From assembly GCA_009781675.1 (NCBI GenBank), contig WQVG01000002.1, forward strand, positions 62,001 to 126,000: a stretch of DNA of 64,000 nt, read 5' to 3'. The position numbers and the translations under genes are program-made. Below, piece after piece: positions 1 through 64,000 of this stretch. Origin of the DNA: Candidatus Bathycorpusculum acetigenes (GTDB taxonomy: Archaea; Thermoproteota; Bathyarchaeia; Bathyarchaeales; Bathycorpusculaceae). The notes under the pieces were generated by a model, which had not been told where the DNA came from, did no database searches, and saw only the letters and a program-made list of their open reading frames with translations. Within the stretch, counting starts at the first letter, position 1; every line of letters starts with the position of its first letter.

Positions 1-162
1 ATTTCCTTACAGGGATTTTATGGCTATATCTATACACGTTACGTTGCTTTTAAGCATTTTTTGGCAGGTAACAGCAGATACTCTTGAAATGGCGGTCACC
101 TCTATAGTATATAACACATCCATTGCCGGGGATACAGCGAAACGGTAAATATCCAACAATAG

Positions 163-780
163 CTATGGCTGACTCATGAAATCAAGGAAATCTTTAAGAG
201 TACGGGGTTGGAGGACATAGTTTGTTTTCCGCTCGTTGCCAATAGTTGAAAGAGGCTTAGTGCCGTAATCATGTCCAGGGTAAACTTCCACGTTATCATC
301 CAGTTTCATGAGCTTATTGAAAAGACTATCATAGAGGCTCTTTGCATTACCGCCAGGTAAATCCGTTCTGCCACATTCACCCACAAACAGAGTGTCACCT
401 GTCAAAAGTTTTTGGTTGTCTACTAAGAGGCATATGCCATCAGGTGTATGCCCTGGGGTGTAGAGCACAGTTATAGGTATTTTGCCGACGTATAATGTTT
501 CACCGTCTTCGAGTTGGATATCATACTCAGTTTTGGATGGCTTATGGACGACTATTTTTGCGCCAAAGATAGAGTGAAGTTCCGTGTTACCAGCAGTGTG
601 ATCAGAGTGTCCATGTGTGTTGATTATATATTTGAGGATGAAAAATTTGGCTTTAACGGTTTTTATTATGGCGTCAGCGTTGTAGCTTGGATCAATTACC
701 GCCGCTTCTTTGGTTTCCTCATCAGCCACAAGATAGGAAAAATTATCGCCATGTTGCTGAATCTGCATAAAAAACATCAT
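163..780 (-). CDS. MBL-fold metallo-hydrolase (glyoxalase II-like)
   Basis: HxHxDH motif (THGHSDHTAGN), TPGHTPD, GDTLF, YPGHDYGT. Confidence 0.9.
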   Translation of the reverse strand: MMFFMQIQQHGDNFSYLVADEETKEAAVIDPSYNADAIIKTVKAKFFILKYIINTHGHSDHTAGNTELHSIFGAKIVVHKPSKTEYDIQLEDGETLYVGKIPITVLYTPGHTPDGICLLVDNQKLLTGDTLFVGECGRTDLPGGNAKSLYDSLFNKLMKLDDNVEVYPGHDYGTKPLSTIGNERKTNYVLQPRTLKDFLDFMSQP

Positions 781-1478
781 TATTCACCTTTTTTCTGCTC
801 AGCATCTCCTTAGCCAACTTCTTTCTCCATGCAGATTAGTGTTATGGTTTTGTCCAATCCAACTGTTTGCACAGCATTGTTGCAGGGCATTTTTGGATGT
901 AGCAGAATAGCATAACATTAGGAGCCACACTTGTTAAATAACAGACGATTATGCTACAAAAGTTGTTTGTCTCCGTACGTAGATGGTATTTACCGGCTTT
1001 GACTTTAAGTATTAGACATCAGAACCGCAATTAGTGTCTATATTCAGTGCTTATTCCGAATCCGGAATATTAGTTTATATTGTGTTATACGAAACAATAC
1101 ATAAGGGGAAAAATATGGATCACTTCAGAAGAACACAAAAACCAACAATGTGCACCAACACACAGAGCCTATTCCATAAAGCCTACTGCACTAAACTATG
1201 CAAACACTATGGGCGTTGCATATCTACGACAAAAACACAAAACAATACACCAACAGCCCCTTCATACCGAAAGCCAGACACACACGGATACATCTACTAA
1301 CAGGCGAACAATGGAAGTTGGTGAACACCTAATCCAAAAAGATACGTACTACGCACCGTCTAAATACACACCTACACACAGAAACCTACAAACTGTTTTC
1401 CTCCATATAGCGGAAATATAATGGGTGCCTTCAACAAAGTCGGTTATCTACCATGTGCTTCTATCTATGGTTATAGTC

Positions 1479-1961
1479 TCAAACGAGTTTCTCGGTATCT
1501 CTGCTTTTGAGAAGCAACCAGTTTTTTTGGTTTTCAGATTTTTTGAGGCGTACCAATACATAGATTCCATGTAGTCGTTTCCCTTCCAGTTTGACCTCGA
1601 TTTTATCGTTTGCCCATACTTTAGGTGTATAGTGACCTCTATCCCAGATTTTGACGAGCCCTGCACCGTATTGTCCTTGAGGGATAGTGCCTTCAAAGTT
1701 TCCGTAATCATAGGGGTGGTCCTCGGTTTCGATAGCTAAGTGACGGATTTTGGGGGTTTCCGGGACACCTTTGGGAACCGCCCAGCTTTTGAGCACCCCA
1801 TCCTTCTCTAAGCGTAAATCCCAGTGAAGCCTGCTAGCATGATGCTCGTGAATGACAAATAGGAGAGGGCCTGTCTTTTTTTCGCCGCTTTTAGGTTCAG
1901 GGGTTTTTTCAAAATTCCGTTTTGAGGTATACTCGAAGAGTTGATTGGTTTGTATGCTCAT
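1479..1961 (-). CDS. LigD-type 3'-phosphoesterase domain protein
   Basis: FVIHEHHASRLHWDLRLEKDGVLKSWAVPKG and DYGNFEGTIPQGQYGAG motifs; overlaps the ligase gene. Confidence 0.93.
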   Translation of the reverse strand: MSIQTNQLFEYTSKRNFEKTPEPKSGEKKTGPLLFVIHEHHASRLHWDLRLEKDGVLKSWAVPKGVPETPKIRHLAIETEDHPYDYGNFEGTIPQGQYGAGLVKIWDRGHYTPKVWANDKIEVKLEGKRLHGIYVLVRLKKSENQKNWLLLKSRDTEKLV

Positions 1962-2917
1962 GATTTTTCCTCAATTAATTGGTCGACTGTACATTCGACT
2001 GGGAGTTTGTCGTCTCTTAGGCGCTGAAAACGAGCCAGCCGGAGTTTAGTGTCATGGGTCAACACTTGGTAGATGACCTCACAGACAAGTTGGGGTTCTA
2101 GCCAGGTTATGGCCTCACCGGGTTCAGTTTTAAAAGGGGCAATATCTGTTTTTATTTTTTTAAATTTATTCATCAAAAGCATAAGCAGTGGTTGTCTAAA
2201 TCCAGTGCCGACTTTGCCTAAATAAACGGGGTTGCCCTGTGAGTCATATACGCCAAGCAATAGTGCACCAAAGGTTGCGGCTCTGGATGCTTTGCCTTGA
2301 GTGTAGCCAAAAATTATACAGTCACATGTTTTAAGTCTCTTAATCTTGAGCCAGCTTCCAGTCCGCATGCCTTCTTCATAGAAGCTGGTTTTTCTTTTTG
2401 CCACAATACCCTCTAAACCTTTTTCTAAAGTTAATTGGTAGTAGTCGCTACCTTTTTCCTCGATAAAATCAGACAGGACAACATTTGAGCCTTCCCTAAG
2501 GGAGCGGCGCAAGATTTTTTTGCGTTCCATAAGCGGTAGATTAGTGAGCATTTGACCGTCTTTTTCTAAAATATCAAAAACTATGTAGAGCACAGAGGGT
2601 AGTTTCGTCGATCTCTGGATTTGTCCCCTTGAATCGGGATGAGCTCTTTTAAGTAGAGCTTGGAAGTCAGGTTTACCGTTCTGCATCACGATGATTTCAC
2701 CATCCACCACCATGTTGCGGCCTAATCGGGTGATTTCATCAAGCTCAGGAAAAGTGTGGGTTAGCTCGTTTCCCGTGCGACTCTTTAAGCTAAAAGGTTC
2801 CTCTACATAGGCTATAGCTCTAAATCCGTCCCATTTAATCTCAAAAATCCAATCCTTATCAGTAAAGGCATTTGATACAGCTTTTGCAAGCATCGGTTTG
2901 TAGATATGACGAGTCAT
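1958..2917 (-). CDS. ATP-dependent DNA ligase, LigD ligase-domain type
   Basis: EIKWDGFRAIAY (KxDG-type adenylation motif), LEGIVAKR, SWLKIK motifs; ATGA overlap with Ku gene. Confidence 0.93.
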   Translation of the reverse strand: MTRHIYKPMLAKAVSNAFTDKDWIFEIKWDGFRAIAYVEEPFSLKSRTGNELTHTFPELDEITRLGRNMVVDGEIIVMQNGKPDFQALLKRAHPDSRGQIQRSTKLPSVLYIVFDILEKDGQMLTNLPLMERKKILRRSLREGSNVVLSDFIEEKGSDYYQLTLEKGLEGIVAKRKTSFYEEGMRTGSWLKIKRLKTCDCIIFGYTQGKASRAATFGALLLGVYDSQGNPVYLGKVGTGFRQPLLMLLMNKFKKIKTDIAPFKTEPGEAITWLEPQLVCEVIYQVLTHDTKLRLARFQRLRDDKLPVECTVDQLIEEKS

Positions 2918-3744
2918 TTCTGCTCCAACTGCTTAAGCGTCTCCTGTAATGCAACCATGAGACCTTTGGCTTCTGTCTCGGGTGGCTTCTCTACAATAAT
3001 TTTTTCACCCTTGATTTTTTTGTTAATCAATTTTTGTATGTTCTGTTTGTATGTGTCTTGAAACTCGGCTATGTCAAAGTCTCCTGAAAGGTCAGATACG
3101 ATTTTTATGGCCAAATCCAATTCAGTTTTTTGAGGCACAACCAATTTGTGGAGGGCTTCAAAGTTTTGGGGGTCAATCACGTCGTAGACATAGCGTAAAG
3201 TGGTCAATACCAGAGCACCCCGGTAGGTATGGAGCAGAACAGGATACTCTTTGGTACGTAATGTTATGCGTCCAGCACCAGCCTTGTTGGTGCGCTCAAG
3301 CGCGCTTAGAAGCAGACTGTAGGCATCTATACTCTTATCAGGCAAAAGTGCATAGGTACGATCGAAATATAGGGGATCAACAGAGAAATAGTCAACAAAT
3401 TTGCTTATACGAATACGTTTATCAGATTCAGGCCGGACAGCAACAAGTTCCTGCGTTTCAAAAATTATATACTCGTTTTTGCTGACTTCATAACCACGAA
3501 CAATTTCAGTCCATGGTACAGGCTTTTCTTCTTTTACACATACCCTAACATACTTTATGGGTTGCCCATCAGTTTTGTGGAGAAAACGGAAAAATACCCC
3601 TTTATTATAAATCATCGTGTAGAGCTTCACAGGTACATTAACCAAACCGATTGTAATAGAGCCCGACCAAATCGAGCGGCTAGACACCTGCGTATTAACA
3701 GATTTTGTTTGCGGCGAATCCTCTTGTTCTGAACCCAAAATCAT
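2914..3744 (-). CDS. ku: Ku-family non-homologous end-joining protein
   Basis: SRSIWSGSITIGLVNVPVKLYT N-terminus typical of prokaryotic Ku; adjacent to LigD-type genes. Confidence 0.95.
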   Translation of the reverse strand: MILGSEQEDSPQTKSVNTQVSSRSIWSGSITIGLVNVPVKLYTMIYNKGVFFRFLHKTDGQPIKYVRVCVKEEKPVPWTEIVRGYEVSKNEYIIFETQELVAVRPESDKRIRISKFVDYFSVDPLYFDRTYALLPDKSIDAYSLLLSALERTNKAGAGRITLRTKEYPVLLHTYRGALVLTTLRYVYDVIDPQNFEALHKLVVPQKTELDLAIKIVSDLSGDFDIAEFQDTYKQNIQKLINKKIKGEKIIVEKPPETEAKGLMVALQETLKQLEQK

Positions 3745-3973
3745 ATCTCCAAAAAACGTCTAAGAATAATATGAAACTTCAAGGGTTTAACCTTTATGAA
3801 AAGCTATAGTGCTATCTTCCCAAAAATAATCGATAGATAAAAGGCTACAACACGTGGATAAGTTAACACTCACATAATAGGTTCCTATACGAAGGGTTTT
3901 CTACTCGCTTTTTACCTAAGCACGTTTTTTCCAAGCCTATACCCTTATGTTTTGGAATCTTGGATTTTGTGGC

Positions 3974-5140
3974 TCAGTTTTTATTGGGGTTTGTTTGGGT
4001 TTGGTCTAGTTCCGTTGCGACTTTTGTGAGTTTTTCTGGAATGTTTATGTGTTGGGGGCAACGCTCGATGCACTGTAGACATTTTTTGCATAATGCAGCA
4101 TCCGCTCGTATACCGGTCAGTTCGCCTTTAAGAAACAGGGTGTACATGTTGCGGGTTTGCTGGAGATCGCCGCTGAGGTAGAGGTCGTTGTAGGCTTGAA
4201 AATTGCGGGGTATGTTTATGTTGTTTGTGCAGGGCAGACAGTATTGGCAACCAGTACAGTTGATTTTGAGGAGCCGACGATATGCATCAGCTACATGTTT
4301 AATTAGCTCTAATTCGTTGGGGGCCATGGTATTGGGCAATGCGGTTTCAGCGGTTTTTAGGTTTTCAGCCACTTGGCTTTCATCGTTCATACCTGAGAGC
4401 AAAACGGTGACTTCGGGGTGATCCCAAACCCACCGCAAACCCCACTCAGCTGGGCTACGTTTTATCGGTGCATCATCGAAAAATCGTTTTGCCTCTTTGG
4501 GCAGTTTTTGGGCTAATCCGCCTCCCCGCAGAGGCTCCATAACCACAACCGCAAGCCTATGAGTTGCAGCATACTGAAGACCCTCTGTACCTGCCTGCAA
4601 CTGCTCATCGAGGTAATTATATTGAATCTGGCACATAACCCAGTCGTTGGCTTGAACAATTTCTTTGAAGCTTCGAAGGGAGCCATGGAAGGAGAAGGCT
4701 TGATTGACGATTTTACCTTCCTTTTGGGCTTTCTTTAGAAAATTTAGCACCCCAAAACTCTGCAGTTTCTTCCAGTACAACTCGTCTAGGCCGTGGAGAA
4801 GGTAGTAGTCGATGTGGTCGGTTTGGAGTTTCTGTAGTTGAGTGTCAAGCATTTTTTGCATGTCTTCGGGTTTTTGGAGCATAAAGGGGGTGAGTTTGGT
4901 TGCAACTTTAACTTTAGCGCGGTAACCGTCTTGAAGGGCTTTGCCAAGGATTTTTTCGCTTTCACCCATGTGATAGGGCATGGCAGTATCAACATAGTTT
5001 ACTCCGTTGTCTATGGCAAAACGGATTTGTTTAATCGCTCGGGGTTCATCTACAACTTCGCCTTTGAGGGGTAGCCGCATACAACCAAACCCAAGCGCGG
5101 ATAACTTGTCACCGTTTTTAGGAACGTACCGATACTGCAT
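3974..5140 (-). CDS. aldo/keto reductase with C-terminal 4Fe-4S domain
   Basis: LGFGCMRLPL, VDTAMPYHMGESE, C-terminal CTGCQYCLPC and CKKCLQCIERCPQ. Confidence 0.92.
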   Translation of the reverse strand: MQYRYVPKNGDKLSALGFGCMRLPLKGEVVDEPRAIKQIRFAIDNGVNYVDTAMPYHMGESEKILGKALQDGYRAKVKVATKLTPFMLQKPEDMQKMLDTQLQKLQTDHIDYYLLHGLDELYWKKLQSFGVLNFLKKAQKEGKIVNQAFSFHGSLRSFKEIVQANDWVMCQIQYNYLDEQLQAGTEGLQYAATHRLAVVVMEPLRGGGLAQKLPKEAKRFFDDAPIKRSPAEWGLRWVWDHPEVTVLLSGMNDESQVAENLKTAETALPNTMAPNELELIKHVADAYRRLLKINCTGCQYCLPCTNNINIPRNFQAYNDLYLSGDLQQTRNMYTLFLKGELTGIRADAALCKKCLQCIERCPQHINIPEKLTKVATELDQTQTNPNKN

Positions 5141-5227
5141 ACTTACACTCGCTCACAACTGTGATAGAAGTCAGAGAACAAGTTTACTTTTAAGGATTGT
5201 CCAAATCGACAAGTTGAATGATTATAA

Positions 5228-6118
5228 TTATAGAGATAAACGTTCACGTTTGTTAAATATGCCCCGCCATGGATCCTCGCTATGTTGGGTTACACTAAAG
5301 ATGTTGAAATCCAAGGGATCCAGCCCTCTTTTTATTCTATGCCACTCCAGAGGCGTGGAAACTGTTGCTTCAGGAGTGGGACGTAAACTGTAGGGGATGA
5401 CCATGGTACGCATGGTCGAATTCTGGAGATAATCAACAAAGACTTTGCCAGGCGTTTTGGTGTCTTTGAATTCAGAGACAACAATACTGTTTTCTTTGGC
5501 TAGTTCGATGCCAATTTGGTGTACAAACCGCCTTGTTTGCTCAAATCTCCAGCGAGGCACTATAGGCACGATAACGTGTAAGCCTTTTTTGCCCGAAGTC
5601 TTTACAAACGGTGTAAAACCCCTGCTGTAGAGTTTGTCTTTGAGAAGTAAAGCAACCTCAGCAGCATCACTTATGGTTGCAGGTACCTCAGGGTCAATAT
5701 CAAAGAAAAGCAAATCAGGATGCTCTAGCTCACCTAGGATGGAGAAGGGCATGTGGATTTCCAGCGCCGCGAGATTCGCCAACCAAATCAAGGTATCTAT
5801 ATCATTGCAAACAATGTAGTTAACATTCCGTTTGGTTGAGGATGAATAGATAGGCTCTGTTTTAACCCATTCAGGGGTACCTTGAGGCGCATTTTTTGCG
5901 AAAAAAGCCATTTTGTGTCCATCAACTCCATCAGGATACCGGGTTAAAACTAAAGGGCGATGAGCGATAAGGGGAAGAATCTTTGGGGCCATCTTGATGT
6001 AGTATTCAACAACCTGGCTCTTGGTTACATTAATTTGGGGGTAAAAACATTTGTCAAGGTTTTTGAGTTTAACCTTAGTAAAAGTTTTTAACTCTTCAAA
6101 ATCCATTAACAACACCAA
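5228..6118 (-). CDS. LigD-type polymerase/primase domain protein
   Basis: NLDKCFYP, LFFDIDP, SGKKGLHVIVP motifs of LigD polymerase. Confidence 0.94.
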   Translation of the reverse strand: MVLLMDFEELKTFTKVKLKNLDKCFYPQINVTKSQVVEYYIKMAPKILPLIAHRPLVLTRYPDGVDGHKMAFFAKNAPQGTPEWVKTEPIYSSSTKRNVNYIVCNDIDTLIWLANLAALEIHMPFSILGELEHPDLLFFDIDPEVPATISDAAEVALLLKDKLYSRGFTPFVKTSGKKGLHVIVPIVPRWRFEQTRRFVHQIGIELAKENSIVVSEFKDTKTPGKVFVDYLQNSTMRTMVIPYSLRPTPEATVSTPLEWHRIKRGLDPLDFNIFSVTQHSEDPWRGIFNKRERLSL

Positions 6119-6355
6119 AATAAAAACTATAGCATTATATGCGGCATAGGCTTTCTGTGTTTTGGAGTCTCTATATGTCTATATTGCATAAACGTACAGT
6201 TTTCTTGCGAAATATGTGGTATTTTAGAGTTACACCTATATAGGCTCATGTATTATTTATAAGGGTAGAATTTAATCGGGAAAAAGTAAATTTCTCCAGT
6301 TAATTTGCTCTTTTCAGATAATTCACTAAACTAAATAAATGGGGAGATAATAAAA

Positions 6356-6979
6356 ATAAAACCAAAAAAGCCAACACTAGAAGATCAGCTTGCCTTTATC
6401 TCAGCACAGCATGACATTTACCCAGCAGAACTTTTTGCAACTCTCGGACAGTCCAAAGAAGAGGGCAAAAAAACAGTGGGAGATTTAACGGTGGAGTATC
6501 GCGGCAATGTAGCTGACCAAGCCATCTTCCTATTAACTAAAGAAGGTAAAGTCATCGCACAGTTCAGGGTTCCCCAAAGCATCCTAACAAGAAGTGACAT
6601 ATCATTTGATAGCTCGATGGATACCGGTAGAGTACGCAGAGAAATCGCAAGACAAAATCCTGCACCTACGCACATAAAAATCGAGGATCTACGGGTCGGC
6701 ATGAAAAAAATCAACGTAAACGCCCAAGTCGTTGAGGTGGCAGAGCCATCAAAGGTTCACACCCAATTTCGCGATAACGCTGTTGTCTCAAACGCCATAA
6801 TCCAAGACGACACAGGACAAATTCTTTTATGCCTATGGGACCAACAGATTAATACGATACACGCAGGTGACTGCATCGAAATTAAAAACGCTCATGTCGC
6901 CATGTTCAAAGGTGAAAGACAACTACGGCTGGGTAAAAACGGTTCTGTCAGTGTCCTTGAAAAGACATTGAGTCACTAA
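6356..6979 (+). CDS. OB-fold single-stranded DNA-binding (RPA/SOSS-B-like) protein; start uncertain
   Basis: C-terminal OB-fold-like segment (MKKINVNAQVVEVAEPSKV...DDTGQILLCLWDQQI..GDCIEIKNAHV). Reading frame is open upstream of the GTG at 6476 with no ATG/GTG/TTG; GGGGAG at 6341-6346 precedes ATA at 6356. Confidence 0.7.
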   Translation: MKPKKPTLEDQLAFISAQHDIYPAELFATLGQSKEEGKKTVGDLTVEYRGNVADQAIFLLTKEGKVIAQFRVPQSILTRSDISFDSSMDTGRVRREIARQNPAPTHIKIEDLRVGMKKINVNAQVVEVAEPSKVHTQFRDNAVVSNAIIQDDTGQILLCLWDQQINTIHAGDCIEIKNAHVAMFKGERQLRLGKNGSVSVLEKTLSH

Positions 6980-7228
6980 TTCTACCCATTTTTGTAAACA
7001 TTAACACATCTATTGGAATGTCAAGTTACAAAAAATAGGTCAGAAAAAATTAATCCATATCGAATAGCCGGGCTGTTAGCAAAACAATTCTATAGATCGG
7101 GTATACACACGAGATCATCAGCGATTTATGACTATTTGCAAGATACATAAACGCATCCTTAAACATCGAGGACTAAAAAACAGTATTTTGCACCTATCTG
7201 AGCGGGTACATGGGCAACTTGTCGTTTT

Positions 7229-7885
7229 TTATTGTAGGGGGATTTCCCAGTAGCTAATGATGTCGCCTTTAACCCATCTGCCGCCAAGACTCCGCACAGT
7301 CTCGTTTATGTCTTCCCATTCAGCCTTAAGAAACGTCACAGGTTTCACAATCAGATAGTTCTCTTTGATAGTGAAACTGAGGAGCTGACGCTGGTCGGGA
7401 CTAAACTCGTTCTCCATCTTTGTAGCGTACCGATTAAGCGATGGCTGGATGGGTTTGGGTGTTAACGGTGCCACCTGAGAGGAAACGGAGACAGGGGTGG
7501 GTTCAATTCTTTGCACAGAGACAGCTGGTTTTTGAGTTGGATGAGCGGCGACGTCAGTTATAGCAGTTAGACTAAAATCAGGAAGGGGTAACCCTTCGGC
7601 AATGTCTTCGAAACTGTTACTCCTGATTATGAGTGTAATCTGGCGGCTTAACAAATCCATCTTTACATCTAAAAGTTCTATGTCACTGGGGAGATTAGAG
7701 GCAAAGGTACAGGTTTTCCCCTGTAAGAACTCTACAATACGCTCCGAAGAAAATTTGAGGGTTCGCATCTTCATATTTGCCGCACATTTGCCTAAAGGAG
7801 CCGATAACATAAAAATATTGCCATCAACTAACCGATCAAAAACACGATACAACATACTATTTCGCTTTTTATAGAATTTAAACAA
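7229..7885 (-). CDS. hypothetical protein
   Basis: Isolated 218-codon ORF with proline-rich centre; no family recognised. Confidence 0.55.
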   Translation of the reverse strand: MFKFYKKRNSMLYRVFDRLVDGNIFMLSAPLGKCAANMKMRTLKFSSERIVEFLQGKTCTFASNLPSDIELLDVKMDLLSRQITLIIRSNSFEDIAEGLPLPDFSLTAITDVAAHPTQKPAVSVQRIEPTPVSVSSQVAPLTPKPIQPSLNRYATKMENEFSPDQRQLLSFTIKENYLIVKPVTFLKAEWEDINETVRSLGGRWVKGDIISYWEIPLQ

Positions 7886-7911
7886 TCATCAACAACAATT
7901 AACAAAATAAA

Positions 7912-7998
7912 GGTGAGTATGTTCCTACTCCAACGGCCAGAAATAACCCCTATTGGAAGGGAGAGGGTCTTCCGTCCGCTTCACAGGCGCTCCTCACC
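7912..7998 (-). repeat. dispersed structured element copy 1 (GGTGAG...CTCACC ends), possible IS200/IS605-type remnant or omegaRNA-like RNA
   Basis: Shares GGTGAGTNTGTTCCTACTCCA and TTCACAGGCGCTCCTCACC with copy at 40619-40724; termini are complementary. Confidence 0.5.
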
Positions 7999-8139
7999 AA
8001 GCAGGTGAACACTTACTGGACCAATTTAAACTTTGGCAAAATTAAGCTTCAGCTTACCATACAGCAACAACACAAACAAAAACCTGTTTGGAAAACAGGC
8101 TAACACTCTCCCCGATTAATATTAAACACCAACAAAAAA

Positions 8140-8667
8140 TCAAAGATGTTGACGGATTAACTTCACCAAATCAATAGCTGACAAATCATACTTGCAACTA
8201 GGGCATGTTTTTTGGATTTCCTGCTTGACACCAACCTTGAGGGGTTTGCCACAATGACAACAGAAGTACGTAAGCATCTGCCCCCGGTGACCCAACTCTG
8301 AGATAAGATCATCCATTGTTAACAACTGAACCGATTTCTCCTTAAATGCACTACGCGCAACCTCAGCTCTAGCCTTCACATCAGCTACAACCGCAGAATC
8401 AGGGTTAGTTGTAAAGTATTCACACCTAGCACTCTGAACATAGGGTTCATCAAGCTCAGTCCCAAAAAGCTCACAAGTACCCACATGGAAAAATACACAA
8501 GCCAAACAACTATTTTTCCGGTATGCCGCATCCAAGGCCTTATAACAGACCGGACAAACTTCAACCTCTTTACCGTCCTTTACAGTAATTAGAGCAATCC
8601 CACGATAGGTTTGACCACAAACTTGACAGATAGGCTTTGCCATGGATAATCGAGAAAGAAACAGCAA
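8140..8667 (-). CDS. zinc-ribbon protein
   Basis: Several CxxC pairs (CQVC, CPVC, CCHCGKPL, CPSC). Confidence 0.7.
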   Translation of the reverse strand: MLFLSRLSMAKPICQVCGQTYRGIALITVKDGKEVEVCPVCYKALDAAYRKNSCLACVFFHVGTCELFGTELDEPYVQSARCEYFTTNPDSAVVADVKARAEVARSAFKEKSVQLLTMDDLISELGHRGQMLTYFCCHCGKPLKVGVKQEIQKTCPSCKYDLSAIDLVKLIRQHL

Positions 8668-8895
8668 CAGGCTTATTTAATGTTAGCCAAAACCCAAAAC
8701 CCAAAAAAACAATAAACCAACAACAACCCAAACAACAAAAGGGAAAACAACTAAAGCACACTCAACCTAACAAACAAATAAATAAACAACGAAAAACAGA
8801 TAACCGTGAAAACAAGCTAAAAAGTTTAGTCAAGAAACCTTGACTAAGCCTTAGTCCAGAAACCTTGACAAAAACGCTTTTACGTCTAAAAAACC

Positions 8896-9087
8896 ATGCA
8901 GACCATGGTGAGTGATGTGCCAACCAATCATTATGTGTTAAACCACAGACACATTGTTCGGATACAGAAGAAGGGCCGCCTCCTCTGTCTAATATGCCAC
9001 AAACCAATTCTAGAAGGACAACGGGTAGCAACCCGAAAATGCACCGCGTTAAGACATGAAGAATGCTACCAAGCCTCATTCCTCTAA
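8896..9087 (+). CDS. small zinc-binding protein
   Basis: CLICHKPILEGQ...RHEECY cysteine/histidine pattern; 63 aa. Confidence 0.5.
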   Translation: MQTMVSDVPTNHYVLNHRHIVRIQKKGRLLCLICHKPILEGQRVATRKCTALRHEECYQASFL

Positions 9088-9140
9088 GCAAACACCTCCA
9101 CGACATCAAAAATAAGAACCCCCAAAACCACCCTTTTATT

Positions 9141-9521
9141 ATGCCAAAAACACAAGAAAAACAACAAACTATAAACGAAATCCTCAGCTCGCTCAATCCA
9201 ACACAAAAAGAAACCCTCCAAAACCTCCGGCAACTCATTAAAGACACAGCCCCAGAAACCATTGAGATGGTAAAACAAGGTAAGATAGTCTATAAACTAG
9301 AAAACAAAGACCTTGTCTGGATAAGCCGCTATCAGAACCATCTCGATGTCGAATTTGCCATGGGCACCAGCCTCTCATCAGATCTACTAAAAAGCCGCGG
9401 CATAGCCGAACAAAACAAAAATACCCGCCATGTCTTAGTAGGGAATCTTGCATTAGTTAAACCAGAGCTTACGCGACTTGTTCACGAAGCCGCTACATTG
9501 GGCTTTGAGCACTGTAACTAG
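9141..9521 (+). CDS. DUF1801-like protein
   Basis: Internal ATG at 9141 gives MPKTQEKQQTINEILSSLNPTQKETLQNLRQLIKDTAPETIEMVKQGK, resembling DUF1801 N-termini. Confidence 0.6.
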   Translation: MPKTQEKQQTINEILSSLNPTQKETLQNLRQLIKDTAPETIEMVKQGKIVYKLENKDLVWISRYQNHLDVEFAMGTSLSSDLLKSRGIAEQNKNTRHVLVGNLALVKPELTRLVHEAATLGFEHCN

Positions 9522-9786
9522 CTTAGCAACTAATTTTTCTCCCTTTTTACAAACACGACAACCGTTGCAAAGCAAACTTTGCTAAACTAATTATCAAGTG
9601 CCTCTCAACAAAGGTTTTTCAGACAACTACTTGCCAGTTCTTTTTGCCTCGCTATCCCTCAAGTCACAACTAACTTGCCGATTTGTTGGGTTTTGGGCCT
9701 ATTAGCGAGCCTTTTATACCCTATTTTTTCTTAATCTTCAAAAACTTTTTTATGTTCTTTATTTGTAGCTTCTTTAGTTTCGGCAT

Positions 9787-9928
9787 GGGCGAGTAGCTCA
9801 GTACGGATACACCAACCTGGCTTTTACCGCTCGGCTCTAAATTAGTCGAGTTTATGCCAAGGGGTGCCGGATAGAGCACCAGCCTCCTAAGTTGGGGGTC
9901 GAGGGTTCAAATCCCTCCTCGTCCGCCA
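9787..9928 (+). tRNA. tRNA-Arg(CCT) with ~64-nt intron/insertion in the D-loop
   Basis: Acceptor GGGCGAG/CTCGTCC, D-stem GCTC/GAGC, anticodon arm CCAGC-CTCCTAA-GTTGG, T-arm GAGGG-TTCAAAT-CCCTC, encoded CCA. Insertion flanked by GGATA at 9805-9809 and 9869-9873. Confidence 0.88.
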
Positions 9929-10119
9929 CTTATCAATCTAAGCTTAAACTCAAGAGTTTTATTCCTGTACAGGTTGGGAAAACAGCACACGCAGAAATAA
10001 GATTTCACGCCGATGGTAACAACGAACGCGAGCGATTGATTGTCACGCTCGGCAATACAATGAATAACACATAACACACATCAATCTGTGTCTACTATAG
10101 TTCTAAAGTACTCAACAGT

Positions 10120-11265
10120 TTATTGAGAATTTGTTTGTCCCATTTGGGTTTTGTTGTTATGTAACTCGGCTAGTCGCAGGATTGTTTCTTTGTATACTTC
10201 GATTGCTTGAAGGTATTCGTTGATGTCTATGTGTTCATCTATGGTATGGTCGAGGTGTGAGTCGCCGGGGCCGTATGTGACGATGGGGAGGTTCATGGCT
10301 TTACCTAGGAGGTTCATGTCGCCTGTGCCGGTTTTACGCAAAAGTGTGGCAGGTTTGTTGAGGACTTTGCGGATTGAAGATGAGAGTACATGGACCAGGG
10401 GGGATGATTTGTTGGCTTCAAAGGGCTCCACTGTGTCAAGTACGATGGGAGTTATGTTGACTTGGGGATTGGCGTTTTGGTAGTTGGCGATTATTTTTAT
10501 CATTTTATCGTAAACTTGTGTTGTGGTGAACTGGATGGGTACGCGTACATCAAGAATCATCTCGGCTTCAAAGGGGATAACCGAGTTGCCCTCTCCACCA
10601 ATCATCTTAACTAAACAAACAGTTATCGAGGTGAAAGGCGTTTCTTGGGGATCCATCGAGGGATAAGTGCAGGCTGATCGAATTTGTTTCCATAATTCGT
10701 AAGCTTTATCCAATGCATTGTCGTAGAACCATGGCGTGGAGGCATGCCCTGTTTCGGTTTTCACGATGATTTTTAGTTGGATCTGCCCTTTGTATCCCAT
10801 CGTTACGTTTTCGACTCCGCTGGGTTCACCAAAGATTGCGTAATCTGCACTTATGCCCTCTGTGATAAGGTGGCGAACGCCTTTACTTGTTGCTTCTTCT
10901 TCGACAACGCTTGCGATGAGAACCTTGCCGTTAAAGCTGGGTTCTTTGATGGCTTGTACAGCAGCCATAATCATGGCAGCCAGAGGGCCCTTGGCATCGA
11001 CTGCACCGCGAGCATATATTTTACCTTCTTCGAATCTGAGGGGCATGTGTCCTGCGACGGTGTCCATATGGCCGCAGAGTAAAAGGACTGGATTGCCTTT
11101 ACCGGCGACGCCTATAACGTTGCCTATCGTGTCAATTCCGACTTCAAATCCCATTCGTTTCATTTCAGAGGTTAAAAAGGCGGCTATTGCCTGTTCTTTA
11201 CCGCTGGGACTGTAGATACCTAAAAGGTTAGTTAGAAACCGTACGGCTACTGCTTGCTCGCTCAC
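10120..11265 (-). CDS. lysK: [LysW]-lysine/ornithine hydrolase (M20 peptidase)
   Basis: LLLCGHMDTVAG, ARGAVDAKGPLAAM, VVEEEATSKG; sits in lys cluster; GTG near 11265 preferred over the 11292 ATG. Confidence 0.9.
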   Translation of the reverse strand: MSEQAVAVRFLTNLLGIYSPSGKEQAIAAFLTSEMKRMGFEVGIDTIGNVIGVAGKGNPVLLLCGHMDTVAGHMPLRFEEGKIYARGAVDAKGPLAAMIMAAVQAIKEPSFNGKVLIASVVEEEATSKGVRHLITEGISADYAIFGEPSGVENVTMGYKGQIQLKIIVKTETGHASTPWFYDNALDKAYELWKQIRSACTYPSMDPQETPFTSITVCLVKMIGGEGNSVIPFEAEMILDVRVPIQFTTTQVYDKMIKIIANYQNANPQVNITPIVLDTVEPFEANKSSPLVHVLSSSIRKVLNKPATLLRKTGTGDMNLLGKAMNLPIVTYGPGDSHLDHTIDEHIDINEYLQAIEVYKETILRLAELHNNKTQMGQTNSQ

Positions 11266-12448
11266 TTGCTTCTTCCTCCAACACAACGTCAAGAATGTTT
11301 ACTGCATAATCAATTTGGGATTTAGTTATGATCAGGGGTGGTAACAACCGTACAACGGTTCGACCGGCATCCAAAACCAAAACCCCGCGATCTAGTGCCT
11401 TTAGGAGCACACCGTGAACATCAGTGCGAAGCTCCATGCCCAACATCAAACCTAAACCGCGAACTTCTTTTATGCTTTTATGTTTTGTCGCCAATGCCTC
11501 AAGCTGAGATTTAAAGTAGGCACCATTTAAAGCGGCTTTATCGGCAAGTTGCTCCTCTATTAGCACCTCTATGGCGGCACATCCAGCAGCACAAACCAAG
11601 GGGCTACCGCTAAAAGTGGTTGAGTGTTCGCCGATTTTGAACATAGACATAAGAGATTCTGGGGCAAGTGTTATGCCTATGGGCAGACCGCCGGCAAATG
11701 GTTTTGCCAGACACATAATGTCGGGGGTGACATCCCAGTTTTGGCAACCAAATAGTTTTCCGGTTCGTCCAAAACCGGTTTGGACCTCATCGAATATGAG
11801 CAAAATATCGTGATTCGTACAGATTTCTCGGACTGTCTGGAGATAACCCGCAACAGGCACGCGAACGCCACCTTCGCCGCGAATGGGTTCTATAATAACT
11901 GCGGCGGTTTTGTCGGTTATGGCTTCACGGATTTTATCAGGGTTATCTGGGGCAACGTGTTTAATGTCGGGAATAAGAGGGAAAAAGGGTTCGCGATATT
12001 TTTTGTCCCATGTCGCTGATAAAGCACCCATAGTTTTGCCATGGTAGGAACCCATCAAAGCGATGATCTCAGTTTTGCCGGTGGCTTTACGCGCTAGCTT
12101 GAGGGCGCACTCAACGCTTTCAGCTCCGCTGTTGGAGAGAAACGCCTTATCGAGTCCTTTGGGGGTTATTTTGACCAGTTTTTCTATGAATTGGGCTCGT
12201 TTATCGTTGTAGTAGCTACCATGACAGGTTAGGAGCTGTTCAGCCTGAGTTTTTATGGCTTCAACAATTTTGGGGTGGCAGTGTCCTAGTGCCGCTATAC
12301 CATAGCCGCTTGAGCAATCTAGGTATTCTTTGCCGTTAATATCCCATAATAGGGCGCCTTTGCCGCTTGTGAGGACAACGGGTTTTTTGGAGAACACGTT
12401 GGCTAAGTAGCGGTTTTCGGTTTCCATGATTTGTTGCTGTTCATTCAT
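11228..12448 (-). CDS. lysJ: [LysW]-aminoadipate semialdehyde/acetylornithine aminotransferase
   Basis: Class III aminotransferase: DEVQTGFGRTGKLF, LAKPFAGGLPIG. Confidence 0.93.
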   Translation of the reverse strand: MNEQQQIMETENRYLANVFSKKPVVLTSGKGALLWDINGKEYLDCSSGYGIAALGHCHPKIVEAIKTQAEQLLTCHGSYYNDKRAQFIEKLVKITPKGLDKAFLSNSGAESVECALKLARKATGKTEIIALMGSYHGKTMGALSATWDKKYREPFFPLIPDIKHVAPDNPDKIREAITDKTAAVIIEPIRGEGGVRVPVAGYLQTVREICTNHDILLIFDEVQTGFGRTGKLFGCQNWDVTPDIMCLAKPFAGGLPIGITLAPESLMSMFKIGEHSTTFSGSPLVCAAGCAAIEVLIEEQLADKAALNGAYFKSQLEALATKHKSIKEVRGLGLMLGMELRTDVHGVLLKALDRGVLVLDAGRTVVRLLPPLIITKSQIDYAVNILDVVLEEEASERASSSRTVSN

Positions 12449-13251
12449 TTTTTTATTACTGTCCCAACCTGGTGATTAAGAGCTAATGTGAGGGGTTGAT
12501 TGATAGTTCCCGAGGTGATAAGAACTTCACTGACGCCTTGGTTTAGGGCTTCAAGGCCGGCATGGATTTTGGTGCTCATGCCACCGCCAATCGTTGAGAG
12601 AACCTCTTTGACCTCGGTTGTTGTGATTTTGGGGATGTATTCGTCTTTGAGCATTAACCCAGCCACATCTGTGATCATGAGGAGCATATCGGCTTTAAGT
12701 GCCCCCGCAACTATGGCAGCGGTACGGTCGCCGTCCACGTTAAGCGGTTCACTATCCGGACTCAAGGCTATGGGAGTGACAACAGGGACATAGCCTTTCT
12801 CAAGCAATAAAGTTAGAAATTCAGTGTTAACTTGGGTGATTTTGCCGGTGTAACCACCGTCGATGACTTTTTTTCGTCCCCGTTCATCGATGATTATGAG
12901 TTTGAGTTTACGCTCTGCTCTTAGTAGAGATGCATCCAATCCGCTGAGCCCGACTGCATCTATATTTTGGCTTTGGAGAGCAAGCACGATTTGTTTGTTG
13001 AGTTTGCCTGCCATAACCATAGTGTAGATCTCGATTGTTTCTTTGTCAGTGTAGCGACTGCGAAAACCCTCAGGAGACAAAACAAATTTTTGTTCTTTAC
13101 CTAGCTTGGAGGCAATTTCTGTGACTTCAACACCACCCCCATGCACTAACACCACACGATGTTGTTTAACAACTTTTTTTAAATCAGCAATAAGACTACT
13201 CGAAGCACCGTCTTTTAGGATAGATCCACCCAGTTTTATAACAAGTAACAT
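12445..13251 (-). CDS. lysZ: [LysW]-aminoadipate/glutamate kinase
   Basis: ArgB-type kinase: KLGGSIL, VLVHGGG, NVDGDRTAA, GGMSTKIHAG. Confidence 0.93.
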   Translation of the reverse strand: MLLVIKLGGSILKDGASSSLIADLKKVVKQHRVVLVHGGGVEVTEIASKLGKEQKFVLSPEGFRSRYTDKETIEIYTMVMAGKLNKQIVLALQSQNIDAVGLSGLDASLLRAERKLKLIIIDERGRKKVIDGGYTGKITQVNTEFLTLLLEKGYVPVVTPIALSPDSEPLNVDGDRTAAIVAGALKADMLLMITDVAGLMLKDEYIPKITTTEVKEVLSTIGGGMSTKIHAGLEALNQGVSEVLITSGTINQPLTLALNHQVGTVIKK

Positions 13252-13262
13252 GCAACATACAC

Positions 13263-14312
13263 CTATATGGGGTGAAATCCAGTACTTTTGAGGCTTGTGG
13301 TTTCATCAATTCCCATCAGTATGTTTAGACACTGAACACCCTGACCGGCTGCACCCTTAACCATATTATCAAGAGCTGAGAACATTATCAATCGTCCGGC
13401 ATGTTCGTCGCTTTCAAACCCAACATCACAAAAGTTGGTGCCCATAACTATTTTGGGGTCAGGCAACTGATAGGGCCCCTTGAGATACTTTACAAGACGA
13501 ATAAAGGGTTCATTACCATACATACCACGCAATGTCCGCCAGAGATCTTTACTTGTAAGGGGTTGCTTGGGGAAGGTATGGATGGTTGCTAGTATACCTC
13601 GAACCATGTTAACAGCATGAGGAGTAAACGAAACCTTAACAGGCCCACCCAACAGAGCGAGTTCCTGCTCGACCTCAGCGATGTGGCGATGCCCAACAAC
13701 TTTGTAGGGACGCACCCCGTTGGACCGTTCAGGATGATGAGAGGCAACACTGGGTTTACTTCCCCCACCCGAAGAGCCAACCTTTAGATCCACCACAATT
13801 TTGTCGGGATCAACTAAACCGGCTCTAACAAGAGGAGCCAAACCCAAGATAGCCGCAGTAGCCTCACACCCAGGACATGCGATGAGCTGGGCGCTCTTGA
13901 TTTCATCTCTGTGGAGCTCCGGCAAACCGTAAACAGCTTGTTTTAACATTTCGGGCTGGACATGTTTCCAGCCGTAGTAGGTTTCATAATCAGCAGGATT
14001 TTTGAGACGGAAATCAGCGCTCATATCTATAACTTTGAGACCAGCCTCAAGAAGTGGAGGCACCAATGTTTGAGAACCACCGTGAGGGGTGGCGGTGAAG
14101 ATTAAGTCACAGTTCTTTTGGAGCTCTGAGAGGTCTTGGGGCACAAACTTGAGTTGTGTTAGGCCCCGCAGGTTGGGATGCATATTGAAGATAAATTCGC
14201 CTGCATTCTGTCGTGAAGTAACCATCGTTACCTCTACTTCAGGATGCATAAGAAGCAATCTTAAAAGTTCGCTACCAACATATCCTGAACCACCGATTAT
14301 TCCAATTTTCAT
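13263..14312 (-). CDS. lysY: [LysW]-aminoadipyl/glutamyl phosphate reductase
   Basis: ArgC-type: GIIGGSGYVGSELLRLL, ACPGCEATAAILGL, HRHIAEVEQEL. Confidence 0.93.
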   Translation of the reverse strand: MKIGIIGGSGYVGSELLRLLLMHPEVEVTMVTSRQNAGEFIFNMHPNLRGLTQLKFVPQDLSELQKNCDLIFTATPHGGSQTLVPPLLEAGLKVIDMSADFRLKNPADYETYYGWKHVQPEMLKQAVYGLPELHRDEIKSAQLIACPGCEATAAILGLAPLVRAGLVDPDKIVVDLKVGSSGGGSKPSVASHHPERSNGVRPYKVVGHRHIAEVEQELALLGGPVKVSFTPHAVNMVRGILATIHTFPKQPLTSKDLWRTLRGMYGNEPFIRLVKYLKGPYQLPDPKIVMGTNFCDVGFESDEHAGRLIMFSALDNMVKGAAGQGVQCLNILMGIDETTSLKSTGFHPI

Positions 14313-14332
14313 ATTGTTTGTTTTCTCCTCTG

Positions 14333-15514
14333 TTATTGGTCGATTAGACTCTGGGCGCCCCTAAGCAACGGTTCAGCTACATTGAGTCCGGTTGCGAGCC
14401 GTGTGTTTTCCCAGAATTCGGGGCAGGAATTCGCTTCATGAAACACTAAGGCATCTTTATTGGTTTGTAGGTTTTCTTCGATTATGTTTTTAATATTTTC
14501 GTAAGCAGAAATGCTCTTATATATCTTAAATTGAGCTTCAAGCTGGCGGTTCCACGTTTGGAAATCGATGAGACGAAGGTCGTCTTTTTTTATTTTCTGC
14601 ACCGCATCCCAAGCATCTGCCGCTAAATCCAGCTGTGATTTAAGGTGAACCTCATCGACATTCTTTTTTTCTCCCACATTCACCATGGCATCTAGGGCCA
14701 GTATCCAAGCTTGACTGTCTCCGCTAATGGTCTTACCGCATTTCACCGCTAACGCCTGCACACTCTGCGGCAGTTTAGCATCAAAAACCAAGTTACCCAG
14801 AAAAGTATTAGTGCGAAAATCCTTAAAACCTGCCCGTACCATGGCCACAGGATAACAAACAGGGTCTTTACTCCGCTCTTTGGAAACGATTATCCGCAAA
14901 TCATAGAACCACTTCTGGATTAACTCTTGTGCAACAACACCAACGGGGTTTATGAGACCCGGTTTGGTCTCTTTTATGTTATTTTCCAATTCTGCTCGAT
15001 TTTTTGAGAGCATAATCATTTTGCCATGTGTTCCAGCATCCGCTTTGATAACAATAGCTCCTGATGGGATTTCCTGTTCGAAGAGATCCGCTATGTCTTT
15101 TTCGTTATGGATTTCTTTACCGTTCTTTAGGGTATCAACCGCATCGCAGGGCACAAATACAGTCTTAGGGATGGGGATACCTTCCTTGTGGAGGTTTAGC
15201 AGAGTACGAAGTTTGCTGTAACACATAAATTCGATTTGGGAGGAGTTCAAAGTTTTCTTGCCCAAAGCCTCCATTATGTAGGAAGCTTGAAGACGACGGT
15301 TTTTGCTCTGAGCACGATTAAGAACCACTGGAACATCTTGGAAGGTCTGTGTATAGTCTTTACCTTTAGTTTTTGCGCTAAAACCGTTGCCTATGGATAA
15401 CGCGATTTTACGAAATGGAATATAGGTTAAGTCGATACCGAGTTGCTGGGCAGTGAATTTGATGCCGTTTTCGTCACTTTCAAAGCGTTCACAAAGCAGA
15501 GCAATACTCATCAA
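14333..15514 (-). CDS. lysX: RimK/LysX-like ATP-grasp ligase with internal insertion
   Basis: KADAGTHGKM, LRIIVS, RTNTFLGN, HEANSCPEF (NxxPEF) motifs; position in lys cluster. Confidence 0.82.
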   Translation of the reverse strand: MMSIALLCERFESDENGIKFTAQQLGIDLTYIPFRKIALSIGNGFSAKTKGKDYTQTFQDVPVVLNRAQSKNRRLQASYIMEALGKKTLNSSQIEFMCYSKLRTLLNLHKEGIPIPKTVFVPCDAVDTLKNGKEIHNEKDIADLFEQEIPSGAIVIKADAGTHGKMIMLSKNRAELENNIKETKPGLINPVGVVAQELIQKWFYDLRIIVSKERSKDPVCYPVAMVRAGFKDFRTNTFLGNLVFDAKLPQSVQALAVKCGKTISGDSQAWILALDAMVNVGEKKNVDEVHLKSQLDLAADAWDAVQKIKKDDLRLIDFQTWNRQLEAQFKIYKSISAYENIKNIIEENLQTNKDALVFHEANSCPEFWENTRLATGLNVAEPLLRGAQSLIDQ

Positions 15515-15583
15515 TAGTCACGCCGTGAAAAAGTTTGCTTTAAAATGGTGGTTTAACAAGGTGGGATAATTGGGTGGATACGT

Positions 15584-15799
15584 TTATTCTCCCCAATCTT
15601 CCCCTTCAATGGTAAGTTCTTGAAGGTCTACGCAGTCGCCTTTTACCGCTTTAACTTCAAGTTCAAGGCCGCAACCGGGACAACTTAGAATTTCGCCTTC
15701 CTCAATATCTGAGGGTACATCGAGTTCTGCATCACAATCAGGACACTTTGATTTAGATATAGCCTTCACCTCATCTGGTTGATTTACTTGTTTAATCAT
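15584..15799 (-). CDS. lysW: amino-group carrier protein LysW
   Basis: CPDC...CPGCGLELEV zinc motif and C-terminal EGEDWGE. Confidence 0.96.
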   Translation of the reverse strand: MIKQVNQPDEVKAISKSKCPDCDAELDVPSDIEEGEILSCPGCGLELEVKAVKGDCVDLQELTIEGEDWGE

Positions 15800-16036
15800 T
15801 TTTTGTGCGTCACTTTATTTTTAGTTAGGAAACGTCATTGGGTATTCCAAGAATCTTTTAAATGTTGTGACCTATTTGTTACAACTCGGAGTCGTAATGT
15901 CCCATTTGGTGCATAAAACATCAAATAAATTACATACAACAACCAACACCCAAACGACTGAAAACGCACTAAACCACCCGTTTCAGTATGGAAAACGTTA
16001 AATTGGCGCCACCCCAAACAACATAGGGCAAAAAAC

Positions 16037-16447
16037 ATGGATGAAAAAGATCGACAAATCATAAAGACTCTAAAAGACGACGCACGCGCAGGATACGCCG
16101 ATATCGGCAACAAAATAGGCCTCTCAGAAGGCGCAGTCCGTAAAAGAATCAAAACACTCACAGACGAAGGCACCATCAAAAAATTCACCGTAAAAATCAA
16201 CACAGCAGAAGGCGCCCAAGCTATCACCCTACTTGCAACCAACCCCACCTACCCCACACAAGAAGTAGTCAAAGTAATTCAAACAATCCCCAATATTGAA
16301 ACCGTCTACGAAGTCACAGGTGAATACGACATCATCACAATCATAACCGGCAACAATGTCACCGAGGTCAACGAATGCATAGAAAAAATCCGCCGCATCG
16401 AAGGTATAACAAAAACCAACACTATGATAGTCCTAAAAAACTGGTAA
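16037..16447 (+). CDS. Lrp/AsnC family transcriptional regulator
   Basis: MDEKDRQIIKTLKDDARAGYADIGNKIGLSEGAVRKRIKTL HTH plus ligand-binding domain; divergent from lysW. Confidence 0.94.
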   Translation: MDEKDRQIIKTLKDDARAGYADIGNKIGLSEGAVRKRIKTLTDEGTIKKFTVKINTAEGAQAITLLATNPTYPTQEVVKVIQTIPNIETVYEVTGEYDIITIITGNNVTEVNECIEKIRRIEGITKTNTMIVLKNW

Positions 16448-16648
16448 ATTCAAAAAAACACAGATTGAACTTATAGTCATAGTCCAAACAAATACTTGTA
16501 AAAAATATGATTTGTGTTGATTTGGTGGCACACCATAAAAACGCTAAGGTTACCCGGTTGAAAGCCCATCAATTCAGGGGTGAGGGAAAAAATTGAAATG
16601 TGAACTTTTATTACAGCGAAGCATTTTTCTTTATTTGTGAAAGGTACT

Positions 16649-16840
16649 ATGTGCGAATTTAATGTTATCTTAAACGATAAAATTCAAATAAAGGACATAA
16701 TCTACACCAAGGTTGAAGGTAACAAAGTCGTTGTAAAAGACATTCTTGGAAAAACTATGGAGTTTGAGAATTGTAGAATCATTGAAGTTGATGTGCCCAA
16801 TGCGCGTCTGGTTCTTGACCAGACTAAAGAAGAAAGTTAA
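16649..16840 (+). CDS. CooT-family (nickel-binding-like) small protein
   Basis: MCEFNVIL N-terminus and length typical of CooT-like proteins. Confidence 0.65.
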   Translation: MCEFNVILNDKIQIKDIIYTKVEGNKVVVKDILGKTMEFENCRIIEVDVPNARLVLDQTKEES

Positions 16841-16899
16841 GGCAACAACTCAGGAAAACAAAGTTAACAATACGTTAACTATGTAGATCTGTTTTTACT

Positions 16900-17568
16900 A
16901 TGAGTAATAAACAAAAGTTCGAAAACGATCTTACTACACTACTAGATAGGTTAACCTGTGGTGTTCAACCTTCCGTAGAGAACAGGCTAAATATGCTCAA
17001 AGACTGGCTGATTAAGTTACACAGGGAAAACATCGTAAAAATCAACCACTCCGTCATGGAACTTGTATGCGCTAAGCATTTAATTGAAAAAAATTATGAC
17101 GACATACAAATTGAATATCCGCTAAATGAGATTTTAACATGCGATCTATACGGGATAAAAGGCTTAGGCAATATTGTAGTAGAAATAGAAACCGGCTTCA
17201 TCCCACCAGAAAACGCCCTCGCACCCCTGACATACACCACCGCAAGGTTGGCAAGCAAAATCGTACGGTATAGTGGTTTCACAGGTAAATTCGCTTTGGG
17301 CGTACCACCGCACTACATTCTGCCTTTTCCAGATACCTTCGCCAAACCACCGCGAACCCGTACCAAGCAGGAAATCGAAGCCATCAAAGCACTCTGTGAC
17401 GCTTACTATCAAAAACCGCCCGTAACTCTCGAGGGCATCCGCAATGCGCGCATTCAAGAAATATACATAATCGATGTGGATCATGGTTTAGTGCAGGAAA
17501 TCGACCCAGAAACCTACCTAAAAAGAGCAATACAAAAAGGAGCCAGCTACAACTACCTAACAGCATAA
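16900..17568 (+). CDS. hypothetical protein
   Basis: 222-codon ORF with consistent codon use; no family recognised. Confidence 0.65.
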   Translation: MSNKQKFENDLTTLLDRLTCGVQPSVENRLNMLKDWLIKLHRENIVKINHSVMELVCAKHLIEKNYDDIQIEYPLNEILTCDLYGIKGLGNIVVEIETGFIPPENALAPLTYTTARLASKIVRYSGFTGKFALGVPPHYILPFPDTFAKPPRTRTKQEIEAIKALCDAYYQKPPVTLEGIRNARIQEIYIIDVDHGLVQEIDPETYLKRAIQKGASYNYLTA

Positions 17569-17596
17569 GGATAATATTAGGGTAAAGCGAGATGAC

Positions 17597-17857
17597 ATGA
17601 CATTCTACGTTTACATATTACAATGCACTAACGGCAGCTACTATACCGGCTACACCAAAGATATCGAGAAACGAATGCAACAACACCAAAAGGGCAAAGG
17701 TGCTAGATATACTAAGGCCCACCAGCCTCAAAGGGTAGCATACAGCGAACTTTTTAACACACGTAGCGCAGCTATGAAACGAGAGCGGGAAATTAAAAAA
17801 CTTAGCCATCAACAAAAAACGATATTGATCATTGAACACGATAAAATTAACAAGTAA
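17597..17857 (+). CDS. GIY-YIG nuclease family protein (UPF0213-like)
   Basis: FYVYILQCTNGSYYTGYTKDIEKRMQQH...SRxAAMKREREIKKL. Confidence 0.93.
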   Translation: MTFYVYILQCTNGSYYTGYTKDIEKRMQQHQKGKGARYTKAHQPQRVAYSELFNTRSAAMKREREIKKLSHQQKTILIIEHDKINK

Positions 17858-17987
17858 ACCAAAACTTGACTATTGCAACATCTAAAAATTTACTCTACTG
17901 ATATGCATAACAGGTTAAATTTGAAACGGCACATAAGCAGACATGTAAGCATTAGGTGCTACGGAACACTACACTAAACAACCGAAT

Positions 17988-18099
17988 TATATTAACCCGT
18001 GTTTGCTGGATTTCCCTTCCAGACATTATTTCACGTCACAAAAGAAAACAGAAACAGACCCTGCTTCAATCCTTATTTTTGAGTTCCTTTTTGAATCTG
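17988..18099 (-). repeat. decayed CRISPR repeats at the trailer end
   Basis: ..GTGTTTGCTGGATTTCCCTTCCAGAC and CTTCAATCCTTATTTTTGAGTTCCTTTTTG resemble the repeat with many changes. Confidence 0.7.
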
Positions 18100-18117
18100 C
18101 AACATAAATTTTGCCAC

Positions 18118-21100
18118 GTTCCAATCCTTGTTTTGCTGGATTTCCCTTCCGAACGATTATTGGCGTATACGTTCTTACACCGGCGCTTAGTTTCGATCCT
18201 TGTTTTGCTGGATTTCCCTTTCGGACCGTTGGTTACGTAAAGGAATTTTTAAAGACTTATAAAGTTTCGATCCTTGTTTTGCTGGATTTCCCTTTCGGAC
18301 GGCGGAACCAGCGGCGGCAGGTGCTGCGTAGGCAAAGGGAGGTTTCAATCCTTGTTTTGCTGGATTTCCCTTTCGGACCGGAGGCTTTGTTAACAATCAA
18401 GCTTTTCATAGTGTTTCAATCCTTGTTTTGCTGGATTTCCCTTTCGGACATCTCGATCGTGACTTTGCAATGTTTGAAACCCCGTTTCAATCCTTGTTTT
18501 GCTGGATTTCCCTTTCGGACAGAAAACCATAACCCCCACCAACCCCAACTCCAACAGTTTCAATCCTTGTTTTGCTGGATTTCCCTTTCGGACTACAAAA
18601 CCCATCCTGCACCTAGAGGATCCCGGCGACAGTTTCAATCCTTGTTTTGCTGGATTTCCCTTTCGGACTATTCCTGCTGGCGACTATACTCTTATAGTCG
18701 ATAGTTTCAATCCTTGTTTTGCTGGATTTCCCTTTCGGACTAGGTGTCTGTATTGGTTCTGTGATGGGTGTTGTGTTTCAATCCTTGTTTTGCTGGATTT
18801 CCCTTTCGGACCTATCTCAAGTCTCAACCGTCTTCTATGCAATGGAGTTTCAAGCCTTGTTTTGCTGGATTTCCCTTTCGGACTTGTACAGTCAATTCAG
18901 TCACATTAATTATGTCGAAAACTAGTTTCAATCCTTGTTTTGCTGGATTTCCCTTTCGGACTAGTAGTAATATTCCCGCTGGTAACTCTGAGCCCCTGTT
19001 TCAATCCTTGTTTTGCTGGATTTCCCTTTCGGACCTGAATTCTCATTAACCACCCCTCCGTTTCCAAGTTTCAATCCTTGTTTTGCTGGATTTCCCTTTC
19101 GGACTAGCGGCTGTCTAGGGCTCGATTGCAACACGCAACGTTTCAATCCTTGTTTTGCTGGATTTCCCTTTCGGACGCAGTAATTTTAGCAAACATGCTA
19201 AGCCCAGACGAATGTTTCAATCCTTGTTTTGCTGGATTTCCCTTTCGGACTTCGAGCTTCTCCCTATCAGGATACAACGTATCAATGTTTCAATCCTTGT
19301 TTTGCTGGATTTCCCTTTCGGACTTTCTATACGATTATCCAATATTTTTATATGCTCTCTACAGTTTCAATCCTTGTTTTGCTGGATTTCCCTTTCGGAC
19401 TACTGTCATCCATAATATCGAGAAACTCCTCAAGTTTCAATCCTTGTTTTGCTGGATTTCCCTTTCGGACTGGTCTTCATCGGTTAGAAGCTCATAAACT
19501 CAATAAGTTTCAATCCTTGTTTTGCTGGATTTCCCTTTCGGACTCTCAAAGAAACAGTCGCTGAGAAAACATCTAAAAGTTTCAATCCTTGTTTTGCTGG
19601 ATTTCCCTTTCGGACTGCGGGCATAGATACACCAGCTTCAGTAGACGAGTTTCAATCCTTGTTTTGCTGGATTTCCCTTTCGGACGACTTCTCACCCATA
19701 CCCAACGATGTATACGAAGAGTAGTTTCAATCCTTGTTTTGCTGGATTTCCCTTTCGGACCATAAGTAACAGGCACAAGTGACCAGACACCGTAGTTTCA
19801 ATCCTTGTTTTGCTGGATTTCCCTTTCGGACTGATAGTCTGTTGTTCATCTGGAGAATGTCAATTGTTTCAATCCTTGTTTTGCTGGATTTCCCTTTCGG
19901 ACCTTAAAATCTGCTATCATTATCAACCATGGAGTCAAGTTTCAATCCTTGTTTTGCTGGATTTCCCTTTCGGACGGGGAGAGTCATAAACTCTACACCG
20001 CATTTCCAACACCTAGTTTCAATCCTTGTTTTGCTGGATTTCCCTTTCGGACTACTATCCCTGACGTTATTGTTCGCGGTAAATTGCGCGCTGGCCCGTT
20101 TCAATCCTTGTTTTGCTGGATTTCCCTTTCGGACCAGCATACACAACCTCATACTTAGCGGGTTCAGCCTCGTTTCAATCCTTGTTTTGCTGGATTTCCC
20201 TTTCGGACCTCCGGTTCACTACAAAAATTAGCCAACTTATCCTGTTTCAATCCTTGTTTTGCTGGATTTCCCTTTCGGACCTGTATTCAAGACTCCAAAA
20301 ACTAACCCAATCTTCAGGGTTTCAATCCTTGTTTTGCTGGATTTCCCTTTCGGACTTCTCAAGATTCCTTTTTGTCACTTTAACTTATGATAGTTTCAAT
20401 CCTTGTTTTGCTGGATTTCCCTTTCGGACTGACGACGTCGATAATACCAATTCGAAGCTAAAGGTTTCAATCCTTGTTTTGCTGGATTTCCCTTTCGGAC
20501 TCATACGTCAATACCAAAACTTCCAAAGTTTGCCAGTTTCAATCCTTGTTTTGCTGGATTTCCCTTTCGGACTCCGGTCCTATTCCCGCTGGTACAAATC
20601 TTGCCGCTGGTACTACTTGGACGTTTCAATCCTTGTTTTGCTGGATTTCCCTTTCGGACTAGGGTTAATTCTGCGGCGCCTAAAGTTGTACATTTCATGG
20701 GTTTCAATCCTTGTTTTGCTGGATTTCCCTTTCGGACCAAGTTGAACTATAAGTATTATCCTTCCCCTGAAGAGTTTCAATCCTTGTTTTGCTGGATTTC
20801 CCTTTCTGACAAAGACACTCTGGCTAGCATTGGAAATGCCTTTACAGGGTTTCAATCCTTGTTTTGCTGGATTTCCCTTTCGGACTATCCACGTTCAAAC
20901 GGATTACGTATTTGTTTCGGTAACTGTTTCAATCCTTGTTTTGCTGGATTTCCCTTTCGGACACGTTTAAGTTGGTCAATTAAAATGTCAGCGTTTTGGT
21001 TTCAATCCTTGTTTTGCTGGATTTCCCTTTCGGACTGGTCAACCAGCAATGGCGACAGCGGCTCATTCAAAGAGTTTCAATCCTTGTTTTGCTGGATTTC

Positions 21101-21982
21101 CCTTTCGGACTTACAATACAACCACCAAACACAGCGTCTCCAACAGTTTCAATCCTTGTTTTGCTGGATTTCCCTTTCGGACTATTGTAACGAGATAGAA
21201 CAGATTATACTCACACCGGTTTCAATCCTTGTTTTGCTGGATTTCCCTTTCGGACGAGGCATGACTGTCCTATCATGTATAAGAAACTTGTTTCAATCCT
21301 TGTTTTGCTGGATTTCCCTTTCGGACTAGCGGCCAGCGCGGCATTGCCAAGAGTCAGGTCCAGAGTTTCAATCCTTGTTTTGCTGGATTTCCCTTTCGGA
21401 CTGTAGACGACGAGCACGAAGATTATCATACTGAGGTTTCAATCCTTGTTTTGCTGGATTTCCCTTTCGGACTGGAGCAATCAACAGAGTTAGTGCGAGG
21501 GGGGTTTAGTTTCAATCCTTGTTTTGCTGGATTTCCCTTTCGGACTCTATTAACTACTATACAAAAAAGCATAGATCCGTAGATGTTTCAATCCTTGTTT
21601 TGCTGGATTTCCCTTTCGGACCTGCTTATCAGCGTTCTATGACTCAACTTAAGGAGTTTCAATCCTTGTTTTGCTGGATTTCCCTTTCGGACCAAGAACC
21701 ATAGCGGCTAATGCCGCATTCCCGAGAGTGTTTCAATCCTTGTTTTGCTGGATTTCCCTTTCGGACATGGGCACTCCAAGATCGTCCTTTCGAACTTCTG
21801 TTTCAATCCTTGTTTTGCTGGATTTCCCTTTCGGACCTGGAGGAATATAACTACGCATCGGGCATAACCTCGGTTTCAATCCTTGTTTTGCTGGATTTCC
21901 CTTTCGGACGCTATTTTCGCCGCCATAACGCGCAAACAACCGGTTGTTTCAATCCTTGTTTTGCTGGATTTCCCTTTCGGAC
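18118..21982 (-). CRISPR. CRISPR array, about 53 repeats / 52 spacers; repeat (+ strand) GTTTCAATCCTTGTTTTGCTGGATTTCCCTTTCGGAC
   Basis: 37-nt near-perfect repeats, unique 33-50 nt spacers. Minus-strand repeat ends ATTGAAAC (typical 5' handle). Degenerate repeats at low-coordinate end, AT-rich leader at 21983-22140 next to cas4. Confidence 0.99.
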
Positions 21983-22140
21983 AGCCACATTTTTGTTGGT
22001 TATTTTACATTTTAAGGCCGTTTATCAGGCGCTTTTAGGGATAAATATTGTTGTCTTTCGTTTATTGGTCCCTTTATAAGGATAGACCCTTAATTCCTAT
22101 TTAGCTAATAATTAAATCTATTGTAAATATGTTTTATGTT
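21983..22140 (-). promoter_or_regulatory. CRISPR leader
   Basis: AT-rich segment between the conserved end of the array and cas4; contains CTTATAAAGG on minus strand. Confidence 0.75.
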
Positions 22141-22146
22141 TTCAGC

Positions 22147-22686
22147 TTATGGACAAATTTTTCGGTAGCAACAGTTTGGGCAACGGTTATCACGTTTTGA
22201 ATATGGCATATCACCTGAAATTATTGTGTGGTTTGTTTTTTGGAGCATACGTAAGGCAATTTGTTTAATTTTTTCATTAATGTATACAGGCACTTCTACT
22301 CTTTCCGTTTTATTAAAAACTACAATCGCCTTGTTGACCTTTTTTCCGGTGTTTTCTTCTGCTAAAATAGCCAGTAACCCGAGTTGAGTTTTTATTGTCG
22401 GACCTATTAGAATATAATCAGAATATTTACGTTCTATTATCAGAATTTCTTTATCTGTCTCTATAGCTTCGTCAATTTTCCCTGAGAACGAATATTTTCT
22501 TGAGTAAAGGAGCCGTTCTGTCTGCTTGATACCGTCTAAGTGGTTTATTTTGTAGTTTTTGTTAGTGGTTGAATATCTGCTGTGAAAAGCGCGACCAGAT
22601 TGAACAGTACCGCGTTTGTCTTCTCTTTGCTCTATACCGAGCACTAACTGAAAGTAGGTGAATCTTGGACAGAATGCATGTTCCAC
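22147..22686 (-). CDS. cas4: CRISPR-associated exonuclease Cas4
   Basis: EHAFCPRFTYFQLV and CPNCCYRKIC cysteine motif; position next to cas1/cas2. Confidence 0.93.
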   Translation of the reverse strand: MEHAFCPRFTYFQLVLGIEQREDKRGTVQSGRAFHSRYSTTNKNYKINHLDGIKQTERLLYSRKYSFSGKIDEAIETDKEILIIERKYSDYILIGPTIKTQLGLLAILAEENTGKKVNKAIVVFNKTERVEVPVYINEKIKQIALRMLQKTNHTIISGDMPYSKRDNRCPNCCYRKICP

Positions 22687-22712
22687 TGCATTTGTTACAG
22701 TAATGCACTTAC

Positions 22713-23009
22713 TCAGAGAACCATACTCTCCAATTCATTAGTTACATATTCTTTGTCAAATCCGTGACCGATAATAGTAACTTTTCCAAAGCAGTTCTGG
22801 CATGCTAAAATAAGATATACCGATTCAGTTTCCTCTGTTATCCGTTTGAGATTTTCTATTAGGTCTTTTTTCTGTTGGGAAGATAAAGAACCACAGAAAA
22901 CACTCTTCTGTATACGAACAAATCCTATGTTTTTTAGTGTCTGAATGGTATGTGTTCGGGTTTTGTTGTCAGAAATGTCGTAAACGGCATAGTACATGTT
23001 TTTCTTCAC
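22713..23009 (-). CDS. cas2: CRISPR-associated endoribonuclease Cas2
   Basis: MYYAVYDISDNKTRTHTIQTLKNIGFVRIQKSVFCG. Confidence 0.96.
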   Translation of the reverse strand: MKKNMYYAVYDISDNKTRTHTIQTLKNIGFVRIQKSVFCGSLSSQQKKDLIENLKRITEETESVYLILACQNCFGKVTIIGHGFDKEYVTNELESMVL

Positions 23010-23011
23010 AT

Positions 23012-23965
23012 TCAGGTCTCCTTTACGAATATAGCCATTATTTTTCTGCAGTAAAGCCAGCTTTCTTTTTCTACAGTATCAGATGCATCCTGCATGTATG
23101 CGGTAATCACCGCTTTTCGTCCTTCTTTAGATAGGAAAACACCTAACGGTGCATCATCGGAAGACATGAACCAAGAGTCTTTAACTTGTTTTTTTGTAAA
23201 CAATTTCACTACAATACGATCAACTTTAGCCCTAAACAGTTCTATTAGATCAAAAACTAAAGTTGGTTTACCGTAAGAATCAGCATGATATATCCCCGCA
23301 TTTGGGTCTAAACCGCTTAGAATAACAATTTTTTCAACACTTGAATAAGTTATGCCATAAATATAATTGATAATTGCATTAAATTTATCCTGAGCAGGTT
23401 GCCTACTTCTTTCTTTGAAAGCATACTTTTTAGGAAGAATCGAGGAGACTGCGGAAAAATACTCAGCGGCCGCAAAGCCTTCAATTCCCAAAAGGGTCTG
23501 CTTAAAAGAATGGACATATTCCAAGTCGGTTAGGCTTTTTAGGGATTTGTTTATGGCGTTTATAGAGTTGTTTATTGTTTCGTTTGGTGTCTTCCGGTTG
23601 CCCTTGAGATCAACGAGGAATTTTCTTTGTGCTCTGAGTTTATGTGTAACAATGTCTTTGGATATTTTAAACGCTGTAGGCGTGTTTTGGTGCAGATATT
23701 GTTTGCGTCGATACTCAGTTACCCTGCCGGGAGTGCTTACCCAAAATCTTCCAAAGGGTTTGCCAGACCAGTTAGCTAACACAAGTTGAATGTTTTTTTC
23801 TAAACATAGAGCAACCGCTTGGGTGCTAACCAAGGCATTGGCTGTCACTATAATGGCATCAACTTTCTCTGCGGGAATTTCGGTTTTTTCGTTTGATACT
23901 TGAATGATAAAACAGTCATGGTCTCGTTTTAATGTGCTTCCATGTTCACTTATTTCAATTATCAT
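23012..23965 (-). CDS. cas1: CRISPR-associated endonuclease Cas1
   Basis: GIEGFAAAEYFSAVS, INYIYGITYSSVEKIVILSGLDPNAGIYH, PTLVFDLIELFRAKVD. Confidence 0.97.
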   Translation of the reverse strand: MIIEISEHGSTLKRDHDCFIIQVSNEKTEIPAEKVDAIIVTANALVSTQAVALCLEKNIQLVLANWSGKPFGRFWVSTPGRVTEYRRKQYLHQNTPTAFKISKDIVTHKLRAQRKFLVDLKGNRKTPNETINNSINAINKSLKSLTDLEYVHSFKQTLLGIEGFAAAEYFSAVSSILPKKYAFKERSRQPAQDKFNAIINYIYGITYSSVEKIVILSGLDPNAGIYHADSYGKPTLVFDLIELFRAKVDRIVVKLFTKKQVKDSWFMSSDDAPLGVFLSKEGRKAVITAYMQDASDTVEKESWLYCRKIMAIFVKET

Positions 23966-24639
23966 AATGTTCGCCTTATAGTGCCAAATCCCTTTGAAAC
24001 GCTCTTGCCTAAACCGATAAAATCTGGCAGATCAACATTCAAAAAGAAACGCGCAGTAAATGCTTCAAAAGAATTCCCATGGGCACCCACACAAAAAGAA
24101 CTAAAAGATACAATAAAAGATTCAATACGATAATCCACAAAAATACCCAACCCTTTAAGACAACTCAAAGTGTTACCAACTATTATCTTTTCCAAAAATG
24201 CTTTTTGTTCTGTGCCATCACAATATTTAAACTCAGAATAATTAGCCTCATTAAGTGCAAGCCAAGGTGTCACAAAATCATAACAGCAAGACACATTACG
24301 CACATGCCAAGTTGATAAATCTAATTCTTGACTGTGAACCCTAAAACTGCCAAGCCTTGTTGAAATATTATCTACAACAGACATCTTAGTCATGAGAATT
24401 TTGGCATAATCCTGAAAACCTAAAATCATCAAGTCATCCTTAACCCGTTTATATTGAATCAATGGATAATGATAAGACCGCTCCGAATGATGATGAAACT
24501 CTGCGTCATCAACAAAGAGACTGCCAAGAAATCCGCGAAGTTTAACAGACGAAATATAGTTCTGATCAGGAACATTAAGCTTAACTCTACAAACTTTAAT
24601 CACATCCGCACTCTGTTGAACCGCTTTCTCAGTACTCAT
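23962..24639 (-). CDS. cas6: CRISPR endoribonuclease Cas6
   Basis: C-terminal glycine-rich DFIGLGKSVSKGFGTIRRTL; cas operon context. Confidence 0.88.
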   Translation of the reverse strand: MSTEKAVQQSADVIKVCRVKLNVPDQNYISSVKLRGFLGSLFVDDAEFHHHSERSYHYPLIQYKRVKDDLMILGFQDYAKILMTKMSVVDNISTRLGSFRVHSQELDLSTWHVRNVSCCYDFVTPWLALNEANYSEFKYCDGTEQKAFLEKIIVGNTLSCLKGLGIFVDYRIESFIVSFSSFCVGAHGNSFEAFTARFFLNVDLPDFIGLGKSVSKGFGTIRRTL

Positions 24640-26915
24640 TCATTTTTCACCCATTTATCCAATCCTATTTTTGGATCGTACACACAGTCAAGAGCCTCTT
24701 TTTTAGGCAATAAAATATTCATATCAAGCAATTCTTCATCAAGCATGGCTTCTAAACCATTAATTTTTTTAAGAGAACGAGGCAACTGAGCCACATATCG
24801 TGTATAGAGTTTCTGAGTCTTAATTGCATTTGAAGACAAAAACTGTTGCCTGACTTCATCATAGTCTTGGAGTTTGGGCACAAAAAGCGGATCACCCAAC
24901 TGAGAGGGCAAAGCATTCTTTTTAACAAAATCCCAAACAGCATCAAAATTTAGCCCTCGCATCTTACCATCTAGTTCTTTAGATAGGTTTTTGTTTCTCA
25001 AATTTTCAGCTGAGACCGTTTTATAGTAATCAGGTAATGCCGCATAGAGAGCTATTGAGGAATTAAGTTTAGGAATAAGTATTTTGGATTCTTCTACTTC
25101 AAGTTCACTGTAGGGTTTATAATCAGCGTCAACTCTAAAAACTGTGAGCATCGGATCACTGCATTCACCCTCACGACTAAGGCGCCCCATAGCCTGCACA
25201 ATATTATCCAAAGGTGCCAACTCTCTATACATACGACTAAAACTCACATCCACACCAGCCTCTAAAACCTGCGTCGAAACCACCGTTACAGGTTCCTTAC
25301 CCTGAAGTTTTTCTTGAATAATATTACGCCTATCACATTTTCGTATACCTGAAGATAAATAATGCACATCAGGTTTGAGTACAGATAATTGTTTAAAGAA
25401 ATTCACGGCTTTTCGACGGGTATTAAATAGAAATAAAGTACGCTCATCAACCCCAAGCCGCGCAACTTCGCCGGCGTCTAAAGTATCCCTATATTCTATT
25501 TGTTTTACAGTCATTTGCATATATGTTTCTTCGAACTCTTTGTGAGTTTTCAGTGTGGACAAGTTTTGCAGTTCATCAGGTATAGTAGCACTAACCAAAA
25601 GTATTTTTGTGTTATATTTTATGGTAAGTGTTTTTAGTAAAGCTATGATGTTTGGGAGTAAAACCTTAGGTATTGTCTGAACTTCATCAATTATCAGAAA
25701 GGAATTTTTAAAGGATAACAATTTTTGCTTATCGGCAGGCCTATTTGAATAGAGCACCATTAGCAACCTTTGAGTTGTAGTGATGATTAATTGTTTGTTG
25801 AAAGATTCACGATCGAAATATTCTTTAGTTTTGAAAAATTCATGGTCCTCAGTGTCTTCAATGTCAACATCGAACATGACACTATGATCCGTTGATTGCC
25901 TCTTTTCAAGCAGATTACCAGTAAATTCATGATTATAAACTAGCACCTTCTCAGCATCGTCGTGATTAATAACTGAATCAGCGTATTTTGTGCTAAAGAG
26001 CTTGCCTTCGAAATCATCAGTGAGCGCTAGTAGAGGAGAGAAATAAAAAACCCTCTCAAAACGGTGAGTATCTGAAAGTTTATTGACGATATCTAGAAAC
26101 AGTTTTGTTTTACCTATACCAGTGGGTGCCTTGAGGATTGCTAGATTATCTTGAAAACTATTTTTTGAGAGGATATATTCTTGGAAATTCATTCTAACAT
26201 CGGATAATCGAGAGCATTTTCTTACCAGCACACTTGTGTTAAAATTGATGTTAAAGGCAGGTGATGACCAGTCAAAAAAACTGCCTCGATCAGCTTGAAT
26301 AAGAGCTGAGAATACAGAAGAAAAATCCAAAAACTCCAAAACACAATCACCCTCAGCAATAAAATCCATTTCACTTTGGGGTATTTTCTTAAACCTACGT
26401 AAACATTTATCCCAAGCTAAACCTTTGAATTCTTCACGGTCACTAACCATCTGGCTAAAACGTTGCAAGTTGTCATAGGTACCATTATGACTTTTTTCAA
26501 AACATAACCCTGACTTATCAATGTATTCTAGGCTTTTAGTGAACTGGACAAGTTTTGAGTGATGCCCCGCCACGGCAAAAAGTGCTTGTTTTTGGGAACG
26601 TTTGGATAAAGTTGCGATATTAAGTAGCGTATTAACTGCTAAGGCTGAAAAAATTGCATGCGCCCTAATATAGTCACGATTAATTTGCCCAGTTAAAAAA
26701 AGAAGCTGATAATAGGGGTTAAGTTTACCAATATCATGAAGCAAACCAGCATAAAATGCAGCATCGTCCAAACCCAAACTTATAGTTAACTCTCGGGCTA
26801 TTTGAGCCGTTTTTAGAGAATGCTCAAGCAACCCTGAGTTATTCATAGAATTCTTGGGGCGGGCCCAAAATTCAGATTCATTGATCATATTTAAGTCTCC
26901 AACTAGAAGAGACAC
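24636..26915 (-). CDS. cas3: CRISPR helicase/nuclease Cas3 (HD + helicase)
   Basis: HD motif LLHDIGKLNPYYQ; APTGIGKTKLF Walker A; DEVQTIP; QAMGRLSREGE. Confidence 0.95.
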   Translation of the reverse strand: MSLLVGDLNMINESEFWARPKNSMNNSGLLEHSLKTAQIARELTISLGLDDAAFYAGLLHDIGKLNPYYQLLFLTGQINRDYIRAHAIFSALAVNTLLNIATLSKRSQKQALFAVAGHHSKLVQFTKSLEYIDKSGLCFEKSHNGTYDNLQRFSQMVSDREEFKGLAWDKCLRRFKKIPQSEMDFIAEGDCVLEFLDFSSVFSALIQADRGSFFDWSSPAFNINFNTSVLVRKCSRLSDVRMNFQEYILSKNSFQDNLAILKAPTGIGKTKLFLDIVNKLSDTHRFERVFYFSPLLALTDDFEGKLFSTKYADSVINHDDAEKVLVYNHEFTGNLLEKRQSTDHSVMFDVDIEDTEDHEFFKTKEYFDRESFNKQLIITTTQRLLMVLYSNRPADKQKLLSFKNSFLIIDEVQTIPKVLLPNIIALLKTLTIKYNTKILLVSATIPDELQNLSTLKTHKEFEETYMQMTVKQIEYRDTLDAGEVARLGVDERTLFLFNTRRKAVNFFKQLSVLKPDVHYLSSGIRKCDRRNIIQEKLQGKEPVTVVSTQVLEAGVDVSFSRMYRELAPLDNIVQAMGRLSREGECSDPMLTVFRVDADYKPYSELEVEESKILIPKLNSSIALYAALPDYYKTVSAENLRNKNLSKELDGKMRGLNFDAVWDFVKKNALPSQLGDPLFVPKLQDYDEVRQQFLSSNAIKTQKLYTRYVAQLPRSLKKINGLEAMLDEELLDMNILLPKKEALDCVYDPKIGLDKWVKNE

Positions 26916-27670
26916 AAAACTTGATTTGAACCATCTATAGAGTAAAATTTGGTCAGGGATAGAGGGGAGTCATAATTTGTAATGTACAAAACAGAAGTTT
27001 TACCGTTTTCAGGAATGGGGATATAGTGACGCAGTACTGCCCTCTTTAATGAGCCTTCGGCAACATAAAGATGCAAATGCCGCTCAACCAATACCTTAGC
27101 TGGAAAATCAGGATGCTTGGCAAAATCGATTCCAGATTTGCTATCCTTTGACTCCATGACTTCATCTAAAACCACAGTAGAAACAAGCGTGTCTTCAGGA
27201 TCAACCGTTTTAACACTGGAGATTTCTCTAGATCGTTGAATTCTTGCGGGACAATATGCATGTCCAAGCATCGGTGAGAACACAAAGTTGTTAGTCTTTA
27301 GTTTATCAATCAAGATTTGGTTTACTTCATCAGTTGACTTTACATAGATTGTGTATTTGGGATTGATGAGTAGTTCAGTTTTGTAGGGTTTAGTTTTGTC
27401 TTCTTTAAGTGAGCGATGGTTTGTGAAAAAGGTACATTTGGAGGTTTGGTTGTTAACTTGAATTCCTACAGTAGTCTTCTCTAGCAGATCAAGATAACCT
27501 TCACTGTATAGGCGGTCAAATGAGTTTGATCGTTTGATTCCAAGCAGAGCACCTAACAGGCCTATCAGAGCACTTTTAGACGGTATGACAGTTACTGTCT
27601 GGTTGGTTGTCACTGATGGGTCTTTGAAGGCTGCAAAGTCTCCTTCAAGGTCGAAGGAGACTATACTCAA
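26903..27670 (-). CDS. cas5: Cas5 (type I-B)
   Basis: SFDLEGDFAAFKDPSVTTNQTVTVIPSKSALIGLLGALLG. Confidence 0.93.
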   Translation of the reverse strand: MSIVSFDLEGDFAAFKDPSVTTNQTVTVIPSKSALIGLLGALLGIKRSNSFDRLYSEGYLDLLEKTTVGIQVNNQTSKCTFFTNHRSLKEDKTKPYKTELLINPKYTIYVKSTDEVNQILIDKLKTNNFVFSPMLGHAYCPARIQRSREISSVKTVDPEDTLVSTVVLDEVMESKDSKSGIDFAKHPDFPAKVLVERHLHLYVAEGSLKRAVLRHYIPIPENGKTSVLYITNYDSPLSLTKFYSIDGSNQVLCLF

Positions 27671-28683
27671 CTATTGGCCACCTCAACAGGCTCTTCTGTT
27701 CTGATCAACTCGACCTGGATACCAAGTGCTTTAATGTCTGCCTCGAGTTGCTGGGTATCTTTGAGCAGATCTTTACAGGATGCTAAGCGTATTTTTTTGA
27801 CTTTCTCCTTACGGGTTTTGAGTGCCTCAAGCAACTTTGTGAATTTTAGGGGGGATGCTGTTAAGCTACTGGCTTTGCCTTTGAGTGCTGAATCTTCTTC
27901 CACCAAGATGGGCAAGTCATTATAGATGGATCCGTCATAGGTTACCTCCAAAAGAAATACACTCCTCTGAGGGAATTTGGATCGGGTGATTAAAGCATTA
28001 GTTCCCTCCCAAAGGCTGGGAAGCAACTTACTCTCTGCGTTATTAAAGCTCTCCACGACATCAGCGTCTTCTAAGTAACCCCCAAGGTTGGTTGGATTAA
28101 TGGCACCCTGTATCTTAATCAGAGCGTAATCTATTGAATAGAATTTCCCAAATGTGCTGAATTGTTTTTGCCCTTCATCATCTGACGAGTCACCCTTTTT
28201 CTCTTTACCTACAAACCGACCTGAGATCATAGGGTTCAAAACTTGTACTTGATTAACACTTCGACCTATGGCAAACTGTACTGGACCAGTTAACTTGTGG
28301 GAACTTCCTCCGCCACCTTTATCTGATCGGATAGTAACTAAGCCCCCAAATAACGGAACATCAAAAGTTTTAACAGCTAAACCCTTTATGGCATCATTAA
28401 AGTTGTTACCAAGAATTTCTTTAGCTCTCTTATCGGCCGTAACCGGTGTGCCTTCGTCTCCAAAGTCGACAAATAATTTGACATTATATCTATTTTTTGC
28501 ATAGTCACGGATTGTCCGTTTAATTCGCACATCAGTAACAATTATAGTTCCATCAGACATCAAACGGGGTTGATTTTCAAAGCCTGGGTCACCATTTGGG
28601 TTCTGTCTAGATTCATAATAGAATAATAATTCTTTTTTGAATTTTTTTAATTCAGGTTGCTTATTTGCTGTCATATTTGTCAC
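27667..28683 (-). CDS. cas7: Cas7 (type I-B, Csh2-like)
   Basis: YYESRQNPNGDPGFENQPR, TDVRIKRTIRDY, PLFGG motifs. Confidence 0.95.
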   Translation of the reverse strand: MTNMTANKQPELKKFKKELLFYYESRQNPNGDPGFENQPRLMSDGTIIVTDVRIKRTIRDYAKNRYNVKLFVDFGDEGTPVTADKRAKEILGNNFNDAIKGLAVKTFDVPLFGGLVTIRSDKGGGGSSHKLTGPVQFAIGRSVNQVQVLNPMISGRFVGKEKKGDSSDDEGQKQFSTFGKFYSIDYALIKIQGAINPTNLGGYLEDADVVESFNNAESKLLPSLWEGTNALITRSKFPQRSVFLLEVTYDGSIYNDLPILVEEDSALKGKASSLTASPLKFTKLLEALKTRKEKVKKIRLASCKDLLKDTQQLEADIKALGIQVELIRTEEPVEVANS

Positions 28684-30507
28684 CTAAGTTAAATTTTCAA
28701 AAACACCCTTGTAGAAGAAGTAAGAGAAGTCTTCATAAGCTTGGGCATCAGCTATTTCTTCTTTAGCTAAGTCATTTTTTATGGATTGGCCTATAGCATC
28801 AGTATCGGTTTTGGATAGGGATAAACCGATACAGACTCGTTGATAAACAAATCGAAGGCGTTCGCGGTCGTATTTGGAATAAGTTAAAATGTCTTTGGTC
28901 GAGTTATTTAATTCTTTTTCGGTTCGTTTAAATTTTATGTATTTCCCGGCGATAATACCGATTTTATATGCATATTCTTCATTTTTATTCATGAGCGACC
29001 CACATTCATTTTTAGTTAATAGCTCTAAACAAAACTGTGATTTATCAAAAAATTCAGCTGGTTTCTTTTTTGATTGACTTATTATTCCCGTTATCCAATC
29101 CCACATGTAACTATGAAGGATGCAGGTAAAACGCTGAATCAAAAAATGGCGGTCAAAATAAGTGCCGTTCATAAAGTGTCTTATGGCGGTAATATAATCT
29201 GCCCAAATAATGTCTCTGCTGGTTTCTATTATAAGCGACTCTAATGCCAGATGACTTTTAGAGCTATCCTTTACACGGTCGATCATTTTTTTCATTTGAT
29301 CCATCGTTAGATTTTCATCTAGTAACACTTCGAGTTTAGCTTGTGCTCTTTTAGTGCATATAATCTTTAGAGATGATTGATGTGGCACAGTGGCCGTATA
29401 GAGTTTAGATAAAGAGGTATAGTTGCTACGTAACTGATCGTAGATGCCTGAACCTTTTGCATTAAAATTTAGTGAAGGGTCCGGTAGGTAAAGGAAATAC
29501 CAGTCTAAACCAGCTATTCGGATTACCCCATCTGGTGGTAGATTAATCTTAGAAAAAGATTCATTACCTACACCCAAGTTTTGATAGAATTCTTGACCAG
29601 TTTTACAGTTTAAGGTAAATGCTTTGTCATCAAAAGAAAAGAATTTGGCATCTATAGTGGGTTTTGTAGGATAAGCCGTTGCTAAATTCCCAAAGCAGTC
29701 CTCAAACGGTTCGCCTATACGGGCTTCTTCGGGGCTTCGATACTCGACTTTTCCCTGGGACATAAGCGGAAATGGTAAGACTACTAATCGGAAGGAAAAT
29801 CGGCTAAATTTATGGAGTTCTTCAAAGACTATTTTCTCCTTCCAAAAAGAAAGAAAGGCATCACAAACCGCTAGAAACACCTTAGAGGATAATGCACCCT
29901 CGGAAGTGACAACCCCAGCTTCTTTGTAGACCTCAAAGAGCAACTTGTCGCCAACAAAATAACTTTGCGCATCCAACCTCAAAGACAAGAAATCAACTGG
30001 AGATATGATAATGGGTTCTTTGCTGTTTTCAAAGTTATATGCATATTCGTACGTTTTTTTCTGGTTACCAGTTATGGAGAGTAATAATTTATTTTTCTCA
30101 TATTTTCCATAGAATTCTATATATGGTTTCTTAGAGTTTGCGCCAGTTCGTCTATTGGGCAAACCTACTGCGATGAGGTTATTTGAAGGCATGGATAATG
30201 GTTTTTGAAAATAGGTCCGAGGGTCGTTAGGCTTTGGGTTTTCCCCGTAGTATTCTAAAGTTTTGGGATCTATTCTGATAGTAACAGCATCAGCAAAATT
30301 AACAAAAATTTTCTTTATTGGAACGTTGCTACCAATGTCGCCTCCCTCAGATGCTTTATTTTTCAGGTATAATTCATACGCAAGCAACACCACAACCTCC
30401 AATCTGATTATACAATTCTCCATACAAAAGATAGGCAAAGATATTAATAAATTTAATGGAAAATTTTTTAAACCTCTGACAAAAACTGCAAGAAACATAC
30501 AAAACAT
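28684..30507 (-). CDS. cas8b: Cas8b large subunit (type I-B); true start probably near 30390-30423
   Basis: Size and position at head of cas7-cas5-cas3 operon; SD GGAGGT before an internal GTG/TTG cluster (VVLLAYELYLKNK). Confidence 0.85.
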   Translation of the reverse strand: MFCMFLAVFVRGLKNFPLNLLISLPIFCMENCIIRLEVVVLLAYELYLKNKASEGGDIGSNVPIKKIFVNFADAVTIRIDPKTLEYYGENPKPNDPRTYFQKPLSMPSNNLIAVGLPNRRTGANSKKPYIEFYGKYEKNKLLLSITGNQKKTYEYAYNFENSKEPIIISPVDFLSLRLDAQSYFVGDKLLFEVYKEAGVVTSEGALSSKVFLAVCDAFLSFWKEKIVFEELHKFSRFSFRLVVLPFPLMSQGKVEYRSPEEARIGEPFEDCFGNLATAYPTKPTIDAKFFSFDDKAFTLNCKTGQEFYQNLGVGNESFSKINLPPDGVIRIAGLDWYFLYLPDPSLNFNAKGSGIYDQLRSNYTSLSKLYTATVPHQSSLKIICTKRAQAKLEVLLDENLTMDQMKKMIDRVKDSSKSHLALESLIIETSRDIIWADYITAIRHFMNGTYFDRHFLIQRFTCILHSYMWDWITGIISQSKKKPAEFFDKSQFCLELLTKNECGSLMNKNEEYAYKIGIIAGKYIKFKRTEKELNNSTKDILTYSKYDRERLRFVYQRVCIGLSLSKTDTDAIGQSIKNDLAKEEIADAQAYEDFSYFFYKGVFENLT

Positions 30508-30769
30508 TCAGAAACTATCAGAGCTCCATCAAAACGACCTTTTCACAAAATCAGGCCAGCATAATTCAATTCAAACAACGCCCTCTTCCATTCATACAAT
30601 ATACATCAAACGTTTTAACAACACATACGTGATGAAATAAAAACAGGGGATAAAAAACGCAACCAACAACAAAAACTGATAATCGAACAGAACAAAAAAT
30701 AACAGCATCAACTGTGTATAAAGCTTATAGTCAAGCCACGAGTTTAGTTACGACCAGCTAAACTATTCA

Positions 30770-30892
30770 AATTTAATCCTTATTTTGTTGGATTTTTTGG
30801 AATAACATATCAAAGGCAACGAGACAATGTTTTCCATTGTGAGGCTAATATGTAGCATTTCAATCCTTGTTTTGCTGGATTCCTTTTCGGAA
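30770..30892 (-). CRISPR. degenerate two-repeat mini-array upstream of cas8b
   Basis: AATTTAATCCTTATTTTGTTGGATTTTTTGGAA (from 30770) and ATTTCAATCCTTGTTTTGCTGGATTCCTTTTCGGAA (from 30857), same orientation as the main array. Confidence 0.85.
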
Positions 30893-31075
30893 ATCAACCC
30901 ACATCAGCAAACATCGCGACTTTATTAAATCTTGTTTTTCGTTACATCATTTCCAAATGACATAGTGAAGATAACAAAAACACCAACATTTTTGCTCCAA
31001 TTAATCAAATCAAAATGCGCAAAATAGAAATTACCAAGATGTGGCTACAGACAAACAGTAACATACATTCATAAT

Positions 31076-31342
31076 ATGGTCGTGACCCTAAAAGAAATTG
31101 AGGTTTATCTATTGACTTCCACTCCGAAACAAAACTTTTCCGGTGAACCCAATCATACACCGGGCCATGATCCGGCAGTAGTAGCAGTAAATGAGGACAG
31201 GTACATGTGTCCTGAATGCGGCAAAACGTTTACCATCAAAGACGCCGCTGTACAACATCTTCACGGTATACATCTAGAGCACTTACGCAAAGAACACCAA
31301 GAATTCCACAACAAAGACGTTGTAGGGCACCATATAAGTTAG
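31076..31342 (+). CDS. single C2H2 zinc-finger protein
   Basis: YMCPECGKTFTIKDAAVQHLHGIH. Confidence 0.75.
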   Translation: MVVTLKEIEVYLLTSTPKQNFSGEPNHTPGHDPAVVAVNEDRYMCPECGKTFTIKDAAVQHLHGIHLEHLRKEHQEFHNKDVVGHHIS

Positions 31343-31419
31343 CCAATAAACAAACTAAAACCAAAACTGCTCAATTAAGCAACACAAACTAATGCTCAGA
31401 CCTTATTGGTTAAAGTCTA

Positions 31420-31965
31420 TTAACGTGTCATTTCACGACAAGATTCCGCGCAACGTCTGCATGTGGTGGCACATTCCTTCATAAAACCATCTTCGAATCT
31501 GTCGCAGACATCACTGCATTCATCACAGATATCGGCACATATACCGCAGGTCTGTGGATAATAGGTAGAGTTTCGAAGCATAAAATCGGCATTGGTGTTG
31601 CAGATTTTTGCGCAATCCAGAAGCAAATTGATATGCGTAGAGGCAGCATGTTTACCACCCATAGATAAGCAACGCAAAGTAGTCTCAGTGCATGTTTGGT
31701 AACAATCAATAGAATCCGTTATACCTTCACGGACTTCACTATTCATCATCTCGGAGTTTTGGATGTCCTCAAGATCCGCCATGGTTCCAGACATTCGCCC
31801 AACCATCGGCGATTGATTTTCTGTCCAGCCCTCGTCAATGTCTTCTTGAGTTTGCACTTCGGTATTGTTTTGCTCAACATAACTGCTTCGCACGTCTCTT
31901 GAAGTTAATTCTTCGATGTAATCAGGCTGCCTGCTATAGATTTCGTTTTTGTATGATTTTGACAA
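31420..31965 (-). CDS. DUF326 / four-helix-bundle copper-storage-like cysteine-rich protein
   Basis: CYQTCTETTLRCL...HINLLLDCAKICNTNADFMLR...CGICADICDECSDVCDRF...CATTCRRCAESC. Confidence 0.88.
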   Translation of the reverse strand: MSKSYKNEIYSRQPDYIEELTSRDVRSSYVEQNNTEVQTQEDIDEGWTENQSPMVGRMSGTMADLEDIQNSEMMNSEVREGITDSIDCYQTCTETTLRCLSMGGKHAASTHINLLLDCAKICNTNADFMLRNSTYYPQTCGICADICDECSDVCDRFEDGFMKECATTCRRCAESCREMTR

Positions 31966-32079
31966 CTTTTTTTCACTCCCTAACTTTTCTTTGGCATTAA
32001 TTTAAGAATATGTGAGTACAAAACTGCACCAACAACATAACTGGTAAAAAGGGTGTGCTTAATGCGATCAGCAGAGTAC

Positions 32080-33072
32080 CTATTTTTTAGGTAATAGCTC
32101 GTTTAGTTCGTAACTTGCACCGCAGACTACGGTATCAGCACCCCCATAGTATACTATGACTTGGTTATCGAGCACTACATTACCACAACTAAACACTACA
32201 TTTGGTACGTCGCCTATGCATTCATAGTCTTTGCAGGGTGTTAGGATGGGTTTGTCGGTGCGGTAGAGAATTTTTTCAGGGTTATTTTTGTCGAGCAACG
32301 CGGCACCTAGTGAGTAGTGTTTGTTTGCGTCTACACCGTGGTAGATGAAGAGGTATCCTTCGTTGAGTTCTATGGGTGTTCCGGCGGCTCCGATTTTTAG
32401 GCTGTCCCACATTTTATCGCGTGGTTCCATGATGGATTTGAATCCATGCCATTTTTTGAGGTCATCTGAGTAGGCGATACATATGCTGGGTTCGATACGA
32501 TGGAACATAACATAGTTGCCGTTGATTTTGTTGGGCAAAATGACCGCGTCTTTGTTGCGAACACCGGGGAACGGCAAGATACGTTCATTCCAGTTCCAGT
32601 TACGGTTTACGAAATCTTGGAGATTTATAGATGTTAGTGAAATTTGAAAAATTGTGGGAAAATCATGATTGCGAAAAGCGGTATAGGCCATATAACATTG
32701 ATCATCGATTATGGTTAAGCGGGGATCTTCACATCCGTCGCGTTCTGCATGGTGAATTGGGCTAAAGATTGGTGTGTCGAAGCGCTCTTTAATAGTGAAA
32801 CCATCCGTTGAGGTAGCTAAACCGAGTCTTGAGATGTTGTCTCTTCCCTGAGCACGATATACGATGTGAACTAATCCATCACTGTGGATCGCAGCCGCGT
32901 TAAAAACTGAGCGCGATTGCCAAAGACTATCCTCTATTGGCTCTAGTATGGGATTATGTATAAAACGGTTCATAAACCCTCTCCCTTCGAGCTCATCAAC
33001 GAGTAAAGGTAACATATAAACTTGATGCAGAATGATTTCAAAAACCCGCTGTGATTGACAGGACACAATCAC
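32080..33072 (-). CDS. GH130 family glycoside phosphorylase/hydrolase; start may be ATG ~32972
   Basis: NPILEP, EDPRLTIIDDQCYMAYTAF, KDAVILP..GNYVMFHRIEP, GDVPNVVFSCG..YYGGADT. Confidence 0.92.
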   Translation of the reverse strand: MIVSCQSQRVFEIILHQVYMLPLLVDELEGRGFMNRFIHNPILEPIEDSLWQSRSVFNAAAIHSDGLVHIVYRAQGRDNISRLGLATSTDGFTIKERFDTPIFSPIHHAERDGCEDPRLTIIDDQCYMAYTAFRNHDFPTIFQISLTSINLQDFVNRNWNWNERILPFPGVRNKDAVILPNKINGNYVMFHRIEPSICIAYSDDLKKWHGFKSIMEPRDKMWDSLKIGAAGTPIELNEGYLFIYHGVDANKHYSLGAALLDKNNPEKILYRTDKPILTPCKDYECIGDVPNVVFSCGNVVLDNQVIVYYGGADTVVCGASYELNELLPKK

Positions 33073-33106
33073 ATTGGCTTAAAGCATCCGAACCGTATTT
33101 TACGAT

Positions 33107-34369
33107 GTGACTTGTTTGGCAAAGTATATTCTAGGCAACCCTGCGCTGGCAGAGGTTAGAGAAGTTGCATATGTAAGCACATTTCCGCCTCGGAAGTGCG
33201 GCATAGCAACTTTCACAGCAGAGTTAGTTAACTCTATAACTGGTCTAAACAAGCTACGTGATCAACGGATTATCTCTATCGATAGACGTCGTCTCTATAA
33301 ACCGGCTTATGAGACTGTGGAGCAAAAAAAGACTGTGGAGCAAAAAATTGGCAGAGATTTCCTTGAAGACTATGTGCTTATGGCAGATTTTCTAAATCAG
33401 TCCTCAGTTAATGTGGTAAATATTCAACATGAATTTGGCATCTTTGGGGGTGAAGCCGGCGAATACATAGGGACATTTCTTGATCGGCTGAACCGACCTG
33501 TTGCTACAACTCTTCACACAGTCCTGCCAAAGTTTGAGAACAAATCCAAAGAGGTCTTTAGTAAAATTGTTGAAAAAAGCACGGCGTTAGTTGTTTTAAA
33601 CAAAACTACCCGTACACTCATCAAACAGTATGGAGTTCCTGCAAAAAAAGTAAAACTGATTCCACACGGCTGTCCCGATTTGCCTTTGATATCTAGTACA
33701 AAAGCTAAACCTAAAGTGGGGTTGCAAAATAAAGTTGTACTCTCCACATTTGGGTTGTTAAGCAAGGGAAAAGGTATCGAACACGTTATTGCGGCACTGC
33801 CTGAAATCATAAAAAAAGAGCCACGCCTGGTCTATTATGTGCTTGGGGTTACCCACCCGCAGGTTAAAAAAAATGAGGGTGAAGCCTACCGCAATATGCT
33901 CCACAAAATGGTTAAAACGCTTGGACTCAATGGACATGTGAGGTTTCTCAATCGATTCCTCTCCAAACCTGAACTCTACGATTATCTCCAAGCAACCGAT
34001 GTGTACATTACACCATATGTTTCCCCCAATCAGATAAGCAGTGGCGCCTTAGTCTATGCTTTGGCAGCTGGAAAAGCGGTGGTGTCCACTCCGTATCTTC
34101 ATGCTACAGAAGCACTGGAGGGAGGACGAGGGGTCTTTTGCAAGTTTAATGATTCGGACTCCATAGCCGAACGTGTGGCTGAAATTATCGAAGACCAGAC
34201 GCTTCGAGAATCCCTGGAGCAGAAAGCCTACAGTTACAGTCGGAAATTTACTTGGCCATTAGTTGCCAAAAAATACCTTAAACTCTTCGATGAGTTAACT
34301 CAATACTCGGAGGAAAAAAAATATCCATCTACCCCCACTGAAAATAGACTATCTCCAAGCCTTTACTGA
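33107..34369 (+). CDS. GT4-type glycosyltransferase
   Basis: FPPRKCGIATFTAELV, NIQHEFGIFGGEAGEY, STFGLLSKGKGIEHVI, ISSGALVYALAAGKAVVSTPY. Confidence 0.93.
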   Translation: MTCLAKYILGNPALAEVREVAYVSTFPPRKCGIATFTAELVNSITGLNKLRDQRIISIDRRRLYKPAYETVEQKKTVEQKIGRDFLEDYVLMADFLNQSSVNVVNIQHEFGIFGGEAGEYIGTFLDRLNRPVATTLHTVLPKFENKSKEVFSKIVEKSTALVVLNKTTRTLIKQYGVPAKKVKLIPHGCPDLPLISSTKAKPKVGLQNKVVLSTFGLLSKGKGIEHVIAALPEIIKKEPRLVYYVLGVTHPQVKKNEGEAYRNMLHKMVKTLGLNGHVRFLNRFLSKPELYDYLQATDVYITPYVSPNQISSGALVYALAAGKAVVSTPYLHATEALEGGRGVFCKFNDSDSIAERVAEIIEDQTLRESLEQKAYSYSRKFTWPLVAKKYLKLFDELTQYSEEKKYPSTPTENRLSPSLY

Positions 34370-35375
34370 TGATACAGGCATTTTTCAACATGCCAAATAC
34401 AGTATCCCCAAAAGAAGCGAAGGCTATACAACAGATGATAACGCACGTGCTTTAATTGCTGTTGTCAAATATCAGCGACTAAAAACTAGCCCTGATATGG
34501 CGCCGCTGATACGGGTGTATCTGGCGTTTCTCAACCATATGCAAAGACCTGATGGCAACTTTCACAACTATCTTAGTTATGAGCGCACCTATCTTGATAT
34601 GGAAGGCTCAGAAGATTCGGCGGGACGAGCACTTTGGGCATGCGGATGCACACTTAATTCCTCAGTGTCAAAAGAGTTGCAGATGGTTGCTAAAGACCTC
34701 TTTGATCGGGGCTTATCGGTGATGGGAAAGGCAGTTTGTCTTAGATTTCATGCCGCCATGCTTTTGGGGTTATATGAGTACCATCAGGCTATGCCGGTGG
34801 ATCATTTTAGGGATTATGCAAAGAAACTTGGTAATATATTTATCCAGAGCTTCCAAGATCAAGCCAAAGAGGATTGGCAGTGGTTTGAACCATATTTAAC
34901 CTATGATAACGCTCGATTGCCCCAAGCACTTTTTGCGGCATACAGGCTGGTTGGGGAACCCCAGTTTTTGGAGACAGCGAAAAAGGCGATGGATTTTCTG
35001 CTTAAAACCCAGATAATGGATGGAAATTTTGTGCCCATAGGCAACGATGGTTGGTATAAACGGGGAGGCAAACGTCCGCTCTATGATCAGCAACCCTTGG
35101 AGGCGGCGGCGACTGTGGAGGCCTCGGTAGATGCCTACTATGTTACTAAAAATAAGTGTTATCTCGAGGCGGCGGAAACGGCGTTTGGGTGGTTTTTGGG
35201 TAGAAACAGTCGCAAAGTCATGGTTTATAATCCTCAAACTGGCGGATGCTATGACGGCATATCTCAACAATACATCAATCTCAATCAGGGTGCTGAATCA
35301 TCCATCTGTTATCTTTTAGCACGACTCAAACTTGAGGAAGTTTGGCAGGGGGTTTTATGTCAGAAGAAGATTTAA
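34323..35375 (+). CDS. (alpha/alpha)6-barrel-like protein paired with the GT4; start uncertain
   Basis: Frame open upstream of the 34497 ATG: PPLKIDYLQAFTDDTGIFQHAKYSIPKRSEGYTTDDNARALIAVV; no ATG/GTG/TTG near the apparent N-terminus. Confidence 0.75.
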   Translation: MHLPPLKIDYLQAFTDDTGIFQHAKYSIPKRSEGYTTDDNARALIAVVKYQRLKTSPDMAPLIRVYLAFLNHMQRPDGNFHNYLSYERTYLDMEGSEDSAGRALWACGCTLNSSVSKELQMVAKDLFDRGLSVMGKAVCLRFHAAMLLGLYEYHQAMPVDHFRDYAKKLGNIFIQSFQDQAKEDWQWFEPYLTYDNARLPQALFAAYRLVGEPQFLETAKKAMDFLLKTQIMDGNFVPIGNDGWYKRGGKRPLYDQQPLEAAATVEASVDAYYVTKNKCYLEAAETAFGWFLGRNSRKVMVYNPQTGGCYDGISQQYINLNQGAESSICYLLARLKLEEVWQGVLCQKKI

Positions 35376-35436
35376 ACAAGAATTACTCAATATTATTGAA
35401 GTTTTTTAGTTTTTTAGTGGATAGGATGAGTTAATT

Positions 35437-35841
35437 ATGCTTAAAGTTAAGGATATTATGTGTAGAAAAGTAATTACTGTCAAAGAGGATATATCTATTC
35501 AGGAAGCGGTACAACTTTTAAACGATCGTCATATCGGTTCAATAGTCATAATCGATGATGAGGAGCGGTGTCGCGGCATCTTTACTGAACGTGATGCCAT
35601 ACGGATTTTTGCGGCCAAACATTCCCCTGAGGAGCCGCTTAGTAAAATAATGAGCAGCAATGTAGTGACAATTTCTCTTGAGGCGTCATTTGATGAAGCT
35701 AAGCGGCTTATGCTTAGCCATGGTATACGTCACCTGCCCGTCATCGACCAGACAGATAAGTTGATTGGACTGTTTTCGCTTAGGTCCTTCCTTGATGAGG
35801 TTTTGGGAATAAAAACGCCGGCTTCAAGCACAGATAGTTAG
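35437..35841 (+). CDS. tandem CBS-domain protein
   Basis: Two CBS repeats (VKDIMCRKVITVKEDISIQEA...GIFTERD; SKIMSSNVVTISLEASFDEA...GLFSLRS). Confidence 0.93.
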   Translation: MLKVKDIMCRKVITVKEDISIQEAVQLLNDRHIGSIVIIDDEERCRGIFTERDAIRIFAAKHSPEEPLSKIMSSNVVTISLEASFDEAKRLMLSHGIRHLPVIDQTDKLIGLFSLRSFLDEVLGIKTPASSTDS

Positions 35842-35850
35842 GAATCAGCC

Positions 35851-36750
35851 ATGGAACGCTTTTTAGGAAATCCTATTCTAAAACCCATCGAGGCACATGC
35901 GTGGGAATCAAGGGAAGTTTTTAACCCTGCCACTATCTATTTGCAAGGTAGGGTGCATTTGCTCTATCGGGCTATAGGTAACGATAACATTTCTCGAATC
36001 GGTTATGCTGTATCGGGTGATGGCGTTCATATCGATGATAGGTTAGCTGAACCTGTTTTAAAACCGGAAAATGATAATGAGCGAGATGGATGTGAAGATC
36101 CAAGGATAACCGATGTGGATGGCACATTGGCCTTGACATATACTGCGCTTCGTGAGCACAACCATCTGCAGTCCTACCAAGTTGCTCTAACCACAATTTC
36201 GGTGAAGGATTTTCTTTTGCACCGCTGGAACTGGGGAACACGGCGCCTGCCTTTCCCGGGTGTCTATAACAAGAATGCGGTGGTTTTTCCTAAAAAAATC
36301 GGTGGTAGATATGTTATGTTCCATCGTATCGAACCCACCATCTGTATTGCCTACTCAGATGATCTTAAAAAATGGTGTGATATCATGTCAGTTATGGGGC
36401 CCCGACCAGAGGGTTGGGATAACTGGAAAGTTGGTATCGCAGGTCCCCCGATCAGAATCAATGAAGGCTGGTTGGCAGTCTACCATGGGGTGAGCGTAGA
36501 GAAAATATATTCGCTGGGTATTGTTGTTCTTGATGCTGACCATCCAGAGCAGGTGCTCTACCGCTCCAAGGCACCTATTTTGGCACCTAAAGAAGACTAT
36601 GAACGATTCGGTAAAGTCCCAAACGTAGTGTTTAGTTGCGGCAACGCAGTTATCGATGATAGATTCTTCATCTACTACGGCGGTGCCGACAGCACAGTGT
36701 GCGTGGCATCGATTAATTTCGAGGACCTACTCGCATCAATTCGTATGTAG
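35851..36750 (+). CDS. GH130 family glycoside phosphorylase/hydrolase (second paralogue)
   Basis: Same motif set as 32080-33072 (NPILKPIE, EDPRITDVDGTLALTYTAL, GRYVMFHRIEP, YYGGADST). Confidence 0.93.
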   Translation: MERFLGNPILKPIEAHAWESREVFNPATIYLQGRVHLLYRAIGNDNISRIGYAVSGDGVHIDDRLAEPVLKPENDNERDGCEDPRITDVDGTLALTYTALREHNHLQSYQVALTTISVKDFLLHRWNWGTRRLPFPGVYNKNAVVFPKKIGGRYVMFHRIEPTICIAYSDDLKKWCDIMSVMGPRPEGWDNWKVGIAGPPIRINEGWLAVYHGVSVEKIYSLGIVVLDADHPEQVLYRSKAPILAPKEDYERFGKVPNVVFSCGNAVIDDRFFIYYGGADSTVCVASINFEDLLASIRM

Positions 36751-36802
36751 GATACTAAATCAGGGCTTTTTGTGGGAACAAGGCTTACTATATTAATTTG
36801 TG

Positions 36803-37861
36803 CTATTCGGCTTTGATTATGTGGTAACCTGAGGCTTTGCGTAGGCGGTTCATAACTGCTAGCCCCATACCCTCTGTAGGTACACCCTCAGCAAAGATAA
36901 CATCAATGCCTTCTGCGTCAACTTCTCGCAGGAGTCTAAACAGGTTTTGGGCAACTGAGGCCAAATTGGAGCGGCTACCCAAGGATTTTACGATATCGGC
37001 TTGGTAGGCCGTTTGGGTTTCGTTAGTGGCTAAAACGCCTATGCGATGACCTTTTTGTTTGAAAGATTTTGTTAGTGCTGAAATTTTGGCGGTGACTGCT
37101 TGGGGGTTTCCTTCAACTATGATGATTTCTGCTTTGGGTGCGTAATGTTTATGCTTCATGCCAGGTGAGAGTGCTTTTTCAATCGGTAATTCGATTTCTG
37201 TTTGCACAAATGGATGTAATTTTAAATCAGCCATCACCGCTTTTAGGGCTTCGTATGGTGTGCCTCCGGGACGCAGAAGTATGGGGGGGTCAACGCTTAA
37301 GTCGATGACGGTGGATTCTACGCCTATATCTGTGTCGCCGCCGTCTATAGCGGCGTCTATGCGTCCATTGAGATCCTCAAGAACATGTTGTACAGTGGTT
37401 GGACTGGGTTTGCCGGAGAGGTTGGCGCTGGGTGCGGCTATGGGGTGTTTTGTTTGTCTGAGAAGAGTTTGGGCGACTTTGTGTTTGGGTATACGAATAG
37501 CGATGGTATCTAAGCCTGCAACTGTCTCTTTGGGTACATCACTTGAGTGTTTAAAAATGATGGTGAGAGGGCCGGGCCAAAACTGTTCCATCAGTCGTTC
37601 TGCTTTTTGGGAAACTTGCATCACCAACGGATAGACTTCGTTTGTGTTAGCGATGTGTATAATTGGGGGGTTATCGAGTGGACGTTTTTTGGCTTCAAAC
37701 AGTCTCAAAATTGCATCGCCGTTGAATGCATCAGCACCGAGACCGTAAACGGTCTCTGTTGGGAATGCCACTAAACCGCCGTGCCGAATGATATCGGCGG
37801 CGGGTTGAATTTTTTTTGGATCAGGGAAATGAGGATTGACCTTTAACAGAAGCGTTTTCAT
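36803..37861 (-). CDS. threonylcarbamoyl-AMP synthase, Sua5/YwlC type
   Basis: GGLVAFPTETVYGLGADA, KRPLDNPPIIHI, SANLSGKPSPT; C-terminal Sua5 domain. Confidence 0.95.
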   Translation of the reverse strand: MKTLLLKVNPHFPDPKKIQPAADIIRHGGLVAFPTETVYGLGADAFNGDAILRLFEAKKRPLDNPPIIHIANTNEVYPLVMQVSQKAERLMEQFWPGPLTIIFKHSSDVPKETVAGLDTIAIRIPKHKVAQTLLRQTKHPIAAPSANLSGKPSPTTVQHVLEDLNGRIDAAIDGGDTDIGVESTVIDLSVDPPILLRPGGTPYEALKAVMADLKLHPFVQTEIELPIEKALSPGMKHKHYAPKAEIIIVEGNPQAVTAKISALTKSFKQKGHRIGVLATNETQTAYQADIVKSLGSRSNLASVAQNLFRLLREVDAEGIDVIFAEGVPTEGMGLAVMNRLRKASGYHIIKAE

Positions 37862-38055
37862 TTCAGGTGCCTTTTTAGTTCTAGTATGAGAGGTTTTAAG
37901 TCGCTGGGAAATGCTTCAGTATTCTCTTAGCTTATTTGTTTCTTTCTATGGAAAACTATCTGTTTGATGACCAAGTTGATAAATCGCCTATGTATCAACG
38001 GAGATGCATCGTTTTGAGGGTTAGCAACGGATTAGGGCATTGTTTACATGGAGTG

Positions 38056-38478
38056 TTAGATTGCGGTTGGTTCTTTTTTGCTGTCGGTTTTTAGCACCTT
38101 ATCGATGAGGTACATAAAGATTTCTTGTGCCTGGCTTTCGCTTATGTGCTGAAGGTAAACTGAGACTAGAGCAATTTTACCTTTCTTGGCAGCTGTGTAT
38201 TCGGCAAACATACGGGCGGAAATTACGTTTTTGTCTCCAAGAATCACAGAGGAAGTGACTGAACTCAGGTTATCTCTGGGTTTAGGAATTGCAACCGCTA
38301 GGGTGCCTAGTTTGTCCTCTTTTTCGCTTAACATTATCATGATGCTATTTTTTGCTTCCACATAAACTGCTAGGAAGCGGTTATCTTGATGTTCGATTTC
38401 CTCTTTGATGACGTTAGCCCGCTCACTCATTTTTTCTCCCAACGTGCTAAGGGGGTTGCGGCTTAAAAATACTTTCAC
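38056..38478 (-). CDS. possible PAC4-like proteasome assembly chaperone
   Basis: Pattern SSVILGDKNVISARMFAEYTAAKKGKIALVSVYL resembles PAC4 family; weak. Confidence 0.45.
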   Translation of the reverse strand: MKVFLSRNPLSTLGEKMSERANVIKEEIEHQDNRFLAVYVEAKNSIMIMLSEKEDKLGTLAVAIPKPRDNLSSVTSSVILGDKNVISARMFAEYTAAKKGKIALVSVYLQHISESQAQEIFMYLIDKVLKTDSKKEPTAI

Positions 38479-38741
38479 AAGGCGCCAAACAAGTCATCAG
38501 GGTTTTAGATAGCCAAGTTTCCTAAAGACAGGGAAGTTTAGCAGTTGCGCAAACGCGGTTTGTGGAGTGACGTTTTTGGGTTAGCTGGGAGTTAGGGTTA
38601 TGTTTAAAGGGGATACGTTGGGTTAGAGTTTCCGAAATATAGTAATTTTTCTGTGAATCGAGGCATCAAGGGTCTTTGATGTCGAGTTGGAAATGCTTAA
38701 TTAAGGGCGTTTGTCTTTTCTGGGTACGGAAGGAATAAACT

Positions 38742-39116
38742 TTGAGTGATGAATTATCCAAGTTACCGCCTAATGTTCAAGAGAGGTTACTTAGGCTCCA
38801 GCAATTACAACAGACGCTACAATCGATTTTGGCACAGAAACAGCAGGTTGATATGGAGAAAGCTGAAGTTGAGCAGACACTGGCTGAATTAGCCAAAACT
38901 GCTGATGAGGCAGTCATCTACAAAGCGGCCGGTTCACTTTTGATTAAAGCAGAGAAGATGAAGGTTACTGAAGACCTCAACGAACGCAAGTCACTTCTGG
39001 ACACTCGCAGTACCGTTATTGCCCGCCAAGAAGAGCGTTTGAAAGCTCAAGTTAAAGAATCCCAAACTAAACTGCAGGAAGACCTCAGCCCAGTCTCAGG
39101 TCAATCCCTCTCTTAA
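38742..39116 (+). CDS. pfdB: prefoldin subunit beta
   Basis: LPPNVQERLLRLQQLQQTLQSILAQKQQVDMEKAEVEQTL coiled-coil and length. Confidence 0.92.
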   Translation: MSDELSKLPPNVQERLLRLQQLQQTLQSILAQKQQVDMEKAEVEQTLAELAKTADEAVIYKAAGSLLIKAEKMKVTEDLNERKSLLDTRSTVIARQEERLKAQVKESQTKLQEDLSPVSGQSLS

Positions 39117-39123
39117 ACGGGAC

Positions 39124-39420
39124 TTGATGCGGTTGGATGATCTCGGCTTTCCAGAGCTAACTGCCGAGCAAATCGAACTTTTATGTCAAACCACCGAAAC
39201 CGTAGCTCGCAGATATATCCTAAATCAAGTTCCGGGTAAAGATGTTTGTCGGCTTGATATTTCAGTTGAAGTTGAAGGTACTAAGCCCGTCAATGTCGTC
39301 ATAGAAGTTGACTTGCTTCTCTCAAAACAAGCCGGAACTGTGGATGTAGAAACGTTAGTTAAGGAAGCAGTGGATGCTGGGCATGATGCGGCTGAAAATT
39401 TTTTGAGAAAGATACAATGA
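39124..39420 (+). CDS. DUF3194 family protein
   Basis: Length, sequence pattern and position between prefoldin beta and DHH gene. Confidence 0.75.
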   Translation: MMRLDDLGFPELTAEQIELLCQTTETVARRYILNQVPGKDVCRLDISVEVEGTKPVNVVIEVDLLLSKQAGTVDVETLVKEAVDAGHDAAENFLRKIQ

Positions 39421-40427
39421 GCTTCAAAGAATTACTTGCAGTTTTAGAGGAAAGGCAAGCGGGATTTGTGGTGCTGATGTGCCATCGCAGTGCTGACGCC
39501 GACTCGATTTGTTCAGCCTATGGCCTGCAGGGATTAATCAAACGATTTCTGCCCAGCGTTGTGGTGGAAATCGGTTGCCCAGCTGGCATCAACAAACCGG
39601 CCAAGACGTTGCTAGAATATCTGCCTATATCAGTTAACCTCAAACCCAACATTGAATCCGCAGAAGCCATCGTACTTTTGGATATGAATACGGTGGAACA
39701 GCTTGACGAGGCCGCCGATGCCGTCAGGAAATCGGTTGCCCCAAAAATTATCATTGACCATCACGCGCCAAACCAGGAAACCATGCAGATATGTAGACTT
39801 TGCGTAATCGATGACAAAGCAGCTGCAAACTGTGAACTTATCTACCGGCTCTATGCAGAAGCAGAAGTCAAACCCAACCTAAATGAGGCAAAGGCGTTGT
39901 TTGTAGGTATCGCTTTTGACACCCGTCATTTTGCATTAGCAAATTCCCCCACGTTTGGTATACTTGCGGCCCTAGTAGCAGAGGGTATAGATGCACAGCA
40001 GACACTTGCTCAATTTGCCCTACCCATCGATACCTCTGAGCGTATTGCTAAACTCAAAGCGTGCAAACGGGCAAAAATTGTCCAGATTGAAGAATGGATA
40101 GTTGCGCTGTCGCATGTGAGTGCTTATCAGGCGCCAGCAGCAAAAGCGCTTGTAGATTTGGGGGCACATATATCGGCAGTTGCAGGAAAAAAAAATGGAA
40201 AAATTGAAATCAGCCTTCGAAGCGTCCGCCAGTTCAACGAGGGTACAGGTATTCATCTTGGAACCGACATTGCAGCTCCGCTGGGGGAGTATTTGCAGGG
40301 TGTCGGAGGGGGCCATGCGATGGCGTCTGGCGTGAGCGGTAAGGGAGAAATTCAAGATGCACTCAAACAATGCTTGACTCTGTTAAAACAAAAGCTTCAA
40401 ATGAAAAACTCAACTGCAGAGAACTAA
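39417..40427 (+). CDS. DHH-family phosphoesterase
   Basis: CHRSADADSI, LLDMNT, IDHHAPN; C-terminal GGGHAMASGV (DHHA1). Confidence 0.93.
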   Translation: MSFKELLAVLEERQAGFVVLMCHRSADADSICSAYGLQGLIKRFLPSVVVEIGCPAGINKPAKTLLEYLPISVNLKPNIESAEAIVLLDMNTVEQLDEAADAVRKSVAPKIIIDHHAPNQETMQICRLCVIDDKAAANCELIYRLYAEAEVKPNLNEAKALFVGIAFDTRHFALANSPTFGILAALVAEGIDAQQTLAQFALPIDTSERIAKLKACKRAKIVQIEEWIVALSHVSAYQAPAAKALVDLGAHISAVAGKKNGKIEISLRSVRQFNEGTGIHLGTDIAAPLGEYLQGVGGGHAMASGVSGKGEIQDALKQCLTLLKQKLQMKNSTAEN

Positions 40428-40618
40428 GTCATTCTTAAAAGGTTTAGGTTTATCAGAGCGGCTTAGTTATGCAACGTTTGACTATAGTAGTGTATGTTGA
40501 TGCCCGAAAAAGCGCGAGAGGCACCAATCAATAATAGTTCAAGAGTAAGATGGCTCTTAAGTTTATGAGAAAATGGGTCGCCAAAAGTTTTGCTGGTCCG
40601 TTAGTTAAATTGAGATAT

Positions 40619-40724
40619 GGTGAGTCTGTTCCTACTCCACTACCGGAAATGGGTATCTCATAGTTTTTCACATTATAATGGTGAATTACTGTTTGTGCCG
40701 GCGGTTTCACAGGCGCTCCTCACC
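40619..40724 (-). repeat. dispersed structured element copy 2
   Basis: Same conserved ends as 7912-7998. Confidence 0.5.
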
Positions 40725-41164
40725 GGCATATTTTATTGTTTTTAATAGATTTAAGATTTATTCTGTAGCAAGAGATCCCAAATAATTAGTCTACAACCAT
40801 ATGCAATCTTGGTGGATCGCAGAATATAACAAACAAGTCATCCCACAACTATAGTAGCTCACCCATTCAGTCAGTTTCTGCTCCATAAGGGCATTTGTGT
40901 GCTGTCAGATAAGGCTTGTTTTCTGTCCAGCAAATTTGGAGATCATTTGAAAATGAGAATATCTTACTATACGATATGGGGTTCACAGCATTATGGTTTG
41001 AAATATAGATTTACCTGCTGATGATAGTATGTTTAGAGAGTTTAGAGATATTTAGATGGTATATAGGGAAATTTTAATTACATCAGAACCATTTAGGAAT
41101 AAAAAACAGAACTGGGTAGCTACGCTTAAATGAGCATCACACATAAAGTGAGCAGGCACAAAAT

Positions 41165-42016
41165 ATGGCACTGATAGAAACCAAGGGCCTCACCTACACC
41201 TATCCAGGCACATCCAAGCCTTCCATCCACGATGTGTCCATCAAAATAGAGAAAGGAGAATTCGTCCTAATCACAGGCCCCAGTGGTTGCGGCAAGACAA
41301 CTTTGTGCAGATGTTTCAATGGATTGGTGCCGCATTTCTATCAGGGCGAAATCAAAGGCGAAATAACGGTTGCAGGCATAAATACCCTTGACCAGCACAC
41401 CTACGAAATAGCAAAACATGTGGGTCTAGTTTTCCAAAATCCAGAAAATCAACTGTTCGCCCTTTCAATCGAGAAAGATGTGGCGTTCGGCTTAGAAAAC
41501 ATGGGCACCGCTCGGGAAGAGATGCGTAAAAAAGTCGATTGGGCACTTCACCAAACCGGTATCTATGACATTCGAGAGCGTTCTCCGCATGAAATCAGCG
41601 GCGGACAGCAGCAACGGGTGGCAATTGCATCAGTCTTGGCTATGGAACCCGAGATTATCGTTTTGGATGAACCCACATCCTTTTTGGATCCCCTGAGTGC
41701 AGAAAAAATTTTTGATGTTATCTACAAGCTCAACAAAGAGCAGGGAATCACCGTGGTGCTGGTTGAGCACCGGCTGGATTTAACGGCAAAATATACCAAC
41801 CATCTCATTGTTATGGATCAGGGCACTGTGCGATTGGAGGGTGACCCACGTGATATTCTCAGCAACGAAGAAACCCGACGTATTGGTGTCGGCATCCCCA
41901 AAGCGACCCTGCTCTACCAGATGCTTAAAAAAGAAAACTGTAATCTAGGCAATAAAACGCCGCTGGGTTCTGAGGAATTGGCAGATCAAATCTTGGAGGA
42001 ACTAAAGGGTGATTGA
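41165..42016 (+). CDS. ECF transporter ATPase A1
   Basis: ITGPSGCGKTTLCRCFNGLVPH, ISGGQQQRVAIASVLAMEPEIIVLDEPTSFLDP. Confidence 0.95.
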   Translation: MALIETKGLTYTYPGTSKPSIHDVSIKIEKGEFVLITGPSGCGKTTLCRCFNGLVPHFYQGEIKGEITVAGINTLDQHTYEIAKHVGLVFQNPENQLFALSIEKDVAFGLENMGTAREEMRKKVDWALHQTGIYDIRERSPHEISGGQQQRVAIASVLAMEPEIIVLDEPTSFLDPLSAEKIFDVIYKLNKEQGITVVLVEHRLDLTAKYTNHLIVMDQGTVRLEGDPRDILSNEETRRIGVGIPKATLLYQMLKKENCNLGNKTPLGSEELADQILEELKGD

Positions 42017-42833
42017 GGTAGAAGGCATCTATTACAGCTATCCCAGCAAGGTTGAAGCGTTAAGGGGCGTCTCGCTTAATATCAAAGACGGGGAATTTGT
42101 CGCCATCATGGGACAGAACGGCGCAGGCAAATCCACTCTTGTCAAGCACTTCAACGGATTGCTTAAGCCCTCAGTGGGCACTGTTACAGTGGATGGAATA
42201 AAAACTGTCAAATCCAGTGTCGCCACTCTGGCCCGTAATGTGGGGTTTGTGTTCCAGAACCCTGACCATCAGCTTTTTAGTGAAACCGTTGAGGAGGAAA
42301 TCGGATTTGCACTCAAAAACTTTGGGTTTGATGTTAAAGTTATCGAAGAGCGTATCACATGGTCGCTCGAGTTGCTTTCGCTTTCACAGTACCGTAAAAC
42401 CTCACCGTTTCTGTTAAGCGGCGGGGAGCGTAAACGGGTGGCTCTGGCATCAGTTTTGGCATGTGATCCCAAGATGTTGGTTTTAGATGAACCCACCATC
42501 GGACAGGATTATGAGCAGAAAGAGAAGCTACGGCAGTTTATTATGCAACTACAATCACAGGGAAAAACAGTTATCGCCGTTACCCATGATGTGGAGTTTG
42601 TGGCGGAATGTAATCCACGGGTGGTTTTGATGAAGGAGGGTAAAATAGTCGCTGATGGGCAGGGGCATCAAATTCTAACTGATCCAGCTATGCTGGAGGC
42701 AGCTTCGATTGTGTTACCTCAAATCGCGCAGGTATTTACTAAACTATCTGCACTAGGTTTATCTAAAGACATCATTAATATCGATGAAGCTAAAAGGGTT
42801 CTGCTAAAAGCCATGGAGAAGCATAAGCGATGA
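42009..42833 (+). CDS. ECF transporter ATPase A2
   Basis: IMGQNGAGKSTLVKHFNGLLKP, LSGGERKRVALASVLACDPKMLVLDEPTIGQD. Confidence 0.95.
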   Translation: MIEVEGIYYSYPSKVEALRGVSLNIKDGEFVAIMGQNGAGKSTLVKHFNGLLKPSVGTVTVDGIKTVKSSVATLARNVGFVFQNPDHQLFSETVEEEIGFALKNFGFDVKVIEERITWSLELLSLSQYRKTSPFLLSGGERKRVALASVLACDPKMLVLDEPTIGQDYEQKEKLRQFIMQLQSQGKTVIAVTHDVEFVAECNPRVVLMKEGKIVADGQGHQILTDPAMLEAASIVLPQIAQVFTKLSALGLSKDIINIDEAKRVLLKAMEKHKR

Positions 42834-43615
42834 GTATCTTTGATGGCTTAAAATTCCGCAAAGTCAACTCGCTTATCCACAATCTTGATCCACGTATCAA
42901 ATTCGTTTATGTCATCGGGGTCTTCATTGCCGCCCTTCTTTTTCTCCAGATAATCCCACTCCTTGCACTGTTTGTAATACAGTTACCGTTTGTGTTTTTG
43001 GCGCGTGTCCAGCAACAGTGGCTACGTTCTCTGCGGGGAGCCGCTTTTTTGGCGGCATTTATCTTTCTTATCAACATAGCGACAAACTTCTTTGGAGGAG
43101 GTTATACGTTAACGCCAAGCAATATCGAAGGTGCAGCGGCTATGACCCTTCGGTTCGTAGTGTTAGTAGAATCATTTTCGGTGTTCTTCTTAACCACTTC
43201 TCCGGATCATTTGGGGTTAGCATTGGAACAGTCTCGTGTGCCCTACGAGTTTGCATTTGCCTTCACTGCTGCCGTACGCTTCGTGCCGGTGCTGGCTGAG
43301 GAAGCCCAAACAATCATGGACGCACAGAAAGCCCGAGGATTAGAACTTGAGAAAGGCAACCTGCTCAAACGCATCCGCAACTACATCCCCATCCTGATTC
43401 CTCTAATTGTAAGCGCCATCCGACGAAGCCTTGAACTTGCCGAAGCCATGGAGTCCCGGGCTTGGGGTGCATGCAAAAAACGCACTAACCTCTACTCATT
43501 GCAATTACACAAAGGCGACTATGCATTAATTGGGATTACAGCAACAATTTTGGTAAGTGCAATCTACGCATACTTCTTTGTGTCAATCCCCACAATTGTG
43601 AACCTGCTATCATAA
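42830..43615 (+). CDS. ECF transporter transmembrane subunit EcfT
   Basis: Hydrophobic, with AxxARG-type coupling motifs (DAQKARGLELE, MESRAWGA). Confidence 0.93.
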   Translation: MSIFDGLKFRKVNSLIHNLDPRIKFVYVIGVFIAALLFLQIIPLLALFVIQLPFVFLARVQQQWLRSLRGAAFLAAFIFLINIATNFFGGGYTLTPSNIEGAAAMTLRFVVLVESFSVFFLTTSPDHLGLALEQSRVPYEFAFAFTAAVRFVPVLAEEAQTIMDAQKARGLELEKGNLLKRIRNYIPILIPLIVSAIRRSLELAEAMESRAWGACKKRTNLYSLQLHKGDYALIGITATILVSAIYAYFFVSIPTIVNLLS

Positions 43616-43767
43616 CACAGTAGACTAATAGACCACGTGCGATTAACGCCTCGTTAAGCTAAATTTCGCAGTTTTAGCTACCGATACTTTGAGTATCTTT
43701 ATTGTACATGAAAGATAGACTTAAGAAGTGAAAGAAGATAGTAAAAATAGAATTTGAGTAATCAAAG

Positions 43768-44652
43768 ATGATGGTTATGGCTGAGCGTACTCGTTTTGGG
43801 CCTGCAGGTGTACCACCTATGTTTCGGTTGCTAGGTGCTTCTACGTTTGACACGCCGCGTCTGCTTCGGGAGGAAGGTTTAGATGCCTTGGAATATCAAG
43901 CGGTACGATGGGGACCAAAACCGCAGATAAAAGAGATAGACGCTCGCCGGCTCGGCGAAGAAGCCAAGAAGAACGATGTCAAACTCAGCATGCATGGCAG
44001 TTACTTCATCAACCTCTCAGGCAAACGCGAGGTGGTTGAAGCCAGCAAGCGCCGTATGATAGCGTGTGCAATCGGGGCAGAATGGATGGGCGCGGGGGTC
44101 ATGGTTTTTCACACTGGATTCTACGGTTTGTTCGAAAAAGACTACGCTCTTAAAAATTGCATTACAGCATTAAAAGAAGTTAGTGCAGAAATGAAAAGCC
44201 TAGGTTTAAAGGTGAAATTGGGGCCCGAAACCATGGGACGTAAATCTCAAGTTGGTAACTTGGAGGAAATCATAACCATCAACCGTGAAGTCGAAGATAC
44301 CCAACTGGTTGTAGACTGGGGACATCTCCACGCACTGCATCAAGGAGCTTTAAAAACCGCAGACGACATGCGGAAAGTAGTTGAAAAAATCGAGCAGGAA
44401 CTGGATACTCAAACCCTTCGCAATATGCACTGCCACTTCTCAAAAATTGAATTTGCCAGTCAAGGAGAAAAAAAACATCATACACTCGATGAACAACAAT
44501 TTGGACCTGACTTCCGCATGCTATCAGAGGTGATTTTGGATTTTAAGATGCACCCTACGTTGATCTGCGAGTCACCAATTCTAGATATTGATGCACGGAA
44601 AATGAAAGAAACACTACAGCAGGCCCAAGATCAAAGGGTCAATCGGATCTAA
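43768..44652 (+). CDS. endonuclease IV-like TIM-barrel protein
   Basis: MHGSYFINLSG, GAGVMVFHTGFYG, LGPETMGRKSQVGN, VVDWGHLHA, HCHFS. Confidence 0.88.
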   Translation: MMVMAERTRFGPAGVPPMFRLLGASTFDTPRLLREEGLDALEYQAVRWGPKPQIKEIDARRLGEEAKKNDVKLSMHGSYFINLSGKREVVEASKRRMIACAIGAEWMGAGVMVFHTGFYGLFEKDYALKNCITALKEVSAEMKSLGLKVKLGPETMGRKSQVGNLEEIITINREVEDTQLVVDWGHLHALHQGALKTADDMRKVVEKIEQELDTQTLRNMHCHFSKIEFASQGEKKHHTLDEQQFGPDFRMLSEVILDFKMHPTLICESPILDIDARKMKETLQQAQDQRVNRI

Positions 44653-44774
44653 TTTATAGAAGCCCAACATTTTTTTGATTTGCATCATGGTTGAAATCGA
44701 AGCCAACTCTCGCGCATATGCGTTCGCAATGATAAAATCATGCAAATTAGACATCATTGATCTAGTTTAGCAAG

Positions 44775-45707
44775 TTATTCTAAGAATTGTGATAGGTATT
44801 GGATAATTAATTCGTAAGCTTCCAAGTCAGGAGGTCCTTTGCGGTTGTTGTTTTCGTCTGTTTCAATCAGCTGTTTGCCGTCGCCTTCAGAAACGGGCTC
44901 ATTGTACTCAATGCGAAACACGCAACGCACAACAGTACCATTACTGGCTTCAAAGGTTAATAGGGGATACTTTACGCCGGGCAGAAGCAGATCGTGTTTT
45001 TCTTCTGCCTTGGATTCGATTAGAAATATTTTGGCTTCCGCCAGCGACAGAAGACTCAGTAGAAGTGAACCTTGATATGGCGGAAAACTGGTTTGTTGAT
45101 TGCCTTGGGTTGATTTCTCTTTTGCTTCTTCTATTTTTGCTACCAAGACATCGCTGTTCCACAGTTCCACACCATACCTTTGCGCCTCCATAATAGCCTG
45201 TTCTGTAAAACATGTTGTAGCTAGGAGGATTATGCGGTTGTATCCATGGGTGCGTTGGGTTTGCTGGGCATCCAAAACAGCGGCAACTGTAAGAGTATAG
45301 TCTTGGGGATATTTCCGCGCTAAAACTGCAACCGTCTCACCGTTTCGAATAGCGGTTAAATTAGTGCCACCATTAGTCAGATATCGACTCTGCACGTCGT
45401 ACCCTAATGCCTCAAAGAGCCATTGCATGAAACCCCCAAATTCCTTATCTGAAAGGCACTCAACCAAATAGGCTCTTGATTTCTGCGCTGTTTTAGGAAC
45501 CTTTTCTACCATCATTCTTACATCAGGTTTCTTGAGGGCGAGGTTGTGTGCTTTTTTTATTCTATCTGCCAGTACCACTGCTTTATCCACTGGAATCTGC
45601 AGGTTATTTGATAGTAACTCGGCTATATCACTGTCTGGCGGTTGCTCTATAATTTCCTTTAGAATACCGCTAAAGTTTTTCTGATTCATTCCTAGACCTC
45701 TTTGCAT
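44775..45707 (-). CDS. Mrr-like restriction-endonuclease-fold protein, active site apparently degenerate
   Basis: EFGGFMQWLFEALGYDVQSRYLTNGGTNLTAIRNGETVAVLARKY follows the Mrr core layout; carboxylates replaced. Confidence 0.65.
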   Translation of the reverse strand: MQRGLGMNQKNFSGILKEIIEQPPDSDIAELLSNNLQIPVDKAVVLADRIKKAHNLALKKPDVRMMVEKVPKTAQKSRAYLVECLSDKEFGGFMQWLFEALGYDVQSRYLTNGGTNLTAIRNGETVAVLARKYPQDYTLTVAAVLDAQQTQRTHGYNRIILLATTCFTEQAIMEAQRYGVELWNSDVLVAKIEEAKEKSTQGNQQTSFPPYQGSLLLSLLSLAEAKIFLIESKAEEKHDLLLPGVKYPLLTFEASNGTVVRCVFRIEYNEPVSEGDGKQLIETDENNNRKGPPDLEAYELIIQYLSQFLE

Positions 45708-47034
45708 GTTTGGGGCATAGTTTCCTTCTGAACTCGTCGGTATAGGTAAGGTTGAGTTTAGAGAATGTCATGTTACAGACATCACAGACATCATAGTGGT
45801 AGATGCATACGCTTGTGTTGTCGTGACTACATTTAAATTCAATAAGGCAACTATGGCGCTTGCCGCAAACTGAACAGACAAAACCCTTGTCGCGCTCAAA
45901 ATATTCGCCTAAAGTTTCATCACGAGTTAACGGTGCTTTTTTGGAGTAGATTTTTCCTGACTCTACAGATTGGCGGATGCAATCTTCGCAGACATAGAGG
46001 CCGTCTTCAGTTGCATAGCCTTCGGTGTGGGTTTTCCTGCATAGAGGACATATTGCTTCGGGGTTATCGATGCCTATGATAACTGTGGACTGTATTGTTG
46101 CTTTGTTGTCAAGGGTAACTTCAAACTTGACTTTTGATGTGTTAATCACCAGCAGGTTTTGGAGTTTTACGGTTATGTTGGTCTGATAAGATTCCTCTTC
46201 CCGTTGTAGAAGTGTCTCATAACCGGATTGCCATTTTTGGAAGTCAAAATCATGTTTTTTGGAGATAACGCGCTCTCGCCGCTCTCGTCTTAGTCGCCGC
46301 TCAAAACTACGTAGCCTCATCTGCTTCTCCTTGCAAAGTGGGAGATCAAAAAGTGCCGTCTTAACTCGGAGAAGTGTATTCAGTTTCTGATCGGCAATTG
46401 CTTTTAATTTGTCGTAAATTTCAGGTTTTATTTTTGATTTGAAGTCTTCAACATGTATCAATGTATTTTCTAAGACATCGGCTAAATTGAACACGTTGTT
46501 GGTACAGTCATTTTCTTCGTTGAGTAGGATGATGAAGGTTTCTTCATTTTTTGTTCGGAGTTTATTTTGAAAATTTACAGAATAATAGAACTGGAAGAGA
46601 CGTATAGGCTCTTTTTTGGAAATCTTTATCGATGTTATTTTGCCGTTGTTTATCTGGTGAAAACAGGGCGCAGTTTTGGTGCATATTGTTAAGCCGTGTA
46701 TTGTTTGGGTTTTTTGGCAGTTCAAACAGGTCTCTTGCGTATCTCTAAAGTAAGATTTTATTAGTGGGTCGAAGGGGTCATTGTTGTTGAGGCTGATTTG
46801 GCACAGTGTACCGTTTTCTATAGATTTTTGGAGTATCTGCTGGAAAAAAGGGCTTCCGGAAGTGAGAAGAGGAATATTTTTTTCTTTTGCAATGTTAGAG
46901 TTGTAGGTAAAGTCTTGGGTACTTCCGTCTGGATAGGCGACTGTGGTGGTATCATTTGTTTGATGGGTAATTATACCGCCTCTGGATTGAACATATGTTT
47001 CGAAGAATCTGCGGATTTCAACTTCAGCGCTCAA
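45670..47034 (-). CDS. multi-zinc-ribbon protein of unknown function
   Basis: CPLCRKTH...CEDC, CSVCGKRH...C, CDVCNMTF; overlaps genes on both sides. Confidence 0.75.
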   Translation of the reverse strand: MSAEVEIRRFFETYVQSRGGIITHQTNDTTTVAYPDGSTQDFTYNSNIAKEKNIPLLTSGSPFFQQILQKSIENGTLCQISLNNNDPFDPLIKSYFRDTQETCLNCQKTQTIHGLTICTKTAPCFHQINNGKITSIKISKKEPIRLFQFYYSVNFQNKLRTKNEETFIILLNEENDCTNNVFNLADVLENTLIHVEDFKSKIKPEIYDKLKAIADQKLNTLLRVKTALFDLPLCKEKQMRLRSFERRLRRERRERVISKKHDFDFQKWQSGYETLLQREEESYQTNITVKLQNLLVINTSKVKFEVTLDNKATIQSTVIIGIDNPEAICPLCRKTHTEGYATEDGLYVCEDCIRQSVESGKIYSKKAPLTRDETLGEYFERDKGFVCSVCGKRHSCLIEFKCSHDNTSVCIYHYDVCDVCNMTFSKLNLTYTDEFRRKLCPKHAKRSRNESEKL

Positions 47035-48995
47035 TCCAAAACGCCCTGGGTGAATTGTTCGGCTAATTCTTGATTCTCTTTTGCCACAGTGAGGTTTTCG
47101 GCCAGTTTTTCCAGTTCTTTTTGGATATCAAGACGTGAGTTACTGCGTAAGAGTATCTCTCCAATGGTTTTTTGTATATCTTGTGAGCCATCTTTGAGAT
47201 CGGCTAGTACGGTTTCCATTTTGCCCACTGTCATTGTAAATAAATCGATTTTTTGATAGAGGACATGTAATACGTAGTCATCTATGGTGTCTTTGACGGC
47301 TAAGTTAAAAATTGTTACATCACGATCTTGTTTGTACCTATGAATTCTACCGATGCGTTGTTCAATTTTCATAGGATTCCAGTGTAGATCATAATTGAAC
47401 ATAACACAACAGTTTTGCAAGTTGAGGCCTTCTGCGGCAGCGTCTGTTGCGATGAGGTACTTAGTTTCGCCGCTCTTAAAGTTGGCAATCACTTGGTCCC
47501 TCTCCGCTTGATTCATATCACCTACATAGACATCGGCCCGTCCAAATTCAGCGTCGAGCATTTCTTTGATTTTGCGGGTTGTGACTTTACGTAGACAGAA
47601 AATAACCGCTTGTTCGCTTGGAATCTCGTTTAAAACATTTTTTAGCAACTCCATCTTTGCGCTTTTAACCTTTTGAGCCATTTCTATTAGTTTATTGGTG
47701 GCTTCAGTTTCCATGGGGAAGCGTTGCTGCCGCTTCTTGAGCGATTCGATGGATGCATAGGGTGAACTTGAAAAGGACTGCTGTAGCGTGATGGCTTGGA
47801 ATACTAAAATAGCATTGCTTTGTGAAACGGTAATTTTTCTTGATGGATTTTCAGCAACCAATGTTTCGATGGTTTTAAAGTGGTTATCGCTGACCTTGCG
47901 CAGGTACTCGGTCGCTTCTTCGATGAATTCCCGTTCATAATCGGTTGGTTCAAGTGTGCGGGATTCTACACATCGTTTTGTGAAGGGGACACCGGTCTGT
48001 TCTCGGCGTGTGCGGCACATGACATCTTGGATGGTGTGCTTGAGGTAGTTTGCTTCTTGGGGCCTCACCACTCGACTTCGGGCATCCTCAGCGAACCGTG
48101 AGATAAACGCACGTTCACTATCTAAAAGGCCGGGTTGGATCAGATCCACAATACTGTAGAGGTCTGTTAAGCGGTTGCACAATGGTGTTGCAGTTAACAA
48201 TAACAAGTGGTTTTTGCGCAGATCAGATAGCGCAGCACGGCCTTTGCTGTGGGTGTTGCGAAAGGCATGTGCCTCATCAACCATGACTAAGTCCCAAGTT
48301 CGGCTTGCAAGTACTTCTTGCTTCTTTAACAACATGTTATGGGAGCATATCATGCGGTTGTCTGAGGCTAAATTGATCCGTTTTCCGCCGCCGTTGATGA
48401 TGGAGAAGGATTCGTCGAATTTTTCAGCCATCTCGCTTTTCCACTGAGATAGAAGACTCTTAGGTGCTATAATCAGTACTGAATTAACCTCTTCTCGTAG
48501 CAGAAGTTCTTTCATGATTAGGCCGGCTTCTATGGTTTTGCCCAAGCCTACTTCGTCGGCTAATATGGCGTTTGAATTCATCTCGTTTATGACCTGTAGT
48601 GCGGTGTGTAACTGGAAGTTATAGGGAATCAGTTTTGTGCGTATGGCATCCGCCGAGATGAGGTGATCGATTTTATCGATTTGCTTTAGTTGTGAGGCCT
48701 CTATACTGAGTTGGAAGCTTTTTAGGGATGCATAGTTGGCGTTTTGAACTCTTTTCTTTATATCTATGGGGTTGGAATAGGTGACTGTGTAGTGGTGTTT
48801 AGCTTTTTTGCCGTGGGGGTTTTCTTCGTCGATTTCGTAGACAACTGTTGCCTGCTCAGGTGTGGAGATTTGTTTTTTTGATTTAGTCTTGGGTTTAACA
48901 GATAAATCGACAATTGCAAGCGTAGGATCAATTGTGATTTCTGTTTGGATTTTGCTGGTTTGTTTTTTTGAGCTTGAGGACAAGAGTATCGACAT
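47031..48995 (-). CDS. SNF2/RapA-like helicase
   Basis: ILADEVGLGKTIEAGLIMKELL, DEAHAFRN, LLLTATPLCNR, ATDAAAEGLNLQ, QRIGRIHRYKQ. Confidence 0.95.
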   Translation of the reverse strand: MSILLSSSSKKQTSKIQTEITIDPTLAIVDLSVKPKTKSKKQISTPEQATVVYEIDEENPHGKKAKHHYTVTYSNPIDIKKRVQNANYASLKSFQLSIEASQLKQIDKIDHLISADAIRTKLIPYNFQLHTALQVINEMNSNAILADEVGLGKTIEAGLIMKELLLREEVNSVLIIAPKSLLSQWKSEMAEKFDESFSIINGGGKRINLASDNRMICSHNMLLKKQEVLASRTWDLVMVDEAHAFRNTHSKGRAALSDLRKNHLLLLTATPLCNRLTDLYSIVDLIQPGLLDSERAFISRFAEDARSRVVRPQEANYLKHTIQDVMCRTRREQTGVPFTKRCVESRTLEPTDYEREFIEEATEYLRKVSDNHFKTIETLVAENPSRKITVSQSNAILVFQAITLQQSFSSSPYASIESLKKRQQRFPMETEATNKLIEMAQKVKSAKMELLKNVLNEIPSEQAVIFCLRKVTTRKIKEMLDAEFGRADVYVGDMNQAERDQVIANFKSGETKYLIATDAAAEGLNLQNCCVMFNYDLHWNPMKIEQRIGRIHRYKQDRDVTIFNLAVKDTIDDYVLHVLYQKIDLFTMTVGKMETVLADLKDGSQDIQKTIGEILLRSNSRLDIQKELEKLAENLTVAKENQELAEQFTQGVLD

Positions 48996-49395
48996 TTACT
49001 GACTGTTTGGATATAAAAACCTAAAATGCAACTCAGAGAGGGTTGTGTGTTCTTCGGTTAGAGTGCATATGCTGATTTCATATACAATGGGCCATTAATT
49101 TAGAAATTTTTTTCATTTGATTTTTGAGAGGTATGGTTTAGTGTTTGGTGGTGTTAGCCTGTAGAGGGTCTTGTGGGCATGGAGATTGGGGTTCGACTCT
49201 TTTTTTAACATATTTATGTCAAAAATGCACAAAAACCAAAACATGTAGAAAACATGCCAATTAATTGGTTGTTTTTAGGGTTGTTTTTGCTACAGCTCAA
49301 GAATTCAAGCTGTTTTGTTAGTTAAGGCAGACTCTTTAGCTTTTAGCAAATTTTAAATACAAATTGAGGCTATCAGTGCTTTTGAGGTTGTTAAC

Positions 49396-49446
49396 GTGGC
49401 TAAGGCAGCAAAAAAAGAAACAAAAAAGGCTAAAAAGAAGAAATAA
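49396..49446 (+). CDS. candidate 16-aa lysine-rich micropeptide MAKAAKKETKKAKKKK
   Basis: TATA-like TTTTAAATAC near 49350, GAGGT 7 nt before GTG, short ORF to TAA. Confidence 0.45.
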   Translation: MAKAAKKETKKAKKKK

Positions 49447-49623
49447 AGCCCCTTCAACTCTGTATCCACCCTCATTTTTCTTTCTAATCCATGAGGCGCC
49501 AGACCATCTACGGCTTATCTAAAGTAGACATAAAAACGCCTATACAACAGTCTACAGCAGAATTTGGTTAAAAGAAGCTTTATCTTATCATCCGCACTAG
49601 ACTATAGTGAACGGTGAATTTAT

Positions 49624-50541
49624 GTGGAAAACAGTCCGTTAAGCACAACCCTTGCCGGCTTGCAACTATCCAACCCCACAATGTTGGCATCAGGCATCAC
49701 GGGATACTCCGCTGAGTCCTTCCTTAGAGTAGCTAAGGGCGGCGCAGGAGCCATTGTTACCAAATCAGTCAGTACCCAACCCCGAATAGGCTATGCAAAT
49801 CCAATCGTTGTGCAGGCAGAAGCTGGACTACTAAACGCTGTGGGACTACCAAACCCCGGTATCGACATTTTCGCTGAAGAAATCAAATATACCAAAACCC
49901 TTTTGCATGTACCGCTGATTGTCAGTATCTTTGGTTACTCAGCAGAAGAATACACAATAGCCGCCAAAAAAGCCGTGGATGCAGGCGCAGACGCAATTGA
50001 GCTTAATGTCTCATGCCCACATGTAAAACAAACAGGCGCTGAAATCGGACAGAGCCCCCAGTTACTCTCCGAAGTGGTGCAACAAGTTAAAGCCGCCATC
50101 GATAGAACCCTTATCGTCAAGCTATCTCCTAACGTTACAGATATAGGAGTTCTCGCACAGATAGCTGTTGAGGCAGGTGCAGATGCCCTTACAGCAGTTA
50201 ATACACTAAGGGCACTGGCAATTGACCCTGAAACTCAGCTACCGATTTTAAGCAACATAAAAGGCGGCTTGTCTGGCTCAGCAGTTAAACCCGTGGCGTT
50301 GCGCTGTGTCTATGACATTGCTGAGGTGGTTGATGTACCAATAATTGGCTGTGGAGGAATCTCAAACTGGCAGGATACAGTTGAGTTTTTCTTGGCTGGA
50401 GCCTCAGCAGTGCAAATTGGAACGGCGGTTGTTAATGACATGGAGGTTTTCTGTGCCATAACTAAGGGAGTAGATACATACTTGAGAAAGAAGCATTATG
50501 AAAGTGTGAAGGAGATTGTTGGACGTGCTCACCGCAAATAA
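49624..50541 (+). CDS. pyrD: dihydroorotate dehydrogenase catalytic subunit
   Basis: NPTMLASGITGYS, ELNVSCPHVK, VKLSPNVTDI, GGLSGSAVKPVALR, GCGGISNWQD. Confidence 0.95.
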   Translation: MENSPLSTTLAGLQLSNPTMLASGITGYSAESFLRVAKGGAGAIVTKSVSTQPRIGYANPIVVQAEAGLLNAVGLPNPGIDIFAEEIKYTKTLLHVPLIVSIFGYSAEEYTIAAKKAVDAGADAIELNVSCPHVKQTGAEIGQSPQLLSEVVQQVKAAIDRTLIVKLSPNVTDIGVLAQIAVEAGADALTAVNTLRALAIDPETQLPILSNIKGGLSGSAVKPVALRCVYDIAEVVDVPIIGCGGISNWQDTVEFFLAGASAVQIGTAVVNDMEVFCAITKGVDTYLRKKHYESVKEIVGRAHRK

Positions 50542-51334
50542 TACCATGAGAATTACTCAAATAGTGAATGTACATTCTGAGAGCCCATCGGTTAAAACCT
50601 ACACGTTTTTAGATAAACTATGCAGTGTAGCCCGTCCGGGACAGTTTTTGATGCTCTGGATTCCAGGCATAGATGAGATTCCGCTAAGTATCATGGATGC
50701 AACAAATGGGTTGGTTTCGGTTTCAGTTAAAGTTGTGGGTGATGCAACCCGGCATCTGCATAGCTTTGAGGCAGGCGCAACAATAGGTATACGGGGGCCA
50801 TTTGGCAAGGGCTTTACTGAGAGCCAAGGCAGAGTCCTCTTAGTTGGTGGCGGAACAGGAATTGCGCCTCTGATGTTTTTGGCAAAACAACTGAGGACAA
50901 AAACGGAGCATCTTGCCTTTGTGGAGGGTGCTAAAACTAAAGAAGAACTGCTTTTTGTTAACGAACTCGGTGGGATGTGCCAAGAGAAGAATCTGATAAC
51001 CACCACCGAAGACGGCACCGCAGGTCTTCAATGTCTCGTTACGCAACCGCTGGCGAGCCTGCTTGAGAAGGAACACTTTGATATGATCTACACCTGTGGG
51101 CCAGAGATTATGGTTAAAAAAATCTTTGAAATAACTGAGCACCACAAATTGCCCTTAGAGGCAAGCTTGGAGCGGCTGATGCGATGCGGCATTGGCTTAT
51201 GTGGGAGCTGTATGATTGGCAAGTATCGGGTTTGTCGTGACGGCCCAGTGTTTACGACTGATCAACTACGAGAAGTTAAAGATGAACTAGGGATTTCAAA
51301 GATAGGGTTTGACGGATCACGGATACCCATCTAG
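50516..51334 (+). CDS. pyrK: dihydroorotate dehydrogenase electron transfer subunit
   Basis: LVGGGTGIAPLMFLAKQL, CGIGLCGSCMIGKYRVCRDGPVF 2Fe-2S motif. Confidence 0.94.
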   Translation: MLDVLTANNTMRITQIVNVHSESPSVKTYTFLDKLCSVARPGQFLMLWIPGIDEIPLSIMDATNGLVSVSVKVVGDATRHLHSFEAGATIGIRGPFGKGFTESQGRVLLVGGGTGIAPLMFLAKQLRTKTEHLAFVEGAKTKEELLFVNELGGMCQEKNLITTTEDGTAGLQCLVTQPLASLLEKEHFDMIYTCGPEIMVKKIFEITEHHKLPLEASLERLMRCGIGLCGSCMIGKYRVCRDGPVFTTDQLREVKDELGISKIGFDGSRIPI

Positions 51335-51810
51335 CATCGGTACATTGAGGTATACTGATATCGTGTAGATGGCAGAAATCAATGGAGACAACCCGTTTTT
51401 AGGCATACCCTCAATGGCATTATTCAAAAGTAGGGGGGTTTAAGCCCTGCTTTTCAAAATGTTTATTGTACAGGCTCTGCAAAATTACCCACAGGACGAC
51501 TGTTGCCGTTTGATTTATGCGATTTTTAGAATTTAACCACAAACCAGCCTTTAGTACCCATATAGGCTAAACCCCTAATTGCCCTTAACTAGATGTCCTC
51601 AAACCAGCGTGTTAAGCCTCACATTTACTCAAAAAACCGTTTAATTGTCACAATTTATTTAAAATGATGTTTTACGACTTTAAACAGAAACAAGTGGCAA
51701 AAAACAAACACGTCAATAGACATTTATGCCGTTTTTCAAGAGATCAAACAGATTTATAGCTCCACATATCTTGTTACCATAATATATTGATAAAATGCCA
51801 AGTTCCGGTT

Positions 51811-52485
51811 TTATACGTATGTACTTGCTTCTCTAATTGATAAATTTGCCATCTTGTCTTTATACCGCGCCAGAAATTCACGTACCCAATCAGGGCTTGT
51901 TTTACTATATTCGCGTAAACTCCAGCCGATTGTCTTGTTAATAAAAAACTCTGTTTGCCCCAAATTGTTGACGATTATTTGTTCCAATAATGCCGTGTTT
52001 GTCTTCTCTTTTCGCAACAGTTGGTGATCAATAGCGATGCGTCTTAGCCAAAAGTTATCATCCGTACTCCATTCAAGTAAAATATCGTTGACTTCAGGAA
52101 AATTCAGAGCGATACCACCTATTATTCGATCTAAGCAATCGATTGTATCCCACCAAGACTTTGTAGTAGCGAGTTTTTTTAGGCGCGGAATATCATCAGG
52201 CGTAAGCCGCTTTGTATGTACATTAAGGTAGTCTAGCGCTAAATATTGAAATTCACGCTCTTTTTTCCAACATTCATCTATAAATATCCAATCTATGGTG
52301 GCGTCATTTTTAGTATGATTTAGAAATTCTTTAGAAAGTTCTCTGCGTTTGGGCGTGGGAATACCTAAAAATGGGAATAAATCACGCATATATTTACTCA
52401 TTTTAATTGCATTGTTAGAGTCTGCGGCAAGGCAGTAGGTTTCAAATGCTGTTTGGTAATTCATGTTTATCGCTCCACGCTTCAT
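51811..52485 (-). CDS. DNA alkylation repair (AlkD-like HEAT-repeat) protein
   Basis: MSKYMRDLFPFLGIPTPKRRELSKEFL, WWDTIDCLDRIIG, FFINKTIGWSLREYSKTSPDWVREF. Confidence 0.93.
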   Translation of the reverse strand: MKRGAINMNYQTAFETYCLAADSNNAIKMSKYMRDLFPFLGIPTPKRRELSKEFLNHTKNDATIDWIFIDECWKKEREFQYLALDYLNVHTKRLTPDDIPRLKKLATTKSWWDTIDCLDRIIGGIALNFPEVNDILLEWSTDDNFWLRRIAIDHQLLRKEKTNTALLEQIIVNNLGQTEFFINKTIGWSLREYSKTSPDWVREFLARYKDKMANLSIREASTYV

Positions 52486-52864
52486 CTAAAATTGTCAGCG
52501 CAGGTAATTCGCAGCATTATTCTAATTGGCTGAGACATTTATAGTCGATGGGTAAGATTTACAGCAGTGCATGAGGGCAAGTGTTTTACCATGTCTATAC
52601 AGTCTTCTAAACGCTTTTAGCGTGTTAATTGGGAATAACGGTTTGTTAATATCTTTTGTTACGGAAATTTTATATTGACATATAAAAAATTACATAACGA
52701 TGAAAAAATTTACAGGGGAATGGTGTTCGGAGGCTTCAAATAAACGGCAAGTAAAAAGACAGCCTCACAGCTATTGTCGGCTAAATCGGATATCGGCAGT
52801 TAAGTCGTATTCAAGTAAAAACATTTAACGTAGAGATAAAAACAAATAGAGCAAGAGTGAGCGG

Positions 52865-53419
52865 ATGATCGATAAAAAGAGAATCGAAAACGCAATAAAG
52901 GAAATCTTGTATGCGATAGGTGAAGATCCTAATCGGGAAGGACTCGTTGAAACACCCACAAGAGTGGCCGATATGTATGCCGAGATATTTGCCGGTTTAC
53001 ATGCCAACCCAAAAGGATGTACAAAAATCTTCTATGAACCAGAAAACAGCGGACTTGTCGTTGTAAAAGATATTCCTTTTCAATCTGTATGTGAACACCA
53101 TTTAATACCCTTTATAGGAAAAGCGTGTATAGCGTATAAGCCTAATGGCGGACGCATATTGGGTCTCAGTAAAGTAGCCCGCATAATTGACATATTATCT
53201 GGAAGACCCCAAGTACAAGAAAGGCTCACCGCACAGTTAGCTGAGACAATAGTAGAAATCGTCGATCCCAAAGGTGTGTATGTCTATATTGAAGCAGAGC
53301 ATTTATGCATGACCATGAGGGGCGTAAAAAAGCCGGGAGCTAAAACAGTTACCACTTGCATAAAAGGCAATATCGACGCAAATGACATAGCCACCGTTAG
53401 AGGCGGTAATTATAGTTAA
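52865..53419 (+). CDS. folE: GTP cyclohydrolase I
   Basis: [62 protein letters not shown]. Confidence 0.97.
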
Positions 53420-53426
53420 TGTTAGA

Positions 53427-54671
53427 ATGGTCTATCCGAAAAATCTAAATGAAGCAGAAGAAGAAATAAGCAAAATAAATCATGACCACAGCATCATACA
53501 ATACATGGCCTCTAAGGCCGTTCAGCTTTGCATGTTTGTTGAGGATGTCCCGCCCTTTGTTGCAGACGCTATTAAGCAGATAATAGATGATACAGGCGGG
53601 AACGCAGTTATTCAGAAAGGTTTGGTTAATGGTCCGCTGGAAAATACAAACATTCTCATTATTGGCAACTTAAACCAGATAAACAAGACACTTATAAAAC
53701 TTGCATCACAATCTGAAGTATTATCAGACATAGGTTCCAAAATACAATTTGCCACACAAAGCGTTGAAAAAAAAGAACCAACTTATTACTGCTGTGGAAA
53801 ACATAAACTTGAAATCGGCAAAAAAACATACATAATGGGCATTTTAAACATTACAGCTGACTCATTTTCGGGTGATGGACTTCTATCAGAAGTGCCAAAT
53901 ACGCTACTTAGAGAAACAACAGATAAATCATCTGACAGATTGCAGATCAATGATAGAAAGTCAATTATTGAGACAGCTTGTCGCAGAGCTGAAAAAATGG
54001 TTGCAGATGGAGCGGATATAATCGATGTTGGAGGCGAATCCACAAGACCAGGATACACCGCGGTTAATGATAGAGAAGAATTAGACAGAATCCTTGGTGT
54101 TGTAGAAAGACTGACCAAAACACTCAAAGTACCAATCTCGGTTGATACCTCAAAATTGTATGTTGTCGAAAATGTACTCAAAGCAGGTGCACATATTATT
54201 AATGATGTCAATGGACTGTTAAAAGAACCAAAAATTGCTGAACTGGCGGCAACCTATGGTGCCGGCGTCATTGCCATGCATAACCCAGATAGCCCCATTA
54301 AGGGAGATATTTTCAGTCATATTACCCGATCTTTGAGAAAGAGCGTGGATATAGCTATGAATTCAGGGATAAAACAAGAGAGTATCAGTTTGGATCCAGG
54401 GATAGGGTTTGGTAAAACATTGGAACAAAATTTGGAAGTCATGCGACGGCTCGACGAGCTTAAATGTCTTGGATACCCCGTTTTACTTGGCACTTCAAGA
54501 AAATCCATGATAGGCAAAATTCTTGATCTTCCGGTGAATAATCGCCTAGAGGGTACAGCAGCCACGGTTACCCTTGGAGTCGTTAAAGGGGTCGATTTCA
54601 TAAGGGTACACGATGTGAAAGAGATGCATAGGGTCGTAAAGATGAGCGATGCAATGATTAGGAGAATATAA
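53427..54671 (+). CDS. folP: dihydropteroate synthase, N-terminally extended
   Basis: YIMGILNITADSFSGDG, IIDVGGESTRPG, ISVDTSK, LLGTSRKSMIG. Confidence 0.96.
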   Translation: MVYPKNLNEAEEEISKINHDHSIIQYMASKAVQLCMFVEDVPPFVADAIKQIIDDTGGNAVIQKGLVNGPLENTNILIIGNLNQINKTLIKLASQSEVLSDIGSKIQFATQSVEKKEPTYYCCGKHKLEIGKKTYIMGILNITADSFSGDGLLSEVPNTLLRETTDKSSDRLQINDRKSIIETACRRAEKMVADGADIIDVGGESTRPGYTAVNDREELDRILGVVERLTKTLKVPISVDTSKLYVVENVLKAGAHIINDVNGLLKEPKIAELAATYGAGVIAMHNPDSPIKGDIFSHITRSLRKSVDIAMNSGIKQESISLDPGIGFGKTLEQNLEVMRRLDELKCLGYPVLLGTSRKSMIGKILDLPVNNRLEGTAATVTLGVVKGVDFIRVHDVKEMHRVVKMSDAMIRRI

Positions 54672-54672
54672 A

Positions 54673-55629
54673 TTGTCAACACCAACACCACATATGGATA
54701 AAATAATAATTGAAGGTCTAAAAGCATGTGGAAAGCATGGGGTTTTGGATTTTGAGAGGCAATATCCTCAATCGTTCACTGTAGATATAGAAATATGGGC
54801 AGACATCTCAAAGTCTTATTTAAGTGATGATTTAGAAGACACTGTGAATTATGCCGGCGTTTACGACATAATAAAGACAACTATTGAAACACAGAGCTTT
54901 AGACTTATTGAACGACTTTCTTATGTAATAATAGAAAAAATTTTCCACTATAACACCTGCATACAAAAAATCAAAATTCGAGTTATAAAAGATAAAGCCC
55001 CCCTAAACGGGCAAGTTGATAGCACTGGTGTGGAAATTGAAAAAAGCAGAGACACCACTTTAATGCAGGATGCAGACGTAAAAACAAACATAGATCCCGA
55101 GATTGGTGCAAACACGAACCTAGAGGCTGATGAGGGGTATAAAGCGGTATTGGCATTGGGATCAAACATCGGGGACAGGTATCAAAACATTCAAAAAACG
55201 CTGGAAATGTTGTCTGAGTCCACAGGCATAAACATATTAAATAGGTCTAATTTGTACGAAACAGAACCGGTAGGCTATGTTGAGCAAGAGAAGTTTTATA
55301 ATGCCGCAATTCTTGTCGAAACGACGTTAAATCCCTTTGAGTTGTACAGTAAAGTTAAGGATATTGAAAACAATTTAGGACGAAAGAAAACTTTCAGATG
55401 GGGCCCAAGGCTCATAGATATTGATATAATAGCATATGAGAGATGCGTGATTAATACAAAAGGTTTGACTTTGCCACATAAAGAATACATGCAAAGAGCA
55501 TTTGTCTTAAAGCCCTTATCAGATATGCCTGATGCAGTAGAAGTGGCAGGCCTAAACATGACACTTATAGAAAAAATGACTGAGTGCGCAGATGATTACC
55601 AGGGCTTAAAATGCATTGGCCCTCTATAG
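54673..55629 (+). CDS. folBK: fused dihydroneopterin aldolase / HPPK
   Basis: N-term KACGKHGVLDFERQYPQSFTVDI (FolB); C-term ALGSNIGDRYQNIQKTLEML, NLGRKKTFRWGPRLIDIDII (FolK). Confidence 0.95.
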   Translation: MSTPTPHMDKIIIEGLKACGKHGVLDFERQYPQSFTVDIEIWADISKSYLSDDLEDTVNYAGVYDIIKTTIETQSFRLIERLSYVIIEKIFHYNTCIQKIKIRVIKDKAPLNGQVDSTGVEIEKSRDTTLMQDADVKTNIDPEIGANTNLEADEGYKAVLALGSNIGDRYQNIQKTLEMLSESTGINILNRSNLYETEPVGYVEQEKFYNAAILVETTLNPFELYSKVKDIENNLGRKKTFRWGPRLIDIDIIAYERCVINTKGLTLPHKEYMQRAFVLKPLSDMPDAVEVAGLNMTLIEKMTECADDYQGLKCIGPL

Positions 55630-55689
55630 CAACCATTTTAACTATCGGTATAAAAACAAAGGTCACAAGGATCAGAGCTGAATTTAGAG

Positions 55690-55864
55690 ATATGGTAACT
55701 TAAGGAACTGCACAAACGGCAACTCATAACTCGCGAAGAACTGGAAAAGTTATAAAGAGTGTAATGCAATATAGCGGTTGGACATGATGAAGGATGAGAC
55801 AGACTGAGGCGCATTGCCAAGTCTCGACCGAGCAAGGGAAATACAAGATACAGACAGGGGTAAT
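55690..55864 (+). pseudogene. possible decayed coding remnant
   Basis: Frames give KELHKRQLITREELEKL* and AVGHDEG*DRLRRIAKSRPSKGN; broken by stops. Confidence 0.25.
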
Positions 55865-56212
55865 ATGTTCAACGAAATCTGCATTTATGAAGCTAGAATA
55901 GATAAACAGAACGAAATTGAGGAGCTAATGCGTGAAGTAGCAGAATTTTATCGTTCACAACCCGGCGTAATTGATGTGCGCTATATAAAACGTACACACC
56001 GCCAAAAAGACTTTAATGCTGTCAAAGCAGGCGAACCACCCATCCGTCTAACAAGGCAGGTTGGGAAGGTCACTTATATGCTCTGTTTGGTGGTTGAAGA
56101 CGAAGAAACCCATGGAAGGTTGGCGAAGCCTGGACTTGAAAAGTTCTATAAACGGTGGACCCGTTGCCTTACTACCATGCCGAAGATACTTTTAGGCGAA
56201 AATATTGTATAA
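55865..56212 (+). CDS. ABM-like (antibiotic biosynthesis monooxygenase fold) protein
   Basis: MFNEICIYEARIDKQNEIEELMREVAEFYRSQPGVIDVRYI layout. Confidence 0.6.
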   Translation: MFNEICIYEARIDKQNEIEELMREVAEFYRSQPGVIDVRYIKRTHRQKDFNAVKAGEPPIRLTRQVGKVTYMLCLVVEDEETHGRLAKPGLEKFYKRWTRCLTTMPKILLGENIV

Positions 56213-56393
56213 AAGATCTCCGCGGAAGTTATATGGGAGTTGCTCTCGCTTTGTGTAGAGAGGGTTTAATCTGTGTTCGGTAGCGTGAAATGGTACGAAA
56301 AAACAACGAACAACGACAAAACTTTGATCGATTATAAGGTACGTCTCTGCAAGAGATCGGTATATTAAAATATTTAGCGGATAATTTGAGGTT

Positions 56394-56834
56394 ATGAAGA
56401 AAGTACTTGTACTATATTATAGCCGCAGTGGGAACACTGAAAAGATGGCTAATGCCGTGGTTGAAGGGGCCAAAAGTATCAACGGCATCGAAGTCCAATT
56501 AAGCTATCATGTTGAACCCCAAGAGTTAACTGGTTACAACGCAATTCTCGTTGGCACCCCAACTTATCGCAAAGAAATACCAGTCGAATATAAGAACCTC
56601 TTTGAAGCAGTCACCGCCCAAGGAATAAACTTAAAGGACAAAACAGGCGCCGTCTTTGGTTCTTATGGCTGGAGCGGAGAAGCAACACGATTGGTTCAAG
56701 ATATTATGCAAAAGGTTGAAATGCGAGTCACTGAGCAACCCATAAACGCCAAGTACATACCGGATCAAGCCACGCTTGAGGCTTGCCGCAGTCTGGGGAA
56801 GAGAGTTTCCGAAAATTTGATGAATGAAGCTTAA
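56394..56834 (+). CDS. flavodoxin
   Basis: VLYYSRSGNTEKMANAVVEGA; VFGSYGWSGEA. Confidence 0.93.
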   Translation: MKKVLVLYYSRSGNTEKMANAVVEGAKSINGIEVQLSYHVEPQELTGYNAILVGTPTYRKEIPVEYKNLFEAVTAQGINLKDKTGAVFGSYGWSGEATRLVQDIMQKVEMRVTEQPINAKYIPDQATLEACRSLGKRVSENLMNEA

Positions 56835-57033
56835 CCTGACTCCTCAACATAATTGTTGCTTTTTACCCTAGTGGAAGAGCGGGAGCAAGTTACAAAAGGT
56901 TTGAAAAGATAATATAACGGTTAAGAGTCGACTTTTGTAAAACGGTTACGACGTATTGTCGGTCAGTACCGAAACACAAATGGAAGAAGACTTTGGAATA
57001 AAAACAGTTTAAAGCTCCAAACGGGGACAGGGG

Positions 57034-58593
57034 TTAAAATAAGGTGGCGTCTTGCAGATAATTCTTATTAGTTCTTAAGGCTATCTCGGCCTTTGTTAAT
57101 TCGTTACTAAGATATGCAGAATGATCCAATTTCGAAACTATACCCATTTCCAAAATCTTTGCATGTACTGCTTGAGCCGTTTTGCCTTTGATAATATTGG
57201 CAGGCTTAGTTTGATTGTTCGCTGAGTAATGTATAGCAACTAACATGCGGTCAGTATGGTCTATAAAAATTCTAAAAGCACCCAAGTGATCAAGGGTGGC
57301 GGGCGCTACTTTTTCAGGGGCAATAATAACTGACTTAGCGGTAGATTCTAGGGTTCTGTCGTAGGGTTCTTCGTGGTCACGCTTGTCTTTGAGGATCAAA
57401 AGGTCGATACCAAGGTCTTTTGGGACGGATCCGCGTTTTTTAGCTAGAAACATCATTTTTGATGCAACAACCTCTTCGGCAACGGTGCCTTTGGCTTTGA
57501 TGCTCTTCTCTGTTGCTAAGAGGATACCCCCGCCTATCTCTGCTGAGAGGCGGGTTAAGACGGCGTTTAGGCCCACAGAATCTGCATCAAAGAGTTCAGT
57601 TACATTAGAGATACCGATAAACAGGGGTACCTCAGGGTTTCGCTGTGCAAACTCTTTAAAAGCAAAAAATGAGTTGAGGATTTCTTGGGGATCTAAAATT
57701 AAGTCTGCTAGGATGCGATTTACGCCTAGGCTTCTGGCTGTGGCAATGGTTTCCTCAAGAAACGGTATACGTTCAGAGGCTTTTTTTGGAATGTAGCCTA
57801 TACTCTGGTTAGTGGGAATAACAACAACTACGACATCTTTGATGTAGGGGGCTATGGCTTTGAGGTTGCCTGCGTCAGCGCTTAAAACTAGTTGTGCACC
57901 TGCTTTCACTGCCGCTTTAATCTCCTCAGGATTGAGCGAATCGATACTCACAGGCAAATCAGTGACTTCCCGAACCCAGTGTACCATCTGTGCAGCTTTT
58001 TCTGGTTGGGATTCACCTGTAACCATACCAACATCGATAAAATCTGCACCTGCTAAGGCAAAGCGACGTGCCGTTTGTTGGATAGTCGTCTTGTCCATCA
58101 GAGCGGCATCCACAATTTCGGCGAGCACCCGCAGGGGAAAATCTTTGCCAACCGCCACATCGCCTACTATCATGTTTCCGGGGTTTTTAAGCAGGATGTC
58201 GCGTTGATTTTCGACTTTTTCTAGTTCTGCCAAAGCTTTCTTAGTCAGCTTCTGCTGGAGTAACTCATCGGCGGGTGTGGTCGTTGAGAGTTCCACTTCG
58301 CAGAGCATATCGAGCACTACAGGAAGGTCAGCGGCATATCGGGGTCCCTTAAAGGCAGAGATACCGATGGCTTTGGTTATGACAGCAGTGTTGCCTCTGA
58401 GCAAACCAGGAGTTAGGATAATGTTGAAACGTGAGAGATTTTGGTCTTTTAAGCCATCAATGATTGTTTGGGGCGTTAAAAAAGCGGCAACTGCAGTTTG
58501 TAGTGCAATAACTTCGGTTTCAATTTGGCTTTGTTTGGCGTATGTAGCAACGGCTTCTGCGGCCAGTTGTCCGGTGATAAGAAGCACCTTCAT
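57034..58593 (-). CDS. dihydropteroate synthase-like protein (methanopterin-associated type)
   Basis: ADFIDVGMVTGESQPEKA, LPVSIDSLNPEEIKAAVKAGAQLVLS; ~519 aa, next to beta-RFAP synthase. Confidence 0.85.
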   Translation of the reverse strand: MKVLLITGQLAAEAVATYAKQSQIETEVIALQTAVAAFLTPQTIIDGLKDQNLSRFNIILTPGLLRGNTAVITKAIGISAFKGPRYAADLPVVLDMLCEVELSTTTPADELLQQKLTKKALAELEKVENQRDILLKNPGNMIVGDVAVGKDFPLRVLAEIVDAALMDKTTIQQTARRFALAGADFIDVGMVTGESQPEKAAQMVHWVREVTDLPVSIDSLNPEEIKAAVKAGAQLVLSADAGNLKAIAPYIKDVVVVVIPTNQSIGYIPKKASERIPFLEETIATARSLGVNRILADLILDPQEILNSFFAFKEFAQRNPEVPLFIGISNVTELFDADSVGLNAVLTRLSAEIGGGILLATEKSIKAKGTVAEEVVASKMMFLAKKRGSVPKDLGIDLLILKDKRDHEEPYDRTLESTAKSVIIAPEKVAPATLDHLGAFRIFIDHTDRMLVAIHYSANNQTKPANIIKGKTAQAVHAKILEMGIVSKLDHSAYLSNELTKAEIALRTNKNYLQDATLF

Positions 58594-58595
58594 CT

Positions 58596-59561
58596 TTAAG
58601 CCTCGACGTTGATGGTTGCACCTTGGTTGTTGGCTTTGGCGATAAAGGCGTCGCCTCCGGCGTTGTCTTTAAGATGTTTTTGGACTTTGGTTAAAAATGA
58701 GTTTGCTTGTTGTTGTTTTACGATTGCGTAGAGTGCAGGCCCCCAGGAACTCTGGCCTACTCCGTATGCGCCTGTCTGTTTCATGAATTCGATGCATTTT
58801 GTGGAGGCTGATTTGGCGTAGGTTCCACCTTGAGCTTGAGCAAAATGGTTTCCTGTTAAAATTTGGATTTTTGTGAGTGCCGTCCCAAAGTTCTCGATGT
58901 CGTGTTCTGCTATTGCGGGTAATAGTTTGAGCATAATTAAGCGGCAGATCTGTCCCACATCGTGGGCGGGCATGCTTGTGAGCTTGTCAAATGCATGATT
59001 TTCTTCAGAGCTGGATAAACCCTTGGACTGGTTGGGAAAAGCAACGATAAAGCACCATTCCTCAGGAAATGGCTTATGGTAAATCAGCGGCGGAGCAACT
59101 TGGGTTTTTGGGTTTTTGCCGCCATCCACCACAAAACCCCCATACTCAAAGATGCTGGTGCCAACGCTTGTCCGTTTGGCTCGCCCGACGGCGGTTGCAA
59201 GTTCGGGTATTGGCGCTTTGATATCTGAGATTTTTGCGAGTGCGACCGCGATGGCTATGGCAAGTTGGGTGCCTGAGCCTAAACCGGTATGGCATGGAAT
59301 TGTTTTGGCGATGTTGAGATGTACTTTGGGCTGTAGGGGGTATTTTGTGAAAAAACGGTCGGTGATTTCTTGGGCGAGGTCTGTTTGTTCTCCTGTAATT
59401 TTGAGACCGGTAGCGGTTTGAGCTTCGACTATGACGTTTGGGTGGTCTATACCGACGCCTAAGCCTCCAAACAAGCGGTCTAGGTCGCCATTCATGTCGA
59501 TTAAGCCTAAATGGAGTCTTGCGGGGGTTTTGATGGAGATTTTTATGGTTCCTGCCTCCAC
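58596..59561 (-). CDS. beta-ribofuranosylaminobenzene 5'-phosphate synthase (GHMP-fold)
   Basis: TPARLHLGLIDMNGDLDRLFGGLGVGI, IPCHTGLGSGTQLAIAI, GVGQSSWGPALYA. Confidence 0.93.
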   Translation of the reverse strand: MEAGTIKISIKTPARLHLGLIDMNGDLDRLFGGLGVGIDHPNVIVEAQTATGLKITGEQTDLAQEITDRFFTKYPLQPKVHLNIAKTIPCHTGLGSGTQLAIAIAVALAKISDIKAPIPELATAVGRAKRTSVGTSIFEYGGFVVDGGKNPKTQVAPPLIYHKPFPEEWCFIVAFPNQSKGLSSSEENHAFDKLTSMPAHDVGQICRLIMLKLLPAIAEHDIENFGTALTKIQILTGNHFAQAQGGTYAKSASTKCIEFMKQTGAYGVGQSSWGPALYAIVKQQQANSFLTKVQKHLKDNAGGDAFIAKANNQGATINVEA

Positions 59562-60223
59562 AATGCAATCCGCTTTTGTAAATCATCTAACACCAATGTG
59601 TAGATGCTGTTGGGAGCCACACGTTCTACAATATCGGCGTAGTCACGGATTTTTTCGATTAATTTGGCAGTTTCGGTTTGTTTTTGAGGTATTTTGAGGT
59701 ATGCTTCTATGCGGGTTGCATGTATGAGTGTTTCGAGCGTTAATGCCATGGCGCGGCTGTAGGGTTGAGGATAGCTTGCCTTTGAGGTGATGTGCTGAAC
59801 TCTGCAGGTAACTTCTGTTTTTTCATCGTCAATCGGCTTAAAGTTCACGATTAAGACTTCAAGAGCGGCATCTGTATCCCGTAGCTTTGGGGCCTTCACA
59901 AAATTTGCTTGAACAAACCACTCTGAGGGAACTTTTCCCTCGGGGTTGATTTCTTTGAATGTGGATTTGTAGAAGACCTCTATATCACTGGTAAGGTTTA
60001 TGACGGCACATTGGGCAGTTTTTAGGTTCCGCAGGGTTTTTGAGGTATTAAAGATCGTTAGGGTCAGGTGTTTTTCATCAAGCATTGTTACGCCCATGGG
60101 TGCTGTGTTGGGTGTGTGATCGGGATTTGGGGTGGAGATAATGGATTCATAGATTACATTTTTTTTGAAGTTGAAGCTGGATAGTTTCTCTAAATCAGCT
60201 TGGAACCGCACAGTCATGAGCAT
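59543..60223 (-). CDS. DUF447 family protein
   Basis: NFKKNVIYESIISTPNPDHTPNTAPMGVTMLDE; adjacent to beta-RFAP synthase. Confidence 0.85.
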   Translation of the reverse strand: MLMTVRFQADLEKLSSFNFKKNVIYESIISTPNPDHTPNTAPMGVTMLDEKHLTLTIFNTSKTLRNLKTAQCAVINLTSDIEVFYKSTFKEINPEGKVPSEWFVQANFVKAPKLRDTDAALEVLIVNFKPIDDEKTEVTCRVQHITSKASYPQPYSRAMALTLETLIHATRIEAYLKIPQKQTETAKLIEKIRDYADIVERVAPNSIYTLVLDDLQKRIALWRQEP

Positions 60224-60814
60224 TCCCGTTCAATCGAATGTAAAATTTTACAGTTAGATAATAAAAGTTTTGCCACATAAACCGTCAAAGGTTTACCGTC
60301 TAAAGGGCCACAACAGCAACATCGGCACTTGGCCTTCAAAATGGTAGAAAATATTCAGAATACGGTTCATCGAGATTTAGTGTAATAACCCCTTTTTGAG
60401 CCCGAGGGGTAAATGAGGAATTACGGTTTGTTGTATTGTGTCATCGTTTTTTGCTACGGAGTTTACTGGTCATCGCTCGTCTTAAACGTCGTTGTTCTTT
60501 GATGAGAGGTATGTTATCAAAGAACCTACCGATTTCACGTATTGCAGGAGGTCACATCCAACGTTTCCAACACTGACTGAATATCCGATTCATACCAGTT
60601 GGTGTGAGCCTGTTTCTGTTTTCTATGTTATCTCAACCTTATCGGCTAATATATCACTAGCAACAAGCAGAAAGTACATCCTACAAATCGTACTATATAT
60701 CGACTTTCCAATAATAGTACATTATTTCCAGGATACTATTCAAGTCTTGTTTTACGGATAAAATTAGCTGAAACATAACTGCTGACAAATATATACGAGA
60801 TTGGAAATACGGGT

Positions 60815-61885
60815 TTAGGCTTGTTGCTCAGCCAAATGGCTTAATTGCAATAGGGCTTTGCCTGAACTTAATGCTTCGCGTGCCCGTTCCATGCCATCTT
60901 TGTATGAAGTACTTGTGTCTGAAACGTACAGAGCGGCAGCAGCATTCATACAGAACAGATCAGCTAGTGGATGGGTGTACTCGCCGGAAAGAACCCGCTT
61001 AATGGCCACTGCATTATCGTATGCTTTGTTGTAGGAGGCAACATCAAAAGTGATGTGGGTTTTTATGCCGAAATCTTCTGGTTGTACAGTATATGTTTGA
61101 ATTTTATTGTTTTTAAGTTCAACTACTCTTGTTGGACCACAGGGTGAAAATTCATCAATACCAAGGTCAGCATCATGACCCTTAACCATGCCGTATGGAG
61201 CTACAGCACGACTAACGCCGATTTCTTTCAAGATGGCAATAAGTTGATCACATACTTGAGGTGCATAAGCGCCAATTACCATACAACTGGTATTCGCACA
61301 GGGCATTGTCAAGGGTCCGACAATGTTAAATGCGGATGTAAAACGCATGTACTGGATAAGGCGTGCCCAACCGGATTTTAAAAATATTTCACCGGGCAGG
61401 TAGCAGATATTGTATTTTTCTAAACTTTGTTTTGCTTTACTCATTGGGCTCGATAGGTTAACGCCTAATATTTCAAAAATTTCAGATGCTCCCGAGACGC
61501 CTGTTACTTTTTTGGCGCCTTTTTTAGCAATCGGAACACCGCAAGCGGAAGCAATAAGTGCGGCAGGCGAGGATGCATTTACAGTTTTCATAGCATCCGA
61601 CCCTGTGCCGACAATATCGCAGACAGTCCCTTTAACGTTAGCTGTAAATTTTTCTGTGTCAAACTTGTCTAGGGCATCCCAAACGCCAGATAACTCTTCA
61701 GTTGTTGGTTTACGGGCAATGTGAACTATCAAAAAAGCCCCCTGTTGGAGTTCGGGTTGCTCATTTAAGATAATTTGACGATATGCTTCACAGGATTCTT
61801 CGCGGGTCATCGTTTTACCGGCAGCTACTTTACAGATTAGTTGACCGAATTCGCGTAATTTTTCTTCAGTTACCAAAGTCATCAA
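60815..61885 (-). CDS. TrpD-like (anthranilate phosphoribosyltransferase) family paralogue
   Basis: DIVGTGSDAMKTVNASSPAALIASACGVPIAKKGAKKVTGVSG; FNIVGPLTMP. Confidence 0.88.
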   Translation of the reverse strand: MMTLVTEEKLREFGQLICKVAAGKTMTREESCEAYRQIILNEQPELQQGAFLIVHIARKPTTEELSGVWDALDKFDTEKFTANVKGTVCDIVGTGSDAMKTVNASSPAALIASACGVPIAKKGAKKVTGVSGASEIFEILGVNLSSPMSKAKQSLEKYNICYLPGEIFLKSGWARLIQYMRFTSAFNIVGPLTMPCANTSCMVIGAYAPQVCDQLIAILKEIGVSRAVAPYGMVKGHDADLGIDEFSPCGPTRVVELKNNKIQTYTVQPEDFGIKTHITFDVASYNKAYDNAVAIKRVLSGEYTHPLADLFCMNAAAALYVSDTSTSYKDGMERAREALSSGKALLQLSHLAEQQA

Positions 61886-62898
61886 CCATATTTTTGTAAA
61901 TCTACAACATACTTTAGAGTGCGACCAAGTAGAATTTCAGGCAACACCAAAGGAACACTTTCAAGAGGTATTATTTTATGAATTAGCATTCTGATGGCCT
62001 GAGTGTTGTTTTCTAAGATTTTCAGGGCAGTCTCCATTTGTCGTTTTGTACTTCCATATGCACCAACTAGGGTTAACTGCCGATAATGAAGTTCATTTAA
62101 TAAATCGGTAGGGAAATTTGTGTTTTTTGTGAATCCGCTAAAGAGACAATATTTACCGCCAGGGTTTAATTTTGAAATTCCCTCTCGCAGGGTATTTGGA
62201 TCTGGCGTAGCATTTATTGCAACATCGAAAGTTCCAACCGCTGGGATAGCAGAAATGGTGATGTTTGTTTTTTTACAAAATGGCGTTATTTGTTTGAGCT
62301 TTTCAGAGATGTTTTCGACAACAACCGGTTCTGCACCAAAATATTTGCAGGCTAACCCAAGCATGAGTCCTGCAGGTCCCCCGCCAAAAATGAGTACGTT
62401 TTGGTTTTTTTGCAAATCCACTTGCTCTATTGCATTTACTGCAGATGACAACAATTCAGTCATGCAGGCAATTTCAGGGGGGACATTTTGGGGCACTTTT
62501 ATGAGACTTGTTTTGGGTACTTTTATATATGGTGCAAAGCCGCCATCAACATGGAAACCGATAATTTGTATGTTACTACATAGATTTTCTGCACCATTTT
62601 TGCAGTAGTAACATTCATTACATGTGTTTGCAGGCCAGACGATAAATTTTTCATTTGAATTAAGATCATATCCACAAATTTCGTGACCTAATATTCTTGG
62701 TAGAACAAGGTCTCTTTGACCTTGGAACCACATTTTCGCGTCAGTTCGACATATGGAACAATAAATTACTTTTAGCAATGTTTCAGTATTGTCGCAGTCA
62801 GGTGTTTTGATATCGGTTATGTGGATTTGGTTTATCCCTTCAAGGACGAGTGCTTTCATAGGGTCACCTGCAAGTACGAAGAAGTTGCGTTTCCACAT
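61882..62898 (-). CDS. zinc-dependent alcohol dehydrogenase family protein; start may be ATG ~62859
   Basis: CSICRTDAKMWFQG, ILGHEICGYD, CNECYYCKNGAENLC, IFGGGPAGLMLGL. Confidence 0.93.
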   Translation of the reverse strand: MWKRNFFVLAGDPMKALVLEGINQIHITDIKTPDCDNTETLLKVIYCSICRTDAKMWFQGQRDLVLPRILGHEICGYDLNSNEKFIVWPANTCNECYYCKNGAENLCSNIQIIGFHVDGGFAPYIKVPKTSLIKVPQNVPPEIACMTELLSSAVNAIEQVDLQKNQNVLIFGGGPAGLMLGLACKYFGAEPVVVENISEKLKQITPFCKKTNITISAIPAVGTFDVAINATPDPNTLREGISKLNPGGKYCLFSGFTKNTNFPTDLLNELHYRQLTLVGAYGSTKRQMETALKILENNTQAIRMLIHKIIPLESVPLVLPEILLGRTLKYVVDLQKYG

Positions 62899-62940
62899 TT
62901 AAGAATATTCATCAGTATTACAGATGTAATACGAACAAAG

Positions 62941-63024
62941 CCTAAACAAAGCAACGCCCCCATGCAAAAACGAGTCACCACACCTAAACAAAGCAACGCC
63001 CCCATGCAAAAACGAGTCACCACA
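62941..63024. repeat. perfect tandem duplication, 2 x 42 bp
   Basis: CCTAAACAAAGCAACGCCCCCATGCAAAAACGAGTCACCACA occurs twice back to back. Confidence 0.97.
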
Positions 63025-63152
63025 GAGGAAACCACAACCTCTCCAAAGTCGGAACAAAAAGGCATCAATGCCTATCGTTCCAATAGACTGATAGAGAAAC
63101 ACGACGAGTTAATACACTACAACACAGTTATAACAAATCGGAGGAAGCGGTA

Positions 63153-63815
63153 ATACAAGGAATAGAGGTTATTGTTGGCGGTTTCATGAGTATTGATGGA
63201 AAAATAGCACCTGCCAATCGAAACGGTAAAGAATTCACTCAATTTATGACCCCTCTGCACAAAAAAATGCTACATAGCATCAGAGCATCAGTTGACGCAG
63301 TTATAGTGGGAATAAACACGGTTTTAGCAGATGACCCCTCACTAACGGTAAGAGATGTCGAGGGTAAAAATCCGCTCAGAGTGATATTGGACAACAAAGC
63401 TCAAACCCCCCTAACTGCAAAAATCGCAGATACAAGCCAAGCACCCACACTAATAGCTACAACTAACCAGGCATCAAAAGAAAAAATTATTTTATTAAAA
63501 AATAAAAATATCGATGTTTTTGTTTCAAATTCAGAAACAGGTAATCTGCAAGAATTAATAGAGACACTCAAAAATCGCGGTGTAAAGAGGATTCTTGTAG
63601 AAGGCGGCGCGGAAGTACGGTGGAGCTTTTTTGAATCAAACCTTGTGGATAAATTGTTCGTTTGGATTATGCCCTTTGTTTGGGGCGGCAGAGACGCACC
63701 AACGTTAGTAGATGGGCAGGGTTTTCTTAGAGCACAAGACACTAAAAAACTGAAAGTACATAGCATAGAACAGGTTGAGGGATTGATGGTTATTTGGTTT
63801 TCAGTTGAGCATTAA
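63153..63815 (+). CDS. 2,5-diamino-6-ribosylamino-pyrimidinone 5'-phosphate reductase-like (RibD C-terminal family); start uncertain
   Basis: VGGFMSIDGKIAP, DAVIVGINTVLADDPSLTVR, ILVEGGAEVRWSFFE; frame open upstream of 63186 ATG. Confidence 0.88.
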   Translation: MQGIEVIVGGFMSIDGKIAPANRNGKEFTQFMTPLHKKMLHSIRASVDAVIVGINTVLADDPSLTVRDVEGKNPLRVILDNKAQTPLTAKIADTSQAPTLIATTNQASKEKIILLKNKNIDVFVSNSETGNLQELIETLKNRGVKRILVEGGAEVRWSFFESNLVDKLFVWIMPFVWGGRDAPTLVDGQGFLRAQDTKKLKVHSIEQVEGLMVIWFSVEH

Positions 63816-64000
63816 GGTTTGTCGGAGAGACTTGAAGCCGCCTGTTTTTACCTTTACTTCTCTAGACGTTTAAGTCTTTGATGGCTAAAAGTCATGATCA
63901 GGTTTTAGTAAACATTTAGATTATCCCCAAGTGTTTACTTAAAATTGATTGGAAACGCTTGGTGTCGCCGCCACTTAAGGTAACCAATTGTTTTAATTTT

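What the first reader, a model, noticed from the sequence alone, without database searches (positions are those of the whole stretch)
45670..48995. Overlapping SNF2 helicase + multi-zinc-ribbon protein + Mrr-like protein operon (with 44775-45707)
Three minus-strand genes overlap end to end (47031/47034 and 45670/45707): a RapA/SNF2-type helicase with intact motifs, a zinc-ribbon protein of no family I recognise, and a restriction-endonuclease-fold protein. Helicase plus nuclease-fold plus nucleic-acid-binding Zn protein is a layout common to defence and repair systems, but this combination does not match a system I can name. Function is inference.
Basis: partly seen in the sequence, partly recalled or inferred. 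Interest (0 to 1): 0.72.

Follow-up and report, generated by a model that had tools for sequence, protein, structure and literature searches.

The report
Split RapA-like helicase with dead nuclease
Three touching genes in a Bathycorpusculum-type archaeon appear to encode one molecular machine cut into three pieces: a DNA-tracking motor of the RapA family, the motor's own tail carrying extra zinc-binding modules, and a former DNA-cutting subunit whose cutting site has been lost although the gene is kept.

Summary
In detail: three minus-strand genes (47031-48995, 45670-47034, 44775-45707) overlap as stated. The trio is a fixed unit: 26 of 32 genomes of its genus (Ca. Bathycorpusculum and relatives) carry it in this order, single copy, with changing neighbours; a decayed remnant in a 27th shows loss.

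The unrecognised "zinc-ribbon protein" can be placed. Its AlphaFold model matches only E. coli RapA in the PDB (E 3.8e-6); profile comparison beats 199/199 shuffles; it is collinear with the part that follows the motor in RapA and large SNF2 helicases. So genes 1+2 are a RapA-type SNF2 ATPase split in two, with zinc ribbons added. Gene 3 has the Mrr restriction-endonuclease fold, but none of 21 sequences keeps an intact D-(E/Q)xK site, though it is under purifying selection (dN/dS about 0.2): a pseudo-nuclease.

The same trio occurs on three haloarchaeal plasmids, one with an intact site; related pairs sit beside DUF499/DUF1156 defence genes. In Bathycorpusculum those partners are absent, except 2-3 genomes that hold separate fused systems. 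Best reading: a defence-lineage helicase-nuclease, split, stabilised and turned into a non-cutting DNA-binding complex. Structure well supported; biological role inferred.

The parts
47031..48995 (-). HEL: 654-aa SNF2/RapA-type ATPase motor (gene 1)
   Evidence: Pfam SNF2-rel_dom 120.9 bits, Helicase_C 93.6 bits; nearest PDB SNF2s incl. RapA; invariant motifs in 21 orthologues
48534..48557 (-). Walker A (motif I) DEVGLGKT, residues 147-154
   Evidence: invariant in A3
48267..48278 (-). Walker B / motif II DEAH, residues 240-243
   Evidence: invariant in A3
47346..47360 (-). motif VI QRIGR, residues 546-550
   Evidence: invariant in A3
47031..47034 (-). 4-nt stop/start overlap (TTGA) between HEL and ZN; gap -4 recurs in most relatives
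45670..47034 (-). ZN: 454-aa detached C-terminal half of a RapA-type helicase plus zinc ribbons (gene 2)
   Evidence: AF2 model pLDDT 77.7; Foldseek top 5 hits all E. coli RapA, E down to 3.8e-6; collinear alignment; hhalign 36.7 vs shuffles 16.3 +/- 3.0, max 33.7
46750..47034 (-). [quoted passage not shown]
   Evidence: architecture in PMC12839542
46657..46728 (-). ZN residues 103-126: first Cys cluster (C103, C106, C118, C124, H126)
   Evidence: nearly invariant columns
46078..46638 (-). [quoted passage not shown]
   Evidence: DSSP of model; same description for RapA/BrxHII in PMC12839542
45706..46050 (-). ZN residues 329-443: C-terminal zinc ribbons (C329/C332/C349/C352; C387/C390/C402/C410/H413; C417/C420/C440/H443)
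   Evidence: invariant Cys/His columns
44775..45707 (-). MRR: 310-aa Mrr-like pseudo-nuclease (gene 3); true start may be ATG at 45689
   Evidence: Pfam Mrr_cat 38.4 bits, 21/21 relatives; AF2 model pLDDT 84.1; Foldseek AF1548, AspBHI, MspJI
45108..45473 (-). MRR residues 79-200: PD-(D/E)XK fold; catalytic positions read N116, L129, R131 in the window (expected D, E/Q, K)
   Evidence: D in 16/21, E/Q in 6/21, K in 1/21, never all three
44778..45107 (-). MRR residues 201-310: C-terminal domain of unknown kind, the best-conserved part of the protein
   Evidence: mean majority frequency 0.67 vs 0.56 in the nuclease fold
49011..49019 (-). TATA-like TTTTTATAT 16-24 nt before the HEL ATG (possible archaeal promoter)
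   Evidence: read directly from the sequence; not tested

Best explanation
The operon encodes one RapA/BrxHII-type SNF2 helicase-nuclease machine made as three subunits. HEL is the ATP-driven double-strand DNA translocase. ZN is the part that in RapA and its relatives follows the motor in the same chain (a degenerate endonuclease-like domain, then a beta sheet with long paired helices), here separate and extended by zinc ribbons; it should dock on HEL and hold nucleic acid or a protein partner. MRR is the third piece, in the place of the endonuclease domain at the end of DUF499-type defence helicases, but it has lost its catalytic residues and should bind rather than cut. Proposed mechanism (inferred): HEL-ZN tracks along DNA, MRR and the zinc ribbons read what is bound, and ATP use blocks, strips or remodels the target instead of degrading it. 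Descent from plasmid-borne defence helicase-nucleases is likely; the Bathycorpusculum version is a stabilised, non-cutting derivative, most likely still directed at foreign or stalled DNA-protein complexes.
For: Shown: contiguous co-occurrence, same order, in 26/32 genus genomes. ZN's model matches only RapA in the PDB; collinear alignment with RapA and fused SNF2s; profile score above all shuffles. Split HEL + coiled-coil/zinc partner pairs in another order of the class, haloarchaea and, with a weaker ZN match, cyanobacteria. Full SNF2-multizinc-Mrr trio on plasmids of Halorhabdus, Haloferax and Halocatena, the last with GVD...QAK intact. MRR catalytic triad absent in 21/21 yet dN/dS about 0.20, HEL 0.09, like neighbouring PyrK/FolP. 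Known single-chain counterpart: Swi2/Snf2 - inactive REase - alpha+beta - active PD-(D/E)XK in Type-1 BR helicases (PMC12839542). DUF499 in only 2/32 and DUF1156 in only 3/32 genus genomes, in genomes that carry fused large SNF2s and not at the trio.
Against: No complex was modelled and no activity is known. Sequence signal for ZN homology is weak on its own (hhalign probability 23-32%); the fold match aligns about 320 columns at TM 0.23 of the query, so domains match better than their arrangement. The haloarchaeal trio could have been assembled independently: the HEL tree does not resolve Bathycorpusculum with it, and MRR's C-terminal domain was not found there. Near-universality in the genus, low dN/dS and bland neighbourhoods are unusual for a defence system. 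Inactivity of MRR rests on alignment of motif positions.
Confidence: 0.6

Rival explanations
1. An active anti-virus or anti-plasmid system: HEL-ZN-MRR senses invading DNA and restricts it, with cutting by MRR through a non-canonical site or by another host nuclease.
For: HEL's best family scores are DISARM DrmD, BREX BrxHI/II, HmaA and DpdE; haloarchaeal relatives sit on plasmids beside DUF499, DUF1156 and restriction genes; losses in several genus members, one with a deletion remnant.
Against: Catalytic residues lost in 21/21; present in 26/32 genomes as a single copy; no methyltransferase or DUF499 partner; no recurrent defence genes within 5 kb of 16 loci; absent from viral contigs.
Confidence: 0.3
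2. A transcription factor complex: an archaeal counterpart of RapA that removes or recycles stalled RNA polymerase, with the dead Mrr fold serving as an RPB5-jaw-like clamp on DNA or polymerase.
For: ZN's only structural match is RapA; MRR's fold hits include RPB5 of RNA polymerases (weak); stable inheritance, HEL dN/dS as low as PyrK.
Against: The RPB5 resemblance is fold-level only (E about 0.007 in PDB); no RapA N-terminal Tudor domains found by Pfam; the genus-limited and losable distribution argues against an essential polymerase role; non-RapA proteins of this architecture are mostly defence helicases.
Confidence: 0.2
3. A DNA-repair module (for example end processing or fork remodelling) in which the motor and zinc ribbons bind damaged DNA.
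For: SNF2 motor plus nuclease-fold and zinc proteins; the same window carries Ku and LigD genes, though 40 kb away.
Against: No repair gene is a conserved neighbour; lost in several near-complete genomes.
Confidence: 0.1
4. Three unrelated genes that happen to share an operon; ZN is a generic zinc/coiled-coil protein and its RapA match is spurious.
For: Sequence-only similarity is weak.
Against: Fixed order and 4-nt overlap across about 26 genomes with changing neighbours; RapA-only Foldseek hits; independent SNF2+ZN-like pairs in other phyla.
Confidence: 0.05

Closest known systems
E. coli RapA (HepA), RNA polymerase-recycling Swi2/Snf2 ATPase
   Same: SNF2 motor; C-terminal half with a degenerate endonuclease-like domain and a beta sheet with long helices; HP/SP motif aligned
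   Different: RapA is one chain with N-terminal Tudor domains; here the protein is split, has no detected Tudor, carries zinc ribbons and is joined by an Mrr-like subunit. Polymerase binding untested.
BrxHII of Type-3 BREX and the helicase of Type-1 BR (DUF499; probably PADLOC 'Hma') systems
   Same: Same domain order as described in PMC12839542: Swi2/Snf2 - inactive REase - alpha+beta - PD-(D/E)XK (the last in Type-1 BR)
   Different: Split into three genes; terminal nuclease dead; no DUF499 ATPase and no DUF1156 methyltransferase in the genome
Haloarchaeal plasmid loci SNF2 + coiled-coil/zinc protein (+ Mrr), e.g. Halorhabdus tiamatea pHTIA, Haloferax lucentense pSVX82-3, Halocatena salina plasmid
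   Same: Same three genes in the same order; HEL about 31-32% identical
   Different: More zinc ribbons (676-1255 aa ZN); one member keeps the nuclease site; no MRR C-terminal domain seen. Annotated only as hypothetical protein / restriction endonuclease.
DISARM DrmD
   Same: Best single family score for HEL (239 bits)
   Different: Far below the DrmD cut-offs (950 and 610); no DISARM partner genes at the locus
Zorya ZorD and Hachiman HamAB
   Same: SNF2/Mrr pairing (ZorD) and helicase plus nuclease as separate subunits (HamAB, PMC10925250)
   Different: No ZorA/B or HamA/B homologues as partners; nuclease here lacks its active site

Membership tests
RapA-type Swi2/Snf2 ATPase | SNF2 motor with intact ATPase motifs | tested here: met
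RapA-type Swi2/Snf2 ATPase | post-motor region: endonuclease-like domain + beta sheet with coiled-coil insert | tested here: met
   present in a separate protein:
RapA-type Swi2/Snf2 ATPase | N-terminal Tudor domain(s) | tested here: inconclusive
   no Pfam hit in HEL; N-terminal 110 aa are variable; HEL structure not predicted
RapA-type Swi2/Snf2 ATPase | RNA polymerase binding | not testable with these tools
   needs biochemistry
Type-1 BR / Hma (DUF499) system | DUF499 ATPase | tested here: not met
   0 in own genome, 2 of 32 in genus
Type-1 BR / Hma (DUF499) system | DUF1156 N6-methyltransferase | tested here: not met
   0 in own genome; 3 of 32, all on contigs with a fused large SNF2
Type-1 BR / Hma (DUF499) system | helicase followed by active PD-(D/E)XK | tested here: not met
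   order kept but active site lost in 21/21
DISARM (DrmD) | DrmD score over curated cut-off | tested here: not met
   239 vs 950, 224 vs 610 bits
Zorya type I (ZorD) | ZorD score over curated cut-off | tested here: not met
   78 vs 1500 bits
Mrr restriction endonuclease | PD-(D/E)XK fold | tested here: met
Mrr restriction endonuclease | catalytic D-(E/Q)xK | tested here: not met

The most novel reading that the evidence does not exclude
A three-subunit, split RapA-type system (SNF2 motor / RapA tail with zinc ribbons / Mrr subunit) is a distinct prokaryotic system shared by Bathyarchaeia and Halobacteria. It is nuclease-active in some haloarchaeal plasmid forms and became a non-cutting genome-surveillance or RNA-polymerase-handling complex, fixed in the genus, in Bathycorpusculum.
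Probability: 0.4. Interest if true: 0.75.

Novelty: new variant of a known kind. Interest (0 to 1): 0.58.

Why it matters
It gives an identity to an orphan zinc protein and shows that a whole defence-type helicase-nuclease architecture can exist as separate subunits, which automated annotation misses (the halophile relatives are labelled 'SNF2-related', 'hypothetical protein' and 'restriction endonuclease'). It offers a natural comparison between cutting and non-cutting versions of one machine, and a test of whether immune helicases can be retired into cellular roles in uncultured termite-gut and wetland archaea.

Tried and rejected
Filing as DISARM, Zorya or BREX: scores far below curated cut-offs. 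Type-1 BR/Hma: partner genes absent. Direct sequence relatives of ZN: none in plasmids, PDB, the sampled phylum outside the genus (398 genomes) or viral contigs; the 22 loci found in genome contigs are all Bathyarchaeia-type MAGs. MRR: no plasmid match by tblastn. The G071 Mrr+zinc protein (L164) looked like a fused relative but sits alone among purine genes without a helicase. Horizontal transfer between the two termite-gut clades was suspected because their gene contexts differ and EF-2 unites them, but the AU test does not reject vertical descent (p 0.098 for HEL, 0.44 for ZN). Phage SNF2s are distant and partial. NA-iREase1 in Pfam matches MRR in 18/21 at E up to 0.1, below cut-off in the window: consistent with an inactive fold but not used as proof. 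The RPB5 resemblance was kept only as a lead.
Full report
WHAT IS THERE. The window lies in a 2.14-Mb MAG. Its relatives in the same genus are Candidatus Bathycorpusculum and related Bathyarchaeia from termite guts, sediments, bogs and digesters (titles; habitats partly inferred from the isolate names). The helicase stop and the zinc-protein start overlap in TTGA, and this 4-nt arrangement with a TTG start recurs in most of 20 relatives. The Mrr-like gene may start at 45689 instead of 45707.

A FIXED UNIT. Within the genus the helicase orthologue (66-87% identical) is in 26 of 32 genomes and the Mrr-like protein in the same 26. The zinc protein was found in all 25 of these that were searched; the 26th, G151, has a 1.4-kb gap of the right size between the other two genes. 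Order is always helicase, zinc protein, Mrr. Flanking genes differ between groups: five close relatives share the PyrD/PyrK and folate-gene context (four of them also the ECF-transporter side), four others share a creatininase-like and another neighbour, and most share nothing. The six genomes without it are scattered on an EF-2 tree; two are below 85% complete. One of the others, G103, keeps a remnant in which a frameshifted helicase N-terminus runs into the last 60 residues of the Mrr-like protein, on a contig that also carries a 93%-identical copy of a gene flanking the intact trio in G034: an ancestral operon lost by internal deletion. An AU test does not reject common descent of the two termite-gut clades. 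Outside the genus, one MAG of another genus in the family (G520, 8% contamination) has the whole trio at 71/52/47% identity; transfer and mis-binning cannot be told apart.

WHAT THE ZINC PROTEIN IS. Sequence searches found nothing. The AlphaFold2 model (mean pLDDT 77.7) shows an alpha+beta N-terminal domain, a Cys cluster, a beta sheet with two long helices, and zinc ribbons. Foldseek against the PDB gives five RapA structures as the five best hits (E 3.8e-6 to 0.014) and nothing else below 0.1. RapA and large fused SNF2 proteins from the same class align collinearly with helicase + zinc protein, including the RapA motif [27 protein letters not shown] opposite FTYNSNIAKEKNIPLLTSGSPFFQQIL. A profile-profile comparison of the zinc family with seven such C-terminal regions scores 36.7; 199 column-shuffled controls average 16.3 (sd 3.0, maximum 33.7) and the reversed one gives 20.3. 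[quoted passage not shown] The window's zinc protein is therefore the tail of a RapA-type helicase made as its own subunit, extended by zinc ribbons.

SPLIT FORMS ELSEWHERE. In another order of the class (G514-G516) a 582-aa SNF2 is followed after 4 nt by a 378-aa protein ending in a coiled coil, a beta region and CxxC pairs. In plasmids the best helicase hits are 569-604-aa 'SNF2-related' proteins of haloarchaea and cyanobacteria, nearly all followed by a 346-397-aa 'hypothetical protein'; the haloarchaeal partners resemble the zinc protein, the Nostoc one only weakly. Many haloarchaeal pairs lie next to DUF499 and DUF1156 genes, that is Type-1 BR (probably PADLOC 'Hma') loci. Three haloarchaeal plasmids (Halorhabdus, Haloferax, Halocatena) have SNF2, a 676-1255-aa coiled-coil protein with many zinc ribbons, and an Mrr-like gene, in this order; all three third genes pass the Mrr_cat cut-off. 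The helicase tree separates the split or short forms from the fused BR-type helicases but does not resolve the order among them.

THE MRR PROTEIN DOES NOT LOOK LIKE A WORKING NUCLEASE. The fold is supported (21/21; pLDDT 84 and PDB hits AF1548, AspBHI, MspJI). At the catalytic positions D is kept in 16/21, E/Q in 6/21 and K in 1/21, never together; the window reads N, L, R. Intact relatives in the same class read D...EAK or D...ESK, and Halocatena reads D...QAK; the other two halophiles are degenerate. Yet the gene is maintained: dN/dS about 0.20 (helicase 0.09, zinc protein 0.16; neighbouring PyrK 0.09 and FolP 0.20), and its C-terminal domain is better conserved than the nuclease fold.

WHAT IT PROBABLY DOES. 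Shown: a motor with intact motifs, its detached tail, and an inactivated nuclease fold, inherited together. Inferred: the three form one complex, since each occupies the place of a domain of Type-1 BR helicases (motor, inactive REase, alpha+beta domain, PD-(D/E)XK; PMC12839542). In that family the last domain cuts; here it should only bind. The likely act is ATP-driven movement on DNA with recognition by zinc ribbons and the pseudo-nuclease, ending in blocking or remodelling. Against a current restriction role: no DUF499 (0 in own genome; 2 of 32 in the genus), no DUF1156 methyltransferase (0; 3 of 32, on contigs that carry the fused large SNF2s), no shared defence neighbours, and presence in most of the genus. 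This contrasts with the genuine BR-type loci of the same genus, which are rare. For a defence origin: the company kept by its haloarchaeal relatives. A RapA-like role on RNA polymerase remains possible (RapA is activated by RNA polymerase, PMC8501970); MRR's weak fold resemblance to RPB5 is only a lead.

LIMITS. ZN homology by sequence alone is weak; the case rests on fold, collinearity and genomic pairing together. Foldseek output did not give the matched RapA residues. HEL was not modelled, no complex was modelled, and Tudor absence rests on Pfam. The 22-locus genome-contig scan uses peptide patterns and would miss distant relatives such as the haloarchaeal ones, so 'genus-restricted' applies to close orthologues only. 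Neighbour scans listed only the 25 commonest families. Taxon names for the genus come from contig titles.

Noticed in passing
window 1479-6118 (-): A Ku gene (2914-3744), an ATP-dependent DNA ligase (1958-2917), a LigD phosphoesterase (1479-1961) and a LigD primase-polymerase (5228-6118) as separate genes: a bacterial-type non-homologous end-joining set in an archaeon.
   Followed up: partly
window 18111-31000: Long CRISPR array (read as ORFs repeating 'NPCFAGFPFRT / SLFCWISLSD') next to Cas genes: Cas7 27667-28683 and Cas3 24636-26915 by Pfam, others by reading; type I, with a 607-aa protein at 28684-30507 that no Pfam model matches in the Cas8 position.
   Followed up: partly
window 52865-55629 (+): FolE-like (by reading), pterin-binding FolP and a FolB-HPPK fusion in a row: a bacterial-style folate pathway in this archaeon.
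   Followed up: partly
L169 6066-9365 (G536): A 1099-aa RapA-type SNF2 protein whose helicase carries what reads like a DnaJ J-domain insertion ([32 protein letters not shown]...).
   Followed up: no
L199 from about 6950, Haloferax lucentense pSVX82-3: A 1255-aa open frame with dozens of zinc ribbons, unannotated in the record (small opposite-strand ORFs are annotated instead).
   Followed up: partly
L128 1149-1903 (G103): Deletion remnant of the trio: helicase N-terminus joined to the end of the Mrr-like gene.
   Followed up: yes
L164 9291-10553 (G071): A 420-aa protein with an Mrr domain keeping D...ESK at the N-terminus and zinc-ribbon Cys pairs at the C-terminus, alone among purine genes.
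   Followed up: partly
window 31420-31965 (-): 181-aa Cys-rich protein with a weak DUF326 match, of the kind of four-helix copper-binding proteins.
   Followed up: no
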